Shown piece by piece: positions 1 through 64,000 of a stretch of 64,000 bases of DNA (positions are counted from its first letter, which is position 1; the number at the start of each line of letters is the position of its first letter). Both the position numbers and the translations under genes were made by a program. This DNA comes from Trichomonas vaginalis G3. Taxonomy: Eukaryota; Parabasalia; Trichomonadida; Trichomonadidae. The stretch is from NCBI RefSeq assembly GCF_026262505.1, contig NC_067208.1:7883962-7947961 (forward strand), given 5' to 3'. The notes under the pieces are model-generated. The model did not search any database. It was not told the origin of the DNA and saw only the letters and a list, made by a program, of their open reading frames with translations.

Positions 1-46
1 TGGGCTAGAGGGCGCAACGCGCCTGGAAGCCCCACATGCCTTGCCT
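1..46. repeat. Outer end of a terminal inverted repeat from another Maverick
   Basis: These 46 bases align with the outermost part of the right terminal repeat at 26268-26313: both contain GGGCTAGA, then CCTGGAAGCCCC, and both end in CCT. The sequence is clearly related but not identical (CATGCCTTGCCT against CATACCTGACCT). It therefore looks like the right end of a second, related Maverick whose body lies left of the window. The GC-rich character stops abruptly at 46, where AT-rich host-like DNA begins. Confidence 0.75.
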
Positions 47-515
47 TTATTTGAAACAGAGGATCCGTAATTGATTCAGGATAAAATTTTGAATTATCAA
101 ATCATGGAAAAATGGAGTCGTGTGCTTGTCAATATAATGGGTACATCCAAGTGCATTATGCCATTCATTAATGCGATGGTTCCAACGTAAAAATCTAATG
201 AATGAGTCAATAACTTCACGCATTATCAATATTTTTTGCTGTATCGTCTGAAATAACTAGTCTGCATGTTGAATTACATGTATGACTGCTTGGATCAATG
301 GTTTCTTGGGTTATCTCGCATGTGGGAAAGTTGCCGTTTAAAATTAAAAATGATTTATCCAAGACTATAATTTCATTCTCTTTAAAGTGAACTTGATATC
401 CATCTATGTTTTCTTATAAAATTATATCCAACTGTTAAATAATAAATAAATTGAAATCAAATATTGAGATTAGCTGGTTCTATCTATACGTTACTCATAC
501 AGTAGCAATAAATAA
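47..515. other. Host spacer between two Mavericks, with a possible gene remnant
   Basis: This 469-bp AT-rich stretch separates two Maverick termini. No complete gene is visible. On the minus strand one frame is open for about 65 codons (413 down to a stop at 216). It reads like the inside of a cysteine-containing extracellular protein (FPTCEI, HTCNSTCRLVIS) but has no start codon. It may be a fragment of a host surface-protein gene. Bases 511-515 (AATAA) are the left copy of the target-site duplication. Confidence 0.45.
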
Positions 516-633
516 AGGTCAGGTATGAGGGGCTTCCAGGGGCTGCGCCCCTTCTAGCCCTAAGAATTTTGCCCAAGACCCAAGAGGAGGACCGAACCCC
601 AGCCGACCAGCCGGTGACAAAACCAAAACCGTT
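516..633 (+). repeat. Left terminal inverted repeat of the Maverick
   Basis: It is identical to the reverse complement of the right end for about the first 100 bases, then diverges slightly up to ACCAAAACCGTT. It is much richer in GC than the interior and contains the small palindrome AGGGGCTGCGCCCCT near its tip. Confidence 0.95.
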
Positions 634-656
634 GTTATTTACATCATATTAATGAT

Positions 657-737
657 GTCACTTTTAAAATGTCACTTTTGTGTCGCTTTTCACAAATTAT
701 ATATGTTTTCATGTTTTGTCACTTTTCTGTCACTTTT
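657..737 (+). repeat. Left subterminal GTCACTTTT repeats
   Basis: GTCACTTTT occurs at 657-665, 671-679, 718-726 and 729-737, with a one-base variant (GTCGCTTTT) at 682-690. These sit between the terminal repeat and the first gene. Such subterminal iterons often bind a transposase or replication protein; that role is inferred. Confidence 0.5.
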
Positions 738-768
738 CGGGTAAAAACATTTTTATTATTATATATAA

Positions 769-1595
769 ATGAATTTTACAAAACCACCGTTACCGTTCTT
801 TGGAAATAAGAGTAGATGTAAAGATATTATATTGAGAGAACTTAAGAAACTACCGAATGGTCTAACATTTGTAGATTTGTTCGGTGGAAGTTTCTATATA
901 TCCCATTTATGTCATACAATATTCCCAGACTCAAAGATTATATGCAATGACTTCGACAACTATATGAACCGTCTCAAACATATTCCAGACACAAACAATA
1001 TATTGAAAGAGTTAAAAGAAAAGATACCTATAGGTAAGATGGAACGTATACCATTAGATAAGAAAAATATTGTGAGAGAGGTTTTGAAAAAAGCAGAATA
1101 TATAGACTGGGATAGTATATCTGCTAGACTATTATATAGTGGTGCTATAAGAGTTCATGACATTGAAACACTTATGTCAAAATTTTATATCTTAACTATA
1201 CAAATGTTTTCAAAGAGGACATAGAAAAATATATTGAGGGTATAGAGTTTGTGAGATGTCATTGGACAGAGTTGTATGAAAAATATAAAGACAAGGAAAA
1301 TGTTTTCTTTATAGTGGACCCGCCGTTCTATAACACATGGGATTTTCAATACCAAGTAGACTGGACTTTGAGAGACTCTTTAGAAACTTTAGACGTTATA
1401 CATAACCATCCATGCTTTTACTTTACATCCGATAAAAGTGGTTTGGAAACCGTTATGAGATGGTTAGAGGACATACATGACTATGAGTTTAGATATGACA
1501 AGATAGAATATGAGAGAGGTCCTATAAACCGGAAAAAGTGTCACAATAAAGAAATTTTATTAGTAAGTAAATGTGGTTTGAAATCGGATTGTTAG
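769..1595 (+). pseudogene. D12-class DNA adenine methyltransferase, frameshifted
   Basis: The first part (769-1224) has the SAM-binding FxGxK-like motif FFGNKSR at residues 10-16, FVDLFGG at 34-40, and CNDFDNY about 20 residues later. The second part (from about 1195, frame of 1251-1595) carries the catalytic tetrad as DPPF and then FTSDKSG. This order is typical of Dam-like D12 N6-adenine methyltransferases, which methylate adenine in short DNA sites. The two halves are in different frames and overlap cleanly, so a single-base indel near 1195-1205 breaks the gene. It is the first gene inside the left end. It could protect element DNA or mark it epigenetically. The family call is firm; activity is doubtful given the frameshift. 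Confidence 0.82.
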
Positions 1596-1702
1596 TTTTA
1601 GGTTTTTTCCATTGTGTCATTTATTTATTTGACGTGGCAGAAAAGTACAGAGAATATGAAGATGAACCAATGCCTGCAAATGTTCAGTATATGTACTCGT
1701 AA
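1571..1702 (+). CDS. Small single-pass membrane protein (43 aa)
   Basis: The ORF begins inside the 3' end of the methyltransferase in another frame (ATG 1571) and runs to TAA 1700-1702. Residues 4-20 (EIGLLVLGFFHCVIYLF) form a hydrophobic helix, followed by a short acidic and tyrosine-rich tail. Small one-helix proteins are common in virus-like elements, but no family is recognisable. The overlap with the previous gene and the small size make the call moderate. Confidence 0.4.
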   Translation: MWFEIGLLVLGFFHCVIYLFDVAEKYREYEDEPMPANVQYMYS

Positions 1703-1726
1703 GAGATATTTTTTATCTAATATTAA

Positions 1727-2089
1727 ATGGACGCACAGAACTTAGCGAATGCACAGCAACCTGGACAACCAAACCCAGAGAATATTCCAAATGAAGTTAG
1801 AATACAAACTGCAATGGCAAACTATGGTCAAGTGCCAACAGATGTACAAATGCAAACTGCCATGTCAAATGACGCTGTGTTAGGTTTGCCACCATGGTAT
1901 GCAAATATGAGATGGAAAGAGTTTTATACAAACCCTGAAGTGGGATATAAACAACTTTATGCAGATGACGCGAACACAGGAGTTGACCCAGAATATGTTT
2001 TCTACCAGAGGAGAAACAGAATGTATGAGCTCCAGTTAAAGAATGCTATGGAACTCAACAGGAAACGTAAGAGACTAGGCGGACATTAG
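1727..2089 (+). CDS. Hypothetical Maverick protein (120 aa), Gln/Asn-rich start
   Basis: ATG 1727 is preceded by TTTTTTATCTAATATTAA, fitting the element's T-run promoter pattern. The N-terminal half is rich in Gln, Asn and Pro and contains two copies of a short motif (VRIQTAMAN and VQMQTAMSN) about 20 residues apart. The C-terminal half is aromatic, then ends basic (NRKRKRLGGH). I do not recognise a family. It lies in the left structural cluster 18 bp before an amphipathic protein, so a virion role is possible but inferred. Confidence 0.6.
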   Translation: MDAQNLANAQQPGQPNPENIPNEVRIQTAMANYGQVPTDVQMQTAMSNDAVLGLPPWYANMRWKEFYTNPEVGYKQLYADDANTGVDPEYVFYQRRNRMYELQLKNAMELNRKRKRLGGH

Positions 2090-2107
2090 ATTTTTACATA
2101 TAGTAAA

Positions 2108-2350
2108 ATGGGTTTCTTCAGTAGTATTGGAAACTTCTTTCGAAATGTTGGAAGAGGTATATGGAATGGAATAAAATCTGTCGGAAGAGGAGTATGGAAC
2201 GGTGTCAAAAATATTGGTAAAAGAGTAGGTCAGTTTGTTGGTATTATACCTAAAGACCCTGAACCAGAAGAGCAAGCTCCTGTTATACAACAGCCTGAAC
2301 CTGCACCACAGTCTAGTTGGCAACCAAATCCAACACCTCAACCGTATTAA
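2108..2350 (+). CDS. Amphipathic pVI-like small protein (80 aa)
   Basis: The protein starts MGFFSSIGNFFRNVGRG, an N-terminal glycine followed by an amphipathic, basic helix built from repeated G-(I/V)-WNG(I/V)K units (residues 17-35). It then has a Pro/Gln-rich tail from about residue 48. Similar starts occur at 6001, 55398 and 55879. In adenoviruses and Polintons, small capsid proteins with an amphipathic membrane-active N-terminus (protein VI type) lie near the capsid genes. The MG start could also be myristoylated. This assignment rests on composition and context only. ATG is preceded by ATTTTTACATATAGTAAA. Confidence 0.55.
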   Translation: MGFFSSIGNFFRNVGRGIWNGIKSVGRGVWNGVKNIGKRVGQFVGIIPKDPEPEEQAPVIQQPEPAPQSSWQPNPTPQPY

Positions 2351-2354
2351 AAAA

Positions 2355-3202
2355 TTATATTTTTATCGTTCGATAGTAGTTGTATATGAAACTAAGTTCT
2401 AAGTAAAACGCATGGTATAATGGAATTATTCTTTTTCTTCCATCTGTAGTAAACCATACTTGAAAGTCTGAAATACTTCCACTCGGCGGTTCATATAACT
2501 TTGTAGGTTTTTCGTAAAAGTCATTTGCCAAGCATAAGAAAGAGTTTTGAGCGCCAGAAAATGAAGCATGAACAATAATAGCATCTTGGTCGAAAATATT
2601 TTCATATGTTCCATTAGGGTTTTCGACTTCATAAAAGTCTGGGTGTACTGGATATGCTGCAGGCTGATTTAACATCCTCATAAATCTATACCATGCCAAG
2701 TTGTTATATTTTGTAGAAATATAAACGTTTTCTCCAAGGTCTTCTATTTTATTGATTTTAACAGTTGCATTTTTCCTGTCATAAATAATATCGAGATGGT
2801 ATTCTCCTTCGTCAATGTTATACTGGTTTGCATATTCGATATAGATATCGTTTATTTTTTCTTGAAAAGCTTGAAGAGTTGTTTCTAAGTTTACAAGCAA
2901 ACTAACTTGTAAAAGTTTTCCCTGTTCAAATTTCTCATACATACGTTTTTCTTTGTTATAGTATCGAACTTCAAAACCGACCGTAAATGGGAAACCATGT
3001 ATGGCTTCTGAAATGAACTTCATTCTACGAAAGCCAATAGCTTTTGTGACAGATGGGTCTCTTAACCATCTTAATGGGTAGTCAAAACGATAGCCTTCAT
3101 GCTTTATAGTATCTAAGTCAAACTTTTGACCGACATTAGTAAAAAGTTCATCTAATGGTTTAGTTGTAGCAACTCTAGAATTTTCTTTTCTATTGGAAGC
3201 AT
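2355..3202 (-). pseudogene. Paralog of the 7610-8470 protein, frameshifted near its start
   Basis: The frame open over 2355-3023 aligns with the 286-aa protein at 7610-8470 to its C-terminus. Both share AFRR/GFRR, (C/I)xxHASFS, then FQVWFTT and IPLYxxFYLELSFIYNY at the end. The similarity continues upstream in the same frame to about 3185. The matching start codon (ATG at 3202) is one base out of frame, because an A run near 3185 is one base short compared with the paralog. So this is one ~280-aa gene with a 5' frameshift. Function is unknown. The repeated beta-rich pattern and neighbouring fibre gene suggest a virion surface protein (inference). Confidence 0.65.
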
Positions 3203-3220
3203 ATTTTATCTATAATAAAA

Positions 3221-5027
3221 ATGTCAAATGAAACAGCGTCTATGAGAGAAATACAACACAACCGACAACTCATTATGCAAGCTCTAAATAAGAACACAAC
3301 AAACTTTTCAAACTATTCTAAGATATCTGAGTCATTGAAAGGGGGTGACTTAAAACTGACATTAAACCCTATAACAGATGAGTTTTCTGTTTCAAGACAA
3401 TAAGAACAATACTGTCTGTATAAATCCAACAAAAGGAACTTTAAACGAGAAACCTATAAATGAACTTCTTTTGAAAGCAGATGTTGACAACAAAGCTGAC
3501 AAAGAATATGTAGAGACGATGCAATAGCAAAAGAAGCAGAAAGAGCTAACAATGCTTATGCAACAAAAGAACATACTCATCCTGAACTAGCAGACAAAAC
3601 ATATGTTGACAATAAAATGTCAAGTGAAGTGACAAGAGCTGAAAACGAATATTCTAAAAAGACTCATATACATTAATATTAACCAAATACCAAGTCTTAA
3701 GGAAACATTAGAGACAAAAGCAGATAAGACTCATACACATTCTATATCTGATATTACAAACTTACAAGAAACCTTAAACAGGAAAAGTGACGTTGGACAT
3801 ACACATACCATTGCAAATATTACAAACTTACAAGAAACCTTAAACAGGAAAAGTGCCGTTGGACATACACATACCATTGCAAATATTACAAACTTACAAG
3901 AAACCTTAAACAGGAAAAGTGCCGTTGGACATACACATACATCTTCTGAAATAACAGACTTAAACGTTAGCCTTGAAAATAAAGCAGATAAAACATATGT
4001 CAATGAAATATACCAAAGTTTGCTAGGAACAAAAAATATTGAAACTATTGTTGGTGACTTTTCTTTCAATGAAGAAAACAAATATTTTAGATGGCAGTTT
4101 GTACATTCCTTAAAAAATGGTATACGGTATAAACTCATTCCGAAAAATAACAATGAAATGTATGTAAGCTATAAAAAGAACGATGGTACACAAGTTAAAG
4201 TTCCATTAGACAACAACTGCTACTTAAACTTATACGGAGACGAACAAAAGAAATATTTCCGAGTTTATGAAATGACAGATATGACATTGCCTGACCCAGC
4301 TCCAGCACCATATTATTATGACTATGGAGATGACGACAGAACACCACATGTAGATGAACAAAAACTAACATTATATTTAGATTATTATAGATATAAAAGA
4401 TATAATGCAATAGAAAAAACGAGAATAGTATATTATTATACAGATGACAGAAATAAATATTATAGTCAAGATTTTACCTACCCTGAAAACATAAGATTAT
4501 ATTATAAAAAATATTCTGACACAAACCAGAAGAAACCTGAAATAGTTACACTATATCTTAAGTTCAAAAGAGACAATCCTATAATATCTCATATGTTTGA
4601 TTTAATGAACCCAGTAGGTTCTATTTATACATCTATGGATGCAAGAGGTCCTCAAGTAATGTTTGGTGTTGGTGCATGGGAACAAATAGTCGACAGGTTT
4701 TTGTATTGTGCAAACTCTTCAAAGGAAACAGGTGGAAGTAAAACGATTTCAGGTGAAAATTTACCTGCGCACAGTCACTACATAGATTTAAGTACATCTC
4801 AAGCAGGTTGGCATAAGCATAGATATTGGGATTGGTCAGCAATGACAAAAGGTAAAGGATATGATGTTAAAGACAACGTTAAGTTTGCTATAAATTGTTA
4901 CTGGAGTAACACTGAGGGAGGAGGAAACCATACACATCGCGTTACAGGATATACGCAAACAACGGGACAAAGTAAAGAATACATGCCACCTTACATGACA
5001 GTTTACGCATGGTATAGAAATGCTTAG
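3221..5027 (+). pseudogene. Phage-like fibre with Gp10-type C-terminal domain, frameshifted
   Basis: One coding region of about 600 codons starts at ATG 3221 but is split over three frames, with indels near 3395, 3525 and 3675. The N-terminal part has a helical start. The middle repeats K-A-D-(K)-x-(Y/H)-V/T-H as in phage tail fibres, including about 2.7 copies of a 22-residue unit at 3731-3945. The C-terminal 145 residues (from about 4590) contain NPVGSIYTSM, FGVGAWEQIVDRFLYC, GGSKTI, HSH, HKH, NHTH and YMPPYMTVYAWYR. These are hallmarks of the T4 Gp10/short-tail-fibre C-terminal domain, whose HxH motifs bind metal and form trimers. Likely role is a trimeric attachment fibre. It overlaps the integrase gene tail to tail by 4 bp. 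An intact homolog is at 61429-62481. Confidence 0.8.
3731..3945 (+). repeat. 66-bp coding tandem repeat in the fibre shaft
   Basis: Roughly 2.7 copies of a 66-bp unit encode 22 residues each (ITNLQETLNRKS then GHTHTIAN). Copies 2 and 3 are almost identical at the DNA level, so the shaft has expanded recently by tandem duplication. The HTH triplets match the histidine-rich, trimeric coiled repeats of phage fibres. Confidence 0.8.
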
Positions 5028-5983
5028 TCGTCATTTTCAACTTCTTTAGCATATTCGTCAGGAGTTGTCTTATATTTGTTAGGAACTGTCTTTGAAAGTA
5101 TACCACCTTGAACTTTGACAAGTTTGAAACGAGGTCTGGCAATAGTAGTTTTATCTTCTGCTTGCAGTGTGTACATTTTGCCATGTTTGCCTAAAACTTC
5201 ATAATATTCTCTTGTATGCTTTCTTCTATTTTTACGAACACGAATGTGAGTACCTATCGGGTTCCCATTGTTGTCATAGTCAATAGTATTTTCATATGGG
5301 TCGCGTTTAGGTATTTCTATTTTTACTTTGTCACCTTTCTGAAGTTTGAAGCCCGGCATTCTTTCTTGTTTGTCTCTTTTGACTAAATTATTAAATATAT
5401 AGTCTTTCTCTAAGTCGGGGTTGTTTTTCATTTCTTCGGGGGAGTGGTTTCCCAAACCTTTTTGTTTACGGTTATTGTAAATATTTAAAACTTGTCTCAT
5501 CTTTGCCATGGAGAAGTGTCTATACTTGTCGTCATATGACATTTCATTTGCTTCACCACCTTGTGGTTGGTTTAAGTCTCTTAACATTTTTATACAACCG
5601 TCAATGACACCAAGAGCAGAATGGTTTTGGTCGACAATGAAATATTGGTTTACATTTTTTGAACGCAGATAGTTTTTTACATCATCTGATTTGAAAGAAC
5701 TTTCATAGTCAGATGTCAGTTTTGTTGGATGGTATTTATCAACGAATATTGTCAAAGCAGTTTTCACATCTAAAATATTTTTGGACTGTAATGGTATGGC
5801 TTCACAGTATCTTGTGTTTTGACCAACAAATATTAACCAGTATGGTGGTCCATCTTCTCTATACCTCGGAATGTTTTCCAAGATATCCATAAACCAAGCA
5901 TTTGGTGTTGAACTAAAGATTTTTACCATGAGTGCTTTCTTTGTCGCTTTAGAAACATAGGGGTCCTTGTTTGGATTCGTCAT
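5024..5983 (-). CDS. Maverick DDE integrase (retroviral type)
   Basis: This 319-aa protein has a retroviral-integrase core. Asp33 lies in WFMDILE, followed by WLIFVGQNTRYCEA, Asp92 in LTSDYESSF, and after exactly 35 residues an acidic residue (Asp128) in HSALGVIDGC. Glu is the textbook third residue; Asp is found here. The C-terminal half is basic, with an SH3/chromo-like strand pattern (QKGDKVKIEI, then YYEVLGKHGKMYTL). It catalyses insertion of the element ends. The start is ATG 5983, 17 bp from the divergent gene at 6001 with a shared T-rich promoter. The ORF is intact. Confidence 0.9.
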   Translation of the reverse strand: MTNPNKDPYVSKATKKALMVKIFSSTPNAWFMDILENIPRYREDGPPYWLIFVGQNTRYCEAIPLQSKNILDVKTALTIFVDKYHPTKLTSDYESSFKSDDVKNYLRSKNVNQYFIVDQNHSALGVIDGCIKMLRDLNQPQGGEANEMSYDDKYRHFSMAKMRQVLNIYNNRKQKGLGNHSPEEMKNNPDLEKDYIFNNLVKRDKQERMPGFKLQKGDKVKIEIPKRDPYENTIDYDNNGNPIGTHIRVRKNRRKHTREYYEVLGKHGKMYTLQAEDKTTIARPRFKLVKVQGGILSKTVPNKYKTTPDEYAKEVENDD

Positions 5984-6000
5984 TTTTTAACCCATAAGAA

Positions 6001-6402
6001 ATGGGTTTATTTGGCGCATTAGCAGGAGTTGCATCCAGATTTTTGCCCGCAGTGGGAACAATAGCTAGAGGTGCATTTGGAATTGGAAGGAAGATTTTGA
6101 GTACATTAGGTATACTTAAAGAGAAAGCACAACCTATTATACAAACTGTACAGAAAGGTTGGGATGTAGCACGAGATGCAACAAATCTTATTCCAAATCC
6201 TGAAACAAGAGGAAAAGTTCAAGGATGGATGGACAATGTAGGAAGACAAGCAGGAAACTATTATAACAAAGCAAATGACTACTATAACCAAGCAGGACAC
6301 TATATGGACCAAGGTGAAAGATTCTTTAACAGAGGATATAACCATGCACAACAATGGGTAAACAATAACCAACCTCAACCGCCTCAAACGTGGGGAATGT
6401 AA
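6001..6402 (+). CDS. Amphipathic pVI-like minor capsid candidate (133 aa)
   Basis: The protein begins MGLFGALAGVASRFLPAVG, a glycine-rich hydrophobic stretch, then a basic amphipathic region to about residue 45. It ends in a Tyr/Asn/Gln-rich tail with repeated NYYNKA, DYYNQA and HYMDQ units. A membrane-active N-terminus on a small late protein fits the protein VI class of adenovirus and Polinton minor capsid proteins; no catalytic motif is present. It is transcribed divergently from the integrase from a 17-bp spacer containing TTTTTTAACCCATAAGA. The function call is by analogy. Confidence 0.55.
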   Translation: MGLFGALAGVASRFLPAVGTIARGAFGIGRKILSTLGILKEKAQPIIQTVQKGWDVARDATNLIPNPETRGKVQGWMDNVGRQAGNYYNKANDYYNQAGHYMDQGERFFNRGYNHAQQWVNNNQPQPPQTWGM

Positions 6403-6421
6403 AGTTTTTTATTGAGATGAA

Positions 6422-6574
6422 ATGAACAATACAGCATTGAGACAAATGGGTTCAAGATGGATTTGTCGGCTTCCAGCAGTTACACCACGTGTTTGTCAAG
6501 TTCTTCCTATACCTCAGGAAGTTTTAGACCGACTTAAAAAACCTAAACAACCAGTTGAAAACAAACCAAACTAA
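6422..6574 (+). CDS. Hypothetical small basic protein (50 aa)
   Basis: ATG 6422 to TAA 6572-6574. The leader TTTTTTATTGAGATGAA before ATG is nearly identical to that of the next gene (TTTTTTACTGAGATGAA), which is the main support for real expression. The protein is basic, with two cysteines (WICRLP, RVCQVLP) and a Pro/Lys tail. No family is recognised. Confidence 0.5.
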   Translation: MNNTALRQMGSRWICRLPAVTPRVCQVLPIPQEVLDRLKKPKQPVENKPN

Positions 6575-6593
6575 AATTTTTTACTGAGATGAA

Positions 6594-7178
6594 ATGACCG
6601 AAGAAGTTGAAACGGTAGATTTGACACCACAAACAAAAAGTTCAGAACCATTGTCAAAACCCGTCAAAGAACTTACAGATGAAGAGAAAAATTCAATAAT
6701 AGAAAGTGCCAGGTCTGGAAATACAAACCCTAACTACAAAGTCACTTTTCATAAAAATGGAACGGCTAGTATCTCAAAAAAGAAACAGACTCTCACAAAT
6801 AAAATATTGAAGTCTGAAGGAGCTTTCGAGACAACAGATGGAAAAGTTTACTTCACTGACCAACAGTTCATTATAGAACATCTCATTGACTTAGAGTCGA
6901 AATATTCTAAACTTTACAACAAACACAAAAAGTTGAAAGGAAAACAAAAACAAATGGCATATGATATTTATGAAGATGTTGACGACACAACTGTTCCTGC
7001 AAGTGAAGTAAAGTCAGAGGAACCGAAAAGTGACGAAAAACCGATAGAAGAAGAAAAACCAAAAACTGAAGATAAACCAAAACCAAAGTTTAGTTTCCAA
7101 ACTAAACCAAGTCAACCTTCATTAGCTGGTATGGGTTGGCGTCAAAGACTTATGGCAGCAGGTGGTTATGTAAAGTAA
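6594..7178 (+). CDS. Hypothetical charged Maverick protein (194 aa)
   Basis: The N-terminus is acidic and serine-rich. A structured part spans about residues 45-125 (YKVTFHKNGTASIS, then VYFTDQQFIIEHLIDLESKY and a lysine-rich helix). A low-complexity Glu/Lys/Pro segment covers residues 135-170, and a conserved-looking end reads GMGWRQRLMAAGGYVK. The helix with the LIDLESKY heptads suggests oligomerisation. It shares its leader with 6422-6574, so the two are probably co-regulated. I do not recognise a family. Confidence 0.6.
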   Translation: MTEEVETVDLTPQTKSSEPLSKPVKELTDEEKNSIIESARSGNTNPNYKVTFHKNGTASISKKKQTLTNKILKSEGAFETTDGKVYFTDQQFIIEHLIDLESKYSKLYNKHKKLKGKQKQMAYDIYEDVDDTTVPASEVKSEEPKSDEKPIEEEKPKTEDKPKPKFSFQTKPSQPSLAGMGWRQRLMAAGGYVK

Positions 7179-7209
7179 AGAAAAAAAATATTTTTTTATT
7201 TTTATAAAA

Positions 7210-7455
7210 ATGCCCCCATATAGAATGGATAGAAAGTCTGCTAGAATAAAAGCAGAGTTACAAAGATATGGTTGGAGAGTTTCGAAGAAGTTTAAATATA
7301 GGAAGGGAAGACCCATAAAAGTCTATGACAAATTGTCTGGTCTTCGCTACGAAATGGATTTGGAAACAGCACGTGCCAATTATCCAAACAGACTAGAGAG
7401 GTTAGAAGAAGAACGTCTTATGAACATGCCTTTCGATGTGTTAAACATTGCATGA
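7210..7455 (+). CDS. Hypothetical basic protein (81 aa)
   Basis: A compact, strongly basic N-terminal half (RMDRKSARIKAELQRYGW, then KKFKYRKGRP) is followed by an acidic helical half ending in FDVLNIA. It could bind nucleic acid, but there is no recognised motif. ATG is preceded by ATTTTTATAAAA, the same leader as the helicase gene at 19286. It sits in the left late-type cluster. Confidence 0.55.
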   Translation: MPPYRMDRKSARIKAELQRYGWRVSKKFKYRKGRPIKVYDKLSGLRYEMDLETARANYPNRLERLEEERLMNMPFDVLNIA

Positions 7456-7504
7456 AATAAAAAATTTATTTTAAAAAAAGTGACATTTTTTTATTTTATT
7501 TGAA

Positions 7505-7609
7505 ATGTACGCTGAGTTTGTTGGAGAAGACCGTTGGGAAACTTGTTTGTTAGATGAGAAATATGAAATGGCATACCATTTTAAAACAATATATTTTTAC
7601 ATATATTAA
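7505..7609 (+). CDS. Possible micro-protein (34 aa) abutting the next gene
   Basis: This short ORF runs from ATG 7505 to TAA 7607-7609, and the next start codon follows at 7610 without a spacer. ATG has a T-run leader (TTTTTTTATTTTATTTGAA). The protein is aromatic and acidic, with no recognised family. The last codons double as the promoter-like T-run of the next gene, so it may be only a chance ORF. Confidence 0.3.
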   Translation: MYAEFVGEDRWETCLLDEKYEMAYHFKTIYFYIY

Positions 7610-8470
7610 ATGCTTCAGGTTGAAAAACAAAGAACAAAAGTAGCAGATACAAAACCGTTAGACTATATCTTTACAAATGCTGGTAGGACTATTTCAGATG
7701 AAGAAATTTCATCCCGAGCATACAGGTTTGACTATCCAATTCGTTGGCTTCAAAGTCCTTCAGATGCAAAGGCAATAGCATTTAGAAGAGTTTTGTTTTC
7801 AAATAGAACTAACGCATTTATGTTCGCAGTATATTTTCATGGGCAGTATAAAGGTTCTGATGGTCTAATAGACAAATTTGACGAAATGAGAATCTTTACA
7901 GTTCGTTCAGACGAAAGTCTTGAGAAAACTCTAAATGACTTTCAAACTCAAATGAACAAATATTATTGGGAATTTCAAGAAAAATACGACTCTTTACTAA
8001 ATGGAACATACTATCTGAAACTAGAATATGACAAGATGAACTCCACCGTTTCATTTCAAAAGATTGAAATTAACCCTCCAAGAGATACAGAGTTTTTATT
8101 TTGGAAAGTAGACAAACGTTCTTGGGCACAATTTCTTCGGTTACTAAACCAGAACGAACCATTACCACCAGATGGTCCATTTAAATTTATACTTCCACCA
8201 GCAGATTTGACAGTTTATAGAAACGTGTTTGACCCTCAAAATGTTATGTGTCATGCAAGTTTCAGTTCAAGCAACAATAGTTTTCTATGTATTGGTAAGG
8301 ACTTTTATGACTTTGCTTCTAAATTCTACGAACCACCTAGTAACAGTTTCTCTGACTTTCAAGTTTGGTTCACAACAAATGGTGTGCAACATATTATTCC
8401 ATTGTACTATGACTTTTATCTCGAATTGTCTTTCATATATAACTACGGAAAAGTGCTGAAAAAGTATTGA
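7610..8470 (+). CDS. Maverick virion-surface candidate, intact paralog of 2355-3202
   Basis: This 286-aa protein is beta-rich without membrane segments. It aligns over its whole length with the frameshifted gene at 2355-3202. Conserved blocks are TKPLD near residue 20, RFDYPIRWL, AFRR, (K)xxxFYEPP, and a C-terminal FQVWFTT...FYLELSFIYNY. A weaker echo of the last block (FRITDLFD then FQIEK) is seen in the element-2 protein at 60576-61286. No enzyme motif is present. Duplication plus position beside the fibre gene suggest a capsid or spike subunit; that is inference. The leader is ATTTTTACATATATTAA. It is the last gene before the KilA-N island. Confidence 0.65.
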   Translation: MLQVEKQRTKVADTKPLDYIFTNAGRTISDEEISSRAYRFDYPIRWLQSPSDAKAIAFRRVLFSNRTNAFMFAVYFHGQYKGSDGLIDKFDEMRIFTVRSDESLEKTLNDFQTQMNKYYWEFQEKYDSLLNGTYYLKLEYDKMNSTVSFQKIEINPPRDTEFLFWKVDKRSWAQFLRLLNQNEPLPPDGPFKFILPPADLTVYRNVFDPQNVMCHASFSSSNNSFLCIGKDFYDFASKFYEPPSNSFSDFQVWFTTNGVQHIIPLYYDFYLELSFIYNYGKVLKKY

Positions 8471-8590
8471 AAAATAATGTTTATGTTAGCATGTTAGATC
8501 TAACACGTTTTCTAACCACTTTTCTAACATCGTAGAAAACTCATGAAAACAATTTATTTTTGACACTTTCACAAAAAACATAAAAAAAGT
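8471..8590 (+). repeat. AGATCT spacer module 1, left edge of the KilA-N island
   Basis: The spacer begins AAAAATAATGTTTATG. Its palindromic core at 8496-8501 sits in TGTTAGATCTAACA, and it is followed by two TTTTCTAAC repeats. This is the first of 16 modules in this element, and it marks the sharp boundary between ordinary Maverick genes and the island. Confidence 0.8.
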
Positions 8591-8608
8591 GAAGTTAAAA
8601 TGAGATGT

Positions 8609-8974
8609 TTACTGAACTGGTCGGATGTCGCCTTCTGTAGTTATGTAGAATGGTTGACCAAAGAAGTGGAACAGTGCTCTGAGAATTTGTATAATTCGTG
8701 GAATTGGACTCTCTCTGTTTGGAAGTTGTATCCATGGGCGCTTTGCAAAGAACTTTATAATGGCTTCCTTCTTTGCTTGCTTTATGTCGTCGTAGGCTGT
8801 CCCGTCTGGTACGTCAATTGGAATTCCAGTCGAAATCTCGAGATTCAAGGCAGCCCTTCCAGAAATAGTGGTGAACTTGACCTTGGGCTTCATGACCTTG
8901 CGCAAGTAGTCTTTAACAAGCTCGTTAATTTCAATTAGGTAAATTGCCTCGTCGGTAGGTTCGACCTCGACCAT
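8609..8974 (-). CDS. Hypothetical protein (121 aa) with atypical composition
   Basis: The ORF has ATG at 8974 directly beside a 21-bp repeat array. It is mixed alpha/beta (EINELVKDYLRKVM, then KVKFTTISGRAALNLEIS) and I do not recognise it. Codon choice is richer in GTC, ACC and CTC than in neighbouring genes, as in the divergent gene at 9270. The pair therefore looks like a module acquired from a different source. The opposite-strand frame at 8600-8938 has no comparable support. Confidence 0.5.
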   Translation of the reverse strand: MVEVEPTDEAIYLIEINELVKDYLRKVMKPKVKFTTISGRAALNLEISTGIPIDVPDGTAYDDIKQAKKEAIIKFFAKRPWIQLPNRESPIPRIIQILRALFHFFGQPFYITTEGDIRPVQ

Positions 8975-8975
8975 T

Positions 8976-9097
8976 GCTACTGTCAGTAAAAGTACTGCTA
9001 CTGTCAGTAAAAGTACTGCTACTGTCAGTAAAAGTACTGCTACTGTCAGTAAAAGTACTGCTACTGTCAGTAAAAGTACTGCTACTGTCAGTAAAAA
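8976..9097. repeat. 21-bp tandem repeat array A
   Basis: About 5.8 head-to-tail copies of GCTACTGTCAGTAAAAGTAC plus T, nearly identical. The array starts 2 bp from the ATG of the minus-strand gene and lies in the region separating it from the plus-strand gene at 9270. This fits an iteron-like or bidirectional control region. Confidence 0.9.
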
Positions 9098-9125
9098 GGA
9101 AAATTTGAGAGGGTTTTCGACGATA

Positions 9126-9226
9126 AAGTACTGCTACTGTCAGTAAAAGTACTGCTACTGTCAGTAAAAGTACTGCTACTGTCAGTAAAAGTACTGCTAC
9201 TGTCAGTAAAAGTACTGCTAGTAGCA
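9126..9226. repeat. 21-bp tandem repeat array B
   Basis: About 4.5 copies of the same unit as array A, separated from it by 28 bp of unique sequence. The array ends in a small palindrome, CTGCTAGTAGCAG (9216-9228). Both arrays lie within the divergent intergenic region of 8609-8974 and 9270-9611. Confidence 0.9.
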
Positions 9227-9269
9227 GAGATTTTTATCGTTGGTGGTCCGACGGTTAAGCCACAAACGA

Positions 9270-9611
9270 ATGTCCGACGTCCCACCAACCCAGTCCATTC
9301 CCAAACCAGAGGAACCTAAAGCACCAGCCCCTGCACCTCAGTTCCAGCAAGTACCTCCGAATTACTACCAATTTCCACCTCAAGGTTACTACCCACTACA
9401 AGGCTTCCCGAACTACCCTCCTCAGCCTATGCCTTACTGCCCCAACCCTTGGATGTTCCAGCAAGCTCCACCCCAGCAATTCCAATCTCAATCCAAATCG
9501 AAGAGAGACCAAGAGTTCGAAGAAGGTCTGAACCGCTTACGCAAAGAGTATGCCACAGCTCCAATTGAGAGAAAGTTGTTGCTGAATTCAGCAAAAATAA
9601 TGTTTAGGTGA
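9270..9611 (+). CDS. Pro/Gln/Tyr-rich protein with a chimeric C-terminus
   Basis: From ATG 9270 the first 80 residues are Pro/Gln/Tyr-rich (YYQFPPQGYYPLQGFP). A basic helical part follows (KSKRDQEFEEGLNRLRKEY). The last nine codons are read from the start of an AGATCT spacer: GTTGCTGAATTCAGCAAAA and the following bases are shared with 63195-63220. The natural C-terminus has therefore probably been replaced by recombination at the spacer edge. Composition is GC-richer than neighbouring genes. The function is unknown. Confidence 0.5.
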   Translation: MSDVPPTQSIPKPEEPKAPAPAPQFQQVPPNYYQFPPQGYYPLQGFPNYPPQPMPYCPNPWMFQQAPPQQFQSQSKSKRDQEFEEGLNRLRKEYATAPIERKLLLNSAKIMFR

Positions 9612-9691
9612 AGAGGTGAGATCTAACCTCTTTTCTCACCTCTTTTCTCACCTCTTGAATTTGTCATGACTTCTTCGTAAACTAAACGTAA
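9580..9691 (+). repeat. AGATCT spacer module 2 (hybrid core)
   Basis: The core at 9619-9624 reads GGTGAGATCTAACC: the left arm is G-type (GTGA) and the right arm is A-type (TAAC), so the palindrome is imperfect. TTTTCTCACC follows twice, and then CTTCTTCGTAAAC leads into a KilA-N fragment. Confidence 0.8.
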
Positions 9692-9920
9692 ATGTTTTGT
9701 GAAGAATATAGCAACCGCCGGAATTCAGACGGTTGCTTTTTATACAAAATTCATGCGGGAAATTCTTGAGTTTTGGTTGAAAGAATACGGTGGAGCCAAA
9801 AGTGGCTCGACCTCAAAACAAGCATTTTATGAGCTTACAAAGGGTGTTATGAATGAATTCAGCAACATACATCCTGACCTCGTTCATTTTGTTGCTAAAT
9901 TCAGTAAAAATATATTTTAG
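9692..9920 (+). pseudogene. KilA-N gene fragment, frameshifted
   Basis: ATG 9692 opens a frame matching the inside of the intact KilA-N gene (FCEEYSN then FLYKIHAG; compare 11891-11975). A frameshift near 9758 moves to a second frame with FWLKEYGG, STSKQAFYELTKG and HPDLVHFVAKFSKN, ending at 9920. The second half is not in the 11710 gene but recurs at 63070-63225. The fragment lacks the N-terminal DGYINAT part and is bounded on both sides by spacer modules. Confidence 0.75.
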
Positions 9921-10444
9921 GTGAAGTGGTGAGATCTCACCCGTTTTCTCACCTGTTTTCTCACCTCTTGAATTTTCATGAATTTTATATATTAATGTTT
10001 TCGTTATGCCACTTTGTGCCGTCAGTCAGTCAGTCAGTCAGTCAGTTTAGGAAATTTACACCAAAAATAATGTTTAGGGTAGATGGTTAGATCTAACCTC
10101 ATTTCTAACCTCATTTCTAACCTCTTGAATTTTCATGATTTCATCGTAAATGTTTTGACAAAACATGAACGTACATGCTTTGTCAAGACTTCATCGTAAT
10201 GAGCGTAAATCAGACAAAAATATATTTTAGGTGAAGTGGTTAGATCTAACACGTTTTCTAACACGTTTTCTAACCTCTTGAATTTTCATGATTTCATCGT
10301 ACATGTTTTGTCAAACATGAACGTACATGCTTTGTCAAGACTTCATCGTAATGAGCGTAAATGACCAAAAAATATAATTTAGGGTAGAAGGTTAGATCTA
10401 ACCTGTTTTCTCACCTCTTTTCGCACCTCATGAATTTTCATGAA
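9893..10444 (+). repeat. AGATCT spacers 3-6 with intervening satellites
   Basis: Cores are at 9932-9937 (GTGAGATCTCAC), 10089-10094, 10242-10247 and 10394-10399 (GTTAGATCTAAC). Each is preceded by (A)ATnTTTAGG and followed by two TTTTCT(A/C)ACC repeats and GAATTTTCATGA. Between cores are a GTCA microsatellite (10020-10046) and 24-25 bp units such as CATGAACGTACATGCTTTGT. No gene is seen. Confidence 0.85.
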
Positions 10445-10516
10445 TTTCCTTAAGATAGAAAAAATAAAATTAGTTTTATTTTTATTTATTTTTTTATTTT
10501 GTATGTAAAGACATAT
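10445..10516 (+). promoter_or_regulatory. Island gene leader upstream of the KilA-N/GIY-YIG gene
   Basis: TTCCTTAAGATAG, then an A/T-rich tract and TTTTATTTTGTATGTAAAGA, lead directly into the start codon. The same 60-70 bp leader stands before the genes at 11710, 13679 (variant), 15362 and 63351, so it is probably their common promoter and 5' leader. Confidence 0.7.
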
Positions 10517-11128
10517 ATGTCAAACATTGAGTTTGAAACAGTTAAAAAGATAGACAATGACACCAAATTGGTTAGAATAGGTGATTTAAACGTAAGATAC
10601 TCAAAGAAATACAACAAATATTCTTTGTCAGACATTTTATCTCCATCTGGAAAGAGACCGAAGGACTGGGTTAGAATTGCTTCTACTCAGAAAATTTTGA
10701 CAAGAAATCCTGAGCTTATGATATCAGTAGCATTTCATGGAACAAGAGCATATCTTATAGACAAAAGTCTTATACCAATAGTTTTGTTATGGTTAGACCC
10801 AGTTGTTGGATATAACTTCATAACATATGGTTCATTCGATACGGAACGTTGCAGTGAAGGCTTACTTTACATCGTTCAGAAACCGAAGGACTTCAATACA
10901 AAGAGATATAAGATAGGAAGAACATATAATATAACTCAAAGATATGACTCTACAGTCAATAGAGTCAAGGTTGTGTTCGTTAATGATATGAGAGCTGCAG
11001 AAACAGAACTACTTGAAGTTTTTGAGAAAATGTATGGTGCTCCCATAAAAGGTAAAGAAACGTTTGAAGTAGATGAGATAGATAAAGCTATAAAATTATT
11101 TGACGAAGTTGCTGAAAAATACATGTAA
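10517..11128 (+). CDS. KilA-N-like domain fused to a T5orf172/GIY-YIG-like domain
   Basis: ATG 10517 (MSNIEFE) was chosen because the upstream codons belong to the conserved leader. Residues about 20-70 have a KilA-N-like pattern (YNKYSLSDIL, KRPKDWVRIAST). From residue 115 GLLYIV, YKIGRTYNITQRY, a central AETELLEVF and ETFEV match the T5orf172/MUG113 relatives of GIY-YIG nucleases. These pairings are typical of large DNA viruses and phages, where such proteins bind or nick DNA. The classical GIY-YIG tyrosines are only partly present, so nuclease activity is uncertain. It is the first intact gene of the island. Confidence 0.72.
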   Translation: MSNIEFETVKKIDNDTKLVRIGDLNVRYSKKYNKYSLSDILSPSGKRPKDWVRIASTQKILTRNPELMISVAFHGTRAYLIDKSLIPIVLLWLDPVVGYNFITYGSFDTERCSEGLLYIVQKPKDFNTKRYKIGRTYNITQRYDSTVNRVKVVFVNDMRAAETELLEVFEKMYGAPIKGKETFEVDEIDKAIKLFDEVAEKYM

Positions 11129-11640
11129 AGCGTTTATTTTTGGTCTTTTGTGAAAGTCAGAAAATAACGCTAATTTTATTTTATTTATTCTTCATTTTTT
11201 TGTATGTAAGATATGATTTCAGGGATTTTTTTGACGAAGTGTTACTCTTCACTTCGTCAAAAAATAACAGTTATATAATGAAAAAGTGTCATTTTTTTGT
11301 ATTTTTTTGTATTTGACGAGAATGTTTAGGGTAGAAGGTTAGATCTAACCTGTTTTCTCACCTCTTTTCTCACCTCATGAATTTTCATGATTTCATCGTA
11401 CATGTTTTGTCAAGACTTCTTCGTAAATGTTTTGTCAAACATGAACGTACATGCTTTGTCAAACATGAACGTACATGCTTTGTCAAACATGAACGTACAT
11501 GCTTTGTCAAGACTTCTTCATCGTAATGAGCGTAAATCAGACAAAAATATATTTTATGTTAACATGTTAGATCTAACACGTTTTCTCACCTGTTTTCTAA
11601 CATGGTCTAAAACACACAAAACTCATGAATTTTCATGAAT
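11129..11640 (+). repeat. Intergenic island block: leader, hairpin, spacers 7-8, satellites
   Basis: The block contains a leader copy ending at 11212, a hairpin micro-ORF, AGATCT cores at 11341-11346 and 11569-11574, and satellite units alternating CATGAACGTACATGC and CTTCTTCGTAAATG types (11385-11535). The core at 11569 has outer arms ATGTTAAC and CTAACATGG, so the longer hairpin pairs its first and last repeats. Confidence 0.8.
11213..11278 (+). other. Hairpin micro-ORF, copy 1 (21 codons)
   Basis: ATG 11213 follows the island leader (TTTTTTGTATGTAAGAT) exactly where the genes at 13679 and 63351 start with ATGATTTCA. Inside it is a perfect inverted repeat, TTTTTTGACGAAGTG and CACTTCGTCAAAAAA (about 11226-11264). 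It ends at TAA 11276-11278 and is followed by AAAAAGTGTCATTTTTT. Three near-identical copies exist. It could be a terminator or attenuator structure, or a tiny peptide gene; coding is unproven. Confidence 0.45.
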
Positions 11641-11709
11641 TTCCTTAAGATAGAAAAAATAAAGTTAGTTTTATTTTATTTATTCTTCATTTTGTATGTA
11701 AGAACAGAA
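11641..11709 (+). promoter_or_regulatory. Island gene leader upstream of the KilA-N gene
   Basis: TTCCTTAAGATAG, then AAAAATAAAGTTAG, a T/A tract and TTTTGTATGTAAGA are shared with the leaders at 10445, 13281, 15291 and 63288. The conserved block ends immediately before ATG 11710. Confidence 0.7.
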
Positions 11710-12372
11710 ATGTCAGTCGAAGCACAGACGTTCACGAACAAATCTAATGGCGAAACATTCACAAATGGCACCTATAACGGTATTGAAGTCTTACGTAGAG
11801 ACAAGGATGGTTATATAAATGCAACAAATATGTGTCAGCAGTTTAGGAAAGACTTTAGAAAGTTGTTGGAAAATAAGTCCTGGGAAGAGTATTATAAGGC
11901 ATTTTGTGAAGAATATAGCAACCGCCGGAATTCCGGCGGTTGGTTTTTATACAAAATTCATGCGGGAATTCCTGATGAAATCAAACAGGTTAGAGGAACG
12001 TATGTAGACCCAAGACTTATAAACTATATAGCAATGTGGGCTTCACCAAAATATTGCATAGCAGTTGGAAAAATTATGGACTCCATAGACAAGAAAGTTC
12101 ATGAGAAGTTAGATGAAGAAGAACTCGAAGATACAGTAGAGAATGCTAAACCTTTGTTCGAACAAGAAGTTGGAAAAATGTGCGGAAAACAATTAGAACA
12201 TGAACGTGAGAAATGTTATGGTTATAGAGATTCTCCATACGAACTAGACCAATGGGAACAAGAAGATTTAAAGAGAGAATTTAGAGAATATGAACTCGCT
12301 AAGATAGCATTAGAAGCTGCAGAAAAGAAGTTAAAAGTTTGGGGTCGTTTTGTACAAAAATATTGTGAGTAA
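11710..12372 (+). CDS. KilA-N domain protein (220 aa)
   Basis: ATG 11710 (MSVEAQTF) follows the conserved leader; an upstream in-frame extension is the leader itself. The KilA-N domain spans about residues 20-130. Key motifs are RRDKDGYINATNMC (30-42), QFRKDFRKLLENKSW, and TYVDPRLINYIAMWASPKY (97-115) with KIMDSI. KilA-N is a DNA-binding domain of phages and eukaryotic DNA viruses. The C-terminal 90 residues are acidic, then helical (EREKCYGYRDSPYELDQW and a coiled end). The gene is intact. Its middle part (KAFCEEYSNRRNSGG) recurs as fragments at 9692 and 62960. Confidence 0.88.
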   Translation: MSVEAQTFTNKSNGETFTNGTYNGIEVLRRDKDGYINATNMCQQFRKDFRKLLENKSWEEYYKAFCEEYSNRRNSGGWFLYKIHAGIPDEIKQVRGTYVDPRLINYIAMWASPKYCIAVGKIMDSIDKKVHEKLDEEELEDTVENAKPLFEQEVGKMCGKQLEHEREKCYGYRDSPYELDQWEQEDLKREFREYELAKIALEAAEKKLKVWGRFVQKYCE

Positions 12373-13280
12373 ATGAACCATTTATTTTTATTGAATTCAC
12401 CAAAAATAATGTTTAGGGTAGAAGGTTAGATCTAACCTGTTTTCTAACCTCATTTCTAACCTCTTGAATTTTCATGATTTCATCGTACATGTTTTGTCAA
12501 ACATGAACGTAAATGTTTTGTCAAAACTTCTTCATCGTACATGTTTTGTCGAAACTTCATCGTAAATGCTTTGTCAAGACTTCTTCGTACATGCTTTGTC
12601 AAACATGAACGTACATGCTTTGTCAAACATGAACGTAAATGTTTTGTCGAAACTTCATCGTAAATGTTTTGTCGAAACTTCATCGTAATGAGCGTAAATG
12701 ACCCAAAAATAATGTTTAGGTGAAGAGGTTAGATCTAACCTCTTTTCTCACCTCTTTTCTCACCTCATGAATTTTCATGATTTCTTCGTACATGTTTTGT
12801 CAAGACTTCTTCGTACATGTTTTGTCAAAACTTCTTTGTAAATGTTTTGTCAAGACTTCTTCGTAAATGATTTGTCATGATTTCTTCGTACATGTTTTGT
12901 CAAACATGAACGTACATGCTTTGTCAAGACTTCTTCGTACATGCTTTGTCAAGACTTCTTCGTAAATGTTTTGTCAAGACTTCTTCGTAAATGTTTTCGT
13001 TATGCCACTTTGTGCCGTCAGTCAGTCAGTCAGTTTAGGAAATTTACACCAAAAAATATATTTTAGGTGAAGTGGTTAGATCTAACACGTTTTCTAACAC
13101 GTTTTCTAACCTCTTGAATTTTCATGATTTCATCGTAAATGTTTTGTCAAACATGAACGTACATGCTTTGTCAAGACTTCTTCGTAATGAGCGTAAATCA
13201 GACAAAAATATATTTTAGGTGAAGTGGTGAGATCTCACCTGTTTTCTCACCTCTTTTCTCACCTCATGAATTTTCATGAA
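12373..13280 (+). repeat. AGATCT spacers 9-12 and long satellite tracts
   Basis: A 0.9-kb block without a gene. Cores are at 12428-12433, 12731-12736, 13078-13083 and 13230-13235 (the last GTGAGATCTCAC). Between them are about 20 satellite units of 24-26 bp built from CTTC(A/T)TCGTA(A/C)ATG(T/C)TTTGTCAA and CATGAACGTACATGCTTTGT (12480-12690, 12780-13010, 13125-13190), plus a GTCA microsatellite at 13016-13034. Confidence 0.85.
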
Positions 13281-13329
13281 TTTCCTTAAGATAGAAAAAA
13301 TAAAGTTAGTTTTATTTTGTATGTAAGAT

Positions 13330-13395
13330 ATGATTTCAGGGATTTTTTTGACGAAGTGTTACTCTTCACTTCGTCAAAAAATAACAGTTATATAA
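13330..13395 (+). other. Hairpin micro-ORF, copy 2
   Basis: Essentially identical to copy 1: ATGATTTCAGGGA start, perfect 15-bp stem, stop TAA 13393-13395, and the same downstream AAAAAGTGTCATTTTTTTGT. Confidence 0.45.
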
Positions 13396-13436
13396 TGAAA
13401 AAGTGTCATTTTTTTGTATTTTTTTGTATGTAAGAT

Positions 13437-13502
13437 ATGATTTCAGGGATTTTTTTGACGAAGTGTTACTCTTCACTTCGTCAAAAAATAACAGTTATAT
13501 AA
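13437..13502 (+). other. Hairpin micro-ORF, copy 3
   Basis: Third copy, a tandem duplicate 107 bp downstream of copy 2, with the same stem and stop at 13500-13502. Its downstream T run is one base shorter. Confidence 0.45.
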
Positions 13503-13613
13503 TGAAAAAGTGTCATTTTTTGTATTTTTTTGTATTTGACGAGAATGTCGGGTAGAAGGTTAGATCTAACCTGTTTTCTACCCTCATTTCTACCCTCTTG
13601 AATTTTCATGAAT

Positions 13614-13678
13614 TTTCCCGAAATAAAAAATAAAGTTAGTTTTATTTTATTTATTTTTTTTATTTTGTATGTAAAGAT
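13614..13678 (+). promoter_or_regulatory. Island gene leader, variant
   Basis: TTTCCCGAAATAAAAAATAA replaces the usual TTCCTTAAGATAG start, but the remainder (AAAGTTAGTTTTATTTTATT and TTTTGTATGTAAAGAT) is the standard island leader. It abuts ATG 13679. Confidence 0.65.
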
Positions 13679-14617
13679 ATGATTTCAACAATCGGCACAA
13701 CAACAATTCAAACAACAGCACCAAACTCGTTAGTCATGAATCCAACATCTATGTTAGTAGAAATGAAAAGCTTCATTCCTTCTTCATATACTTTCGAAAC
13801 AAAAATCCAGAAGATAAAGCAAGAACTTTTAACAAGTAATTTAGACTGTAGTGCGAAAGATGAAACAAATGAAGAATATCTTTATGAAATGCAGGACATT
13901 ATTGACCATTTGCCTAAACTACCTGAAATCCAACAACAAAAACTCACTATTCCTGAATTCGACGAAATTGAAGTGAAACCAACTGACTCAGTAGAAATAA
14001 AGAAGTTCATACGTAAGGTAAATTATGAATTCCTTGGTTTTCATTGCAACCATAAGGTTATGGACAAAGATTGCGACATGGTATATAAGAATGTTTCTGA
14101 CATATATAAATCTGAAGAATTTAAGACCTACGACAACTTTGTTTCGTTAGTTGCTGAATGTGTTTGGGAAATAAGAGATAAAGATAGAAGAGGCAAAGTA
14201 TGGAACAAACAGATAAAACCAGCAGCTTTTGAGTTAAAGAAAACCATTGACGCCTTAGTTGTTTTAGCAGGTAAGGTTTCAGAATATAACGCAAAAATGA
14301 ACCCGCAATGTTCTAAATGTAAAGCAGCAATTAGGAAATATAACTACTCCGTCAAAGAGATAGAACGTATGCGAAACGACTATGCAGACTTAAAGAAAGA
14401 AGCAGAAAAGCCAGCAGAAGATAAAATGGACATGTTAGAATTTCTGAACAAAAACTATCCAACTGCTGACGATTTCCTATTATCTGACGTCAAGAAGAAG
14501 TATAAAGAAACTTTCGGCATAGTTAAAACATTCGATGTACTAAAAGAAGAAATAGAAGCTACAAAACTGTTTAGGATTTCAAATATACATCGTACAATTC
14601 ATGTAAAACGCTTGTGA
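13679..14617 (+). CDS. Hypothetical island protein with possible winged-helix C-terminus (312 aa)
   Basis: The gene is intact. A second copy (about 85% identical by eye) begins at 63351 and runs off the window end. The N-terminus is Thr/Ser-rich. The middle is helical with several cysteine pairs, notably CSKCKAAIRKY near residue 218. The last 60 residues (FLNKNYPTADDFLLSDVKKK, then TKLFRISNIHRTIHVKRL) look like a compact alpha/beta unit resembling winged-helix ends of viral DNA-binding proteins; this is inference. Leader and spacers are the same as for the KilA-N genes, so it is part of the same gene set. No family name can be given. Confidence 0.6.
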   Translation: MISTIGTTTIQTTAPNSLVMNPTSMLVEMKSFIPSSYTFETKIQKIKQELLTSNLDCSAKDETNEEYLYEMQDIIDHLPKLPEIQQQKLTIPEFDEIEVKPTDSVEIKKFIRKVNYEFLGFHCNHKVMDKDCDMVYKNVSDIYKSEEFKTYDNFVSLVAECVWEIRDKDRRGKVWNKQIKPAAFELKKTIDALVVLAGKVSEYNAKMNPQCSKCKAAIRKYNYSVKEIERMRNDYADLKKEAEKPAEDKMDMLEFLNKNYPTADDFLLSDVKKKYKETFGIVKTFDVLKEEIEATKLFRISNIHRTIHVKRL

Positions 14618-15150
14618 AAAAACAGGTGAGAAAACGGGTGAAAAAAACGGGTGAGATCTCACCTCTTCACCTAAACATTATTTTTGTCTGATTTACGCTC
14701 ATTACGAAGAAGTCTTGACAAAACATTTACGAAGAAGTCTTGACAAAACATGTACGATGAAATCATGAAAATTCATGAGGTGAGAAAACAGGTTAGAAAA
14801 CAGGTTAGATCTAACCTTCTACCCTAAACATTATTTTTGTCTGATTTACGCTCATTACGAAGAAGTCTTGACAAAACATTTACGAAGAAGTTTTGACAAA
14901 ACATATACGTTCATGTTTGACAAAACATGTACGAAGAAGTCTTGACAAAACATATACGTTCATGTTTGACAAAACATGTACGAAGAAGTCTTGACAAAAC
15001 ATGTACGTTCATGTTTGACAAAACATGTACGAAGAAATCATGAAAATTCATGAGGTGAGAAAACAGGTGAGAAAACAGGTTAGATCTCACCTCTTCACCT
15101 AAACATTATTTTTACTGAATTCAGCACAAAAATCTGAGTAAAATGGCATA
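14618..15150 (-). repeat. AGATCT spacers 14-16 and satellites in reverse orientation
   Basis: Here all modules are inverted relative to the preceding ones: CCTAAACATTATTTTTGTC lies to the right of each core. Cores are 14654-14659 (GTGAGATCTCAC), 14808-14813 (GTTAGATCTAAC) and 15082-15087 (hybrid GTTAGATCTCAC). Satellites read ACGAAGAAGTCTTGACAAAA. The block follows the stop codon of 13679-14617 directly. Confidence 0.85.
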
Positions 15151-15290
15151 AGATTGCTTCCCTCGGAAAACCGAGAGAAGAACAGCGAGACCGTTTTTTT
15201 TCTGGGTCGCCAAAACTCTATGAAAACCGAGAGAAGAACAGCGAGTAAGTAAAAAAACCCAGTCGCCAAAACTCTATGAAATTCATGAAT
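15151..15290 (+). repeat. Duplicated fragments of the downstream KilA-N gene
   Basis: The segment contains two near-copies of pieces found inside the next gene: GAAGAACAGCGAGTAAGTAA and AGTCGCCAAAACTCTATGAA occur here and at 15610-15660. The pieces are rearranged, non-coding and lie just upstream of the gene's leader, so they record local copying of KilA-N sequence into the spacer. Confidence 0.75.
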
Positions 15291-15361
15291 TTCCTTAAGA
15301 TAGAAAAAATAAAGTTAGTTTTATTTTTATTTATTTTTTTATTTTGTATGTAAAGACAGAT
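15291..15361 (+). promoter_or_regulatory. Island gene leader upstream of the third island gene
   Basis: Standard leader: TTCCTTAAGATAG at the start and TTTTTTATTTTGTATGTAAA at the end. It is almost identical to 10445-10516 and ends at ATG 15362. Confidence 0.7.
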
Positions 15362-16201
15362 ATGTCAACAACAGAGAACACAACAACTGCTATCGTTCAT
15401 GAAGCCATAAATGAAGAATACGAGTACATACAGTTTAACAAACAACTCCGTCTCATTCGTTCGGTCAAAGACGATATGTACCAAATGCAAAGTATTTTGA
15501 CAGCATGTTTTGCTCCAGATACTAAGAAACCACAAGACTGGTTTAGGAACCAAAGCACACAAGAACTTTTGAGCGAAGCACAGCGAGACATACTTTTTTC
15601 TGAAAACAGTGAAGAACAGCGAGTAAGTAAAAAACTGCAGTCGCCAAAACTCTATGAAAATCGTGAAAAATTGCCAAACGGTTTGAGAGGATATTATGTA
15701 CATAGACTTCTTGTAAATGCTGTTGCAATGTGGGCTTCGCCTCGTTATGCTTGGTATATTTACAGACTTCTTGACGAAATTCATAGACAAGAACGTGAAG
15801 AGATGGAAAACAAGCTTGAAGCAAAAGACAAAAGCATTCAGAAAAGAATACCACGTTCGGTACCAAAAGGAAAGGAAAAGAACTATAAGTATATGATTTA
15901 TACTGAAGAGATGGAAAATGAAGAAGATAAAGATATGGTTATGTTGCATTTAGTCAGAAGAAACAACAAAAGCTTTTACGACCTTGCTAAGATTTACAAA
16001 TCTGACAGAAATTGGTTCTATCGTGAAAACTTACCGATTTCAATGACACCGAATGAAGATGTGAAACAAATAGTTCAAGATACGTTACCTCAAACACACT
16101 ATGATATGAAAGGTTGTACAATACTTACATTCAAAGAAGACTTACCGCTACTGAAAGAAAAAATAACAGAGTATTTTGACAACTTCAAACAAGCAGAGTA
16201 A
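15362..16201 (+). CDS. KilA-N domain protein with extended C-terminal domain (279 aa)
   Basis: ATG 15362 (MSTTENTTTA) follows the leader. The KilA-N part is divergent: QDWFRNQSTQELL at 58-70 and GYYVHRLLVNAVAMWASPRYA at 110-130 are the conserved helix and strand blocks. A helical linker follows. The C-terminal 100 residues (KYMIYTEEMENEEDKDMVML, then NWFYRENLPISMTPNEDV) resemble the C-terminal domains often attached to KilA-N in large DNA viruses (DUF3627-like; low confidence). The probable role is a DNA-binding regulator. It is intact and convergent with the ATPase gene, 15 bp apart. Confidence 0.8.
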   Translation: MSTTENTTTAIVHEAINEEYEYIQFNKQLRLIRSVKDDMYQMQSILTACFAPDTKKPQDWFRNQSTQELLSEAQRDILFSENSEEQRVSKKLQSPKLYENREKLPNGLRGYYVHRLLVNAVAMWASPRYAWYIYRLLDEIHRQEREEMENKLEAKDKSIQKRIPRSVPKGKEKNYKYMIYTEEMENEEDKDMVMLHLVRRNNKSFYDLAKIYKSDRNWFYRENLPISMTPNEDVKQIVQDTLPQTHYDMKGCTILTFKEDLPLLKEKITEYFDNFKQAE

Positions 16202-16216
16202 ATGAACTCTTTATTT

Positions 16217-17089
16217 TTATTGACTTTTTACAATTTGAACTTTGTTTGCGTAGATATGAATTCTGAAAGAAGTATGAGGGTCTTGTATGACTTTGTACTT
16301 CTCCCATAGTTCATGTCTGTCAAACTTACCTGCCATGGACTCTTTCATAAGTTCCATGAAATCGTCTTCGGACAATCCGGGGAAAAGTATTATGTCAGTA
16401 AGTATTCTTTTAACATCCTTACTTAAACTCTTTGCTGTCTGTACACATATTACGACTGAAATGTTAAAGTGTCTGAGCTTCTTAAGAATTCGACACATGT
16501 CTTGTTCTCTGTTCTTTAACAAAGGATGAGAAGCAAAGTCATCTAAGATAAGAAGACATCTATGAGGGTATGTCTTCCAATCGTAAGATTGCAATTTCTT
16601 CGAAATGTATTCTATCTCTTTCTGTTTGTTTCTGAAGTGGTGTTTGTCTAATATTCTCTGCATTTCCTCATTAGGTTCTTTAAACTTAGAATTTATATAC
16701 TCATTTATAGCATTATACTTCAAAACTCTTCTTTGGTACTTCTTTATCCAATCTAACAACTCAGTATCCTTTATACATACTAACTTAGACTTCTTTATAA
16801 TATCTTTGAACGAATTGACGGTTTGGTCAAATTGACCAGAAGTACTACAAATTACTACTAACTCATAGAATGGGTTCTTCTCATCTAGTTCTTGTTGTTG
16901 TGCAGCCATTTTAAGATAAGTGAAAGTCTTACCCGACCCAGGTGGTGCAATTAGACCTGTTATACCATTCTGAGCAAATAAGAACTTGTCATGTATAGGC
17001 TTTATCTGAGCATTTTCTAACTTTCTCTTGTTCTTATTTAAAACATTCTCAAATTTCTTGTCAATGTCAGCAAACTTTTTTTCTAACAT
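16217..17089 (-). CDS. FtsK/HerA-type genome packaging ATPase
   Basis: Starting at ATG 17089 (MLEKKFADID) the protein has 290 residues. This start avoids overlap with the divergent gene at 17126 and sits behind a T-rich leader. Walker A is APPGSGKT at 48-55, Walker B LLILDD at 179-184, and a sensor-type strand VVICVQTAKS at 212-221. This is the A32/FtsK-HerA ATPase of Polintons and related viruses, which pumps DNA into the capsid. A homolog with the same layout is at 57615-58440. The gene is intact. Confidence 0.88.
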   Translation of the reverse strand: MLEKKFADIDKKFENVLNKNKRKLENAQIKPIHDKFLFAQNGITGLIAPPGSGKTFTYLKMAAQQQELDEKNPFYELVVICSTSGQFDQTVNSFKDIIKKSKLVCIKDTELLDWIKKYQRRVLKYNAINEYINSKFKEPNEEMQRILDKHHFRNKQKEIEYISKKLQSYDWKTYPHRCLLILDDFASHPLLKNREQDMCRILKKLRHFNISVVICVQTAKSLSKDVKRILTDIILFPGLSEDDFMELMKESMAGKFDRHELWEKYKVIQDPHTSFRIHIYANKVQIVKSQ

Positions 17090-17125
17090 ATTTTTAGAAA
17101 AATTAAAATTTTTATCTTTTAGAAA

Positions 17126-17578
17126 ATGTCTAGCGATTTCGCTATCTATATTCGAGACAAGCTTTTCGACAGCAAAACATCTGTCGACCATAAAATCTTA
17201 CATAGTGTAAACAAGAAAGGTGAATTTGTTCTAAAGTTCTGTTTCTGGGAATATGACAAGAACCATAAAACATTACAAAGAGCAGTCTTAAAATTTGTCA
17301 ATGACAGACTTGTTGACAGAGATGACGCTGATTGGAAAGATGAAGTCCAACAAAAGTTCTTAGAATGCAAAGAAGATACATGCGCCGTTCTTGAAGATGA
17401 AATAGAAAACAGAATAGATGAGCTATTAAAGGACAAAGAACTTTTACATAAATATGGTTGCGCCAAATTTGACATAACTCCACCAGAAAAGAAGAAGAAA
17501 GAAAAGAAAGAAAAGAAAGTAGAAGAAGAGAAGAAAGAACCTGAACCAGTTCCAGAGAAAAAGAAATTTGACATGTAA
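17126..17578 (+). CDS. Hypothetical protein with Lys/Glu-rich tail (150 aa)
   Basis: The ORF is divergent from the ATPase gene, with 36 bp between ATGs (AATTTTTATCTTTTAGAAA before this one). Residues 1-105 look globular (DFAIYIRDKLFD, then EFVLKFCFWEYDK). Residues 115-150 are a highly charged Lys/Glu/Pro tail. No family is recognised. Its position between ATPase and helicase genes suggests a role in DNA handling, but this is only context. Confidence 0.55.
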   Translation: MSSDFAIYIRDKLFDSKTSVDHKILHSVNKKGEFVLKFCFWEYDKNHKTLQRAVLKFVNDRLVDRDDADWKDEVQQKFLECKEDTCAVLEDEIENRIDELLKDKELLHKYGCAKFDITPPEKKKKEKKEKKVEEEKKEPEPVPEKKKFDM

Positions 17579-17594
17579 AAATAAAATTTTATTT

Positions 17595-18014
17595 TTAGAA
17601 CATTTCTGGGTCAATGTCAATGTTCTCTTCCTCTTTAGGGGCAAACACTGGCTTAGACTCTAAAATCTTTTTATCCAATTTACCTTGAACTTCAACTATC
17701 TTAGACTCATAATATTCATAGTCGTCTGCTTTCTTTGGTTCATAAGGTATAACAAGTTTGTATGCTTTGCCTTCTTTAAGGTTTGAGAACCTTCTGTCAA
17801 AACTTTCTTTGACTGTTAACAAACCTTCTATGTCTAAGTCTTCAAATTTCGCACCATTTTTAGTCACAATAGCAAACTTAACTGGTTCGATGTTCCAAAC
17901 TTTGCTGAATGAAGACTTTTCAAAATGGTAGAAGTAAACATTCAAATATGTGAATGGGTCTAGTTCTTCTTTAAGTCCTGACATGTACTTGTTTACTGAG
18001 ATGAATTTTGTCAT
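17595..18014 (-). CDS. Hypothetical Maverick protein (139 aa)
   Basis: The gene converges with 17126-17578 (16 bp apart) and lies 41 bp downstream of the helicase gene on the same strand. ATG 18014 has TTTTTTTATCCGATAGAAAA ahead of it. Sequence features are PFTYLNVYFYHFE, a central basic strand region and an acidic tail (EEENIDIDPEMF). A small acidic-tailed protein beside a helicase could be a single-strand-binding or processivity factor; I have no motif to prove it. Confidence 0.5.
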   Translation of the reverse strand: MTKFISVNKYMSGLKEELDPFTYLNVYFYHFEKSSFSKVWNIEPVKFAIVTKNGAKFEDLDIEGLLTVKESFDRRFSNLKEGKAYKLVIPYEPKKADDYEYYESKIVEVQGKLDKKILESKPVFAPKEEENIDIDPEMF

Positions 18015-18055
18015 CTTTTCTATCGGATAAAAAAATATTTTTTTTTAAAATTTAC

Positions 18056-19286
18056 TCAGAAAAATTTTCTTTGTAATACACCATTCTGAACATCTAAAAG
18101 ACTTTTGACATTTGCCAAGAATGTTCGTTTAGACGCTGTCATATAACCATATTCTTGACAATATTGTTTATACGAATCGTACAATGACCTTTCATCTAAT
18201 GACACAAAGTCAGTTTCATCTATGAACAGTTCATATACACTCTTGTTTGCTTCTAACAATGTTTGTCTCTCTTCGGTATGTGGAATTTGTCTTGGATTGA
18301 ACTTAGAAATATCTAATGTCATAAAATATGAGAACAAGTGGTTGTAAAAGTCAGATGTCAAAGTTTCTGCTAAGTCGTCAAAATATTCTGTATCTTGCAT
18401 ATGAGAATCTGACGTTCTGACAACTACATATCTTCTGTCAGAACTTTCTAACTTCATCGGAACAGCATTGTTTGAAACCATAATGAAGTTTGCAACATTT
18501 TCACAAACTCTTTGGTCTTTATATTTTCTTTCAACAACTCCAACTTTATCTGTTATAAGACTCTTCAAAGCATCTGAGTTCAAAACTTTTGTTGTATCTA
18601 TACTTTGAAGTTCATTGCAAACTATAAGTTTCATATTCTCAATTGAAGAGTTAAACTTGCCACAGATGTTTTCTAAGTTTGTCATATTCGGATTCGAATA
18701 ACCTTCTAACAGTTTTGCACAAAATATCTGTAAAGAAAGTATTCTTACCAGTTCCTTGTTTTCCAATTATAATGAGAGCAGTTTCATTTTTAGCACTTGG
18801 ATGTTGTAAGATGTTTGCAAACCAACATAAGATATACTCATAAACCTTTTCGTTTCCATTGCATATAATTTCTTTGACATGGTCTAACCAAGCTTCTATA
18901 ATATTTTCTTTCCATTCTACTTGTTCATATTTATATCCAGTGAAGATAGAATAGAAGTTTGGAGAAGGTGTATAGAACTTTATACCTCGAACTGAAAAAT
19001 CTTCTAACTTTGACAATAAGATATCCCAAGCATCTAACATCTTCATGCCAACTTGTACGACTTTTATTTTCTTAAGTTTCTGTCTACATTCTTGTTCAGA
19101 CACTATTGTTGCTCTTGGTTTGTTAAAGACAACATCCCATTCTTTCATGACATAACATTCTGGGGCAGAGTCAACATAAATGACCAAACGTTTCAAATTC
19201 TCGACTGCTTTGTTATAGTCTCTAAATGGACACATATTTCTGAATGCTTGGAAGTCATAAAAATCTGAAACATCTATTCTGTACAT
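18056..19286 (-). pseudogene. D5-like SF3 primase-helicase, frameshifted
   Basis: The first part (19286 down to about 18715) contains FANILQHPSAKNETALIII and Walker A GKQGTGKN at residues 175-182. The second part carries Walker B-like LIVCNELQS, motif C-like FIMVSNNAVP, DRRYVVV and a C-terminal wing-like region (DSYKQYCQEYGYMTASKRTF). This order is that of poxvirus D5/phage P4-type superfamily 3 helicases. They unwind origins and often carry a primase domain upstream, which is not evident here. One extra A in the A run at about 18716 splits the gene. It probably takes the replication role normally filled by polymerase B in Mavericks (inference). Confidence 0.82.
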
Positions 19287-19316
19287 TTTTATAAAAATAA
19301 AAAAAATATTATTTTT

Positions 19317-20115
19317 TTATTCTTGACTTTGTTGTTCCATTTGTTGCATTTGTTGTTCTTGAGCTATTTGTTGTTGAAGTTGTTCTTGTAATACAATACT
19401 TTCACCAGTTGCATCTTCCAATTCGAAACTTTCTGCCGTCATTGACAAATACATAGGACATAAAAGTTTTACAGGAACAAAGTTTGCGTCAACTAATGTC
19501 AACGTTATACTTGCCAAAGTGTTTGAGTTCACTAAGGTTGAAAATTCTGCATTCGAATGAACAATAGGCAAACCAGCAGAGAAAGTATTGTTTATACGCA
19601 TAAGTATCTTTTGGTCATAATAGTTTCTGTCGACATTCGAATAACACTTTGAACCTAAGTTTGAAACAATATATAAGATTGGTGTGCTTAATGTCAATGG
19701 AATAGACATTCCTTGTATGACACCTTTTCCTGTTATAGGAAACTGTTGGTAGTAAAAACCAGAAATAAGTTTTGTATTATAGCTCATATCGTTTATAGTA
19801 AACTCAGTCGGACATCCAAACATAATGAAACCTGCTCTAGTTGCAGCACATGTTACACCCGTACTTAAAGTATTAAATAAGTCAACAAAACCTGTTGGTG
19901 GTATATCTGAGTAAGTATCTTCAAAGGAGTATTTTTTTACCATTCACAACAATAAAGTCTTCTGGTGTCAAAAGAGCAAAACAGGCTTTAGTCGTCATTG
20001 TGTTTAAGGTTAGTTTACAATATCGTCCTTGAGGACTTTGTAAGTTTGTTGTTATAGAATTATATGACTCAGGGTTTTTAGTCGTAATAGTATAAACCAT
20101 TATGTCTTCTGCCAT
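19317..20115 (-). pseudogene. Penton/minor capsid candidate, frameshifted
   Basis: Two frames (20115-19921 and 19943-19317) join at a run of seven A bases near 19935, so this is one ~265-aa gene with a single-base insertion. The protein is beta-strand rich without transmembrane segments (SPQGRYCKLTLNT, then ITLTLVDANFVPVKLL). It ends in a Gln-rich tail. Length, composition and location two genes from the major capsid gene match the single jelly-roll penton proteins of Polintons. The specific family assignment is inferred, not proven. Confidence 0.55.
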
Positions 20116-20119
20116 TTAC

Positions 20120-20701
20120 TTAGCAAATAAATTTTAATGAAATGTTGTGGTCGTCAAATATTTTTATAACGTCTGGGAAACTATATTTTAAGTTCAACGT
20201 TTCACCTCCTTTCATAACGTATATCTTGTCAATGACATTATATGAAACACCACAGCAACTAATGTCGGGTTCTATTTCTTTGATGTTTATATCGTCTGCC
20301 TCTGTCAAAAGTTTCAATAGTTTTTTCAAAACTTCATGAGGTGCAATGACATATGAGTTCACTTTTACAGGGTTGTGTTCGACCAAGTTTAACATTATAC
20401 TTAAAGCTTGACAAATCTTCTCCTGAGTTTGAAGTTTGTCTTTCAGTTGTTGGTAGTCGTTTCGAATATCTGCAACAGAACTTAAGTCTCTGTTAACTTC
20501 AGGATATGTTGGTTGTTCTTTTACAGGAACAATTGTTATACCATCTTCGTCTTCGTATGGTTTCCCCACTTCAACATCTCTGTCTTTGACATTGACAATA
20601 ACACTTTGACTGTTTGTTTGAGTTGGTGAATTTAACTTCACATCTGCCACCGCCATTAAACCTTTTGAAACACTTACGCTTCTATTTTTCGGAAATGACA
20701 T
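20120..20701 (-). CDS. Hypothetical protein with conserved SCCG motif (193 aa)
   Basis: ATG 20701 (MSFPKNRSVS) was chosen over the longer frame because the leader TTTTTATTCTAAGTAAA precedes it. A central coiled segment lies at residues 80-110 (RNDYQQLKDKLQTQEKI). The C-terminal half contains APHEVLKKLLKLL, then DISCCGVSYN and a beta-rich end. The element-2 gene at 59412-60133 has the same arrangement (IVNVK-like start, PTYP, LPYESLIHII, EVSCCGTV). This marks a previously unnamed core protein shared by both elements. The role is unknown. Confidence 0.65.
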   Translation of the reverse strand: MSFPKNRSVSVSKGLMAVADVKLNSPTQTNSQSVIVNVKDRDVEVGKPYEDEDGITIVPVKEQPTYPEVNRDLSSVADIRNDYQQLKDKLQTQEKICQALSIMLNLVEHNPVKVNSYVIAPHEVLKKLLKLLTEADDINIKEIEPDISCCGVSYNVIDKIYVMKGGETLNLKYSFPDVIKIFDDHNISLKFIC

Positions 20702-20719
20702 TTTACTTAGAATAAAAAG

Positions 20720-21139
20720 ATGGACGTATTCGGATATCTCTTTGAATTGAAGCAAAACAAAGTTTATACTCACAAACAATACAAATACATTGACAGAATA
20801 GTTCTTTACACAAACAATGGAAAATGTTATAGAATAGCAATATTTGCTGAACCAAAATATTTTCATAAAGCAAAGAAAGTTGGTATAACTGAAATGGTGA
20901 AAGTTCTTGAAGCAGACAAAAATATAACTTCAAAATTGACCGATATTACTAAAGGAAAGTTTATAATACAATATTATGTCAAAACTGGCGTACTGTCAAT
21001 ATTTGACGGAGAGAAGTCAGTTCAAGAACAACTTACTGACCTGCTGCCAAAATCTGCTCGATGGAAGCTGTCGTTATGCCAATCTGAGGAGCCCCAGCAG
21101 GTTTCATCGAACGAATCTTCAAAAGAGCATCTTCCGTGA
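20720..21139 (+). CDS. Hypothetical protein overlapping the capsid gene 3' end (139 aa)
   Basis: The ORF is divergent from 20120-20701 with 18 bp between start codons. The first ~105 residues look like a real folded protein (KCYRIAIFAEPKYFHKAKK, then KGKFIIQYYVKTGVLSIFDG). The last 35 codons run antisense through the end of the capsid gene. The 107-bp overlap may be genuine, or the true stop may have been lost through an indel. No family is recognised. Confidence 0.5.
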   Translation: MDVFGYLFELKQNKVYTHKQYKYIDRIVLYTNNGKCYRIAIFAEPKYFHKAKKVGITEMVKVLEADKNITSKLTDITKGKFIIQYYVKTGVLSIFDGEKSVQEQLTDLLPKSARWKLSLCQSEEPQQVSSNESSKEHLP

Positions 21140-22637
21140 AAAGTGCTATTGGTTTTGTAAACTTCTTTGCTTTCAATTCATCTGGACCGTCTCTGTCACC
21201 AGTATATTGTATTTGTACAGTACCAACAGTTGAAATACCACCCATAAAGTCTTCTGAGTCAGCAAATTGAATGCCAAGCCAAAAGTTTGAACGGTCTCCA
21301 TTTGTATATTGAGTTTTTTGACCTCCTGTATGAGTCCATACTTTCACATATGGCATAATAGAACTTTGCATTTCAGGGTTAATGGTTGTTGTGAAGTTGT
21401 TGTTAAAGTTCATAGCATCTAATGTCAAGTTGTATGACCTCATATCCTCAACTGTAGAATATTCTTCTCTTGGATAATATTTGCCATCTATGTTTATATG
21501 ATATTTAATACCAGGGTTGTAGAAACAAGAATAGTCATTTATAGTTCGTCTGAACAGTACAAACATAGTATCTGCATGTTTCATTGCAGTTGTTAAAGCA
21601 ATATCTGTTCTTGCACCTGGGTCAGCACTTTGGTTTCCAACTTCACCTGCAAAGTCTTTGACAGATATTTGGTGTATAGGGAACATAAGTGGAACTGCAA
21701 TATATTTGGCAGCTAAAGCATTTGAAATATCTGGGTCCAACATATAGACTGCAAGTCTGCTTTCTATTCTCTTGCATTCAAATTTTTCGCATGTGAACTT
21801 AACTGGGTCCCAAGCATCTCAGCAGCATTGAAATAATAGTTTACTTCAGTGTTGAGGTTTGAGAAACCAAAGTCTAAGTCAACTTTGTCTTTGCAAAATT
21901 CGGCGAATGACGTTTTATTTGTTCCCTTTACGTCTGTAAGAGTGAATGGGTCTTGTGTTGGTGCAATGACTAAGTTATTTTTGCTTGGAGTAAGTTCGAT
22001 AGAAATTTTTCCTGCCCAGTTTGGCAAGTATCTTAAAAACCTGAAGATGAGGAAAGATGACAAAGGAACTCTAAGTTTCAGTTTTAATTTAGTGGCAGCA
22101 GTTCCATCTGAACCAGAAAGGTTAACATAAACTCTGGAACGTTAGGGTCAAGTCTTCTTATTTTCTCAATAGTTGCATACTGGTCTGTTTGTTCTCTAGC
22201 TTGTGGTTGTACTGAGTTTCTCAAGCGAACCATTCATAGTTTGCCCATGTTACTGTTTGAACTAAGTCAGAGTTAGAATATATCTTATATCCCATGAAAA
22301 CTTCTGGAGCATATTGGTATCCGACATAGAAAATTCCATTGCAACCTTTCTTGTCAGACAACTTGGCAGAAGGTTTTATTTCAATGTCTTGTTCCACGTA
22401 TAAGAATGAGTTGTCAATAGAAATAATATGAAACCTGTCGCAAGCAATATCTACTGTTGTTGAAGAACCTTCTCCAAACTCACCTACGTTTCCATAAGAA
22501 ACAGCAGTTGTATATTCGTAAGTTCCAGGAACTATTTCTGACCTTCTAATGGCATTGTCGCATTCGTTATACCATTCGGAAACATTTCCGTTCATGGCAT
22601 CCAAAACTGTTGGCGTTATATTCTGAGCGGCGTACAT
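21033..22637 (-). pseudogene. Major capsid protein (double jelly-roll type), multiply frameshifted
   Basis: The coding region is about 535 codons from ATG 22637 (MYAAQNITPTVLDAM), spread over frames that overlap at about 22222, 22095 and 21775. At least three single-base indels are needed to read it through. Strand-rich blocks include DRFHIISIDNSFLYVEQDI, VPLSSFLIFRFLRYLPNWAG with KISIEL, and later TINPEMQSSIMPYVKVW and NFWLGIQFADSEDF. The short hydrophobic segment before a KISIEL-type strand is typical of Polinton capsid proteins, and length is normal. The closest in-window relative is 55949-57590. The leader is TTTTTACCCATATGAA. No in-frame nonsense codon is present other than those caused by shifts. 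Confidence 0.75.
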
Positions 22638-22697
22638 TTCATATGGGTAAAAATATAGAATAGTTGGATTTATGTGTCATAATTGTTTCGGACCAAG

Positions 22698-24332
22698 CTA
22701 TACTTTCTTCCTGACTGAGTTTTTAACTCTTCTTTTTCCTTCATTGCCACTACTTTCACTAGATGAAGTTACTTCTTCACTACTTTCACTTTGTTCTACT
22801 CTTCTTCTTTGGTGTCGCTTTTGGTAACTTGCCCTCTGCTTCAAGTTGTAGCATCTTTGCCTCATGTTCACCTAGTATGTTGTAAATTTCCCATGTCCTT
22901 TTTGCCTTTGGGCTCTGGTCGCCCATCTCAGGTAACCTATATCCTAGAAAGATTTTGTCATAGTTTGTATTTGAGTCTTCGCGTATTGTTTGCATGACTC
23001 TTTCCTGAGTTTCCGGTTCAAGCTCTTCAAACAGAGCTTGTCCATATGGAATAAGCTCGTTTCCAAATATATGTTTTTGTAGCCATTCTGGTTTTCTTTC
23101 CATGTTACCAATAATATCTTTTGTGAATGGGAAAGCTTTTACCCAATGTTTCAGTCTTGCGTCATTTATTTCTGTAGTTGGTTTTATTTTGTCATGGAAC
23201 ATGTTTTTCAATACTAACATTTCATTTGGTACTGTCCATTTGAGTTTTCTTAAATATTCATCCCTTCTCGGTTCATTGTCTGCAAAGTAAGTTTTTATGA
23301 CATTTTGCAAACTTTCGTTTGCAAGGTCATGTACAATAGGTTCTTTCCTTCTCTCTCCCTAACTTTCTTTCTAAACTCTTCACCAAATATACCATCTCTA
23401 TGGTTTGTGTAGTTCTTTGAGATAAATGTTCTAGAACGTCAGGTGTTATATTTCCATCAGCCATGTTCATTTCATACTGGTCCAAAATATCTGCATCTTT
23501 CATATCTTTCAATGGCATTAAAGCCGCGCTGAAAATACCAGCTATATCTGGTTCACCATTCACTTCCATTGCGTCTACAACTTCTTGGAATTGTGGTTGT
23601 AAGTTTATGAACCACCTATCCGGATTAGCTTTATGACCCCATCTCATTGTAGTTCCATAGTCTGCAGAAACAAAAGTAGGTTTGTTTCCATATTGGTTAG
23701 GTTCTGAATGAACTTTAAACAATGTTTCATTTCTATATGTTTTGTTGAAATTTAACATTTTATTTTCACCGAGTTCAGCCAAAGATTGAACGTTATATGG
23801 TCGTAAGTAAAAAGGATTATTGTATTTGCGTACATTTTCTTTCAGTACTTCCATTCTATGCTGAATATTTTCATCTGATGTTGGAGTCTTTTGTATGTCG
23901 GCGAACATTTTTCGATATTCTTCTACTATGTCAGCCGAATTTTTCTTAGACTCTTGGAAAGATTCCATATTCACCTCATACTCTTGTTGAGGGTCAAGAT
24001 TTTTCGGCTGTTCCAAATCTTCATCTAGTTCTGTGAAGTTAGTTTCCAAAGGAGGGACTTGTTCGTTTCCTTCAGGCTCTTCTAGCTGTTGTTTGCTGAA
24101 CTATTTCTTCCATGTCTGGTTGTATCTGAACTTCTTCCTGTTGAGTTTCTTGTACCTCATCTGCTGGCATTTCATATATTCCGAGACCGTTTTTAACAAG
24201 TTCCCTATCTAAGTCATCCGGACTCATAAACCTTTCTTCTTTCGTTCCGTCTCTATTTTTTACGCGTTTCATGAAGAGAGTTGAATTATCATTTAGCTCT
24301 GACACCAAATATCTCGGAGTAAATTCATTCAT
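22698..24332 (-). pseudogene. Hypothetical Maverick structural protein, three frameshifts
   Basis: Open frames 24332-24072, 24049-23327 and 23310-22786 connect in series, and a tail to 22698 follows. Single-base shifts fall near 24090, 23330 and 22795. All four parts read naturally across each junction, so this is one gene of about 540 codons. The start is MNEFTPRYLVSELNDN. It is acidic and helical in the middle (NMESFQESKK), then FVSADYGTTMRWGHKANPD. It ends in a Ser/Glu-rich then basic tail. No enzymatic motif is seen. It lies directly upstream of the capsid gene on the same strand, so a virion or assembly role is likely but unproven. Confidence 0.6.
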
Positions 24333-24352
24333 GTCATTTGGATGATATGCTA

Positions 24353-26062
24353 TTAAATCATATCCTTAGCGAGCTTGTATTTTCCAGGTTTAAGATTATA
24401 TCCCATTTGGTGCTGAACCATAAAGCTAAATAGGTTCGGGTCAGTATTTCCTTCCTTGAACTTTCTAATAGCTTCTTTATATCTGTCACTAAAGTCAAGA
24501 GTATCTGGGTAACCATAATCTTCCTTAAGCATTTTTAAGAATTCTTGGTTTCCTTGTTCTCTACTTCTTTTATGTCCTTGCTCTGTTTGTGGTTGTTGTT
24601 GTGCAGGGTTTTGAACTGTTGGTTGTTGTGCTGGTTGTGGTTGTTGTTGTGCAGTGTTTTGAACTGTTGGTTGTTGTTGTGCTGGTTTTGGTTGCTGTGC
24701 AGGGTTTTGAACTGTTGGTTGCTGTGCAGGGTTTTGAACTGTTGGTTTTGGTTGTTGTTGTTGTGCTGGATTTTGAACTGTTGGTTGTTGTGTTGGTTTT
24801 GGTGCATGCCTGTGTCTGTGTCCATGTGACGATGTAAATGTTTTAGGTAGTCCTGGTGCAGGTGCTTCTCTTGGAGGGTTTGGTGGTATATAAGTTCCAC
24901 CAGCTGGCACATATGTTCCATCTGCAGCATAATGTCCTACCTGACTTTTCGTTTTTAAGAAAGCATTTACTAGGTCTGTTTTGGTCTGTTGTAACTCTTT
25001 TTCTTGACTTTCCACAACAGTTGCTCTAACGGCGTCATAGGCACTTTGAACTGCCTGTCTCGTTGCTGCATCTGTTATTTTCGTCATATTTTGTGCTACT
25101 TCTTTTAACTCTTTGTCGAAACCTTCAGACTTCAGTTTCTTTCCAGATGAGAAGTCGTTCACTAGTTTCACCTTACTATGAAGAGCTTCGAAGGCGTTCT
25201 TAAAGTCAGCATTCATTAAAGCTTCATTTGAACTGTCTTCATCCGCTTGTATTTTTGTCCTTATTGACCCTATAAGTTGGGCTGCTTTAGCGTTGGCTTG
25301 GGCATCTAACCAGTCATTATTAGCTTTTATATATTCTGCGCTTTTCATTGCCTTTTGCATGGCTGCGTCGTTATTTTTACTTTCTTGTGCTAAGTTTTCA
25401 TACTGTACGGTTTGGTTTTGCAACTGTAAAAGTTTTTCTGCCTTTACATTTGCTTCAACTTCTTTTTTATACTCATCGCTATCCATATATGTCTTCAGGG
25501 CTTTTTGTTTTATTTCTTCATCTTTCAGTACTTTATATTGAGTAGTATGGTTTTTCAAATTTATAACATCTTGTTCCATTTTTGCTACTTCTGCTGCTTT
25601 TTCTGACACTTTTTTCGCATATTCCTCTGTACTTAGTTCTTTCAGTTGTTCTTCTTTCTTCTTTTTCTCTACGTTTAACTCATTGAGTTTCTTTGTGTGT
25701 CTGTCATATTCTAGTTTCTTTTCGTTTTCACTTATTTGTTTCTGTATGTCTATGTTTGACTTTTTGACATCTGTTATTTGATTTTTGAGTGAACTCAAAT
25801 TCATTTGACTTTGAGGGTTATAAGCTGTTCCGTCTGCAGCTCCACCATAGCCTGCCATTTTCGCTAAAAGTGCCGCTCTTAAACCTCCACTCTGTGCACC
25901 AATAACTCGGTTTAAAAGCATAGGGTTGCTTGACATTTGTTGCAACATAGTGGGGTCATTCATAATTTGTTGTTGCAACTGTTGTTGTGGTGTCAGTTTT
26001 ACTATTGGATGTTTCAATGCTCTCTTCCTCTTACGTATATTCTTACGTAGCTTACGTGGCAT
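24353..26062 (-). CDS. Long coiled-coil protein with Pro/Gln repeats (569 aa)
   Basis: The N-terminus is very basic (MPRKLRKNIRKRKRALKHP), which suggests DNA binding or nuclear entry. Residues about 90-340 are a charged coiled coil (Lys/Glu/Gln heptads). Then comes HGHRHRH, and six to seven copies of PTVQNPAQQ-type repeats at about 430-495. The C-terminus is compact (FLKMLKEDYGYPDTLDFSD). It is the first gene at the right end, intact despite its length. Possible roles are a core or DNA-condensing protein. I do not recognise a family. Confidence 0.7.
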   Translation of the reverse strand: MPRKLRKNIRKRKRALKHPIVKLTPQQQLQQQIMNDPTMLQQMSSNPMLLNRVIGAQSGGLRAALLAKMAGYGGAADGTAYNPQSQMNLSSLKNQITDVKKSNIDIQKQISENEKKLEYDRHTKKLNELNVEKKKKEEQLKELSTEEYAKKVSEKAAEVAKMEQDVINLKNHTTQYKVLKDEEIKQKALKTYMDSDEYKKEVEANVKAEKLLQLQNQTVQYENLAQESKNNDAAMQKAMKSAEYIKANNDWLDAQANAKAAQLIGSIRTKIQADEDSSNEALMNADFKNAFEALHSKVKLVNDFSSGKKLKSEGFDKELKEVAQNMTKITDAATRQAVQSAYDAVRATVVESQEKELQQTKTDLVNAFLKTKSQVGHYAADGTYVPAGGTYIPPNPPREAPAPGLPKTFTSSHGHRHRHAPKPTQQPTVQNPAQQQQPKPTVQNPAQQPTVQNPAQQPKPAQQQPTVQNTAQQQPQPAQQPTVQNPAQQQPQTEQGHKRSREQGNQEFLKMLKEDYGYPDTLDFSDRYKEAIRKFKEGNTDPNLFSFMVQHQMGYNLKPGKYKLAKDMI

Positions 26063-26109
26063 TTTAAGTGGAGTTAAAAAGCGGTTTTTGTAGTTTAAAA
26101 CATGCGGCT

Positions 26110-26190
26110 GTCACTTTTTTGTTTGCATATCTCTTATATAGTGAAAAACGGTTTTGTCACTTTTAAAAAACGGAGTTGTCTGTCACTTTT
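26110..26190 (+). repeat. Right subterminal GTCACTTTT repeats
   Basis: GTCACTTTT occurs at 26110-26118, 26156-26164 and 26182-26190, between the last gene and the right terminal repeat. They are in the same plus-strand orientation as the left set at 657-737, not inverted like the ends themselves. Confidence 0.5.
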
Positions 26191-26194
26191 TAAA

Positions 26195-26313
26195 AACGGT
26201 TTTGGTTTTTATCACCGGCTGGTCGGCTGGGGTTCGGTCCTCCTCTTGGGTCTTGGGCAAAATTCTTAGGGCTAGAAGGGGCGCAGCCCCTGGAAGCCCC
26301 TCATACCTGACCT
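26195..26313 (-). repeat. Right terminal inverted repeat of the Maverick
   Basis: Inverted partner of 516-633. The outer ~100 bp match base for base. The copy is followed by AATAA (26314-26318), the right half of the target-site duplication. Confidence 0.95.
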
Positions 26314-26318
26314 AATAA

Positions 26319-26954
26319 TGATTATCTTATACATTAATGTTAAATCTATATTTTTATCATTAATGTCAACAAAAAAGTTCCGAAAATATGAAATTAGTCA
26401 ACAATACTATATAAATATGTTTTTATTCTTATGTCCATGAATATAGTACACTTTATATCATTGGATAGGAATCAATCAGGAAAATAATCGATTTTAATTC
26501 AAACTATATTTTTATAAAATATTAATTAGAATAATATGGATTACTTAATTACAGAAAATTTTCGTTTACAAATTTTTCTGAGGCCGAACCTAAGATTTTG
26601 AGAGTACTATATTTTACACCTTATGGAATATATATATGATTTTGGAGTCTCTTTTGATAAGGAAATGGAATTTTGGGGTAAAATAATTCTAAATCTATGA
26701 TTCAAAAATTTTTTTATTAAATACGTTTATTCAAAAATGACATTTTTAAATTTACATTTTGGGTTTACAATTTTGGAGAAGCTTTTTTTGGATTTTGGAG
26801 ATCCCATCGTTATTTCTCCATACGGAATCCCTATAAATATATAAAATTCATTGAGGTCAAAATATTGCAACAATCTGAAAATTTTGGTATTTTTTGACAC
26901 TTTACAAAAAACATTTTATTATTAAAGGATTTCATTTAAATATCAATAGGAGTA
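26319..26954. other. AT-rich host spacer without a recognised gene
   Basis: Between the right Maverick end and the next host gene there is no open frame with support. The final bases (26955-26959) are the initiator of the following gene. Confidence 0.6.
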
Positions 26955-26959
26955 TCATT
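26955..26959 (+). promoter_or_regulatory. Initiator (TCATT)
   Basis: A TCATT motif 6 nt before ATG 26966 matches the trichomonad initiator consensus TCA(C/T)(A/T), where transcription starts at the A. Confidence 0.65.
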
Positions 26960-26965
26960 TAGAAC

Positions 26966-27967
26966 ATGCTTTTGTTAGAAATATTTCGATCTATTTCACA
27001 TAAGGATTGGGACGAATTCTATGAACAATCAATTGAATACATACAGTACAGAAATCAAAACAAAAATCTCAAGATTTCTCCTGACAAAAGCTATTACATC
27101 TCAAACTGTTACTTTATTTATCTTATTACTGAAGGAGCAATTCTAATCAAAGAAGAATATAGCAAAGGTCTTAAGTTTCTCATTGACACAAGCTCATTTT
27201 ACAAATGCGGATATAACGGCCCAGAAACGGCTAATGGCGGTTATCATGCATTATGCGTACAATCTGAAAATGGTGAATGTGTTCAAGACCGAATTTGCAG
27301 TTTTGGCTCTATAGCAATATCTCAAGGTGTTTATTGTTATGTTTCACATTCACTCGAATCTACAAAGAAGAATTATGTCATTAATTCAGCTATTTCTTCA
27401 AGTTGTTCTAATACATCTGGTGCATTTGGTAATATTCATTTGTTTTGTGGTGAAACAACTATGAAATCAATTAATATTTCAAATTCAAAAATAAAATCGT
27501 GGAGTTCCTATCATGTTACTTATATAACCAACTCAAACGTAACATATTCAACATTTTCAAACAATACATCAGATGGTACTGAAACATCTCATCAAGGACA
27601 ACAATCAACTGAATTTAAAATTGTTTTTTGTAATTACTACAAAATTAAAGGTAAGAACATGGCGAGCAGTATTCGTAATATCTATTTCATTAATTGTAGC
27701 TTTTATGCTAATTCCATCACAGAGCTATATTTTAATGCAATTGCCGATAAAATTCAAGTTAATAAATGTTACTTTGATATATCTGATCCTAGTACAAGTG
27801 GACTTGTCACAATAACAGAGAGTGCCAATTCAATTTATCCAGAAAATATTCATTCACATAGCTCATGTTCAACAGAACTAAAACTTGATCCAACAGAAAA
27901 ATTAGATCTCACAGAAAATTTAGATTTAATTCAATACAAACGCTATTTCAAATTCCGCAGAAGATAA
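26966..27967 (+). CDS. Pmp-like surface protein family member (333 aa)
   Basis: Repeated short strands with Asn, Ser and paired Cys (SYYISNCYFIYL, INSAISSSCSNTSGAFGN, NVTYSTFSNNTSD, FINCSFYANS, VNKCYFDISD) give the regular pattern of a right-handed beta-helix. It belongs to the same family as the genes at 40755-41780 and 50853-51855; all share a YSTF/YSSFxNxTS block followed by a CN motif. These fit the trichomonad Pmp-like proteins. No signal peptide or transmembrane helix is visible, and the C-terminus is basic (KRYFKFRRR). Surface location is therefore uncertain. Confidence 0.65.
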   Translation: MLLLEIFRSISHKDWDEFYEQSIEYIQYRNQNKNLKISPDKSYYISNCYFIYLITEGAILIKEEYSKGLKFLIDTSSFYKCGYNGPETANGGYHALCVQSENGECVQDRICSFGSIAISQGVYCYVSHSLESTKKNYVINSAISSSCSNTSGAFGNIHLFCGETTMKSINISNSKIKSWSSYHVTYITNSNVTYSTFSNNTSDGTETSHQGQQSTEFKIVFCNYYKIKGKNMASSIRNIYFINCSFYANSITELYFNAIADKIQVNKCYFDISDPSTSGLVTITESANSIYPENIHSHSSCSTELKLDPTEKLDLTENLDLIQYKRYFKFRRR

Positions 27968-28011
27968 TCGATACCAAAATGCGTTTTTTCATTACAGGAA
28001 ACTTATTAAAC

Positions 28012-28042
<31 letters not shown>

Positions 28043-28543
28043 AAAATCAAAAAGAAACAAAGATAAAACAAATGACATTGGATGAGATGCAAACAGTCTC
28101 ACATGATGTTGACACAGAGAAGTTATTGAATAATCTGTCGAAGTTTAAATGAAATATGATGAAATTTTATCAAAGCAGAAAGATGAAGAACCAATTAAAG
28201 AATAAAGTTTACTATAACAATCATCATGCTTTCTCATTACTTGAGGATTTAATTAGATTCTCTATTATATTAGACTGCTCATGAAATGATCTTTATTTTG
28301 GATTTGATAAGATTGATCTTGCTTGATTTAAAGAGAAAATGAGCGGATCATCATGAAGATTTTCAATTACTTACAGTAGCAGAAACTATAGAAATAAAAT
28401 TCGAAACAGAAAAATCAATATCTTTTATTGTATATTTACTTTGATCTTATTAGTGTTGTATATTCAATAAAAATTTACTCTATATTTAATAAAATAAACA
28501 AAATTTTTTTATTGTACAATAAATAAAACATTAAAAAAAGGTA
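27968..28543. other. Intergenic region with AAAC microsatellite
   Basis: A CAAAA/CAAAAA microsatellite lies at 28013-28045. It is followed by a 25-codon ORF (28072-28149, MTLDEMQTVSHDVDTEK...) which reads on in another frame after its stop (YDEILSKQKDEEPIKE). This looks like a decayed gene tail rather than a functional gene. The remainder is AT-rich, and the region includes the 3' flank of the USP gene. Confidence 0.4.
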
Positions 28544-31500
28544 TCAGTTCAAAATACGAACAGAAGAATCATTCTTCCGTTGAAGAGGAAGATTGCCACT
28601 TCTCATCATTGATGAAGACCTAGGCATTGATGGTTCAATGATAAGAATAGAAGATTTCTTCATTTCTGGCCAAATTGGTTGTTCGTCTGTTACATCTTTC
28701 TTTATCTTCTTATCTTTGATGATGTGAAGAATACAAGCATCTTGTTGTACTTTCAAAACTCCTGCCCAGTCAAGCAAACTTTCTTTTATAGATTTAAGTG
28801 AATCTTTCTCATTGATCATGTACAAGAAAGGTTCCGCAGCAAGTCTTGGCATCTCGAACTTATCAATGTAACCACGAACAACACTAACCAAGTGTTCATC
28901 TTCTTTGAGATCTGTCTGTTCTATTGGAGTAACTTCGAATCTGATGATTGAATCTCCAAAATTAGAAGGAGCTGGTTCTTGGAGATCCAAAATACCAAGA
29001 ATCTTGTGATAGTTGATGTGAAGAGCTCTCAGATTTGTCGCTCTTGCCATGAGACATCTATTGACCATTTCGTTCGCAATCTCTCTTATTGGACATGTAC
29101 TTGGCATCAACAATTGCGATGTCGTGTCAACTTTAACTGAATCAGCTGAAAACTGGACAGAAAAGTTTGTCATCGTTGAATTCGATGCTTCAGGAATTCC
29201 TTTGAACAATTGGAAATAAAGCCATGGATGTTCTTTATGTTCTTGTTTCGTTTCTTTTTGAAGAGAACTCGATGTATCTTCACAAGCAATTAAAGAAGCC
29301 ATTGAAGGTGTCAATTTCGCGTTGATAGGAGTTTTCATTGGTAAATTAAATCCAGGTTGTCTCTTGAACAATCTCATTGAATCTTCTTGTGGTGAATACT
29401 CCAATTTCAATGCACTCGCAATGAACTGTTTGACACCATTCCATCTCAGATTTGAAGGGAATTTAACAACAGCGGATGGTTGATTTGGAGTTGCAACATT
29501 ACACAAAACTACACGTATTTGATGTAATTTTCTCTCCAAATACTGATCAACTGTTATTGGTCTTGATTCAGGATAAACATCTGTATACAAAATACTCTGT
29601 AAATTACTCATTTCATTCAAAGATGATGATCTTGAAACATGATCTAAGTTTTTGTTTGTTTTTTCTAATTCGATTCTTGAAATAGGAACATCAGTACCAG
29701 GAACAACTTGCCAGACAAGAATTGCTCCTGCTCCACATGCTGCTTCACTTAAATTGTTCGAGGAAACTAAAACAGCAGTTTTCTGAACAGTTTCTTGGAA
29801 GCATAATAAAGGTGTTTCTTTTGGAAGTCCTACTGATTCACATGCTTGAATTGCAGGGTCTTCAAGTGGTGTTTCAGGAAGAGGATAAGCTGCACCAATG
29901 TAATGGAAAAACGGTTGATCGCCAGGGAAGAAAAATTTCATAAAAACTGTCAGTTTTTGTACGTTATCAAGTTCAATTTTTTCATTTTCTGACAAATCTT
30001 GGATGAATGCGTAAGAACCGCCTTGGAACTGTGAACTAAGTGGCTGATCGCTTGGCACAACAATGGATTTAGGAATAGAATAAGGCTGGCACTTCCAAAT
30101 CCTGATTTTTGAGGGGTCTTTGTTCAATACTTGGGCAGCGGATTCGTAAAGGGAGGAAAGAGGCTTTTCACGGGGTAGATGGATCGCTTGTTGACTCTGT
30201 CCCATGAATCCGGTGATCCATTTTTGACAATTTGACTTCAAAATATCTTCTGAAGTTAAATTGATCTCGATCGGGCCATGATCAGCACCTTTGTTCGTCT
30301 GTGTGTATTCGTAGTATTCTCTGAGGTGTTTGGGAACTGTTTCGTCAGGAATTGGCTCAAATATAACTGGAGCATCTTCTCTACGAACGTAGATGAGCAT
30401 ATAACCACTGTAAGAGCGTTCATGAGTACCATCCATGCCACCGTAATTGTTTTTGATGGCTTCGTCCGCTGAAACTTTTGTTACATTTTGATCATCAAAT
30501 TTGTACCACTGTGGATCTTGAGATATCCTCAAGAATGCGTAGTAGTGGCCACACATTGAACCACCTGAGTGTACAAGTACTCCGTATAAGTCGTAAATGT
30601 TGGATTTCGAGTGATCTGCGTCTTTAGCGAGAAATTCGCCAAGATCGAGTTCGGCAGGGAACTCAAAGTAATCGTTGATTTTAACTGAAGTGTTTCGTTC
30701 ATAATCTCTTGCAAATCTACGTAAATGAATATGTAAAACTGAAGGGAAATCCATATACTCTGTTCCCATGACAGCTTTCTGTTTTCCGAAATCATCTGTT
30801 TCGTATAAAGAGTCCATATCTTGAGGAGCAAGCTCATTTTGTAAAGATTCGCGTAATGTCTTGCATCCTTTAACAACCAAGCTTAAATCCTTGAAATCCT
30901 CGATAATTTCTTTTTTGAAATCGACATCCGTGCATCTGATATATGTTCTCGTATGACCTCTAAACAAATTATCAATCGCTGTTGCTAAATCCGTATGGCT
31001 AAGCTTGTATTCTAGCGTCTGCATTAATACTCTGCAGAATTCTTGTACGTCCTGCTGTTGCATTGTCTCTCTTTGGTTCCATCCGAAACTTTTTGTCAAT
31101 TCTATCGTAGAACCTGCATGTTCGCTTAACTGTAGCTGGCAGAACAGGCGCTGCAGACAAAGCGGTATTGACTTTGAGGGGTCTTCGGTGCCTGTCGTTG
31201 GCATATGATAGACAATGCGACGGAAAGCAGGCAAATGGAACAAACTCTGTAAAAGAGAATTCATGTAGCATGTCGCTCCTTGGTTTCGAATGCCTACACA
31301 GCCTGTCAATTCTTTTGATGATTTTTCAGGTTGTTGTGGCGGAAGAACAGGTGGCGGCGTTGGGACTTTTTCTCTCGGTACGTAGTGTTGCTGCGGTTGT
31401 TGTGTTGGTTGTGTCTTTGGCTGTAGAGGGGCTTTCTTTGGAACCGAAACAGGATGATGCAGATGGATGAGGATGGTGTTATTATCGACAAATCCATCAT

Positions 31501-32161
31501 CTCCGTTGATGAATTTGTTTTGCGCCATCATGTAAGTTTCATATGCATTGATTTTTCCAAAAGCTTTCGTAGACATCTTAGTAACTGACTTTCCAGCTGT
31601 AGTATTTTTCAGAGTGATTTGGAATTGATGCGTTTTGGGTCCTCCAGGTGCAGTGTTCAGTACGACTTTAACAGATAAGAACTGTGTCGGGGTGGAGGGC
31701 TTTGTACACTTCATGTAGAAGTTCAGATTATCAATAGTAAACTCGGGGGATATGGCTTCCTTCTCGATTTTATCCCAGTCGGTGATCAACCAATCATAAT
31801 CAAATGGCTGTGATGACCCACCGACACTGTTTTGTGAGGGCGATTTAGGAATGCTTTGTACATCACTCCGTGAGTTTTCGGAGCTTGATTTAGGAAGATT
31901 TTTAACGATTGATAGTAATTTTTGAGCTTCGGCCTGAGGATAACTGGCATTAATTTTTTGCTCTAAAGTCTTCTGTACGTCATCAGATAGGGAACCAACT
32001 TTAGTGATCACTTGACTTAAGATATCGGCCGAAATTTGATAAAGTCCGTCTAGGTTAACAAAAATCTTAAAATCCTTAACTACGGTATTGAGCAAGTCGT
32101 CTGCATTCTTTTCGCTTGATATTTTTTGCTTAATTTCGTCTAATACAGACTGGGAGCTCAT
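28544..32161 (-). CDS. Ubiquitin-specific protease, USP7-like (1205 aa)
   Basis: The protein cleaves ubiquitin from proteins (cysteine peptidase family C19). A MATH/TRAF-like domain lies at about 140-240 (FTIDNLNFYMKC, then GKINAYETYMMAQNKFI). The catalytic domain runs from about 285 to 600: Cys298 in NQGATCYMNSLLQSLF, a QQQDVQEF box near 370, His539 in HSGGSMCGHYYAF, and YKFDDQNV near 553. The C-terminal 600 residues contain several ubiquitin-like folds, as in USP7/HAUSP. Domain order and length match that family. The single long frame has no defect. The initiator TCATA lies about 10 nt upstream. Confidence 0.93.
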   Translation of the reverse strand: MSSQSVLDEIKQKISSEKNADDLLNTVVKDFKIFVNLDGLYQISADILSQVITKVGSLSDDVQKTLEQKINASYPQAEAQKLLSIVKNLPKSSSENSRSDVQSIPKSPSQNSVGGSSQPFDYDWLITDWDKIEKEAISPEFTIDNLNFYMKCTKPSTPTQFLSVKVVLNTAPGGPKTHQFQITLKNTTAGKSVTKMSTKAFGKINAYETYMMAQNKFINGDDGFVDNNTILIHLHHPVSVPKKAPLQPKTQPTQQPQQHYVPREKVPTPPPVLPPQQPEKSSKELTGCVGIRNQGATCYMNSLLQSLFHLPAFRRIVYHMPTTGTEDPSKSIPLCLQRLFCQLQLSEHAGSTIELTKSFGWNQRETMQQQDVQEFCRVLMQTLEYKLSHTDLATAIDNLFRGHTRTYIRCTDVDFKKEIIEDFKDLSLVVKGCKTLRESLQNELAPQDMDSLYETDDFGKQKAVMGTEYMDFPSVLHIHLRRFARDYERNTSVKINDYFEFPAELDLGEFLAKDADHSKSNIYDLYGVLVHSGGSMCGHYYAFLRISQDPQWYKFDDQNVTKVSADEAIKNNYGGMDGTHERSYSGYMLIYVRREDAPVIFEPIPDETVPKHLREYYEYTQTNKGADHGPIEINLTSEDILKSNCQKWITGFMGQSQQAIHLPREKPLSSLYESAAQVLNKDPSKIRIWKCQPYSIPKSIVVPSDQPLSSQFQGGSYAFIQDLSENEKIELDNVQKLTVFMKFFFPGDQPFFHYIGAAYPLPETPLEDPAIQACESVGLPKETPLLCFQETVQKTAVLVSSNNLSEAACGAGAILVWQVVPGTDVPISRIELEKTNKNLDHVSRSSSLNEMSNLQSILYTDVYPESRPITVDQYLERKLHQIRVVLCNVATPNQPSAVVKFPSNLRWNGVKQFIASALKLEYSPQEDSMRLFKRQPGFNLPMKTPINAKLTPSMASLIACEDTSSSLQKETKQEHKEHPWLYFQLFKGIPEASNSTMTNFSVQFSADSVKVDTTSQLLMPSTCPIREIANEMVNRCLMARATNLRALHINYHKILGILDLQEPAPSNFGDSIIRFEVTPIEQTDLKEDEHLVSVVRGYIDKFEMPRLAAEPFLYMINEKDSLKSIKESLLDWAGVLKVQQDACILHIIKDKKIKKDVTDEQPIWPEMKKSSILIIEPSMPRSSSMMRSGNLPLQRKNDSSVRILN

Positions 32162-32170
32162 AATTTTCTT

Positions 32171-32175
32171 TATGA
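32171..32175 (-). promoter_or_regulatory. Initiator (TCATA) of the USP7-like gene
   Basis: Read on the minus strand, TCATA stands 9 nt before ATG 32161 and matches the trichomonad initiator consensus. Confidence 0.55.
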
Positions 32176-32394
32176 GGCTATAAATTTTATCGTTAATTTT
32201 GGATTTCCTAATTCTATTCTATTCAACACGAGAAATATTAATAAAATATTCAAATCCGCCAGGATCAATAAAAAATTTAAACGATGATAAATTTTATTCC
32301 TCTAATGGTCCTATAAATAATTTCTAAGTTATCCGATAGGAACTCTCAAATGATTTTTTTATCTCACAAATTTCTTTTACCTTCTCAAATAAAA

Positions 32395-33336
32395 ATGTGG
32401 CTTCAAAAATATCTCGCTAAATTTGTTTACAGGCCTCCAAGATCTAATTACGATCCGAATTCGCTCACAGATGCAATGCAATCGTTGTCAGGAGAATATG
32501 TTGCGCGTATTCCTTTTGAATTAAAAAATTCCAGAGGACTCAAAATTATTGGTTCGATTTACATGGCTACCAAGAAGATTTCAGGAAATCCAGCAGTTTT
32601 ATATTTGCATGGTAATGCTAGTTCGCAAAGAGAAGGAGCATTTTTAACTCGTCATTATTATGATCTCGGAATTTCAGTTGTCTGCGTAGATTTAAGCGGA
32701 TCTGGAATGTCCGAAGGTGAAACACTCGGAATGGGCTATACCGAAAGAGATGATGTAAGATGCATCATTAATTTCATCAGGCAAACATACGGAATCGAAA
32801 ACGTAGCACTCTTCGGACGATCTATGGGTGCTGCTACAGCCGCCTGGTTTGCTTGCGAAAATACTGATATTTCAGGAATAATTTGCGATTCTTCTTATAT
32901 TTCTTTATGGGATGTCCTTATGGACTTCACATCGAGAAACATCTTCTTAAGAGGACTGGCGTATATTTTGTACCCATATGTTGATAATGCTGTGAAAAAA
33001 TACGGTAATTTCTCAATGAATGATATAAATTACCGCGATGAGTTGAAAAACGCAACAATTCCAGCTTTATTCGTTCATGCCTACCAAGATAACTTCGTAG
33101 GAATCAATGAATCTCAAGAAATTTTCTCCCTTTACGGAAGCAAAGAAAAATTCCTATTAACTATCGAAGGAGGACACAATAATGCAAGAAAGAGATACGT
33201 TCTTGAACAAGAAATTGTTTTCCTTTGCAATGTGTTCGGAATCACTGAATATTCAGGAATATCGACCACGGAAGATGACCAACAGATCAGCCAACAGGCA
33301 CATTTCACCAGTATTGCAGATATGATGGCCCATTAA
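32395..33336 (+). CDS. Alpha/beta hydrolase (S9-type serine peptidase-like, 313 aa)
   Basis: From ATG 32395 (MWLQKYLAKFVYRPPRSNY) the protein shows a complete alpha/beta-hydrolase layout. The oxyanion-side motif is YLHGNASSQ near residue 70. The nucleophile elbow GRSMGA has Ser143. A late Asp lies in FVHAYQDNFV, and the His in EGGHNNA. Relatives in protists are annotated as clan SC family S9 peptidases or BEM46-like esterases; the substrate cannot be inferred. An upstream in-frame ATG at 32350 would add 15 hydrophobic residues. The later start resembles the usual beginning of the family. It is divergent from the USP gene. Confidence 0.85.
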   Translation: MWLQKYLAKFVYRPPRSNYDPNSLTDAMQSLSGEYVARIPFELKNSRGLKIIGSIYMATKKISGNPAVLYLHGNASSQREGAFLTRHYYDLGISVVCVDLSGSGMSEGETLGMGYTERDDVRCIINFIRQTYGIENVALFGRSMGAATAAWFACENTDISGIICDSSYISLWDVLMDFTSRNIFLRGLAYILYPYVDNAVKKYGNFSMNDINYRDELKNATIPALFVHAYQDNFVGINESQEIFSLYGSKEKFLLTIEGGHNNARKRYVLEQEIVFLCNVFGITEYSGISTTEDDQQISQQAHFTSIADMMAH

Positions 33337-34786
33337 ATTTTGTAATGTTTTTTTTGCAATTAAAATCGGACTTTTTATACGGATAAATCCTTTTTCTTTA
33401 TGTAAAGAACTTTTTAAGATATTCCGGAATTAATTTTAATGAGAGAACGATCAAAATTTGATTTCTCCAATTTTACTTCGCTTGATCGTAGTAATAAATT
33501 TAACTTCTGATTTATTTGGAAAACTGTTGAGGGGTTCCTTCGTGTGACTTACATTATACTCTATGGTTTATTGATCGACCAACGAATAAAAAACAAAATC
33601 CGAAGCCAATCTTGAAGTTTATCTACTGAGCTATACATATTCATAGAGAAAAAGGGCATGATATTAATGCACTCTTATTAAAATCTCGATTAAAAAAAAT
33701 TACCCTATATTTCCAACTCTTGGAAAATTTTCATGACCAAACCAAAAACTCATATGTTGATATATAGCCTATAGATATTCATATTATCTACTTTTCATTG
33801 AATTACATAAGATTTAATAATCTCATAAATATTCTTTTTAATTTTCCGAATTCCGTGTGCATTTAGATTGCCTATACCTGTATATAATAATTCTAGAATG
33901 GTTTGGTTAGATATTAAGTTTTTTAGATTAATATTTTAACATTTTGATAAAACAAGCATTTGTTCCATTTTAGAATCGCCATTGAACTCTAGTTTGACTA
34001 ACATGATGTTGTATGATCAAATAAATTCTAACTTCATGAGATAAATTTTGAAATTAGAAAATGCGATATCTGACTCAAATATTTATCTGAACACATTTAA
34101 CATTCAATGATAAACTAAAGTACTATACAGCAGATTCGATTTGGCTTATATTTTATATAATCAACAAATAATCCTATAAAATTGTGCTATTCACGTTGCT
34201 CAAAGATGTATTGAACATTCCCTACTTGTGTATTGATAAAATTAGATATAGATTCTAATGTAAATCGATATTTTGAAAATTCATATATATTTTGTCTTGG
34301 TTTGGCATTTGATCGTGTTGAAACCGGAATTGCAATATATATCATCTAAATATATAACTATCAAAATATGAGCTATAGATTTTTAAATTATTCTCCTGAA
34401 TATGAGTGACTAACATAATTATATTGAATTGAGTAGTAAGAATCATAAATATTAGAATCTGACGATAATTTATTATAACTTTATATAGGAACAAGATTAT
34501 AAATGATGATGAAAATAAAGATTAAATTTAAATCTGAAAATTTGAAAACATTAAGTGTATATGATAGCATTACAAAATTAAATTTTATGTGGAAGAGGAA
34601 ATAGAGGAATTAGAAGTATTATGAGAAAATAATAAGATATAAAAACAAGATTCTATTAAATGAGTTAATTTATAGAAAGGAATAACAGTGTGAATGTAGT
34701 AAATGAATGTTTTCATGATGTATTATTGAAATCTTAAGTTTTGTTAAGAAGATAATAAGGGAATCAAATTTTGTATTAGGAAGTTT
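33337..34786. other. 1.4-kb AT-rich intergenic region
   Basis: No open frame of convincing length or composition on either strand, no tandem repeats, and no recognisable RNA gene. A weak tRNA-like D-arm (TAGCTCAGTAGAT, minus strand near 33625) has no matching acceptor stem. Confidence 0.5.
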
Positions 34787-36245
34787 GACCGGCAAGAGTG
34801 TATTGTGCACTCTTGTCGGTCTGCATGTCTCATTCCTGGAGACATTGTCACTGCATGTCTCCCGGAATGAGACAATCTTCCGCATTCATAACTTGAATGC
34901 GGAAGTTTGACCGACAAGAGTGTATTGTGCACTCTTGTCGGTCTGCATGTCTCATTCCTGGAGACATTGTCACTGCATGTCTCCCAGAATGAGACAATCT
35001 TCCGCATTCATAACTTGAATGCGGAAGTTTGACCGACAAGAGTATATTGTGCACTCTTGTCGGTCTGCATGTATCTTACAATCAAAGACACTTTCATACA
35101 ATCTTTTCGAAGTTAAAAAAAAAAATTAATTATTTCTTTCTTTTGTTTATTAAATCGCCTTACTCACGTACTAATCTCTTTTAGAGACTCTATCGAGCTA
35201 TCCCCACATATAAACCTGTGACAATAATACATATTTACTCTCTTCATATTCTGATCTCATGACACATTATCGCAAAAACTATAATTATACAACACATCTC
35301 ATAAAGTCTCATTTTAGCCCTATCTAAGCGTTCAAAACCTATTTTCCACACGTAATCTGATTCTTCTGGCTCCGCTGATTCGATTTCTGCTGTCAGATCG
35401 TGAAAATATGCATCACATAAAGAGATAAATGCAAATTGCACAACTTAATATTTTCCTTAAAATTTCTCTTCAGGTTCATACCTAAATAAGCTCTTTTTTT
35501 GAAAATTCAATTTTTTCCAAAAATGTATGAATTCAAAAGTTCAGATTATATCTAGTCATTTTCCAACATTAATTTTGTGTTTTAGTTTTTGAGATATTCA
35601 TTTTATTATACGTATTATTCAGAAAATTAAAAGAATTTGTGAGGGGAAACGGAGGAGATAATAAATATGTAAAGATGGATGAATAGACAATTTGAAAAAA
35701 AAGCAATAATTTTGAGTTGTGTTTATCTCTTTATGTGATGCATATTTTCACGATCTGACAGCAGAAATCGAATCAGCGGAGCCAGAAGAATCAGATTACG
35801 TGTGGAAAATAGGTTTTGAACGCTTAGATAGGGCTAAAATGAGACTTTATGAGATGTGTTGTATAATTATAGTTTTTGCGATAATGTGTCATGAGATCAG
35901 AATATGAAGAGAGTAAATATGTATTATTGTCACAGGTTTATATGTGGGGATAGCTCGATAGAGTCTCTAAAAGAGATTAGTACGTGAGTAAGGCGATTTA
36001 ATAAACAAAAGAAAGAAATAATTAAATTTTTTTTTTAACTTCGAAAAGATTGTATGAAAGTGTCTTTGATTGTAAGATACATTTAGATCGACAAGAGTGT
36101 ATTGTGCACTCTTGTCGGTCAAACTTCCGCATTCAAGTTATGAATGCGGAAGATTGTCTCATTCTGGGAGACATGCAGTGACAATGTCTCCCGGAATGAG
36201 ACATGCAGACCGACAAGAGTGCACAATACACTCTTGTCGGTCAAA
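34787..36245. repeat. Foldback repeat with long inverted arms and cruciform modules
   Basis: The core is an inverted repeat of about 361 bp per arm (35069-35429 and 35722-36082) around a 292-bp AT-rich centre. Outside the left arm are 2.3 tandem copies of a 122-bp unit (from 34787, 34909 and 35031). Outside the right arm is about one inverted copy (36090-36245). Each 122-bp unit is itself made of small palindromes: GACCGACAAGAGTG with CACTCTTGTCGGTC, and CTTCCGCATTCA with GAATGCGGAAG. No transposase is encoded. Both arms carry the same ~60-codon open frame without an ATG. It resembles a non-autonomous foldback or MITE-like element. Confidence 0.8.
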
Positions 36246-36451
36246 GTTTTGCAATCGTTGTGATTGCGAAAGATTGTGCTATTCCTGCATATTTTCTACG
36301 AGCCTGCTTCATAAAATTGAATCCTTCTATCCAAATTAAATGCGATTTCGCTAATCTTTCATCTAAAATCACTAATCAGAAGCATATTGCAAGTTAACTT
36401 GAACCGGCATGTTCCTCCTATCCTGTCTTTCAGTTCTTTCTATCAGCCATG

Positions 36452-36662
36452 GTTCACAAGGAGGAGAGCTTTGCGCACAATCAGACATAAGATTGCGGCA
36501 GAGGAACCGGGAAGAGAGCAGCTTGAAGCGGTAAGATGTCCGAATGCTGTCTCCCAGGTGTATCTGTCAGGCAAAGTTCACAAGGAGGAGAGCTTTGCGC
36601 ACAATCAAACAGAAGATTGCGGCAGAGGAACCGGGAAGAGAGCAGCTTGAAGCGGTAAGCTG
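36452..36662. repeat. Two copies of an 87-bp GC-richer repeat
   Basis: GTTCACAAGGAGGAGAGCTT begins copies at 36452 and 36576 (period 124 bp). Each ends in GCTTGAAGCGGTAAG. Copies differ at only a few bases. The unit is clearly GC-richer than its surroundings. No gene is apparent, and the origin is unknown. Confidence 0.75.
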
Positions 36663-37882
36663 TTTTCAAGTCTTTAGTTAACAAACTTTAACAAAAGACA
36701 TCTAAAAAATTTGAAATAATTGCAAAATAATGCCGTCAGGTAATGCGCACCTAAGGGAGGTGTTTTGCGGGAGCTGGGGGTATCTTGGTGAGTACTCAGG
36801 AGGCCAAGAAGGGCACCCCAACCGACATTTTGCTGACGCATTGTGTAAGCAACCATTCTGATAACAGCTCAAACCGTCGGGACAAAATAATTTATGAAAT
36901 TATAAGTCATCTTTCTAATACATATTTTTGGAAGGGCGTAAGATACGCCAACTTAAATATATTATTAAATATGAGAAAATCGCTCAACAAAAAAACAATT
37001 CTTTCAAAAAGTTTGACATTGATCTTTCTAATACATATCCTATGGAAGGAGTTTACATTAACAAAATAAAAACCAGTTCAAAATCTTATTACTCCTTGAA
37101 TTAAAATCATTTAATTCCAAATCCATTCCAAATCCTTAAATCTGTATTAAAATCATTTTGCCAACAACCAACACAATACAAATTACATTTCCATATATCT
37201 TCTTGTCCATTTTAATTTTTTATCTCATTTTATTTAATTTTATTTAAAGCATATAGACATCGAGATCCTTTACACATAGTTATATAAAAGTCAAATACAT
37301 AATAAATTCTTAATTCTAGAGATATCTCAAAATCTCAATTTTTTAATTTAAAATACCTTTCATTTTTCACAGTACTATCACAACAAGCAAGCCATTTACT
37401 AATTAACACATATAAGAAAAATATCAAATTACAAAACAACTTTCAATATCATTCGCATCAAATTCTATTTTTTCATAATTATCAACTACATGTTATTATA
37501 TAATATATGTCGGCGCATATTCCACTCTATACAAGTGTCAGACACACTCACACAAAGCTGTGAGATTCATACCTCTATCAGTAGGACTTCTCAAATCAAG
37601 AACACATATGTTTCACTATCGCACATCTGTGTAGGATCTAATTAACCCTTTGGACTGGTACTTCAAAATTTGATAATTTGATAATTTCATGTGATATCAT
37701 CATTTGCCTTTAAAACAACTGTGCGTTAAACTAGACACGTTTCTCTATCATAATGCAAAATATCAAAGTTTGGGAGACTCCCAAAGTGTCTGAAACTGAT
37801 CATAAGGGTGAAAAACCGTTTTCCAGAAGTTGGGAACGTAGGGTATTAGTATTATTGAAAACTAAAAGAAATAGTTTATTAA
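36663..37882. other. Intergenic region, partly GC-rich then AT-rich
   Basis: Bases 36730-36850 are GC-richer (GGAGGTGTTTTGCGGGAGCT) and may be the end of a dispersed repeat. The rest is AT-rich. A 94-codon frame at 36785-37069 begins in the GC-rich part but shows no recognisable domain and its composition changes midway, so I do not call it a gene. Confidence 0.4.
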
Positions 37883-39028
37883 TTACAACAATCTTGGAAG
37901 TGAAAAAGCCAATGCAAACGGGGTAATAATTATTGCTAACATTGCAAGAGCAAATCCAAAGGAACCAGTGCTATTCTTGATAACAAGTTCAACTCTATCA
38001 GATTCCTCTGTATCTAGCATAGTATCTGTCACTCCTGGACATTCTTCAAGCTGAATAATTTTAGATTCTCCTTCTGCATGAATTGGAAGCTTATAATTCT
38101 TTGGAAAGCATGAAGACTCGATAACCCTTAAAGTAGAATTACCTTTTGCTCTTAAAATGGACGGGCCACTTGGATTTGTGTTATTTTGGAAATGAACAGA
38201 AGCAATTTCAATAGGAGAGTTTTGGAAGAAGATTGCGGCAGTACTTGATGTCAGTCCTCCTCTGTTGTTCGTAAAGAATGTTTCATTAAATAAAATTTCT
38301 GTATTTTCTATGAAAAATGCGCCTTCGCTAGCAGTGTTTCCTGTAACAGATACTTTATTCATTTCGATTTGAGAATTTATTGCGTAGACCGCCGCTCCAA
38401 ATTTTGCTTCTCCGTTTATGAATTCAATCATTTTTGCATCAACAAAAGAAGCATTCAAATATATAGCGCCACCATTAAGAGGGCAATTGCAGCTATGAAA
38501 TCCAACGTAGCGTAGTTCTAATCCAACAGTTTCGCAGTAAATTGCGCCGCCATCAATAGAATTGCATTTATCAAATAGACATCTTGCTACTGCGATGGCT
38601 GTTTCTGTAGCTGTAATGGCTCCTCCGCGTTGTTTTTTGTGTGTACTTAAATCTTTGAAAACGCTTGAGGAAATAACTAACGAAATGTTCTTTCTGGTTA
38701 ATATCATGCCTTCCTTAATTTCATGCTGGTAAACAATTCCTGATTTGACTTCGAGAGGAGATTTTGAATTTGAAAATACGCAATTTCGAATGTTAATGTT
38801 ATTAAAATTGCCTTTTATTATCTTTGCATAAGAATTTGTAAATTTGATACTGTTTATATCGAGGTCGCCAAAGGTAAATCGTGATTTTGATGTAAATAGT
38901 GGATGATTAGTGTAAGAAAGACTAACTTTCTGCATTGTTTGAAATGTAACGTTATTTCCGTTAAAAAGAGGAGCAATTCGTTGAAGTATTTTATTTGATC
39001 TAGCAGAAAAAAGAAGAAAAGAAAACAT
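37883..39028 (-). CDS. Pmp-like membrane protein with GGAI repeats (381 aa)
   Basis: The protein has the chlamydial Pmp-like signature of repeated GGAI and FxNN motifs: GGAITAT, GGAIYCE, GGAIYLN near residues 140-195, then VTGNTAS, FFTNNRG and FQNNTN. These build a right-handed beta-helix. A C-terminal hydrophobic segment (about 357-376, FGFALAMLAIIITPFALAF) with a short tail ending PRLL anchors it in the membrane. The N-terminus is weakly hydrophobic (MFSFLLFSARS). This is a typical trichomonad Pmp surface protein, probably exposed to the host. The initiator TCACT is 13 nt upstream, and the next gene diverges after only 30 bp. Confidence 0.85.
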   Translation of the reverse strand: MFSFLLFSARSNKILQRIAPLFNGNNVTFQTMQKVSLSYTNHPLFTSKSRFTFGDLDINSIKFTNSYAKIIKGNFNNINIRNCVFSNSKSPLEVKSGIVYQHEIKEGMILTRKNISLVISSSVFKDLSTHKKQRGGAITATETAIAVARCLFDKCNSIDGGAIYCETVGLELRYVGFHSCNCPLNGGAIYLNASFVDAKMIEFINGEAKFGAAVYAINSQIEMNKVSVTGNTASEGAFFIENTEILFNETFFTNNRGGLTSSTAAIFFQNSPIEIASVHFQNNTNPSGPSILRAKGNSTLRVIESSCFPKNYKLPIHAEGESKIIQLEECPGVTDTMLDTEESDRVELVIKNSTGSFGFALAMLAIIITPFALAFSLPRLL

Positions 39029-39041
39029 TTTTTATCAAAAA

Positions 39042-39046
39042 AGTGA
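39042..39046 (-). promoter_or_regulatory. Initiator (TCACT) of the Pmp-like gene
   Basis: TCACT on the minus strand lies 13 nt before ATG 39028, inside a 30-bp divergent intergenic space shared with the gene at 39059. Confidence 0.65.
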
Positions 39047-39058
39047 CAAAAATAAGAA

Positions 39059-40003
39059 ATGAGTGAAGAATTGAATGAAATAAACAAAAGAATTGATCCA
39101 CGACAAAAAGATGGGTTCTCTCTACAAGATGACATATTAGTAACATGGATATTTCTTACAAATCAATATACAGATTTTATGAAATACCAATCTACGTATT
39201 TAAATAGGTTCAAAAGCTTAGGATTGGCTTATAGCAGATTTTTAGAGATAATTAAGACACCAGAACTTGTTGATAAGATAAGAAAAGAATTGAAAGATGG
39301 TATTTTTGGTTATAAAAACATTCCTTTTTCAAAATTCGAGACAATTTACCTTTACAAGATTGTATCATCACTAAATATTACTGATGGAACTGAATTACTG
39401 CTAAAATATTCTCAATATTTCAATCCTTCTCGAACACCAACGCAAATTCAACAAAAAATGAAGAATTTAGGAGGAAAAGATGACTAATTCGAAAGTTTCA
39501 TGGAAGATGTTCGTAAAAACATCTTAGCAATGCCATTATCAGAATTTCCCGGAAACCAGGAGAATTTAACAGAAAGAATCAATAAGATATTAGACAATAT
39601 AGCGAATAGTAAAGACAAAAGTACAGAAAAATTCGGAATTCAACAAATTTTAGAAAATTCAAAAACAAATTTCGAAAAAAATACACTTGCCATACTAATT
39701 GGACAAGATAGGAACTATCCAATCAATAAAACAACTACAATCATTGGTAGAAAGTCTCCAAAAACAAATTGTGACATTGATATTTCAAGTAATCATGAAA
39801 TTTCATCAAAAGTATCACGAAACCATTGCAAACTTACTTTGTCTACTGATTTCGAGTTCTACATTCATGTAGAAGGAAGTTTCATCCTTGTAAACGGAAT
39901 ATTAATCAAAAAAGATGAAATCGTGCATTTGAAAGATTACGATGTACTTGAGATCGGTTCTCGGCTCTTTATCTTTTACAAAAATCCCGAAATTTGTGGA
40001 TAA
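39059..40003 (+). pseudogene. MCRS1/FHA-domain protein interrupted by one in-frame TAA
   Basis: The 142-codon frame 39059-39487 and the 167-codon frame 39500-40003 are in the same reading frame, separated only by TAA at 39485-39487 (GGKDD, stop, FESFMEDVRK). The first part is like the N-terminal region of microspherule protein 1 (ILVTWIFLTNQYTDFMKYQ, then RTPTQIQQKMKNLGG). The second part contains an FHA domain: IIGRKSP, SRNHCKL, then FILVNG and LEIGSR, the phosphothreonine-binding fold. The pair would make a normal-length nuclear FHA/MCRS1 protein. A single substitution to TAA, or stop-codon readthrough, explains the break. Otherwise the frame is clean. Confidence 0.75.
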
Positions 40004-40754
40004 TTTTTGAATATTTTTTTTCTATCTTAATTTCATGCCAATATATGCATGCTTATGCTATTTTGCTATGATATATCATAGACATTACATTGAATTTTTA
40101 ATAATTTATTTGTTTTTTAAATTTTCGAAATATTTTGACTATTTTTGATTGATATTAAATGTTTCTTGTTTGCTAAACAGTTTATTAATTGGAAAATGAT
40201 AAAAATCTTTATGAATTAGTTTTTTTTGATATAAATTTTGATAAAATAAACTTTATTCTCTAATACATAACTCATATTAAGTAGCAATAACGGATGCTCA
40301 TTCTTTGTTTACATACGCCAAGCTCAAGAAGTCTAAATTCACATCAAATTCAGAAAATGTTTTACATTTAAATACATTTTATACAATTGATCATCAAAAT
40401 CTGATAAAACTTCTAGAAATAAGTAAGTTATTTAATTTAATCAAAAGATCAAAATGGTTTACAAAGGATTTAATAATATTTCCATGTAAACCAAACAAAA
40501 TTTCAACCAATTCAACGTTCCTATATGTCACTTTTGATACAAACCGTTTAATTTTATTTATCAAATAATTAATATGATAATAAAATATGGTTGTTCAAGA
40601 AAATTTAGTAAATTTGCAGATATATTTGCTTCAAAATTGAATTCAAATTGAAATAAAATTCTTACGTTTTCCAGTAACTTAACAATAGTTTCTTATTAGC
40701 CTATTTAAAGTCCACTTTATTTTAGGAAATTTATATGCTGAAATTTTATTTTTT
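40004..40754. other. AT-rich intergenic region
   Basis: Very AT-rich. An 87-codon frame at 40305-40568 has no ATG at its start and no recognisable features; I see no supported gene here. Confidence 0.45.
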
Positions 40755-41780
40755 ATGAATGTTGGAAATTTTCCATTGTTATACAACAGTATTCAAGTAT
40801 TTATTAAGCATCTACACACTGATTTGGCCCCCAAAGATATATGGGCTTTCTTTTATAACAGTTCTCCAAACACAAGACCTATAAGAGGTAAAAATGCTCA
40901 AACAATTTCAAAAGCAAACGAATGCTTTATTTATAATGGAAGATTCTTCGATATTACATTTAATAGTGCAATTTCTTTCGAGCACCAAAATAATAAATTT
41001 CTTCATTCATATTGCTTGTTTTTTAATTGCAGCAGTAATAAATACGGCGGTGCAATTTACTTTTGTTGTAACAGTTCGATTGTTCAATACAGATCCTGCT
41101 GTTATAAATCACAAACAAACTATGGAAGTGGCCATAATTCATATGTTGAATTAGTCGAAGAAACAGATAATAAAAATTTCATTTACGAAAGTTCTTTCAA
41201 CCAATGTGGAAAAAAAGAAAAATCTGAAACAAATCATCTCAACCATGGCAAAATCGTTGTAAAATCAATCAATACTAGTTTTTGTCAAGCAAAATGGATA
41301 TCAGGAATAAGCTTTTCAAATGCAATATATTCTAGTTGCAGCGCATATTCATCTTTTTGTAACAACACATCAGATTATATAATCATTGATATTACTATGT
41401 GTTTCGATTTGAAGTTTGATTTCTGTAATGTATTAAAAAATTCTCAATCAATGGTATATCAAGGAACATTTAATGTCAATTCTCATAGAGCATTAATAGA
41501 AAACTGTTCATTTTTTGGAAATACGGGACCGAATAAAGAATTTTATATATCTTCATCTGCATCTCTCTCAATTAAAAACTCTTTTTGTAATAGATTAGAG
41601 TATAATAATCATATCACAACTGAAAATGTTGTGACTAATCAATATTTTATTCATAACCTAACTCATTTTTCAACATTTCTTTGTGAAGCAGATAATTCCT
41701 TTTCATTCAGCATTTTCCCAGAAGTTGCCACAGAAATGCCTGCAAAATTAATCTTCCGAATTAGAAGATTTAGAGTTTAA
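40755..41780 (+). CDS. Pmp-like surface protein family member (341 aa)
   Basis: ATG 40755. The sequence shares blocks with 50853-51855 over nearly its full length: DIWAFFYN, KANECFIYNGR, CxFFNCSSN with GGAIYF, SIVQYRSCCYKS, and NCSFFGNTGPNKEFY near the end. The regular Cys/Asn/Ser strand pattern points to a right-handed beta-helix with surface display. No clear signal peptide or transmembrane helix is seen. The end is basic (IFRIRRFRV), like the 27967 relative. Frame is intact. Confidence 0.65.
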   Translation: MNVGNFPLLYNSIQVFIKHLHTDLAPKDIWAFFYNSSPNTRPIRGKNAQTISKANECFIYNGRFFDITFNSAISFEHQNNKFLHSYCLFFNCSSNKYGGAIYFCCNSSIVQYRSCCYKSQTNYGSGHNSYVELVEETDNKNFIYESSFNQCGKKEKSETNHLNHGKIVVKSINTSFCQAKWISGISFSNAIYSSCSAYSSFCNNTSDYIIIDITMCFDLKFDFCNVLKNSQSMVYQGTFNVNSHRALIENCSFFGNTGPNKEFYISSSASLSIKNSFCNRLEYNNHITTENVVTNQYFIHNLTHFSTFLCEADNSFSFSIFPEVATEMPAKLIFRIRRFRV

Positions 41781-42297
41781 TTTCCCTACTTTCTGAAGTT
41801 TTCACTTCATGCAAAAATTAATAGTTCCTTGATCAAATTATTGGATCTTTTATTTCACATGTTGGACCTAAAAAGGAGTTAGCAAGGGCCAAGAATTTTT
41901 GGCAATTTAGGAATTTTTATGCTTATTATCATTGATATTGATTAGTAATTAATACACACATATAGATGTACATTCTCTCATTTCTACAGCTTTTAAAGAT
42001 TTGATGTCCAAATTGCTATTGATGGAAATAAATACGAATATAAGAACCCAAAATTTTATAAATGTCACTTTTCTCCAAAATCAAATTTTGAAACTTTTGT
42101 GAGAAACTCTCAAAAGTTTCAAATTAAATATAATATGCTTTATTCTCTTGTTATTATTTTCAATATTACAAATTGTGAAGTTTACATTTTTCAGATCATT
42201 TATACGGTAAATTATTATTGCTTATCATGTTTAATGTGAAAACAAATTCTTGAGGCATACAAAATTGAATTTATCTGAAAAGTTTGATTACTTTTTA
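41781..42297. other. Intergenic region
   Basis: AT-rich, no gene seen. It ends with the initiator of the following membrane-protein gene. Confidence 0.5.
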
Positions 42298-42302
42298 TCA
42301 TT
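42298..42302 (+). promoter_or_regulatory. Initiator (TCATT)
   Basis: TCATT lies only 2 nt before ATG 42305. It supports this ATG over the upstream non-ATG extension of the frame. Confidence 0.6.
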
Positions 42303-42304
42303 TT

Positions 42305-44002
42305 ATGTATTTCTTGTTTTTTACTTTAATTTATTCAATTGAGATTTCTAAAACAGGATATTATGCAACAAGTATTGACGGTGCAGGCACTCAAATTAAT
42401 TTTAGCCTCTTATCTCTTGCAGATTATGAATATTATATTTTATTTTGCTCTTATGATCAATCATTGACAATTAACGGATTTGTATTAAGCAATTGCATTT
42501 ACAAGCTATCTAATTTAACAACTTCAATGGAAATTAAGACTTCCATTTCTTCATTTTTATCATTCGGCCTGTTCCTTATCCCCAAAACTCATGACACACT
42601 CGAATATCTATTTCTTCCATCAGGGTCATCAACATATTCAATTTCAAAGTATTCGTCTTCATCAAAAAGTTATTTATTATTGATTATCAATAATGATCCT
42701 ATCAATATTCAAATTTCAAAAGGGTCCGACGATTCTAACTTAATTTATTACAGCACAGAAGGAAATTTATTTGAACAAAAAATTGATTTTACATCAATAC
42801 CAAGTTCTAAAATCATTGCAATCAGATATGATCATTCCATGTCCGGAAGAACAGATACGACCTATTCAATTTCAACATCAACAAACTCTAAAACTGTAAA
42901 TTATTATGATGACAGTGGATCTCCACTTTTCTTCAAAAAACTGATTGTCGTTAACTTCTTAGAGGCAAAGAATGATTATAGAGTAACTTATGGTAGGAAT
43001 TCGTATTTAGTTTCTTCTTCAAATTCACTCACCTTCAAGATTCCAAGCCATACAGTTATTATATTCACAAGATTTGCTGATTTATCAGGTATTGCCAACG
43101 CATCTGACACTTATCTGAATCTGTTTGGCACAGATGAAATATTAGCACTTGATTTTCGTTCAAATGGTACATTGAACATATCTACCATGAAATCAACAGC
43201 ATATTGCGATTTTGTTGCTTTCAACTTTTCAACAGCTAAGTATGATCATCATCTAGTCCTTGTAGGTACTAAAGCTTATAGGCATAAATTACTTGATGGG
43301 GGCAATAAGTACTGTACATACTCTACAGGAGCATCTAAAATCATTCCTGAATCCAACATTAGACACTACTCCATTGATCAATTCGGAAAACGTAAATATG
43401 ATGAAACATATGATGAAAAATCAATTGATGGACCTTCAATAACAATATATCTTTCATCCTTATCAATGATGAATAATAAAATGACATTTATAAATAACGG
43501 AACATCAAATGAAACAAATTATATTTTGCATACTTATTCAAAACAACATTTTTATCAGATTGGCTTTTATTCTCCTTCTGATATAATGACACATGCAGAA
43601 GAAGGAGAGGAAATAGATCCTGATAATGCTTCAAAAATATCACCTGGAAAGATTGCTGGAATTATTATTGGAGCTGTTGTTGTTCTGTTGATTATTATTG
43701 CTATACCAGTAATCTGTCTGATCTATGGGCACCATTCTACTGATGTTCAAGAATATCCATTACAATCTAACCCTTTGAACTTAAATCTAGAAACAAGTGA
43801 ACGACCAGTTCAAAAACCGACATATTATCCCGAACGTTCACAACGGACTCAGTCATACTCTCGGCCGCTTGTTAATCCATATCCTCAACAACAGCAAGTA
43901 CCTTATTATGCACAACCACCATCACCACAGGATGGATACATAACACCAGCACCTATAATGCCATTATATCCTGCTCCTGAAACAAAAGATGGATATCTTT
44001 AA
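42305..44002 (+). CDS. Type I membrane protein, trichomonad-specific family, member 1 (565 aa)
   Basis: A signal peptide (MYFLFFTLIYSIEI) is followed by the family start KTGYYAT. A large beta-rich ectodomain follows, with many N-glycosylation sequons (NISTMK, NFSTAK, NGTSNETN). One membrane helix lies at about residues 448-475 (IAGIIIGAVVVLLIIIAIP). The 85-residue cytoplasmic tail is rich in Pro, Tyr and Gln (NPYPQQQQVPYYAQPP). Family blocks are CSYDQSLTINGFVLS, YLLLIINNDPINIQISKG, and a near-membrane FYQIGFYS. Paralogs are at 47102, 49137 and 51961. Its function is unknown; surface receptor or adhesin is possible. Confidence 0.8.
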   Translation: MYFLFFTLIYSIEISKTGYYATSIDGAGTQINFSLLSLADYEYYILFCSYDQSLTINGFVLSNCIYKLSNLTTSMEIKTSISSFLSFGLFLIPKTHDTLEYLFLPSGSSTYSISKYSSSSKSYLLLIINNDPINIQISKGSDDSNLIYYSTEGNLFEQKIDFTSIPSSKIIAIRYDHSMSGRTDTTYSISTSTNSKTVNYYDDSGSPLFFKKLIVVNFLEAKNDYRVTYGRNSYLVSSSNSLTFKIPSHTVIIFTRFADLSGIANASDTYLNLFGTDEILALDFRSNGTLNISTMKSTAYCDFVAFNFSTAKYDHHLVLVGTKAYRHKLLDGGNKYCTYSTGASKIIPESNIRHYSIDQFGKRKYDETYDEKSIDGPSITIYLSSLSMMNNKMTFINNGTSNETNYILHTYSKQHFYQIGFYSPSDIMTHAEEGEEIDPDNASKISPGKIAGIIIGAVVVLLIIIAIPVICLIYGHHSTDVQEYPLQSNPLNLNLETSERPVQKPTYYPERSQRTQSYSRPLVNPYPQQQQVPYYAQPPSPQDGYITPAPIMPLYPAPETKDGYL

Positions 44003-44473
44003 AATAACCAAGTATTAAGTTAGTATCCATGCTTAAACTAAATTTTTATTTTCATTTGGAATAAAAATGCTAATCATTAAGTTCATAATTACCAAGCAAT
44101 TTTAAAAAATTTGTTTCATTCTTTTAATTTAGTTAACAACAACAAAAACGAACATATTTAGCTAAATAAAGTTCTATGTACCACGTCTTTCATTTTTCTT
44201 CAATGCATTTGGAAATTTCACCTAAATTTAATATTCAAATATACCATTCATATTGCAACATTGCATATATTTAAGGAAAACTAGATAAAATTACTTCCTC
44301 AGAATGATTTGAATACTGATAATCACTGCTATATCATACTTAAGTGACAATTACAAATTATTATGTTAATTATCTTATGATATATGATCATTTAGTCAAT
44401 ATCAAATGTTATGCATTTAGAAATTGAATGTTTCTTATATAAAAATGAAAAATACTAATGATAAGGAATATTT
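44003..44473. other. Intergenic region between convergent genes
   Basis: AT-rich, without an open frame worth calling; it holds the two 3' flanks. Confidence 0.5.
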
Positions 44474-46924
44474 TTAGATAATTATTATAACAACAAATGA
44501 TGAATATGAGAGTAAAGTCTTTGGCAGGCCACGAGCGCAGGACTGGACACGACAAGAGGTAAATGCTTGTTTGATGAGTCCGCTGCTTGGAACTATCTGA
44601 TTGATAAATGCTTTAGTACTGTTTTCAATTTTGACTCCACATTGAAGGCTAGAACAATCTTTGAATGCATTATTACCAATATTTCGTACGCATATAGGAA
44701 TATTAATCCATGAGTGTGATGTACATCCCTCAAATGCGCGAGCAGAAATACTTGTAAGGCTATCAGAAGGAATGAAAATAGATTGAAGATTATAGCAGAA
44801 AGAGAATGCTCCTTCACCGATTGTTCTCACTGTTCCTGGAAGACCAAAAGAAGAAACATGCGACGCTGGAGGGAAAATAATAAGGATTGTGTCATCAGGG
44901 GTGAACAATGCGCTGGTTATTACATGGAAGTTTTGACTGAGACATACGATGTTTCGTAACTTAGGACAGTTTCTGAAAACATCAACACCAAGTCCGGATG
45001 GAGTAAGAACAGAATCTTGGTTGATGATAAACTCAGTAAGTGATTGACATCCATCAAAAGTTTTTGTAGAAATTGTGTTAACTGTTGATGTAACGTTGAA
45101 TGATGTAATTCCTGTCATTGATAGTGATGAAATACCAAATGTGTTTATCGATGGAGGAAATGTGATACTCTGGAGATTAGCGTTATTATAGAAACATCTG
45201 TCTGGAATTTCGTGCAGATTTACGCATTGAGATAAATCAACATTATTAAGTGCACAATTCTGAAAGCATGATTCCTTGATGAAAATTAATGTTGATGGAA
45301 AAAGTACTTTGTTGAGATTCGTACAGCTATGGAAAACACCAATGCCAAGATTTTTGAGGTTTCTGGGTAAGTTAATGGATGGTAATAATTTACATCCAAT
45401 AAATGTATAATCATCAAGAGTGTCAACACTGGAAAGTTGAATATCTGCGGAGGTAAGTCCTATGCAATAGTGGAAAGCATTTTTACCTATTGAGGTAACA
45501 CTAGGGAATCTGATTGATTGCAGCTTATTACATTGATAAAAGGCATATTTATTAATTGTTTTTACTGTTTGTGGTAAACCTGTAAATACCATAGATATAC
45601 AATTGTAGAATGCAGACTCACCAATTACTTCGAGTTGGGAATCTGGTTGAAATGTTATCTCAGCTAAGTTAGTTTTATTTCGAAAGGCGTTTTTTCCGAT
45701 TGTCGTAACTGTTGATGGAATTGGTATTTTAGAATTTTTATTAGGTCCAAGATACTGAATCACCGTTGTATTCTGCTTATTAAGAATGAGGAAATCTTGG
45801 TTAATATACAAGTTTGAATTATTTCCAAATTTTATTTCGACATTATCATCAAAAACTTTCCCATTAAGCAACTTAACAGTATCAGGCAGGTAAACAACAG
45901 TTAACTTGTACCCAGTAAAACACCAATTATCAATTTGCTCTACATTTGGTGGGATTTCTATTTCCGTGATTTGGGCACCACTAAAGCATGCCTCGTGCAG
46001 GATTGTTATATTCTTTGATAATGTAACTTTCTTTAAATAGTTTGTGCAAAATGCGTATGAACCAATATCAGTTACAGAATCAGGAATAACTACTTCGGAT
46101 ATAGGAGTACGATAGAAAACATATGTTCCTATAGTTCTAACAGTGTTAGGGATATTGATAGAAGTAATTTTGCACATACTGAAAGAAGAACTACCAATTC
46201 TTAAAGTTCCATATGGAATATTCACATTTCCTGTTAGCTTTGTAGGATATAAAATAGTTATATTATCTTTTGAGATAACTATACTGTTTTCTATCCTAAG
46301 TTCTGTGTTTTCGGGATGAATTGTAAATGATTCTATTTCAGTATATTCGATGCAGCCTTGATATAATGTTTTCAATTTTTTCGGAAGGAACAAAGTATTG
46401 ATTAAAGTATAACTAAAAGAGTTCCATCCAATATATGTGAGTTGTGAATCCATTTGAATATCGATCGTTTTTAATTTTGTACACTTTACAAAGACTTCTT
46501 TTGGAAATCTATCTACTAATATAGGGATCGAAATCGTTTGGATAGATTGCATATAAGAAAAGGAACTTTCGCCTAAATTTGTTAATGAATTAGGTAAAAT
46601 TAAATTTGCAGCTGATGAACAATTTGAGAATGCGAAGTTGTCTATAGTTGTTAATTTAGTGCATTTAGAAAGATCTATACTTTTTAATAAAGTACAGTTA
46701 TAAAATGCATATTTTTGAATTTGAACGAGATTTGAACCATCTTGAACTATAAAATTTTCAAGAGTTGGAGCACACTTTAAAAAACTATATAAACCTGCAT
46801 CATATCCTTCGATAATTTGGACACGTGGATCAAGATTAATGGAAACTACTCCAACTGGTGTGTCGACTAAATTATGATAATCCGGTGTGTATTTAACATC
46901 TTGAGTATCATATACGAAAGCCAA
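44474..46924 (-). pseudogene. BspA-like leucine-rich repeat protein with lost ATG
   Basis: The frame is continuous for 816 codons and consists of about 30 TpLRR/LRR_5 repeats of 22-24 residues. Typical units read SIGKNAFHYCIGLTSADIQL and IKESCFQNCALNNVDLSQC. BspA-like proteins are a very large trichomonad surface or secreted family. The frame opens with TTG at 46924, not ATG. The initiator TCACT lies right upstream (46927-46931), and no in-frame ATG follows for over 100 codons. A single change of the start codon is the simplest reading. There is no C-terminal transmembrane helix apart from a short hydrophobic end (SSFVVIIII). Confidence 0.75.
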
Positions 46925-46926
46925 CT

Positions 46927-46931
46927 AGTGA
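46927..46931 (-). promoter_or_regulatory. Initiator (TCACT) of the BspA-like gene
   Basis: TCACT on the minus strand lies 2 nt before the TTG at 46924, the position where an ATG would be expected. Confidence 0.6.
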
Positions 46932-47093
46932 AGGGTTGCTTTAAGATAAAAAATTCAAAAAATATGGCCAAATAATACCTATCGTTGTTTTATATGATTT
47001 GTAATCTTGACCTAAGTTGCATATAATACAAATGACATAACCACAAAAATTTTGAAATTGAGAAGCTATCGTTACAGATCTGATCATTTTTGA

Positions 47094-47098
47094 TCATA
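47094..47098 (+). promoter_or_regulatory. Initiator (TCATA) of member 2
   Basis: TCATA lies 3 nt before ATG 47102 and matches the trichomonad initiator. Confidence 0.6.
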
Positions 47099-47101
47099 CT
47101 T

Positions 47102-48664
47102 ATGTTTTCCTTGCTTTTCTCCTCAGTTTATTCAATTAATGTAGATTCACCAGGTTATTATATGGAATATGAACATAACTCACTATATTCTATTAATTTT
47201 AATCTAAAATCCTACAACAATTACAATTATTATTTGGTTTTTTGTACAAATCAAGATCTTATTACATATGATGGTATTAAATTAACCAGTCGCGTTTATT
47301 CAATTAATCCATTAATCTACTCTTTAAATATTCGCGGCTTAAATGGAAATACATTACATTTCGGCGTTTTCCTCATTCCATCAGCATTTAATTCTCTCGA
47401 AATTTGTATCACACCAAATAAAGTCCAAACTTTTTCGTTAAATAAATATTCTAGCTACGGATTTCAGAAATTTTATTTACTAATTATCAATTACGATCCA
47501 ATGGAAGTTGAAATTTCTAGAGGACCCAAAGATTACAACATGGTTTCGTACAGTGCATCAGGAGATCTTTACAATAATGATAATGATATTAATTCTATTC
47601 CAAAAACTAATATTATTGCGATCGGATATTATTGTAATCGAAGCCCAACAAATACTACATATAAAATCACACCAATAAAATCATTTTATACTTATGAAAC
47701 TTATCAATATTATGATTCACGAGGAATTCCACTTTTCTTCTTTAATAAAATTGACATTGGCAACTTTGAATTCAATGATTCTACAATAGCTTATACATCT
47801 CATCATTGTGATCTTACAATTTCTCAAGATCTAGTATTCAATGTTGCCAAAGATACAATCATTATTTTCTCTCGTGCAGCAAATATTTCTGCAACTGCTT
47901 CTGTTTTTGGCAAAACACATTCTGTTCTAGGTAAAACTAAAATAAAAGCAATTGAATATTTATCAAAAGGTACATTAACTCTTTCTACAACTAGTGAATT
48001 AGGATCTTGTGATTTTTATACTTTTAATTATTCTACAGAAAAATGTAATTTTCCAATTATTCTTTCAGGAGAACATAAATATTATATTAAAAATTTAGCA
48101 TCTGGTTATAAATACTGTGTATTCTACGCTGCTGCACAACGTTCTGTTTCTTATTTAGTTCCAAAAAATCTTGCATATAATAGAATTGAGCCAGATGGAA
48201 CTGGTGCTGACATTAAAAGATCAGATAATCAGTCATTTTTCTCACCAAAATTAATAGTTTTACACGGAGATATTTTTGAGAACAAAGTTTATTTAGCTGC
48301 ATATGGTTCTATCTATGATGATAATTATGTAATCGATGGCAAGAACTCAAAATATAGTTTTTATCAGATCTCTGACTACACTTTCAGAAAAGTCAATACT
48401 AATTCTAAAGTTGGCTATACTGAAGTGAACAACCGACTTCTAATTTATATCTTTGTTCCTTTTTCAATTGTAACTTTCATTGCTGTTTATCTCGTTTATT
48501 ATTTTAGAAGACATCGTAAAAATAAGGACCCTGAATTGGAACTTTTGGATCAAAATAATTCTAATGAAGCTCCTCAGTCAAATGATCAAAATGACGAAGG
48601 TTTTACTGCACCAACATATCAACTATCCACTGAAAATAATAACCTCGAAAATCCATACTACTAA
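47102..48664 (+). CDS. Type I membrane protein family, member 2 (520 aa)
   Basis: ATG 47102 (MFSLLFSSVYSINV) begins a signal peptide and is preceded by TCATA at 47094-47098; the upstream in-frame codons are not ATG. The family start SPGYYMEY is followed by an ectodomain with sequons and aromatic-rich strands (YYLVFCTNQDLITYDGIKL). A membrane helix lies at about 455-475 (LIYIFVPFSIVTFIAVYLVYY). The basic-then-acidic tail ends in ENPYY, an NPxY-type endocytosis signal. The frame is intact. It probably arose by duplication with its neighbours; the family role is unknown. Confidence 0.8.
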   Translation: MFSLLFSSVYSINVDSPGYYMEYEHNSLYSINFNLKSYNNYNYYLVFCTNQDLITYDGIKLTSRVYSINPLIYSLNIRGLNGNTLHFGVFLIPSAFNSLEICITPNKVQTFSLNKYSSYGFQKFYLLIINYDPMEVEISRGPKDYNMVSYSASGDLYNNDNDINSIPKTNIIAIGYYCNRSPTNTTYKITPIKSFYTYETYQYYDSRGIPLFFFNKIDIGNFEFNDSTIAYTSHHCDLTISQDLVFNVAKDTIIIFSRAANISATASVFGKTHSVLGKTKIKAIEYLSKGTLTLSTTSELGSCDFYTFNYSTEKCNFPIILSGEHKYYIKNLASGYKYCVFYAAAQRSVSYLVPKNLAYNRIEPDGTGADIKRSDNQSFFSPKLIVLHGDIFENKVYLAAYGSIYDDNYVIDGKNSKYSFYQISDYTFRKVNTNSKVGYTEVNNRLLIYIFVPFSIVTFIAVYLVYYFRRHRKNKDPELELLDQNNSNEAPQSNDQNDEGFTAPTYQLSTENNNLENPYY

Positions 48665-49136
48665 ATGTGTGTTTTGATTTTTTTTTTCAAAGCTCCATAC
48701 TGCGCTCAAAATATCATTATATATTTATTGTACTCGCAATAAAGTATAACAGCTGTGTTAGGTACTATATGCTGATTTATAATAACTTTACTTTAGATGT
48801 CAAAAAATTTAAGAGAATGTCAGAAATTGGTGAGCTGAAATTAAAGTTCTATATTCATCTTTCAAACAAATACTTGCTCCATGGGAAATAAGAACTTTTG
48901 TTGGTTCAATTTTTTAAATTTATTATCATTCACTCCATGAGAAACTATGAATATTCGTCAAACATCTGGAAATCTTACTTTTAGATCATATTGATTTGCC
49001 TCCTCCCCAGAAATATAAATGAGTTTTCCATAACGATGTCATCATTATAGATATACTATTTCTATTAATTCTGGGTGTCGAATTTAGATATATAACGATA
49101 GAGATCCGATTTTTTTTTGCAATTTTATCCAAATCA
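48665..49136. other. Intergenic region with a small paralog fragment
   Basis: Around 48957-48995 the sequence ACATCTGGAAATCTTAC and the following bases match 49972-50005 inside member 3 with few differences. It is thus a short relic of another family copy. Otherwise AT-rich with no gene. Confidence 0.5.
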
Positions 49137-50705
49137 ATGTTTTCCATATTTTCCTCCATGGTTAATTCTATTTTAATCACATCACCTGGATATTATGAAG
49201 AAACTGTAGATACATCTGGCTTAACAATAACTTTTTCGCTAAATTATGATTACCGCAACAAATATTTCATTGCATTTTCCACATATGATCCATCATTGAC
49301 AATTAATGATATCAAAATCAACAGTGAAGTATACTATATTGATAACATAAGTGGTTCATACGATATTGTGACATCTAGATCATCAAAATTAAATTTTGGC
49401 GTTTTCTGTGTACCAAGAAGCTACGAATCACTCGAATTTTTGATACGCAATCGAAACGTACATACAAAATTATCAAGATTTTGTTTTGTGCATTCTCAAT
49501 GATGACTTGATTAAAATTTCAATATCCAAACAAAGTATAGACAGAAATACCATTTATTATAGTACAAAAGGCGATATTTCCCAACCAATTTTGAATATTA
49601 CTTCAATTCCTCAAACAAATATAATTGTTTTACGATATAATGGTAGGTATCGAGGTGATACTGCTACTAGGTATTCAATTCAGTCTACTTATAACACTCG
49701 AACTTACAAATGTTATGATAAATCTGGGAAAAGTTTGAATTTCAACGTTCCTCTCTCGATTTCATCATTACCAGTTAAACAAGATCCATACATAGCTTAT
49801 GGTCGCCATATTCAGACAGTTTACTATCCAGATGTAGTAAGAAAGTTTATTCGACCAAATACGATCATTGTTTTCACTGAATCGAAAGACTTTCATGGTG
49901 TCGCCACAACAAGTGGTACAAGTTTAGATATTCTTGGTACAACTCGCATAAAAGCTATTGAATTTAGAACATCTGGAAATCTTACGTTTAGATCATATAA
50001 ATCATCAGCTCTTTATTCATTTATTGCTTTTAACTATTCAATGATTAATTGTTCATATCCTGTTGTTATTGTTGGTGACAAAAACTATCAAATTCCACTT
50101 GAAACATACGATGAATATTGCGTTATATTACAACTTCATTTTCAACTAAAATTGAATCTGAAGGTAATGTTCGTTATGATTTGATAGATGCAGAAGGAAA
50201 TGAAATTAAAAAAGAATATGTTTATGAACCCGAATTTCACGTCTTAAAACCAGTTGTGTTTCCATCTAAAACACTCAGTTCATCAGTTGAAAACAAAATT
50301 AATATTAAAACAAGTGATACAACAGAAAATTTTGTGATTGATGGGAGTGAATCAGAATATAGTTTCTATCAGATAGGTTCTAATACAGTCAATAAAATTA
50401 ATATTTATAGTAAAGTTGGTACAGATCTATCAAAGAGGAAAGTTACTGCAATTGTTACTCCTTGTGTTATTGCTGTTGTTGTTATGATTATTTTTATTAT
50501 TGTTTATAATTATCTAAGAAAGAAAGCATTGAAATTGATTAGAAACAACAATAATAATAACCAAGAGAATTCATTAGAAGTATCATTAATTAATCAACAA
50601 GCAACAACGAATTCTCCAAATCCTTATTATAAAAATAATTCATCTGAAGCTCCAGTATATCAAATTCCAAAAGAAAATGATAATTTTGAAAATCCATATG
50701 CTTAA
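49137..50705 (+). pseudogene. Type I membrane protein family, member 3, two frameshifts
   Basis: The family layout is complete but split over three frames with single-base shifts near 49490 and 50135. It starts MFSIFSSMVNSILI with SPGYYEE and has an ectodomain (FSTYDPSLTINDIKI, TSGTSLDILGTTRIKAIEF). The membrane helix is VTAIVTPCVIAVVVMIIFII. The tail contains two NPxY/NPY motifs (NPYYK and ENPYA). Both shifts fall in places where the paralogs are conserved, so this is a recently damaged copy of a functional gene. The remaining frames show no nonsense codons. Confidence 0.8.
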
Positions 50706-50852
50706 GATTGTTTTATTTATCTTATAAGTTCTTTTATGTTTTAATAAAAACTTATATTTATTTTCTGCGAATTATTATTGTTTTCTCATGCTCAATTTGA
50801 AAGAAAAACCTTATTAGTTTTGATGAACTTGATATTCTTTTATCATAAACAT

Positions 50853-51855
50853 TTATGAGTTTACTAAAACAATACAAAGAGAAGTAATGAAATGATATGA
50901 ATAATGATAAACAATTTCATATTTTGTGAAAATATTCTTCTTTATCACTAGAACTAAAATAGGAAATTCTGCTTCACAGAGATATGATGAAAAGTGAGAA
51001 AGATTATGAATAGAACATATATTTTGAACATTATTTGTTGTAACTGATCCATATGTTTTATATATTATTCTGTCACAGAAAGAATCTTTAACTGTAATTG
51101 AACCAGAAAATAGATGATAAAATTCTACTCCTGGTCCTGTGTTTCCAAGAAATGAACAGTTTTCAATAAGAACAGTTGAATCAACTGCATAAAATGTTCC
51201 ATAATCAGAATATTTATGATTATTATTCAAAACATTACAAAAATGAAAATCATAGTTACCACTATCTAATTCTAAAATTAAATAATTTGATGTTGTGTTA
51301 CAAAATGATGAATATGTTACATTACTTAGACTTGTTGGTTGATTTAGAACTATTCCTGAGTCATAGTCTGCTTCACAGAAACTTGTGTTGATTGATTTAA
51401 CTTCAATATTTCCATGCCAAAGACTATTTGTTCTAGGTTTTTCTAAATTTCCGCATTCATAAAAAGAACTTTCATAAAGATAATTTTTATTATTTGATTT
51501 ATCAACTAAGTAAACATATGAATGATGTCCATAGGAGTTTGTTTTTGATTTGTAGCCACATGATCGATATTGGACAATCGAACTATCACAGTTAAAGTAG
51601 AGAGATCCACCATCTGAATTACTGCTGCAGTTATTAAATGAACAATCAGAATTAAGAAATTTATTGTTTGTGTTCGTAAAATAAATGGCACTATCAGTAG
51701 TAATACAGATAAACAAACATTCAAAGATGAAACACTCGTTTTTGGTGGAACTTTTATGAATACTTTTTCCTGAAACAGGTTCTGGAACAGGATTTGCATC
51801 ATAAAATTGTTGCCAAACATCATTTTCCGACTGAGAACTATCAAATTGGATTCAT
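50853..51855 (-). pseudogene. Pmp-like surface protein family member, frameshifted start
   Basis: This is the closest relative of the 40755-41780 protein. Shared blocks are SIVQYRSCGYKSKTN, FCEADYDSGI, NVTYSSFCNTTSN and NCSFLGNTGPGVEF. The frame is open from about 51845 but contains no ATG. The likely start (ATG 51853-51855) has an initiator, TCACT, 22 nt upstream and is out of frame by one base in CCAATTT near 51846. The C-terminus ends in a hydrophobic segment (FITSLCIVLVNS) that could be a membrane anchor. One indel thus inactivates an otherwise complete copy. Confidence 0.65.
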
Positions 51856-51877
51856 AAGTTGGTAAATTATTTCAAAA

Positions 51878-51882
51878 AGTGA
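51878..51882 (-). promoter_or_regulatory. Initiator (TCACT) of the frameshifted Pmp-like gene
   Basis: TCACT on the minus strand lies 22 nt before ATG 51855. It survives even though the downstream frame is broken. Confidence 0.5.
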
Positions 51883-51960
51883 CAATGCAATTTTTATTTC
51901 ATCATTTCATAATTATTATTATACAAGAAAAGTTTAAGTCCATGGTAAATCATTAAAGTT

Positions 51961-52879
51961 GAGCAATATTCCATCATTATATCTTAATAGTGTAAATAAG
52001 AAATATCATATATTTATTTCGCAGATGCCTGATTTTTCTTATTCAATAACTCCTTCAAATCCTCTTAAATTCTACGTTCCAAGTTCTACGACAATTGTAT
52101 TCACTAAAGCAATAAATGTTTCAGGTAAAGTTCAAACATCAGGAACATCTCTTGATATTTTAGGAACTACGAAAATTAATGCAATTGAGTTTACAACTAA
52201 AGGAACACTTGTAATTTCAACTAACTCTAAAATAGGATATTGCGATCTGATTGCATTTAACTTTTCAACAAAAGATTGTAAACGCACTGTTATTTCAACA
52301 GGAGCATATACTTATGGATTTAATATAAGTAAAACAAATAAGACATATTGCATGCTATATATATCCGATTCATCTGTTATCAAGGCTAATTTAAATATCG
52401 AACATTCCTCAATTTCACCAGATGGAAAATCGCTAACACTTAGTAGTCCTTCTATCACAAGTTTTCATTCAAAATCCAAGAATAAAAAGATGATCATATT
52501 TACCATAGGTAAGTCATATTATGGGTCTGATTTACTTATTGATGGAAACAAATCATATTATAGCTTTTATAACATTTCAGATTCAACCTCTTCTAAAATA
52601 AATATTAATTCACCAGCTGGCTTCATTTGTGATCCAAATATTAATGTCACTGATGGCGATGGTAAATCTAATGTATCAGTTGTTTGGATTATTATTGTTG
52701 CTCTTATTATCTTAGGCGGCGATATTTGCATAATTCTTATATGCATGCTGTTTTTACGTAAAAAACGATCAAACTATAAAAGCATGGAGTTACAGTCATC
52801 ATTATTAAATACGAATCAATATCCTAACCGACATCAAACTGGTCCAGAAGGAATTTATATACCGCCTACTCAACCATAA
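51961..52879 (+). pseudogene. Type I membrane protein family, member 4, N-terminally truncated
   Basis: The open frame begins without ATG and lacks the signal peptide and first ~200 residues of the family. It contains the second half of the ectodomain (TSGTSLDILGTTKINAIEF, YCDLIAFNFSTKDC), then YYSFYNISDS, a membrane helix (VVWIIIVALIILGGDICII) and a short tail (KSMELQSSLLNTNQYPNR). Immediately upstream is the 5' end of the divergent Pmp-like gene, so the missing part was probably removed by a rearrangement. Confidence 0.75.
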
Positions 52880-53400
52880 ATTTATCCACAACTTCAAAAA
52901 AAAATTAATGAGGAAATTTTAATTCACAAATAAAAATCCTCTTTTTAACAATTCAGCTGTAAAATAATAACAGATTGATTGATATTCATCCTATACTAAT
53001 TGCTTTGATGATTTATAGCATAAAATTTACAGTTCGGATTGACATTAGAAAAAAATTCATATGAAATATTGTGGAAAAATATTAATATTGAGTATATAAG
53101 ATTGAGGAACAAATAATAAGAATATTAGCTTTATTCAGATCCGATTTGCGTTTTCAATGATTAAGGGTCCACGGTACATTTTCAATACTATTCAAAAATT
53201 GAAAGTAAAAATGAGAATTATCGTTATCGTCTTTATCTTGAATCGATTTTTTGGAGCTTATTCGTTGACAAAATCCCAAAATTATTCTAAAATCAGAATA
53301 TAAATATGATTTAGATTTATGATCTATGAATAGATATGGGCCATGCCATATAAATTTTGGTCATTAACGATAGCCTTTGTTTGGCCGGACTGTGGACCCT
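52880..53400. other. AT-rich intergenic region
   Basis: No gene seen. Host-like AT-rich sequence. Confidence 0.4.
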
Positions 53401-53632
53401 TAATTTTTTTTCTAGAAAACAGGGAAGAAATGAAACATTCCTATCAGATAACTCCGATGAAGGATATAAGAATAGACATATCCAAAGAAAACCAAAGAAA
53501 GAATATAGAATGCCAAAATCAGGCGAATTCCAAAATAACTATCAAAGTGAACAAGATGGTGATGCTGACATAGATGTTGGAAAATATCGTGTTGGAAATG
53601 CAATAGACAGGATTAGTGGCTTTGGCTAATTC
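53401..53632 (+). pseudogene. Possible gene remnant: charged cytoplasmic-tail-like end
   Basis: One frame (53357-53629) ends in a strongly charged, hydrophilic 70-residue segment (RKQGRNETFLSDNSDEGYKN, later KYRVGNAIDRISGFG). Composition is that of a real protein end, such as a cytoplasmic tail, but there is no start codon and no domain. It may be the remaining 3' end of a deleted host gene. Confidence 0.25.
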
Positions 53633-54307
53633 TGATAGAATATTAGTTTTTTATGAAATTATTGTTTATAAATAATAGTGTTTAATAGATTTTCAAAATT
53701 TTTGTTTGACTTTTTTTATATACTACCATTTCTGAGATTGCCTTAGAATAATTATATCTGTAAGGGATGAGTTATTAAAAAGTAATCATCGATATCAATA
53801 TATTAAAAGGAATGTATGATATAAGTGAAAAATATTACAGTACAAATATGATAATACCAGAGGTAGTGAAATATTTTCAGGACTAGGACTTATTATATTA
53901 TCTAGGAATTCCAGTTTCTTCATAATTTTTAAAAATTTATTGTTGTAATAAGAAGAAAAGAAGTTATGAAAAAGAAAACTCTACAATCAAAGAAACACTA
54001 TTAAACTCAGATATGAATCAAGACCAACAAGAATCTATATGAGCAATTTTCGAAGTAGTAGGATAGGAAGGGGTGTGTGACTTTTTTTGTTACGTCTATA
54101 TATAGATGAAGGTATATTTTCACATTTTCTATATATAGATGATATAAAAATTTTTTCTTACGTTTTTTAAGTCATGAATTCGTAAGAAAGCGCGACATTA
54201 TTAAATAAATTAGTAATAAATATTATATACTAAACACATTTTAAAAAATTAACATTAATTTTAAAATAATTTATTTTTTTATCTTTTATAAAAGAAGCTA
54301 TATATAG
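53633..54307. other. Junction region before the second virus-like element
   Basis: Host-like AT-rich DNA passes into the second element somewhere here. Notable are three copies of CTATATATAGATGA (near 54093, 54131 and 54298) and an inverted CTTACG/CGTAAG pair (54160-54186). I cannot place the element's end, because the opposite end lies beyond the window and a terminal repeat cannot be matched. Confidence 0.4.
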
Positions 54308-54898
54308 ATGATGTCAGATATTCCGCGATTAATTAAACATTGTTTAAATCCTGAATGGGTTAAACTTCAATTTAAAAATGAAGATTGTGAATTATTAAAT
54401 GAATATGAAAGCCAAAATAAGCTAATGAGGTATAAATATAATGATAAAGAATATTTAATTTCATGGAATCAATGGAGTCATAATCAAAGACCTCATAAAC
54501 GAGAAGAAGAAATTGAAAATAATGAAATGGAAATCATTGATGACATTAAAGAGGATGGAATTCCTAAATTTTGTAGAAAAACCTTTAGAACTAAGTTAGG
54601 AGCATATAAACGTAGAGTATTAAATCCTGAATATCTTAAACATCAATTTAAAAAGGAAGACTGTGAATTATTAAACGCTAATGAATATGAAAATGCTAAA
54701 TCAAAACTGAGATATAAATATATTGGAAGTGATGAAAGGTGTAAAGATAAAGATAAAGTTTATTCAGTTTCATATAATAACTGGCACACGTTAGGGATAA
54801 GAAAACATTTAGGAGATTATGGTAAAAGTTCCGAATTCTTCAAATCTAGTATGTACGAGAGAATAAAAGAAATTAGAAATAATTATTTTCATGAATGA
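54308..54898 (+). CDS. Protein with two copies of a CELLNxxE-type repeat (196 aa)
   Basis: Two related segments occupy residues about 8-60 and 95-165: LNPEWVKLQFKNEDCELLNE and LNPEYLKHQFKKEDCELLNA. Each is followed by (L)RYKY and, about 10-18 residues later, a Trp. The pattern (cELLxEY, hydrophobic strand, W) recalls DUF723/NUMOD-like zinc-ribbon or DNA-binding repeats of phage and virus nucleases, but most cysteines are missing. The start may be ATG 54308 or the next codon. It is probably the first gene of the second element. The function is uncertain. Confidence 0.5.
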   Translation: MMSDIPRLIKHCLNPEWVKLQFKNEDCELLNEYESQNKLMRYKYNDKEYLISWNQWSHNQRPHKREEEIENNEMEIIDDIKEDGIPKFCRKTFRTKLGAYKRRVLNPEYLKHQFKKEDCELLNANEYENAKSKLRYKYIGSDERCKDKDKVYSVSYNNWHTLGIRKHLGDYGKSSEFFKSSMYERIKEIRNNYFHE

Positions 54899-54962
54899 AA
54901 TAAAAAATAAAAAATAAACTTTAAACATTCATGTCTCAGAATCAACATAGAACTTTAAGAAA

Positions 54963-55331
54963 TTAATGATTATTTGAATTTATGAAATCAATTATTTGAT
55001 TCATTCTTTCTTCAATCTCTTCTATTCTTTTTGTTAAATCATCTATTTTCATTAATGAGGTGATTCTTGATTGAGGAATAGATTTCAAACTAACCACTCC
55101 TTTTATTTTTGAAATTTTGAATCCATCAACTTTAAACATTTTATTCAATTTACATGTTGTCAATTCTTCAAATAATTTTTTATTATTAGCATAATAGTCA
55201 TTAAATTCTTCAACAGATGAAAAAATTTTTATTTCAGTAATTGGTTTAACAACATTTATTTTTTGTTGAACATTTTCACTTTCATTTATTTCTTCCTTCT
55301 CTGTTTCATTTATTTTTAAAATTGGTTTCAT
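54963..55331 (-). CDS. Hypothetical protein with C-terminal coiled coil (122 aa)
   Basis: An acidic N-terminus (ETEKEEINESENVQQ) precedes a short globular region (SVEEFNDYYANNKKLFEELT) and a final heptad-rich helix (KIDDLTKRIEEIEERMNQII). Nothing identifies a family. It is convergent with 54308-54898 and divergent from 55398. Confidence 0.5.
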   Translation of the reverse strand: MKPILKINETEKEEINESENVQQKINVVKPITEIKIFSSVEEFNDYYANNKKLFEELTTCKLNKMFKVDGFKISKIKGVVSLKSIPQSRITSLMKIDDLTKRIEEIEERMNQIIDFINSNNH

Positions 55332-55397
55332 TTATCATTAAATAAAAATTAGAATATAAGTGATGAAATATATTTTTTAATTAATATTAAATCAACT

Positions 55398-55634
55398 ATG
55401 GCGGCAGGATTCTTTAAAAAATTATGGGATGGAATTAAGAAAGCTGCAGGTTGGGTTTATAAAAAGATTATTAAACCTGTTGCAAACTTTTTGGCACCAG
55501 TAGCGAAAACGGCAGGAACTATCATAGGTGGAGTATTAGGTACTAAAGCAGGTAATCCGGCGATGGGAGCACAAGCAGGTAACGCAATTGGTGGAATTGC
55601 TGAAGGAATACCTAATAAAATAGGAGGTAGATAG
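55398..55634 (+). CDS. Amphipathic pVI-like small protein A (78 aa)
   Basis: MAAGFFKKLWDGIKKAAGWV forms a basic amphipathic helix. It is followed by a hydrophobic middle and a glycine/alanine-rich C-terminal half (GTIIGGVLGTKAG, GNAIGG). The start is identical for about 45 bp to that of the inverted gene at 55664-55879. It matches the membrane-active type of minor capsid protein seen at 2108 and 6001, and lies directly beside the capsid gene. The function is by analogy. Confidence 0.6.
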   Translation: MAAGFFKKLWDGIKKAAGWVYKKIIKPVANFLAPVAKTAGTIIGGVLGTKAGNPAMGAQAGNAIGGIAEGIPNKIGGR

Positions 55635-55663
55635 TGGAAAAATAAATTATTTTAAAATTATTT

Positions 55664-55879
55664 TTATCTTAGTATCGGTTGTAGTCTTTGATAAACTTTT
55701 TCTCCTTTATTTAATACTTCTCTTATTGGGGCAGCTTTTGGCGTTATTGATTCAGCAATGTCACTAATTGCTTCTTTATTCTTAAATATCCAATTTGCTC
55801 CTTTCTTCATTGTTTCCCAAACTTTATGCGCTCCTCTTTTTACTTTATCCCATAATTTTTTAAAGAATCCTGCCGCCAT
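55664..55879 (-). CDS. Amphipathic pVI-like small protein B (71 aa)
   Basis: The first 11 residues, MAAGFFKKLWD, and the upstream ATCAACT are identical to protein A on the other strand, so the pair is an inverted duplication. The rest (KVKRGAHKVWETMKKGANWI, later APIREVLNKGEKVYQRLQP) is helical and differs from A. It is convergent with A (29 bp apart) and divergent from the capsid gene. Confidence 0.6.
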   Translation of the reverse strand: MAAGFFKKLWDKVKRGAHKVWETMKKGANWIFKNKEAISDIAESITPKAAPIREVLNKGEKVYQRLQPILR

Positions 55880-55948
55880 AGTTGATTATTTCATTAAAAT
55901 TAAAAATTCATTTTCATCTTTTAATTTTGATTTTTTATTTATTAATAA

Positions 55949-57590
55949 ATGACGACTAACTATTTGGTGCCAAACACTAAACCGATTAATGGAAATGTAT
56001 TTCATTCATTCGAAAAGATAAATGAAATATTCGCAAAGAATGACGGTAGAAGATATTATAGAGAACTTGAAAGTTCATGCTATGACTCTGATGCTCCATA
56101 TTTTGATGATAAACAAACTCATTTAAGAATTACAAATCCGGCTCATGATGTGAACCAATTAGGTGACACATATATTAAACGCAAAGTTAAAGCAACTCTA
56201 GTTTCAAATAAAGCTTTCACATGTGATGCTGCTTTTAAATGCATGCGTTTATTCGTTGGTTACAAATCATCAAATCAAAACTTTAAACAATTAGAAGTAG
56301 AAACCGAAAGAGGTGATGCTGGTTATCTTCAGATGGATTGCGCCCGTGAATCTTTCGCATTTGCAACATATAAACCAAAATCAGAAAGGAAAGTTAAAAA
56401 GTTTGTTCATTCGTTATATAATAATGTTCAAAAATATGATAACTCAGTATGTGGTAAATATATTGACCCTTCAGAAGTTTTCAAGAACGCAAATGAAGAA
56501 GTTGATGTCACTTTTGATATGATTATTCCGGTAAATGATTTGTTAGCATTTCAGGCGTTCGATGATTATCCTAAATCATTTGGTGATATCATTCTTAAAT
56601 ATTATGTTTTCAGGGATACTTTAGTATTTTGTCAGGTTGACCCGTTAAGAGTTGCTGATTTACAAAATTACGTTTATGAAAAGATAACTGATGAAAATTA
56701 TGAAAAGATTATGAATCATGTTTATAAATATGATCGCAAATTCCAACAAATCGGACTTCCTGCCAAATTAATTACAAGCTTAGCCGCTACATCTGCTGAC
56801 GCAACAGTTGGTGACGTTATTATTTCATGCACAAAGATGGAAGTTTTAGAGGATAAATGCATTACACCAGGATACGGTTTAATTGAAGAATCAATTAAAG
56901 CAATACCACGTTTATTCAGTAAGGAAGATCCATTCATGATTCCAGCTCAACATATTGACGTTCGTTTACTAAATGGAGGTTGCATCACTCCTGAAGGTAT
57001 TAGCTCAGATTTCTCATACGCTCTTCATAATGTTACAGATGTTGTGTTAACATTTCCGAAGAATGCAATGCAAAGAACGGTTTTAGAAAATCCAATGCTT
57101 CGAGGTCTTCAGGTCACTATAGATTCCAGAAACTTCCCCGATCAAGCGATGACCACAGTGGGTGACATATTCTTTACACGTATGCTTCAAGCTTCTGATT
57201 TAGATGGAGTGAATGAATGCACAGAAGAATACGAGGACTCATTAACTAGACCACTGAATGCAGATGAATGGCACGCCATTAGCTAGAACATGGAAAGACC
57301 AAACTTCATTCTTATGCACTATTCCAGTTCAACGTGATGGAGCGGGTATATTCTTTGATGGATTAGAAACTTTCAACTCACAAGTTACAGTACAAGTGAA
57401 AGCTTATCCAATCATTCAGGGTGTAAATGACACTTACTGTTCAAAGGTGACAAATCCTCCTCAGGTTTGGTTTACTAGGACTACATATTGGACATGGACA
57501 CCGGATGAAGGTTTGAAATATCATCCAACAGGTACACCACCACAGTATAGAAGTTTATATGATGAAATATTGATGAATAGAAATGTTTAA
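55949..57590 (+). pseudogene. Major capsid protein of the second element, one frameshift
   Basis: From ATG 55949 the frame runs 445 codons to 57286. It is continued without loss by the frame ending at 57590 (TWKDQTSFLCTIPVQ, FNSQVTVQVKAYP). A single-base shift lies near 57270. Total length is about 545 residues, as for other double jelly-roll capsid proteins. Strand-rich blocks such as KVKATLVSNKAFTCDAAFKC and DVTFDMIIPVNDLLAF, and an overall order like 21033-22637, support the call, as do the adjacent packaging ATPase and pVI-like genes. The similarity to the first capsid protein is low but clear near the C-terminus. Confidence 0.72.
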
Positions 57591-57614
57591 AACTATAAAT
57601 TTATTTTTGATTAA

Positions 57615-58440
57615 ATGGATTTAAATTCATCCACCCCTTATGAAGAATTAGCAGGAGTATATAATACATACGTAGATGATATGATTAATGAAGCATTGAG
57701 TGATAATAGAAATGCTCTATCTAAGGAAAAATTAATGAAAATTCCATATTCTGAATGTTACTTAAATTCAATCACTGCAGCAATTGGTAAACAAAATAAA
57801 GGTAAAACATTAACGATATTAAAACAAATTATCATTATTGCTAACACTTCCCCCATTCACATGTGTTAATTTATATCAACCGTTCAGGTTCACCTTCAGA
57901 TGATACATTTGAATCTTTAAAGCATTTAATCAAAATTCCAATTATTTATTTATCACAAGAAGAAGCAGAAGATTATTTAAAAAACTTTTTAATGTATAAA
58001 GAATTATATAATACAATCAAGAAGCAAGGATTAGAGGATAAAATTATTGATAAACAACGGGATGAATTATTTGAAACACTTTCTATTTCAAATTTTGATA
58101 GAGAATTTTTGCATTCACTCATTTTTCTAGATGATGCAGTGAAATCAAAACTAATAACAAATGAGAAATCATATTTTAATCAATTATTAACTCAATGTCG
58201 ACACATTCAGTGTTCATTCTTCATGGCTGTTCAATACTTCAAAGCATTAAGCACAAACATTAAATCAAATCTATCAACCCTTTTCATTTTCAGTGGGTTT
58301 AGTCGTCAACAGTTGAACGTTATGCTTTATCAAGTGAATTTACCAATGAGCATTAATGAACTTTACACACAATATCAGCAATTAGGTGAACATGGAAAAT
58401 AATAGTTGATTTAAATAAAGGAAGTGTTAAATTTGATTAA
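57615..58440 (+). pseudogene. FtsK/HerA-type packaging ATPase of the second element, frameshifted
   Basis: The first frame (57615-57869) has Walker A GKQNKGKT at residues 58-65. The second (57863-58402) has Walker B SLIFLDDA, a sensor-like FFMAVQYFKALS and FIFSGFSRQQLN. These align in order with the intact ATPase at 16217-17089. One shift lies near 57860. A further A-run shift near 58397 would extend the C-terminus to TAA 58438-58440. The gene follows the capsid gene, as in many Polinton-like genomes. Confidence 0.8.
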
Positions 58441-58481
58441 CTTTTTATAATTAATTTTTATTTTTTATTTATAATTAAACA

Positions 58482-59378
58482 TGACAGAAATAGCAAATCT
58501 TCTACAGGTTCCATTAAAACAAGGAACAAACAAAAGGGTGCATATAATAGAACTATGAAAGTTCCTGATGGAATGAAAGAATTAGTTCATATTGTTGCTG
58601 GTCTTCAAAAAGATGTTAAACAAATGAGAAACGTTTTAACATTACCAGAAGCTCAAGCATATGCCAAACGTCATGGTCCAAATTGGGAAGCACACGAAGC
58701 AGACATTACGGGTCCAGATGGAAAACCTGATGGTATAAATGAAGTTTTCGTTACTGATGGTCAAGGTAATATTAAAGTCATAAATGGTTATAAATTAACT
58801 ATATCTGATTATCCTAAACGTAAAGCATATAATGAACGTTATCCTATGCAATTTGATGAAAATGGAAAAGCTGTTAAACAATTAATTGGAGAAGGTGAAA
58901 ATGGTCCAATTAATTCATACCGTCATAATCCATATTCTTATTTCAATGAAGAATTAAATGCTATTGAAGAGGGACCGGATGGATTACCACGATATTCTAA
59001 CCAGTTTGATGGTCAATATGCAAATATTAGACCTGAAATTTCAGCTAAGAAATTCTTTAAAGTTGCTTTATTCGATCCAGTTTTCGCAAATGTTAAAGAT
59101 GAACTTAAACAGCAATTCCAACCAATTATAGTAGCAAGAATTGCATCAGGTGCTTTATCTCAAGCATTCAAAGATTTAATTAAGAAACCATTATATCAGC
59201 AACGTGGTTTAACTTATGATTTAGTTAAGGAATCAGATAAAAGAAAATTTGAGAAATCAGATGATTATAAGAATGCAATTAATGAATATATTCGGTCTAT
59301 TAATTTCGATGAACAGCTAAAAATCAACTTCATGAACAAATACAGGGAATAATAGATTCAAAAGTTCCAGCAAAATAA
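58482..59378 (+). pseudogene. Hypothetical structural-type protein, frameshifted near its start
   Basis: ATG 58482 ([18 protein letters not shown]) is followed after an A-run shift near 58532 by the main frame to 59352. A second A-run shift may add a short end to 59378. Visible features are [16 protein letters not shown], an aspartate/glycine-rich middle ([20 protein letters not shown]) and a helical C-terminal third ([14 protein letters not shown]). Nothing identifies a function. Its place behind the ATPase suggests a virion or maturation protein, but no protease triad is seen. Confidence 0.55.
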
Positions 59379-59411
59379 AAGTTTAAATATATTTTTTTTA
59401 TTCGATTATAA

Positions 59412-60133
59412 ATGAGAAGACGTTTCACTAGTCAAAAGAACACTAACGCAAAAGCAGAGATTATGGTTGGTTATAACGTAAATGATGATAAATCACGAAT
59501 TATTCAAAATGTTAAAGTTAATGTTAGCCCTGAATTAGCAAGGTCAGCAACTCAACCAAATTTATTAACTCGTGACTTACCGAAGAATGAGGAGAATGAA
59601 GAAAACCATGAGAATGGAGACCCAATCATTTTATCTGAACCCGGTAAAGAACCTGTTGAAATTCCCACTTATCCAACATACCCCCACCTCTTTCATCAAA
59701 CATCGAGAACCCATATAAAATAGACATTAATTCTGAATTAATGAAAATTTACCGTGATATAATAATTAATAATTATGATTCAATAATAAATTTAATTGAT
59801 CAATCCGGTTTAATTATTTTACCTTATGAATCATTAATTCACATTATCGCCATTCTTTGTGATGTTCAAGATTCAGACGTTAAGATTCAATTTTTCATAG
59901 ATGATGAGGTTTCATGCTGCGGAACAGTTGCAAAAATAAATCCTATAAAGGATATTAGCACAATTAAGATATCAAAGAACGGAACAACAACTGAACTTCA
60001 TTTAACATATAATGATATTTATAATAAAATAGTTGATGAATATAAAAATCACTTGAAAAATTCTTTGTTAAGGCTATTTAATATTCAAGCATTAACATTA
60101 TTGAATAATAATCCTTTGAATCATAATCGATAA
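59412..60133 (+). pseudogene. SCCG-motif protein, homolog of 20120-20701, frameshifted
   Basis: The first frame (59412-59723) starts basic and contains IIQNVKVNVSPEL and EPVEIPTYPTYP. A shift in the C run at about 59683 leads to the second frame (to 60133) with LPYESLIHIIAILCD, DDEVSCCGTVAK and a Leu-rich end. The element-1 protein has the same succession (IVNVK, PTYP, APHEVLKKLL, DISCCGV). Two virus-like elements with little other similarity therefore share this unnamed protein. Confidence 0.65.
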
Positions 60134-60556
60134 TAATTGACTTTCACCAGTTTCTATCGTTTGTTTTATTTCTTTTTGTTCCCCACTATCCGGATCGGTC
60201 ATTGTAATTGTTTTTGTTATAGTATCAGCTTTATCTTTAACTTCAATCTTTTTTCCATCGGGATATTTAAACCAAAATTCCAAAAATTCGATATTGTCAA
60301 TCTGTTCATATTTTAATCTATCAATTACATTTTTAATACCATCTGAAAATCTTATGAAATGGTCATTATATGGGTTTGATTGAACTAAATTTGAATGAAG
60401 TGAAATATAACCTGTTGATGAATATGACATTGACTCATATTTTCTGAAAACACTAAAATTTATAACATGAATGAATTTCTTATTCGTTGAATTTATGAAT
60501 TCTTGAGGTAATCTTATTCTAGTTTTATTTATCACTGGAAAATAACGCTTTACCAT
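60098..60556 (-). CDS. Hypothetical protein of the second element (152 aa)
   Basis: Start taken at ATG 60556 (MVKRYFPVINKTRI), because an upstream in-frame start would overlap the divergent gene at 60576. The protein is basic and beta-rich (KFIHVINFSVFRKYESMSYS, later EFLEFWFKYPDGKKIEVKD). The 3' end overlaps the previous gene by 36 bp tail to tail. No family is recognised; a minor capsid role is possible. Confidence 0.5.
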   Translation of the reverse strand: MVKRYFPVINKTRIRLPQEFINSTNKKFIHVINFSVFRKYESMSYSSTGYISLHSNLVQSNPYNDHFIRFSDGIKNVIDRLKYEQIDNIEFLEFWFKYPDGKKIEVKDKADTITKTITMTDPDSGEQKEIKQTIETGESQLLSIMIQRIIIQ

Positions 60557-60575
60557 ATTTTTAATCGTAATAAAA

Positions 60576-61286
60576 ATGTCAATTATCAATATTATTTCGA
60601 ATAATAACTGTGAATTAAATTTAACAGTTAGCGGAATTTATAATGTTACTCTCGTTTCTGTGAGTGGTAAATTTAATCCCATTCTTTTAGACCCTTCAGA
60701 TTATATATCATTTATTAAAGATGACCATGAAAAAACGTATAATATGTATATAAATAATGTGATAGCGAAATGGGATATTAACATGATTTTAAGTTATTTA
60801 AATGAATCATTTATCGTATGGTATGAAGAAAATTTTAAATCAAAACCTGATAAACTTTTTGAACTTGATGAAATAAATAACCTTATTAAATTTCCGCTGA
60901 AAATTAAATTTTGTACTCCTCATCTTCGTTCATTGTTGGGGATATTAAATTTTGAAAAAGATGTTGGGGATGTTTTGTATTCTGACACCGGTTCCAATTT
61001 CATTTTAATCAAATGTGATAAAGTTAATACCCCAATGAGATTTTCACATCAAACATTAGACCCTAACTCTTACCCATCAATACAAAACATTTTATCCATC
61101 AACTTAAACACATTTTCTTTATCATATCCGTTTCAATTATCCGGGAATTCATTTATTCTTCATTCAAAAGATTTATCAAATATTAAATTTAGAATAACTG
61201 ACCTATTTGATTGTGATTTAGAATTCATGAATGAGATATTATGGCAATTTCAAATAGAAAAAATAGCTGATGAGATAACGGATTAA
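60576..61286 (+). CDS. Hypothetical virion-type protein (236 aa)
   Basis: ATG 60576 is preceded by ATTTTTAATCGTAATAAAA. The sequence is strand-rich, with NCELNLTVSGIYNVTLVSV, DVLYSDTGSNFILIKCD and a final block SNIKFRITDLFDCDLEF followed by FQIEK. The final block has the same spacing as the C-terminal block of the 2355-3202 and 7610-8470 proteins of the first element, so these may be distant members of one capsid or spike family. The 3' end is duplicated directly downstream. Confidence 0.5.
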   Translation: MSIINIISNNNCELNLTVSGIYNVTLVSVSGKFNPILLDPSDYISFIKDDHEKTYNMYINNVIAKWDINMILSYLNESFIVWYEENFKSKPDKLFELDEINNLIKFPLKIKFCTPHLRSLLGILNFEKDVGDVLYSDTGSNFILIKCDKVNTPMRFSHQTLDPNSYPSIQNILSINLNTFSLSYPFQLSGNSFILHSKDLSNIKFRITDLFDCDLEFMNEILWQFQIEKIADEITD

Positions 61287-61406
61287 ATATTTATCAAATA
61301 TTAAATTTAGAATAACTGACCTATTTGATTGTGATTTAGAATTCATGAATGAGATATTATGGCAATTTCAAATAGAAAAAATAGCTGATGAGATAACGGA
61401 TTAAAT
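61171..61406 (+). repeat. 118-bp tandem duplication of the preceding gene's 3' end
   Basis: Bases 61171-61288 are repeated at 61289-61406 with essentially no difference, including the last 38 codons and stop of the gene at 60576. The second copy is non-coding and forms the 5' flank of the fibre gene. It must be recent. Confidence 0.9.
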
Positions 61407-61428
61407 ATTTATTTTTAAATCATAATAA

Positions 61429-62481
61429 ATGATTAAACAACAGCAACCACAGCAACTTAAGGCACAAAGCACCCAGGTCCTTCAGACCATTACATACGCC
61501 ATATATGCATATAATTCAAAGACGGCAGAACAAACGCAAAGGTTGAAATATGGAGATTTGGAGATAGTATTGAAAAATGAACATTTCGAATTCGTTTGCA
61601 AAGGTGGTGCAGTGATATCAAATATAAAAGAAATTTTATTTATGAATTCAAAAATTAAAGGTATAACGGATGATATAACATCAATTCCACCAGAAGAACA
61701 GAGATATTACGCATTAAATGCATTTCCTAAAGTTTTGAAGATTGGAAGATTTAATTTAAATGAGGAATTCATAGAAGGTTTCCTAAATGACATAATGAAG
61801 AAGGCAGATAAGGAATATGTGGATAGTGAGTTAAATAAGAAGGCAAATTTGGTTTATGTTGATGAAAAAGATAATGAAATTAAAGAAAAGGTTGAATGGT
61901 ATCATGAATGGACATTTGAGACTTTTAAAGTTAAAGCTGATACAGAATGGGTTTCAGCATGTTTAGACCTTAAAGCAGATAAAACTTATGTTAATACTGA
62001 ATTAAATAAGAAAGCTGACAAAACAGAGCTTCAAACATTAAAGACAGAAATACTTCAAACATTATATCCTGTTGGTTCTATTTATACGTCAATGAATTCA
62101 ACAAATCCATCAACAGTTTTAGGTTTTGGTATGTGGAAGCAGATTGTAGATAAATTCTTATACTGTGCTAGATATTCAAAGCAAACAGGAGGTTCGAAGA
62201 AAATTAAAGAAGCAAACCTTCCACCACACACTCATACAGGAACTACAAACTTTTCTGGCGACCATATCCACTCATTAAGAGACCACCCATTATACAACTC
62301 AGAATATGAAGCTGGCTATGATGTTTTATCTCCAGATTATAACCATTCAGCAAAAAAGACTTTTCGACAAACTGAACCGGGGGGAAATCATGTCCATACA
62401 TTCACAACAAATTCAACAGGTTCGGGTAAAGATTACATGCCACCATTTGTGACTGTATTCGCATGGTACCGTATTTATTGA
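61429..62481 (+). CDS. Phage-like fibre with Gp10-type C-terminal domain, intact (350 aa)
   Basis: ATG 61429 (MIKQQQPQQLKAQSTQVL). Residues about 1-120 form an N-terminal region, probably for virion attachment. The shaft (125-205) has repeated KADK-type units (KADKEYVDSELNKKANLVYV, KADKTYVNTELNKKADK). The C-terminal domain (about 208-350) contains LYPVGSIYTSMNS, FGMWKQIVDKFLYC, TGGSKK, HTHTG, HIHS, NHVHT and YMPPFVTVFAWYR. These HxH motifs and the PPF..FAWYR end match the T4 Gp10/short-tail-fibre C-terminal family. It is about 50% identical to the damaged fibre at 3221-5027. The likely role is trimeric receptor binding. It is the last structural gene before the KilA-N island. Confidence 0.85.
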   Translation: MIKQQQPQQLKAQSTQVLQTITYAIYAYNSKTAEQTQRLKYGDLEIVLKNEHFEFVCKGGAVISNIKEILFMNSKIKGITDDITSIPPEEQRYYALNAFPKVLKIGRFNLNEEFIEGFLNDIMKKADKEYVDSELNKKANLVYVDEKDNEIKEKVEWYHEWTFETFKVKADTEWVSACLDLKADKTYVNTELNKKADKTELQTLKTEILQTLYPVGSIYTSMNSTNPSTVLGFGMWKQIVDKFLYCARYSKQTGGSKKIKEANLPPHTHTGTTNFSGDHIHSLRDHPLYNSEYEAGYDVLSPDYNHSAKKTFRQTEPGGNHVHTFTTNSTGSGKDYMPPFVTVFAWYRIY

Positions 62482-62820
62482 ACGCGCTTGAGCCCAGACC
62501 TTTGGGTCAAGGCTTACCGAATGAACTAAATATATTTTATGTCTGTAATTAATTAGGTAATGAAGTAATGGATGAACTGCAGAAATAAATGTTTACGTTA
62601 AGTGACTCAAAGAGTCCGGAGACAAAGTCTCATGTTTACGTTAAGTGACTCAAAGAGTCCGGAGACAAAGTCTCATGTTTTTAGGTTATTCAATAATTAA
62701 TTATTTTTGAAGAACTGAAGGTGCTACCATGTTACCATGTGCTACCATGTTGATTAACTTCTTTTAAAATTACTGACAACATGACATTTTGACAACACAG
62801 CAGGAAATAATGTTTAGGTT
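62482..62820. other. Hairpin-rich spacer after the fibre gene
   Basis: Just past the stop codon are a GACCTTTGGGTC hairpin (about 62499-62510) and two 43-bp direct repeats (62589-62631 and 62632-62674). Each repeat contains two small hairpins, GACTCAAAGAGTC and GAGACAAAGTCTC. They could act in 3'-end formation. No gene is present. Confidence 0.6.
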
Positions 62821-62910
62821 AGAATGTTAGATCTAACACGTTTTCTAACCTCATTTCTACCCTCATGAATTTTCATGAATTTTATATATTAATGTTTTCG
62901 TTAAGCCACT
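62810..62910 (+). repeat. AGATCT spacer module 17 (second element)
   Basis: AATAATGTTTAGG, core at 62829-62834 (TGTTAGATCTAACA), then TTTTCTAACC, ATTTCTACCC and GAATTTTCATGA, as in the first element. It ends in the same ATGTTTTCGTTA(A/T)GCCAC and GTCA microsatellite found at 9990-10046 and 12990-13034. Confidence 0.85.
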
Positions 62911-63225
62911 TTGTGCCGTCAGTCAGTCAGTCAGTTTAGGAAAGACTTTAGAAAGTTGTTGGAAAATAAGTCCTGGGAAGAGTATTATAAGGCATTTTGT
63001 GAAGAATATAGCAACAGTCCGAATTCCGGCGGTTGCTTTTTATACAAAATTCATGCAGGAATTCCTGAGTTTTGGTTGAAAGAATACGGTCGAGCCACTT
63101 TTGGCTCCACCTCAAAACAAGCATTTTATGAGCTTACTAAGGGCGTTATAAATGAATTCAAAGGTATTTACATACATCCTGACCTCGTTCATTTTGTTGC
63201 TGAATTCAGCAAAAATAATGTTTAG
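62911..63225 (+). pseudogene. KilA-N gene fragment fused to a GTCA microsatellite
   Basis: The frame begins in the GTCA repeat (no ATG) and joins a KilA-N gene exactly at CAGTTTAGG: QFRKDFRKLLENKSW, YYKAFCEEYSN and FLYKIHAGIP match the intact gene at 11710. The end instead matches the 9692 fragment: FWLKEYGRA, STSKQAFYELTKG, HPDLVHFVAEFSKN. It has no DGYINAT segment or start codon, yet it is open for 104 codons. It looks like the intact version of the fragment at 9692-9920. Confidence 0.7.
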
Positions 63226-63287
63226 GGTAGATGGTTAGATCTAACCTCATTTCTACCTCATTTCTACCCTCATGAATTTTCATGAAT
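63196..63287 (+). repeat. AGATCT spacer module 18
   Basis: GAATTCAGCAAAAATAATGT starts the module. The core is at 63237-63242, and two TTTCTACC repeats follow. The left edge is identical to the one fused to the 9270-9611 frame. Confidence 0.85.
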
Positions 63288-63350
63288 TTCCTTAAGACAG
63301 AAGAAATAAAGTTAGTTTTATTTTTATTTTTTTATTTTGTATAAAAGATA
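63288..63350 (+). promoter_or_regulatory. Island gene leader in the second element
   Basis: TTCCTTAAGACAGAAGAAAT, then AAAGTTAGTTTTATTTTTAT and TTTTGTATAAAAGAT. This is the same leader as in the first element, apart from a few changes including loss of GTATGT (here GTATAA). Confidence 0.7.
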
Positions 63351-64000
63351 TGATTTCAACAATCGGCACAACAACAATTCAAGCCACGAACGGCGGGACT
63401 CTGTCCACAACTACGGCACCAAATTCATTAATCATGAATCCTACGTCAATGTTGGTAGAGATGAAAAACTTCATTCCTTCTTCATATACTTTTGAAACAG
63501 AAATACAAAGAATAAAGCAAGAACTTTTAACAAGTAATTTAGACTGTAGTGCGAAAGATGAAACAAATGGAGAGGAGCTATATGAAATGCAAGATATCAT
63601 AGACCATTTGCCTAAATTACCGGAAGTTCAGCAACAAAAACTAACTATTCCTGAATTCGATGAAATTGAAGTTAAAGTTACTGATTCAGTAGAAATAAAG
63701 AAGTTCATACGTAAAGTAAATTATGAATTCCTTGGTTTTCATTGCAACCATAAAGTTATGAACAAAGATTGCGACATGGTTTATAAAAACATTTCTGACA
63801 TATATAAATCTGAGGAGTTTAAGACTTACGATAACTTTGTTTCATTAGCTGCTGAATGTGTGTGGCAAATAAGAGATAAAGACAGAAGAGGTAAAGTATG
63901 GAACGAACAGATAAAACCAACTGCTTCAGATTTAAAGAAAGCCATTGATGCTTTAGTTATTTTAGCTGGTAATGTTTCAATGTATAACGCAAAAATGAAT
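63351..64000 (+). CDS. Second copy of the island protein 13679-14617, cut by the window end
   Basis: ATGATTTCAACAATCGGCAC starts a frame that stays open to the last base. It matches the protein at 13679 throughout, with about 85% identity by eye and a small insertion of about six residues near residue 13. Conserved stretches include SSYTFET, LLTSNLDCSAKDETN and FIRKVNYEFLGFHCNHKVM. The C-terminal third, including the possible winged helix, lies outside the window. Confidence 0.8.

Follow-up and report, generated by a model that had tools for sequence, protein, structure and literature searches.

How thousands of virus copies, each of 20 to 30 kb, coexist in one genome is the question raised by an island of genes and repeats inside a Maverick of Trichomonas vaginalis, which lies in the 64,000-nt stretch of DNA analyzed here (the window). 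The island-bearing element has terminal inverted repeats (Table 1) and encodes, by Pfam profile, a Pox_A32 packaging ATPase (16217–17191; 29.3 bits, cut-off 22.8) and, between the repeats, a DUF4106 protein (24353–26062), the major capsid protein (MCP) of T. vaginalis Mavericks according to PMC10120064. An rve integrase match at 5024–5983 scored 30.0 bits, below the cut-off of 32.6 (E 6.6e-7), and the ORFs scanned between the repeats, which covered part of the ORFs and frames, gave no Pfam match to a protein-primed DNA polymerase B. KilA-N genes are already published as Maverick cargo, with 3,183 ORFs and RNA-seq expression reported for 1 of them (PMC7845603).

The island contains 4 intact ORFs whose leaders, over the last 80 aligned columns, are 74% to 96% identical to one another, compared with 23% to 46% identity to the upstream regions of 3 neighboring genes, bearing out an earlier note made from the bare sequence. 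That note had ascribed KilA-N domains to 3 of the 4 genes; the assignment stands for KilA_1 (90.1 bits) and KilA_2 (96.8 bits; cut-off 23.8), whereas the third gene encodes a DUF3839 protein and the first a T5orf172 protein, the N-terminus of which matches KilA-N at 14.4 bits, under the Pfam cut-off. The predicted fold of KilA_1 is Mbp1-like, with Mbp1 and PCG2 as best matches. When the KilA_1 profile was searched by sequence against solved structures, the only match was dynactin (E 0.0079), which involves the C-terminal part and was put down to coiled coil. A further in-frame ATG lies upstream of KilA_1, at 11635. Satellites of 24 to 25 bp, a 107-bp hairpin micro-ORF unit (2.1 copies), and gene fragments are all present, together with a 21-bp minisatellite. 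Broken gene pieces are scattered through the arrays, including a relic between modules 2 and 3 in which nt 80–153 of the class I KilA_1 query are joined to nt 65–218 of the class II query.

Table 1. Positions of island features and terminal repeats in the window.
Feature	Position	Strand	Remark
Left terminal inverted repeat	516..628	+	113 nt, 97% complementary to 26201–26313
Module 1 core	8492..8505	+	TCTAACA type, 22 bp past DUF7777 stop
Module 2 core	9615..9628	+	mixed arms
Relic of cut-down KilA_1 core pieces	9695..9900	+	between modules 2 and 3
Module 3 core	9928..9941	+	TCTCACC type
Module 4 core	10085..10098	+	TCTAACC type
Module 5 core	10238..10251	+	mixed arms
Module 6 core	10390..10403	+	upstream of T5orf172 leader
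T5orf172 shared leader	10441..10516	+	leader comparison
T5orf172 gene	10517..11128	+	203 aa; Pfam; position differs among copies
Hairpin micro-ORF unit	11217..11322	+	106 bp
Module 7 core	11337..11350	+	
Module 8 core	11565..11578	+	upstream of KilA_1 leader
KilA_1 shared leader	11636..11709	+	leader comparison
KilA_1 gene	11710..12372	+	KilA-N protein, 220 aa, core class I; Pfam
KilA_1 exchangeable DNA-binding core	11827..12066	+	aa 40–119
Module 9 core	12424..12437	+	downstream of KilA_1
Module 10 core	12727..12740	+	
Module 11 core	13074..13087	+	
Module 12 core	13226..13239	+	
Hairpin micro-ORF units	13315..13535	+	two tandem, 107 bp
Module 13 core	13558..13571	+	upstream of DUF3839 leader
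DUF3839 shared leader	13605..13678	+	leader comparison
DUF3839 gene	13679..14617	+	312 aa; ORF and Pfam; modules of the array converge on it
Module 14 core	14650..14663	-	inverted, past DUF3839 stop
Module 15 core	14803..14816	-	inverted
Module 16 core	15078..15091	-	inverted, mixed arms
KilA_2 repeat piece standing alone	15221..15289	+	nt 240–306
KilA_2 shared leader	15286..15361	+	leader comparison
KilA_2 gene	15362..16201	+	KilA-N protein, 279 aa, core class A; Pfam
KilA_2 hypervariable core	15500..15670	+	aa 47–103, holds in-frame 18-aa repeat unit
Right terminal inverted repeat	26201..26313	-	pairs with 516–628

The window contains 18 copies of the module core, KGKKAGATCTMMCM, where 0.02 would be expected, and none of 100 shuffles reaches that number; 16 copies fall within 8492–15091, exactly the count given before, and the remaining two (62825 and 63233) belong to another array, located at the window's right edge. 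Each module combines an AGATCT dyad with direct repeats of the same half-site, TCT-A/C-A/C-C-A/C, the type of which varies from array to array. The two arms of the palindrome agree much more often than chance would allow: 6.2% are mixed, where 50% would be expected. G–C and T–A pairs are the two common states, with the G–U step found in 10 copies and mismatched pairs in 507.

The modules also obey an orientation rule: in 18 arrays with DUF3839, every one of the 197 modules faces that gene, a count in which those sharing an array are not independent and a single array (L023) supplies 32. A rule based on a simple motif had left 6 AGATCT places unassigned; the final two-strand score, the margins of which were checked, assigned all 213 modules that fit the half-site pattern, which admits A or C alone at the variable places (a wider alphabet was checked at a single position). 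Of the 21 ATPase-anchored Maverick copies, 14 hold DUF3839 at near full length, and its place and orientation are unchanged among these. The predicted structure of DUF3839 was uninformative (pLDDT 42.5 from 18 sequences of 90% to 97% identity), and a Pfam search at E up to 5 added nothing. In IMG/VR, from which records of the window's own genome may be left out, no relatives of DUF3839 and KilA_1 were confirmed and the exact module pattern had 0 matches. The orientation around DUF3839, the arm matching, and the core exchange inside genes described below go beyond the earlier note.

Comparison of 21 copies, the window included, revealed that the array is not identical throughout: the copies hold 0 to 32 modules, and common-leader genes have been gained, lost, and moved, with T5orf172 standing to the left of DUF3839 in 3 copies and to the right in 6. 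The proposal of a gene-cassette array is supported to this extent, but less so in its use of the module as a general boundary. T5orf172 has a module somewhere on both sides in 6 of 9 copies; in 3 (L012, L015, and L019) no module separates it from KilA_2, and the join is the leader. Leader matches flank T5orf172 on both sides in 4 of the 9 copies by blastn, a leader-like sequence is discernible by eye in 3, and there is none behind the gene in 2 (L016 and L023). The 150 bp downstream of KilA_1 hold an intact AGATCT module in 4 of 16 copies and a mutated one in a fifth.

Exchange has also taken place inside genes. KilA_1 occurs in two classes whose DNA ahead of the core is approximately 97% identical, whereas the cores share 22% of residues, and trees of flank and core conflict (p 2.8e-69 and 5e-4; 33 rows, 29 of these from among 120 of 166 relatives), although the flank and core combinations may in part stem from repeated mutation at flank sites. 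KilA_1 and KilA_2 display core exchange, whereas in those arrays neither T5orf172 nor DUF3839 does. The KilA_1 set of 20 left out L061, L065, L071, and L080, and one match (C4:5889604) was passed over at selection; the KilA_2 set of 20 left out L044 and L045, whose frame is not open as far as the start, and L060, whose start is altered. The T5orf172 control comprised 9 rows, from eight island copies and L037, with L012 (87 aa) excluded, and the DUF3839 control 12 copies without L019 and L023, its last windows being lowered because one copy is cut short (L021, 253 aa). All 13 KilA_2 genes that are full-length by DNA match have an open frame. Class I cores are common to named parabasalids and class II cores to other relatives.

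The module is not specific to the island: the genome holds 8,114 exact cores, and of 10 isolated modules that were read, 7 have nothing in the 2 kb around them that matches any of the island's four genes, whether compared as DNA or as protein. Dispersal of the spacer without KilA-N genes is thus real in part. We considered whether isolated modules are host elements and set this aside, as the 7 share near-identical flanks on either side (7/7) and hence a single setting, apparently another Maverick family; its signs are a DUF4107 gene (L029), an integrase match (L033), and a near-copy of the L029 protein (L034), and the Maverick nature of the remaining loci apparently follows from these three.

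Our preferred answer, held tentatively and at somewhat less than an even chance, is that in this island an endogenous Maverick virus carries a locus for regulation, akin to an immunity locus, which has diversified through the exchange of cassettes and cores. The modules would be candidate sites, most likely for a sequence-specific DNA-binding protein, pointing towards DUF3839; the KilA-N genes are predicted to encode DNA-binding regulators, with the common leader probably acting as promoter. Block exchange of the predicted DNA-reading core, which comprises helices and wing, among genes with near-identical ends would let cores read different sites, so that elements would differ in DNA specificity much like the immunity types of temperate phages, the outcome being that an element either controls its own genes or shuts out its relatives. 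The KilA-N protein and the module may nevertheless be unrelated, since no tracking of KilA_2 core class by half-site type is visible on inspection of a small sample (13 arrays) and an intact module lies closely downstream in just 4 of the 16 KilA_1 copies, which leaves these 4 to compare with KilA_1 class. Also weighing against the regulatory reading are the single modules in the other Maverick family, away from relatives of the island's genes, the uninformative DUF3839 model, and the published expression of 1 of 3,183 Maverick KilA-N ORFs. A bolder version, in which thousands of Mavericks mutually exclude or silence one another via core-swapped KilA-N proteins acting on oriented palindromes, diversifying selection keeps the classes across parabasalids, and truncated cores between modules could be donors, would make the island a eukaryotic counterpart of prophage immunity; we regard it as quite unlikely. 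A block-exchanged recognition core beside many oriented palindromes gives the coexistence question defined, testable parts, and the two core classes with near-identical ends constitute a natural domain-swap experiment. Such a locus would also bring a eukaryotic virus family into the phage pattern of a variable recognition domain with dispersed sites.

Passive repeat dynamics might produce much of this without regulation, if the modules were a dispersed self-spreading or satellite-like Maverick repeat, with tandem duplication, gene conversion, and template switching at palindromes building arrays and keeping arms matched, and core exchange were non-adaptive gene conversion of divergent KilA-N genes. 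Tandem arrays with a spacing of 112 or 128 bp do exist (L023; C1:2025596–2026364), broken gene pieces lie throughout the arrays, and tandem growth from one module per side would alone preserve the orientation rule. Template-switch correction is a mechanism of arm matching at palindromes, and the matched arms, transversion states, and near absence of the G–U step fit it as well as they fit selection. We nevertheless judge this account somewhat unlikely, given the single modules between the same pair of flanks in the other Maverick family, the confinement of core exchange to the two KilA-N genes, the open frames of all 13 full-length KilA_2 genes, and the sharing of class I cores with named parabasalids and of class II cores with other relatives.

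Two further readings concern the position of the modules. As modules often follow a stop codon, they might function as RNA, in hairpins that end or process transcripts; such a hairpin rule operates in mimiviruses. Cores start 4 to 52 bp past the stops of DUF7777, the 9270 ORF, KilA_1, and DUF3839 in the window, and one module follows the DUF4107 stop in the other Maverick family. However, arms matched with almost no G–U step, the intermediate that RNA would tolerate, argue against a hairpin, as do modules between satellites, remote from genes, the lack of a module behind 11 of 16 KilA_1 genes (12 if the mutated core is discounted), and 0 Rfam matches on the window, and we consider this reading very unlikely. 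We hold it highly improbable that the modules serve as terminal repeats or recombination sites and that DUF3839, with the modules on its flanks, makes up a mobile element nested in the Maverick or an integron-like cassette system. The inversion of modules around DUF3839, their distance of approximately 1,095 bp in several copies, and the flanking of T5orf172 by modules in most copies would suit it, but DUF3839 is constant in place and orientation among the 14 copies that hold it at near full length, T5orf172 joins KilA_2 at a leader with no module between them in 3 of 9 copies, and DUF3839 has no recombinase match in Pfam.

Several known systems offer partial parallels. Type I restriction specificity subunits exchange target-recognition domains as a swapped block between conserved ends; the arrangement is alike, with a different protein and no enzyme here. 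KilA-N/APSES proteins such as Mbp1 and PCG2 resemble the island's two genes above the Pfam KilA-N cut-off and the predicted KilA_1 fold, but in the island the recognition core is traded as a block by genes that are nearly identical elsewhere. The bacterial prophage defense BstA/aba, like the island, has at one locus of an integrated virus both a KilA-N-like protein and short repeat-bearing DNA; its cognate element, aba, works as DNA, with tested activity, and is a single element of 63 bp that has a direct repeat at its end rather than a palindrome array (PMC8585504), whereas the island, known from sequence alone, has site types that do not track core class in our small sample. Stoperators of Cluster A mycobacteriophages are also numerous, dispersed, and mostly oriented one way with respect to a genome centre, and their type varies among relatives together with the immunity repressor, with repression proven (PMC6550527); those sites are asymmetric and serve another repressor, whereas ours combine a dyad with repeated half-sites, and we found no protein that co-varied with site type across our arrays. 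Baculovirus homologous regions, for which origin and enhancer activity are reported, are interspersed imperfect palindromes, usually with direct repeats and of varying copy number, in viruses with many bro genes (PMC2830988); their sequence is unrelated, and orientation around one gene, of which the account of these regions in that source gives no description, is a feature of the island.

The island lies within an element that is bounded by terminal inverted repeats and encodes, by profile matches, an A32-like ATPase and a DUF4106 protein, the latter being a capsid gene according to the available parts of PMC10120064; an integrase match scored slightly below the Pfam cut-off. The genome searched comprises 180.9 Mb in 86 contigs. 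An earlier note had described the island as a gene-cassette array, and its building blocks were confirmed: the island holds 16 palindromic modules centred on AGATCT (of 18 across the window, where 0.02 are expected), the four genes were intact when their ORFs were read, and the leader common to their 5′ sides is 74%–96% identical among them versus 23%–46% identical to three neighbouring genes. Three KilA-N genes had been claimed; Pfam identified two, KilA_1 and KilA_2, the others being one T5orf172 and one DUF3839 gene. A database source labels several DUF3839 proteins "organellar and viral DNA polymerase type B", which looks wrong because their Pfam match is DUF3839. The nearby DUF5906 gene copy looks broken, its 2 ORFs overlapping in different frames.

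Positions of the island genes and of other features, in window coordinates unless a locus is named
Feature	Position	Remark
Terminal inverted repeats of host element	516-628 / 26201-26313	enclose island 8471-16216
Gp10_C domain gene (phage baseplate protein C-terminus)	4158-5027	81.7 bits; within Maverick
Minisatellite	8975-9220	21-bp unit, 5.8 and 4.6 copies; left part of island
Relic: joined pieces of both KilA_1 core classes	9695-9900	between two modules
T5orf172	10517-11128	
Hairpin micro-ORF units	11217-11322 and 13315-13535	carry gene leader; tandemly repeated, in a number of copies
KilA_1	11710-12372	
DUF3839	13679-14617	
KilA_2	15362-16201	
D5-like primase-helicase (DUF5906)	18056-19286	
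Large inverted repeat	34895-36256	540-nt arms, 97%, 282 nt between; outside island-bearing Maverick
Second module array	62825-63246	starts at window right edge
Further joined relic	62926-63205	between two modules of right-edge array
DUF4456-match gene	L029:2954-3709	close behind single-module end of other Maverick

The island-adjoining ATPase gene yielded 40 scored matches among 1,783 candidates, and we compared 21 copies, namely the window and 20 of the 39 other matches. By DNA match, DUF3839 is near full length in 14 of the 21 copies, T5orf172 occurs in 9 (once broken), 13 carry a complete KilA_2 with an open frame, and full-length KilA_1 is found in 3. Modules number from 0 (L027 and L028) or 1 (L017, leaving out one chance AGATCT, L018, and L026) up to 32 (L023) per copy. 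T5orf172 keeps its orientation in all 9 copies. Three of them (the window, L010, and L023) have it to the left of DUF3839, and the other six (L012, L015, L016, L019, L021, and L022) have it to the right. The leader precedes it in 9/9 copies and also matches 3′ of it in 4 (L010, L012, L015, and L019; blastn), with a leader-like stretch recognized there by eye in 3 more (window, L021, and L022) and none found by either means in the remaining 2. No module separates T5orf172 from KilA_2 in L012, L015, and L019. Genes thus come, go, and move between copies, in line with the cassette reading; the module as the general joint was less well supported, some joints being located at the leader instead. 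Since T5orf172 is related to GIY-YIG nucleases, its cassette might be a candidate for homing into leaders.

Exchange also takes place within genes. Among the 13 copies, the KilA_2 protein has near-identical ends enclosing unrelated forms of the DNA-binding core (aa 47–103). To avoid bias, further copies were selected by conserved-end DNA alone (20 of 39 other full matches for each KilA gene), 17 for KilA_2 and 16 for KilA_1 being usable. The 30 KilA_2 sequences open through the core fall into classes A (13, including the window), A′ (4), B (6), and C (7), and the 17 KilA_1 sequences into classes I (8, including the window) and II (9), whose cores are identical at 19 of 86 aligned positions. 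Cross-class DNA identity of KilA_1 is 0.86–1.0 at nt 6–125, drops to 0.19–0.53 at nt 126–365, and is at least 0.99 from nt 366 on; at positions −39 to −25 relative to the start, cross-class identity is 0.59, but within-class identity is also low there (0.75 and 0.81). The controls T5orf172 and DUF3839 show short identity dips only (lowest windows 0.67 and 0.59). All four flank–core combinations were seen for KilA_2, with flank markers at aa 22–23, at aa 10, and in a C-side insertion (13 sequences), and for KilA_1 with a marker at aa 6; by eye, both KilA_1 classes occur in each of four recurrent downstream surroundings. An 18-aa repeat within the KilA-N domain of KilA_2 (window gene and L041–L060) varies in copy number, with no in-frame unit in classes B and C and one to three in other sequences; pieces of it were also found outside the gene.

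Trees of KilA_1 flanks and cores (33 rows) conflict. In the flank tree, the 9 T. vaginalis rows form a single clade (100/98.8) within which the two core classes are intermixed, and constraining class I together was rejected (delta lnL 123.6, p-AU 2.8e-69). The core tree separates the classes (100/100), and constraining the T. vaginalis rows together was rejected (delta lnL 61.9, p-AU 5.2e-4). It therefore appears that the core classes predate their T. vaginalis flanks or that one class entered from another lineage. Among the best 120 of 166 relatives, those of Tritrichomonas musculus and Histomonas meleagridis carry class I, and class II is represented beyond T. vaginalis by four rows only: P0350 and P0354 (0.62–0.63 to class II) and the weaker P0359 and P0360 (0.34–0.36), P0359 on a very long branch. 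Pieces of both classes are joined in a relic that has neither a start nor a common open frame; it recurs in L009, L010, L012, L013, L014, and L040, and L015 and L016 contain just its class II part. The relic could be either a defunct leftover or a reservoir of donor sequence.

The modules of DUF3839 arrays follow an orientation rule. In 18 such arrays (14 of the 21 copies found through the ATPase gene, the window among them, plus L031, L037, L039, and L040), 197/197 modules point at DUF3839, the 104 on its left all + and the 93 on its right all −; the orientation score difference is at least 2 in 196 modules and 1 in one, without ties. Modules within one array are not independent, L023 alone having 32, and tandem growth from one module per side would by itself maintain the rule. 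A module has an AGATCT dyad at its centre and half-sites TCT-A/C-A/C-C-A/C to either side, which form direct repeats at 12-bp spacing on one side (tandem-repeat search) and are inverted, once or twice, on the other; the 213 modules fitting the pattern show four types at the two inner positions (TCTAACC, TCTCACC, TCTAACA, and TCTACCC). A genome-wide count of GGTKAGATCTMACC gave 8,114, against 0 for its reversed control. Both arms are of G type in 4,103 cores and, by subtraction, of T type in 3,504; mixed arms account for 507 (270 + 237), or 6.2% versus 49.7% expected for independent arms. A G-U variant of the arms matched 10 times and an A-T variant 0 times in the genome-wide count. Arm matching is therefore maintained between two transversion-separated states without the wobble step usual in RNA helices. 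Selection on a dyad site and arm-to-arm copying would each produce this pattern.

The island is best read as a viral regulatory or immunity-like locus, a role that a common leader, core exchange, and oriented dyad sites would fit: putative regulators with one leader have a predicted DNA-reading core that is exchanged within genes, and the many oriented dyads would be sites for a DNA-binding protein. The nearest models, as described in the available parts of the sources, are BstA/aba (PMC8585504) and stoperators (PMC6550527). The KilA-N proteins are putative module binders; the position of DUF3839 makes it an equally good candidate. Across 13 arrays, no visible correspondence links half-site type to KilA_2 class, and an intact module lies behind KilA_1 in only 4/16 genes. 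According to the accessible parts of PMC7845603, PMC4862756, and PMC10120064, KilA-N genes of T. vaginalis have been described before, with 3,183 Maverick ORFs and 1000+ domains; in the literature on these genes and on Mavericks, covered in part and mostly outside subscription papers, neither the module array nor core exchange was seen mentioned. Full-text matches to DUF3839 were unrelated by title.

Specificity of the module to the KilA-N island was not supported by solitary modules, defined as having no further listed module place within 4 kb, which account for 35 of the 100 places listed first on contig C1. Three of the 10 read belong to KilA-N or DUF3839 arrays. The other 7 had no DNA match to the island Maverick parts used as queries and, at the protein level, none to the four island genes, and all share near-identical flanks; the module is therefore present in at least two settings, the second apparently another Maverick family, and is multiplied within KilA-N islands. 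In the shared setting, it sits behind a gene end (DUF4107 in locus L029) and, in 4 of the 7, precedes one common 106-aa gene. The DUF4456-match gene in L029 is possibly host sequence at an insertion edge.
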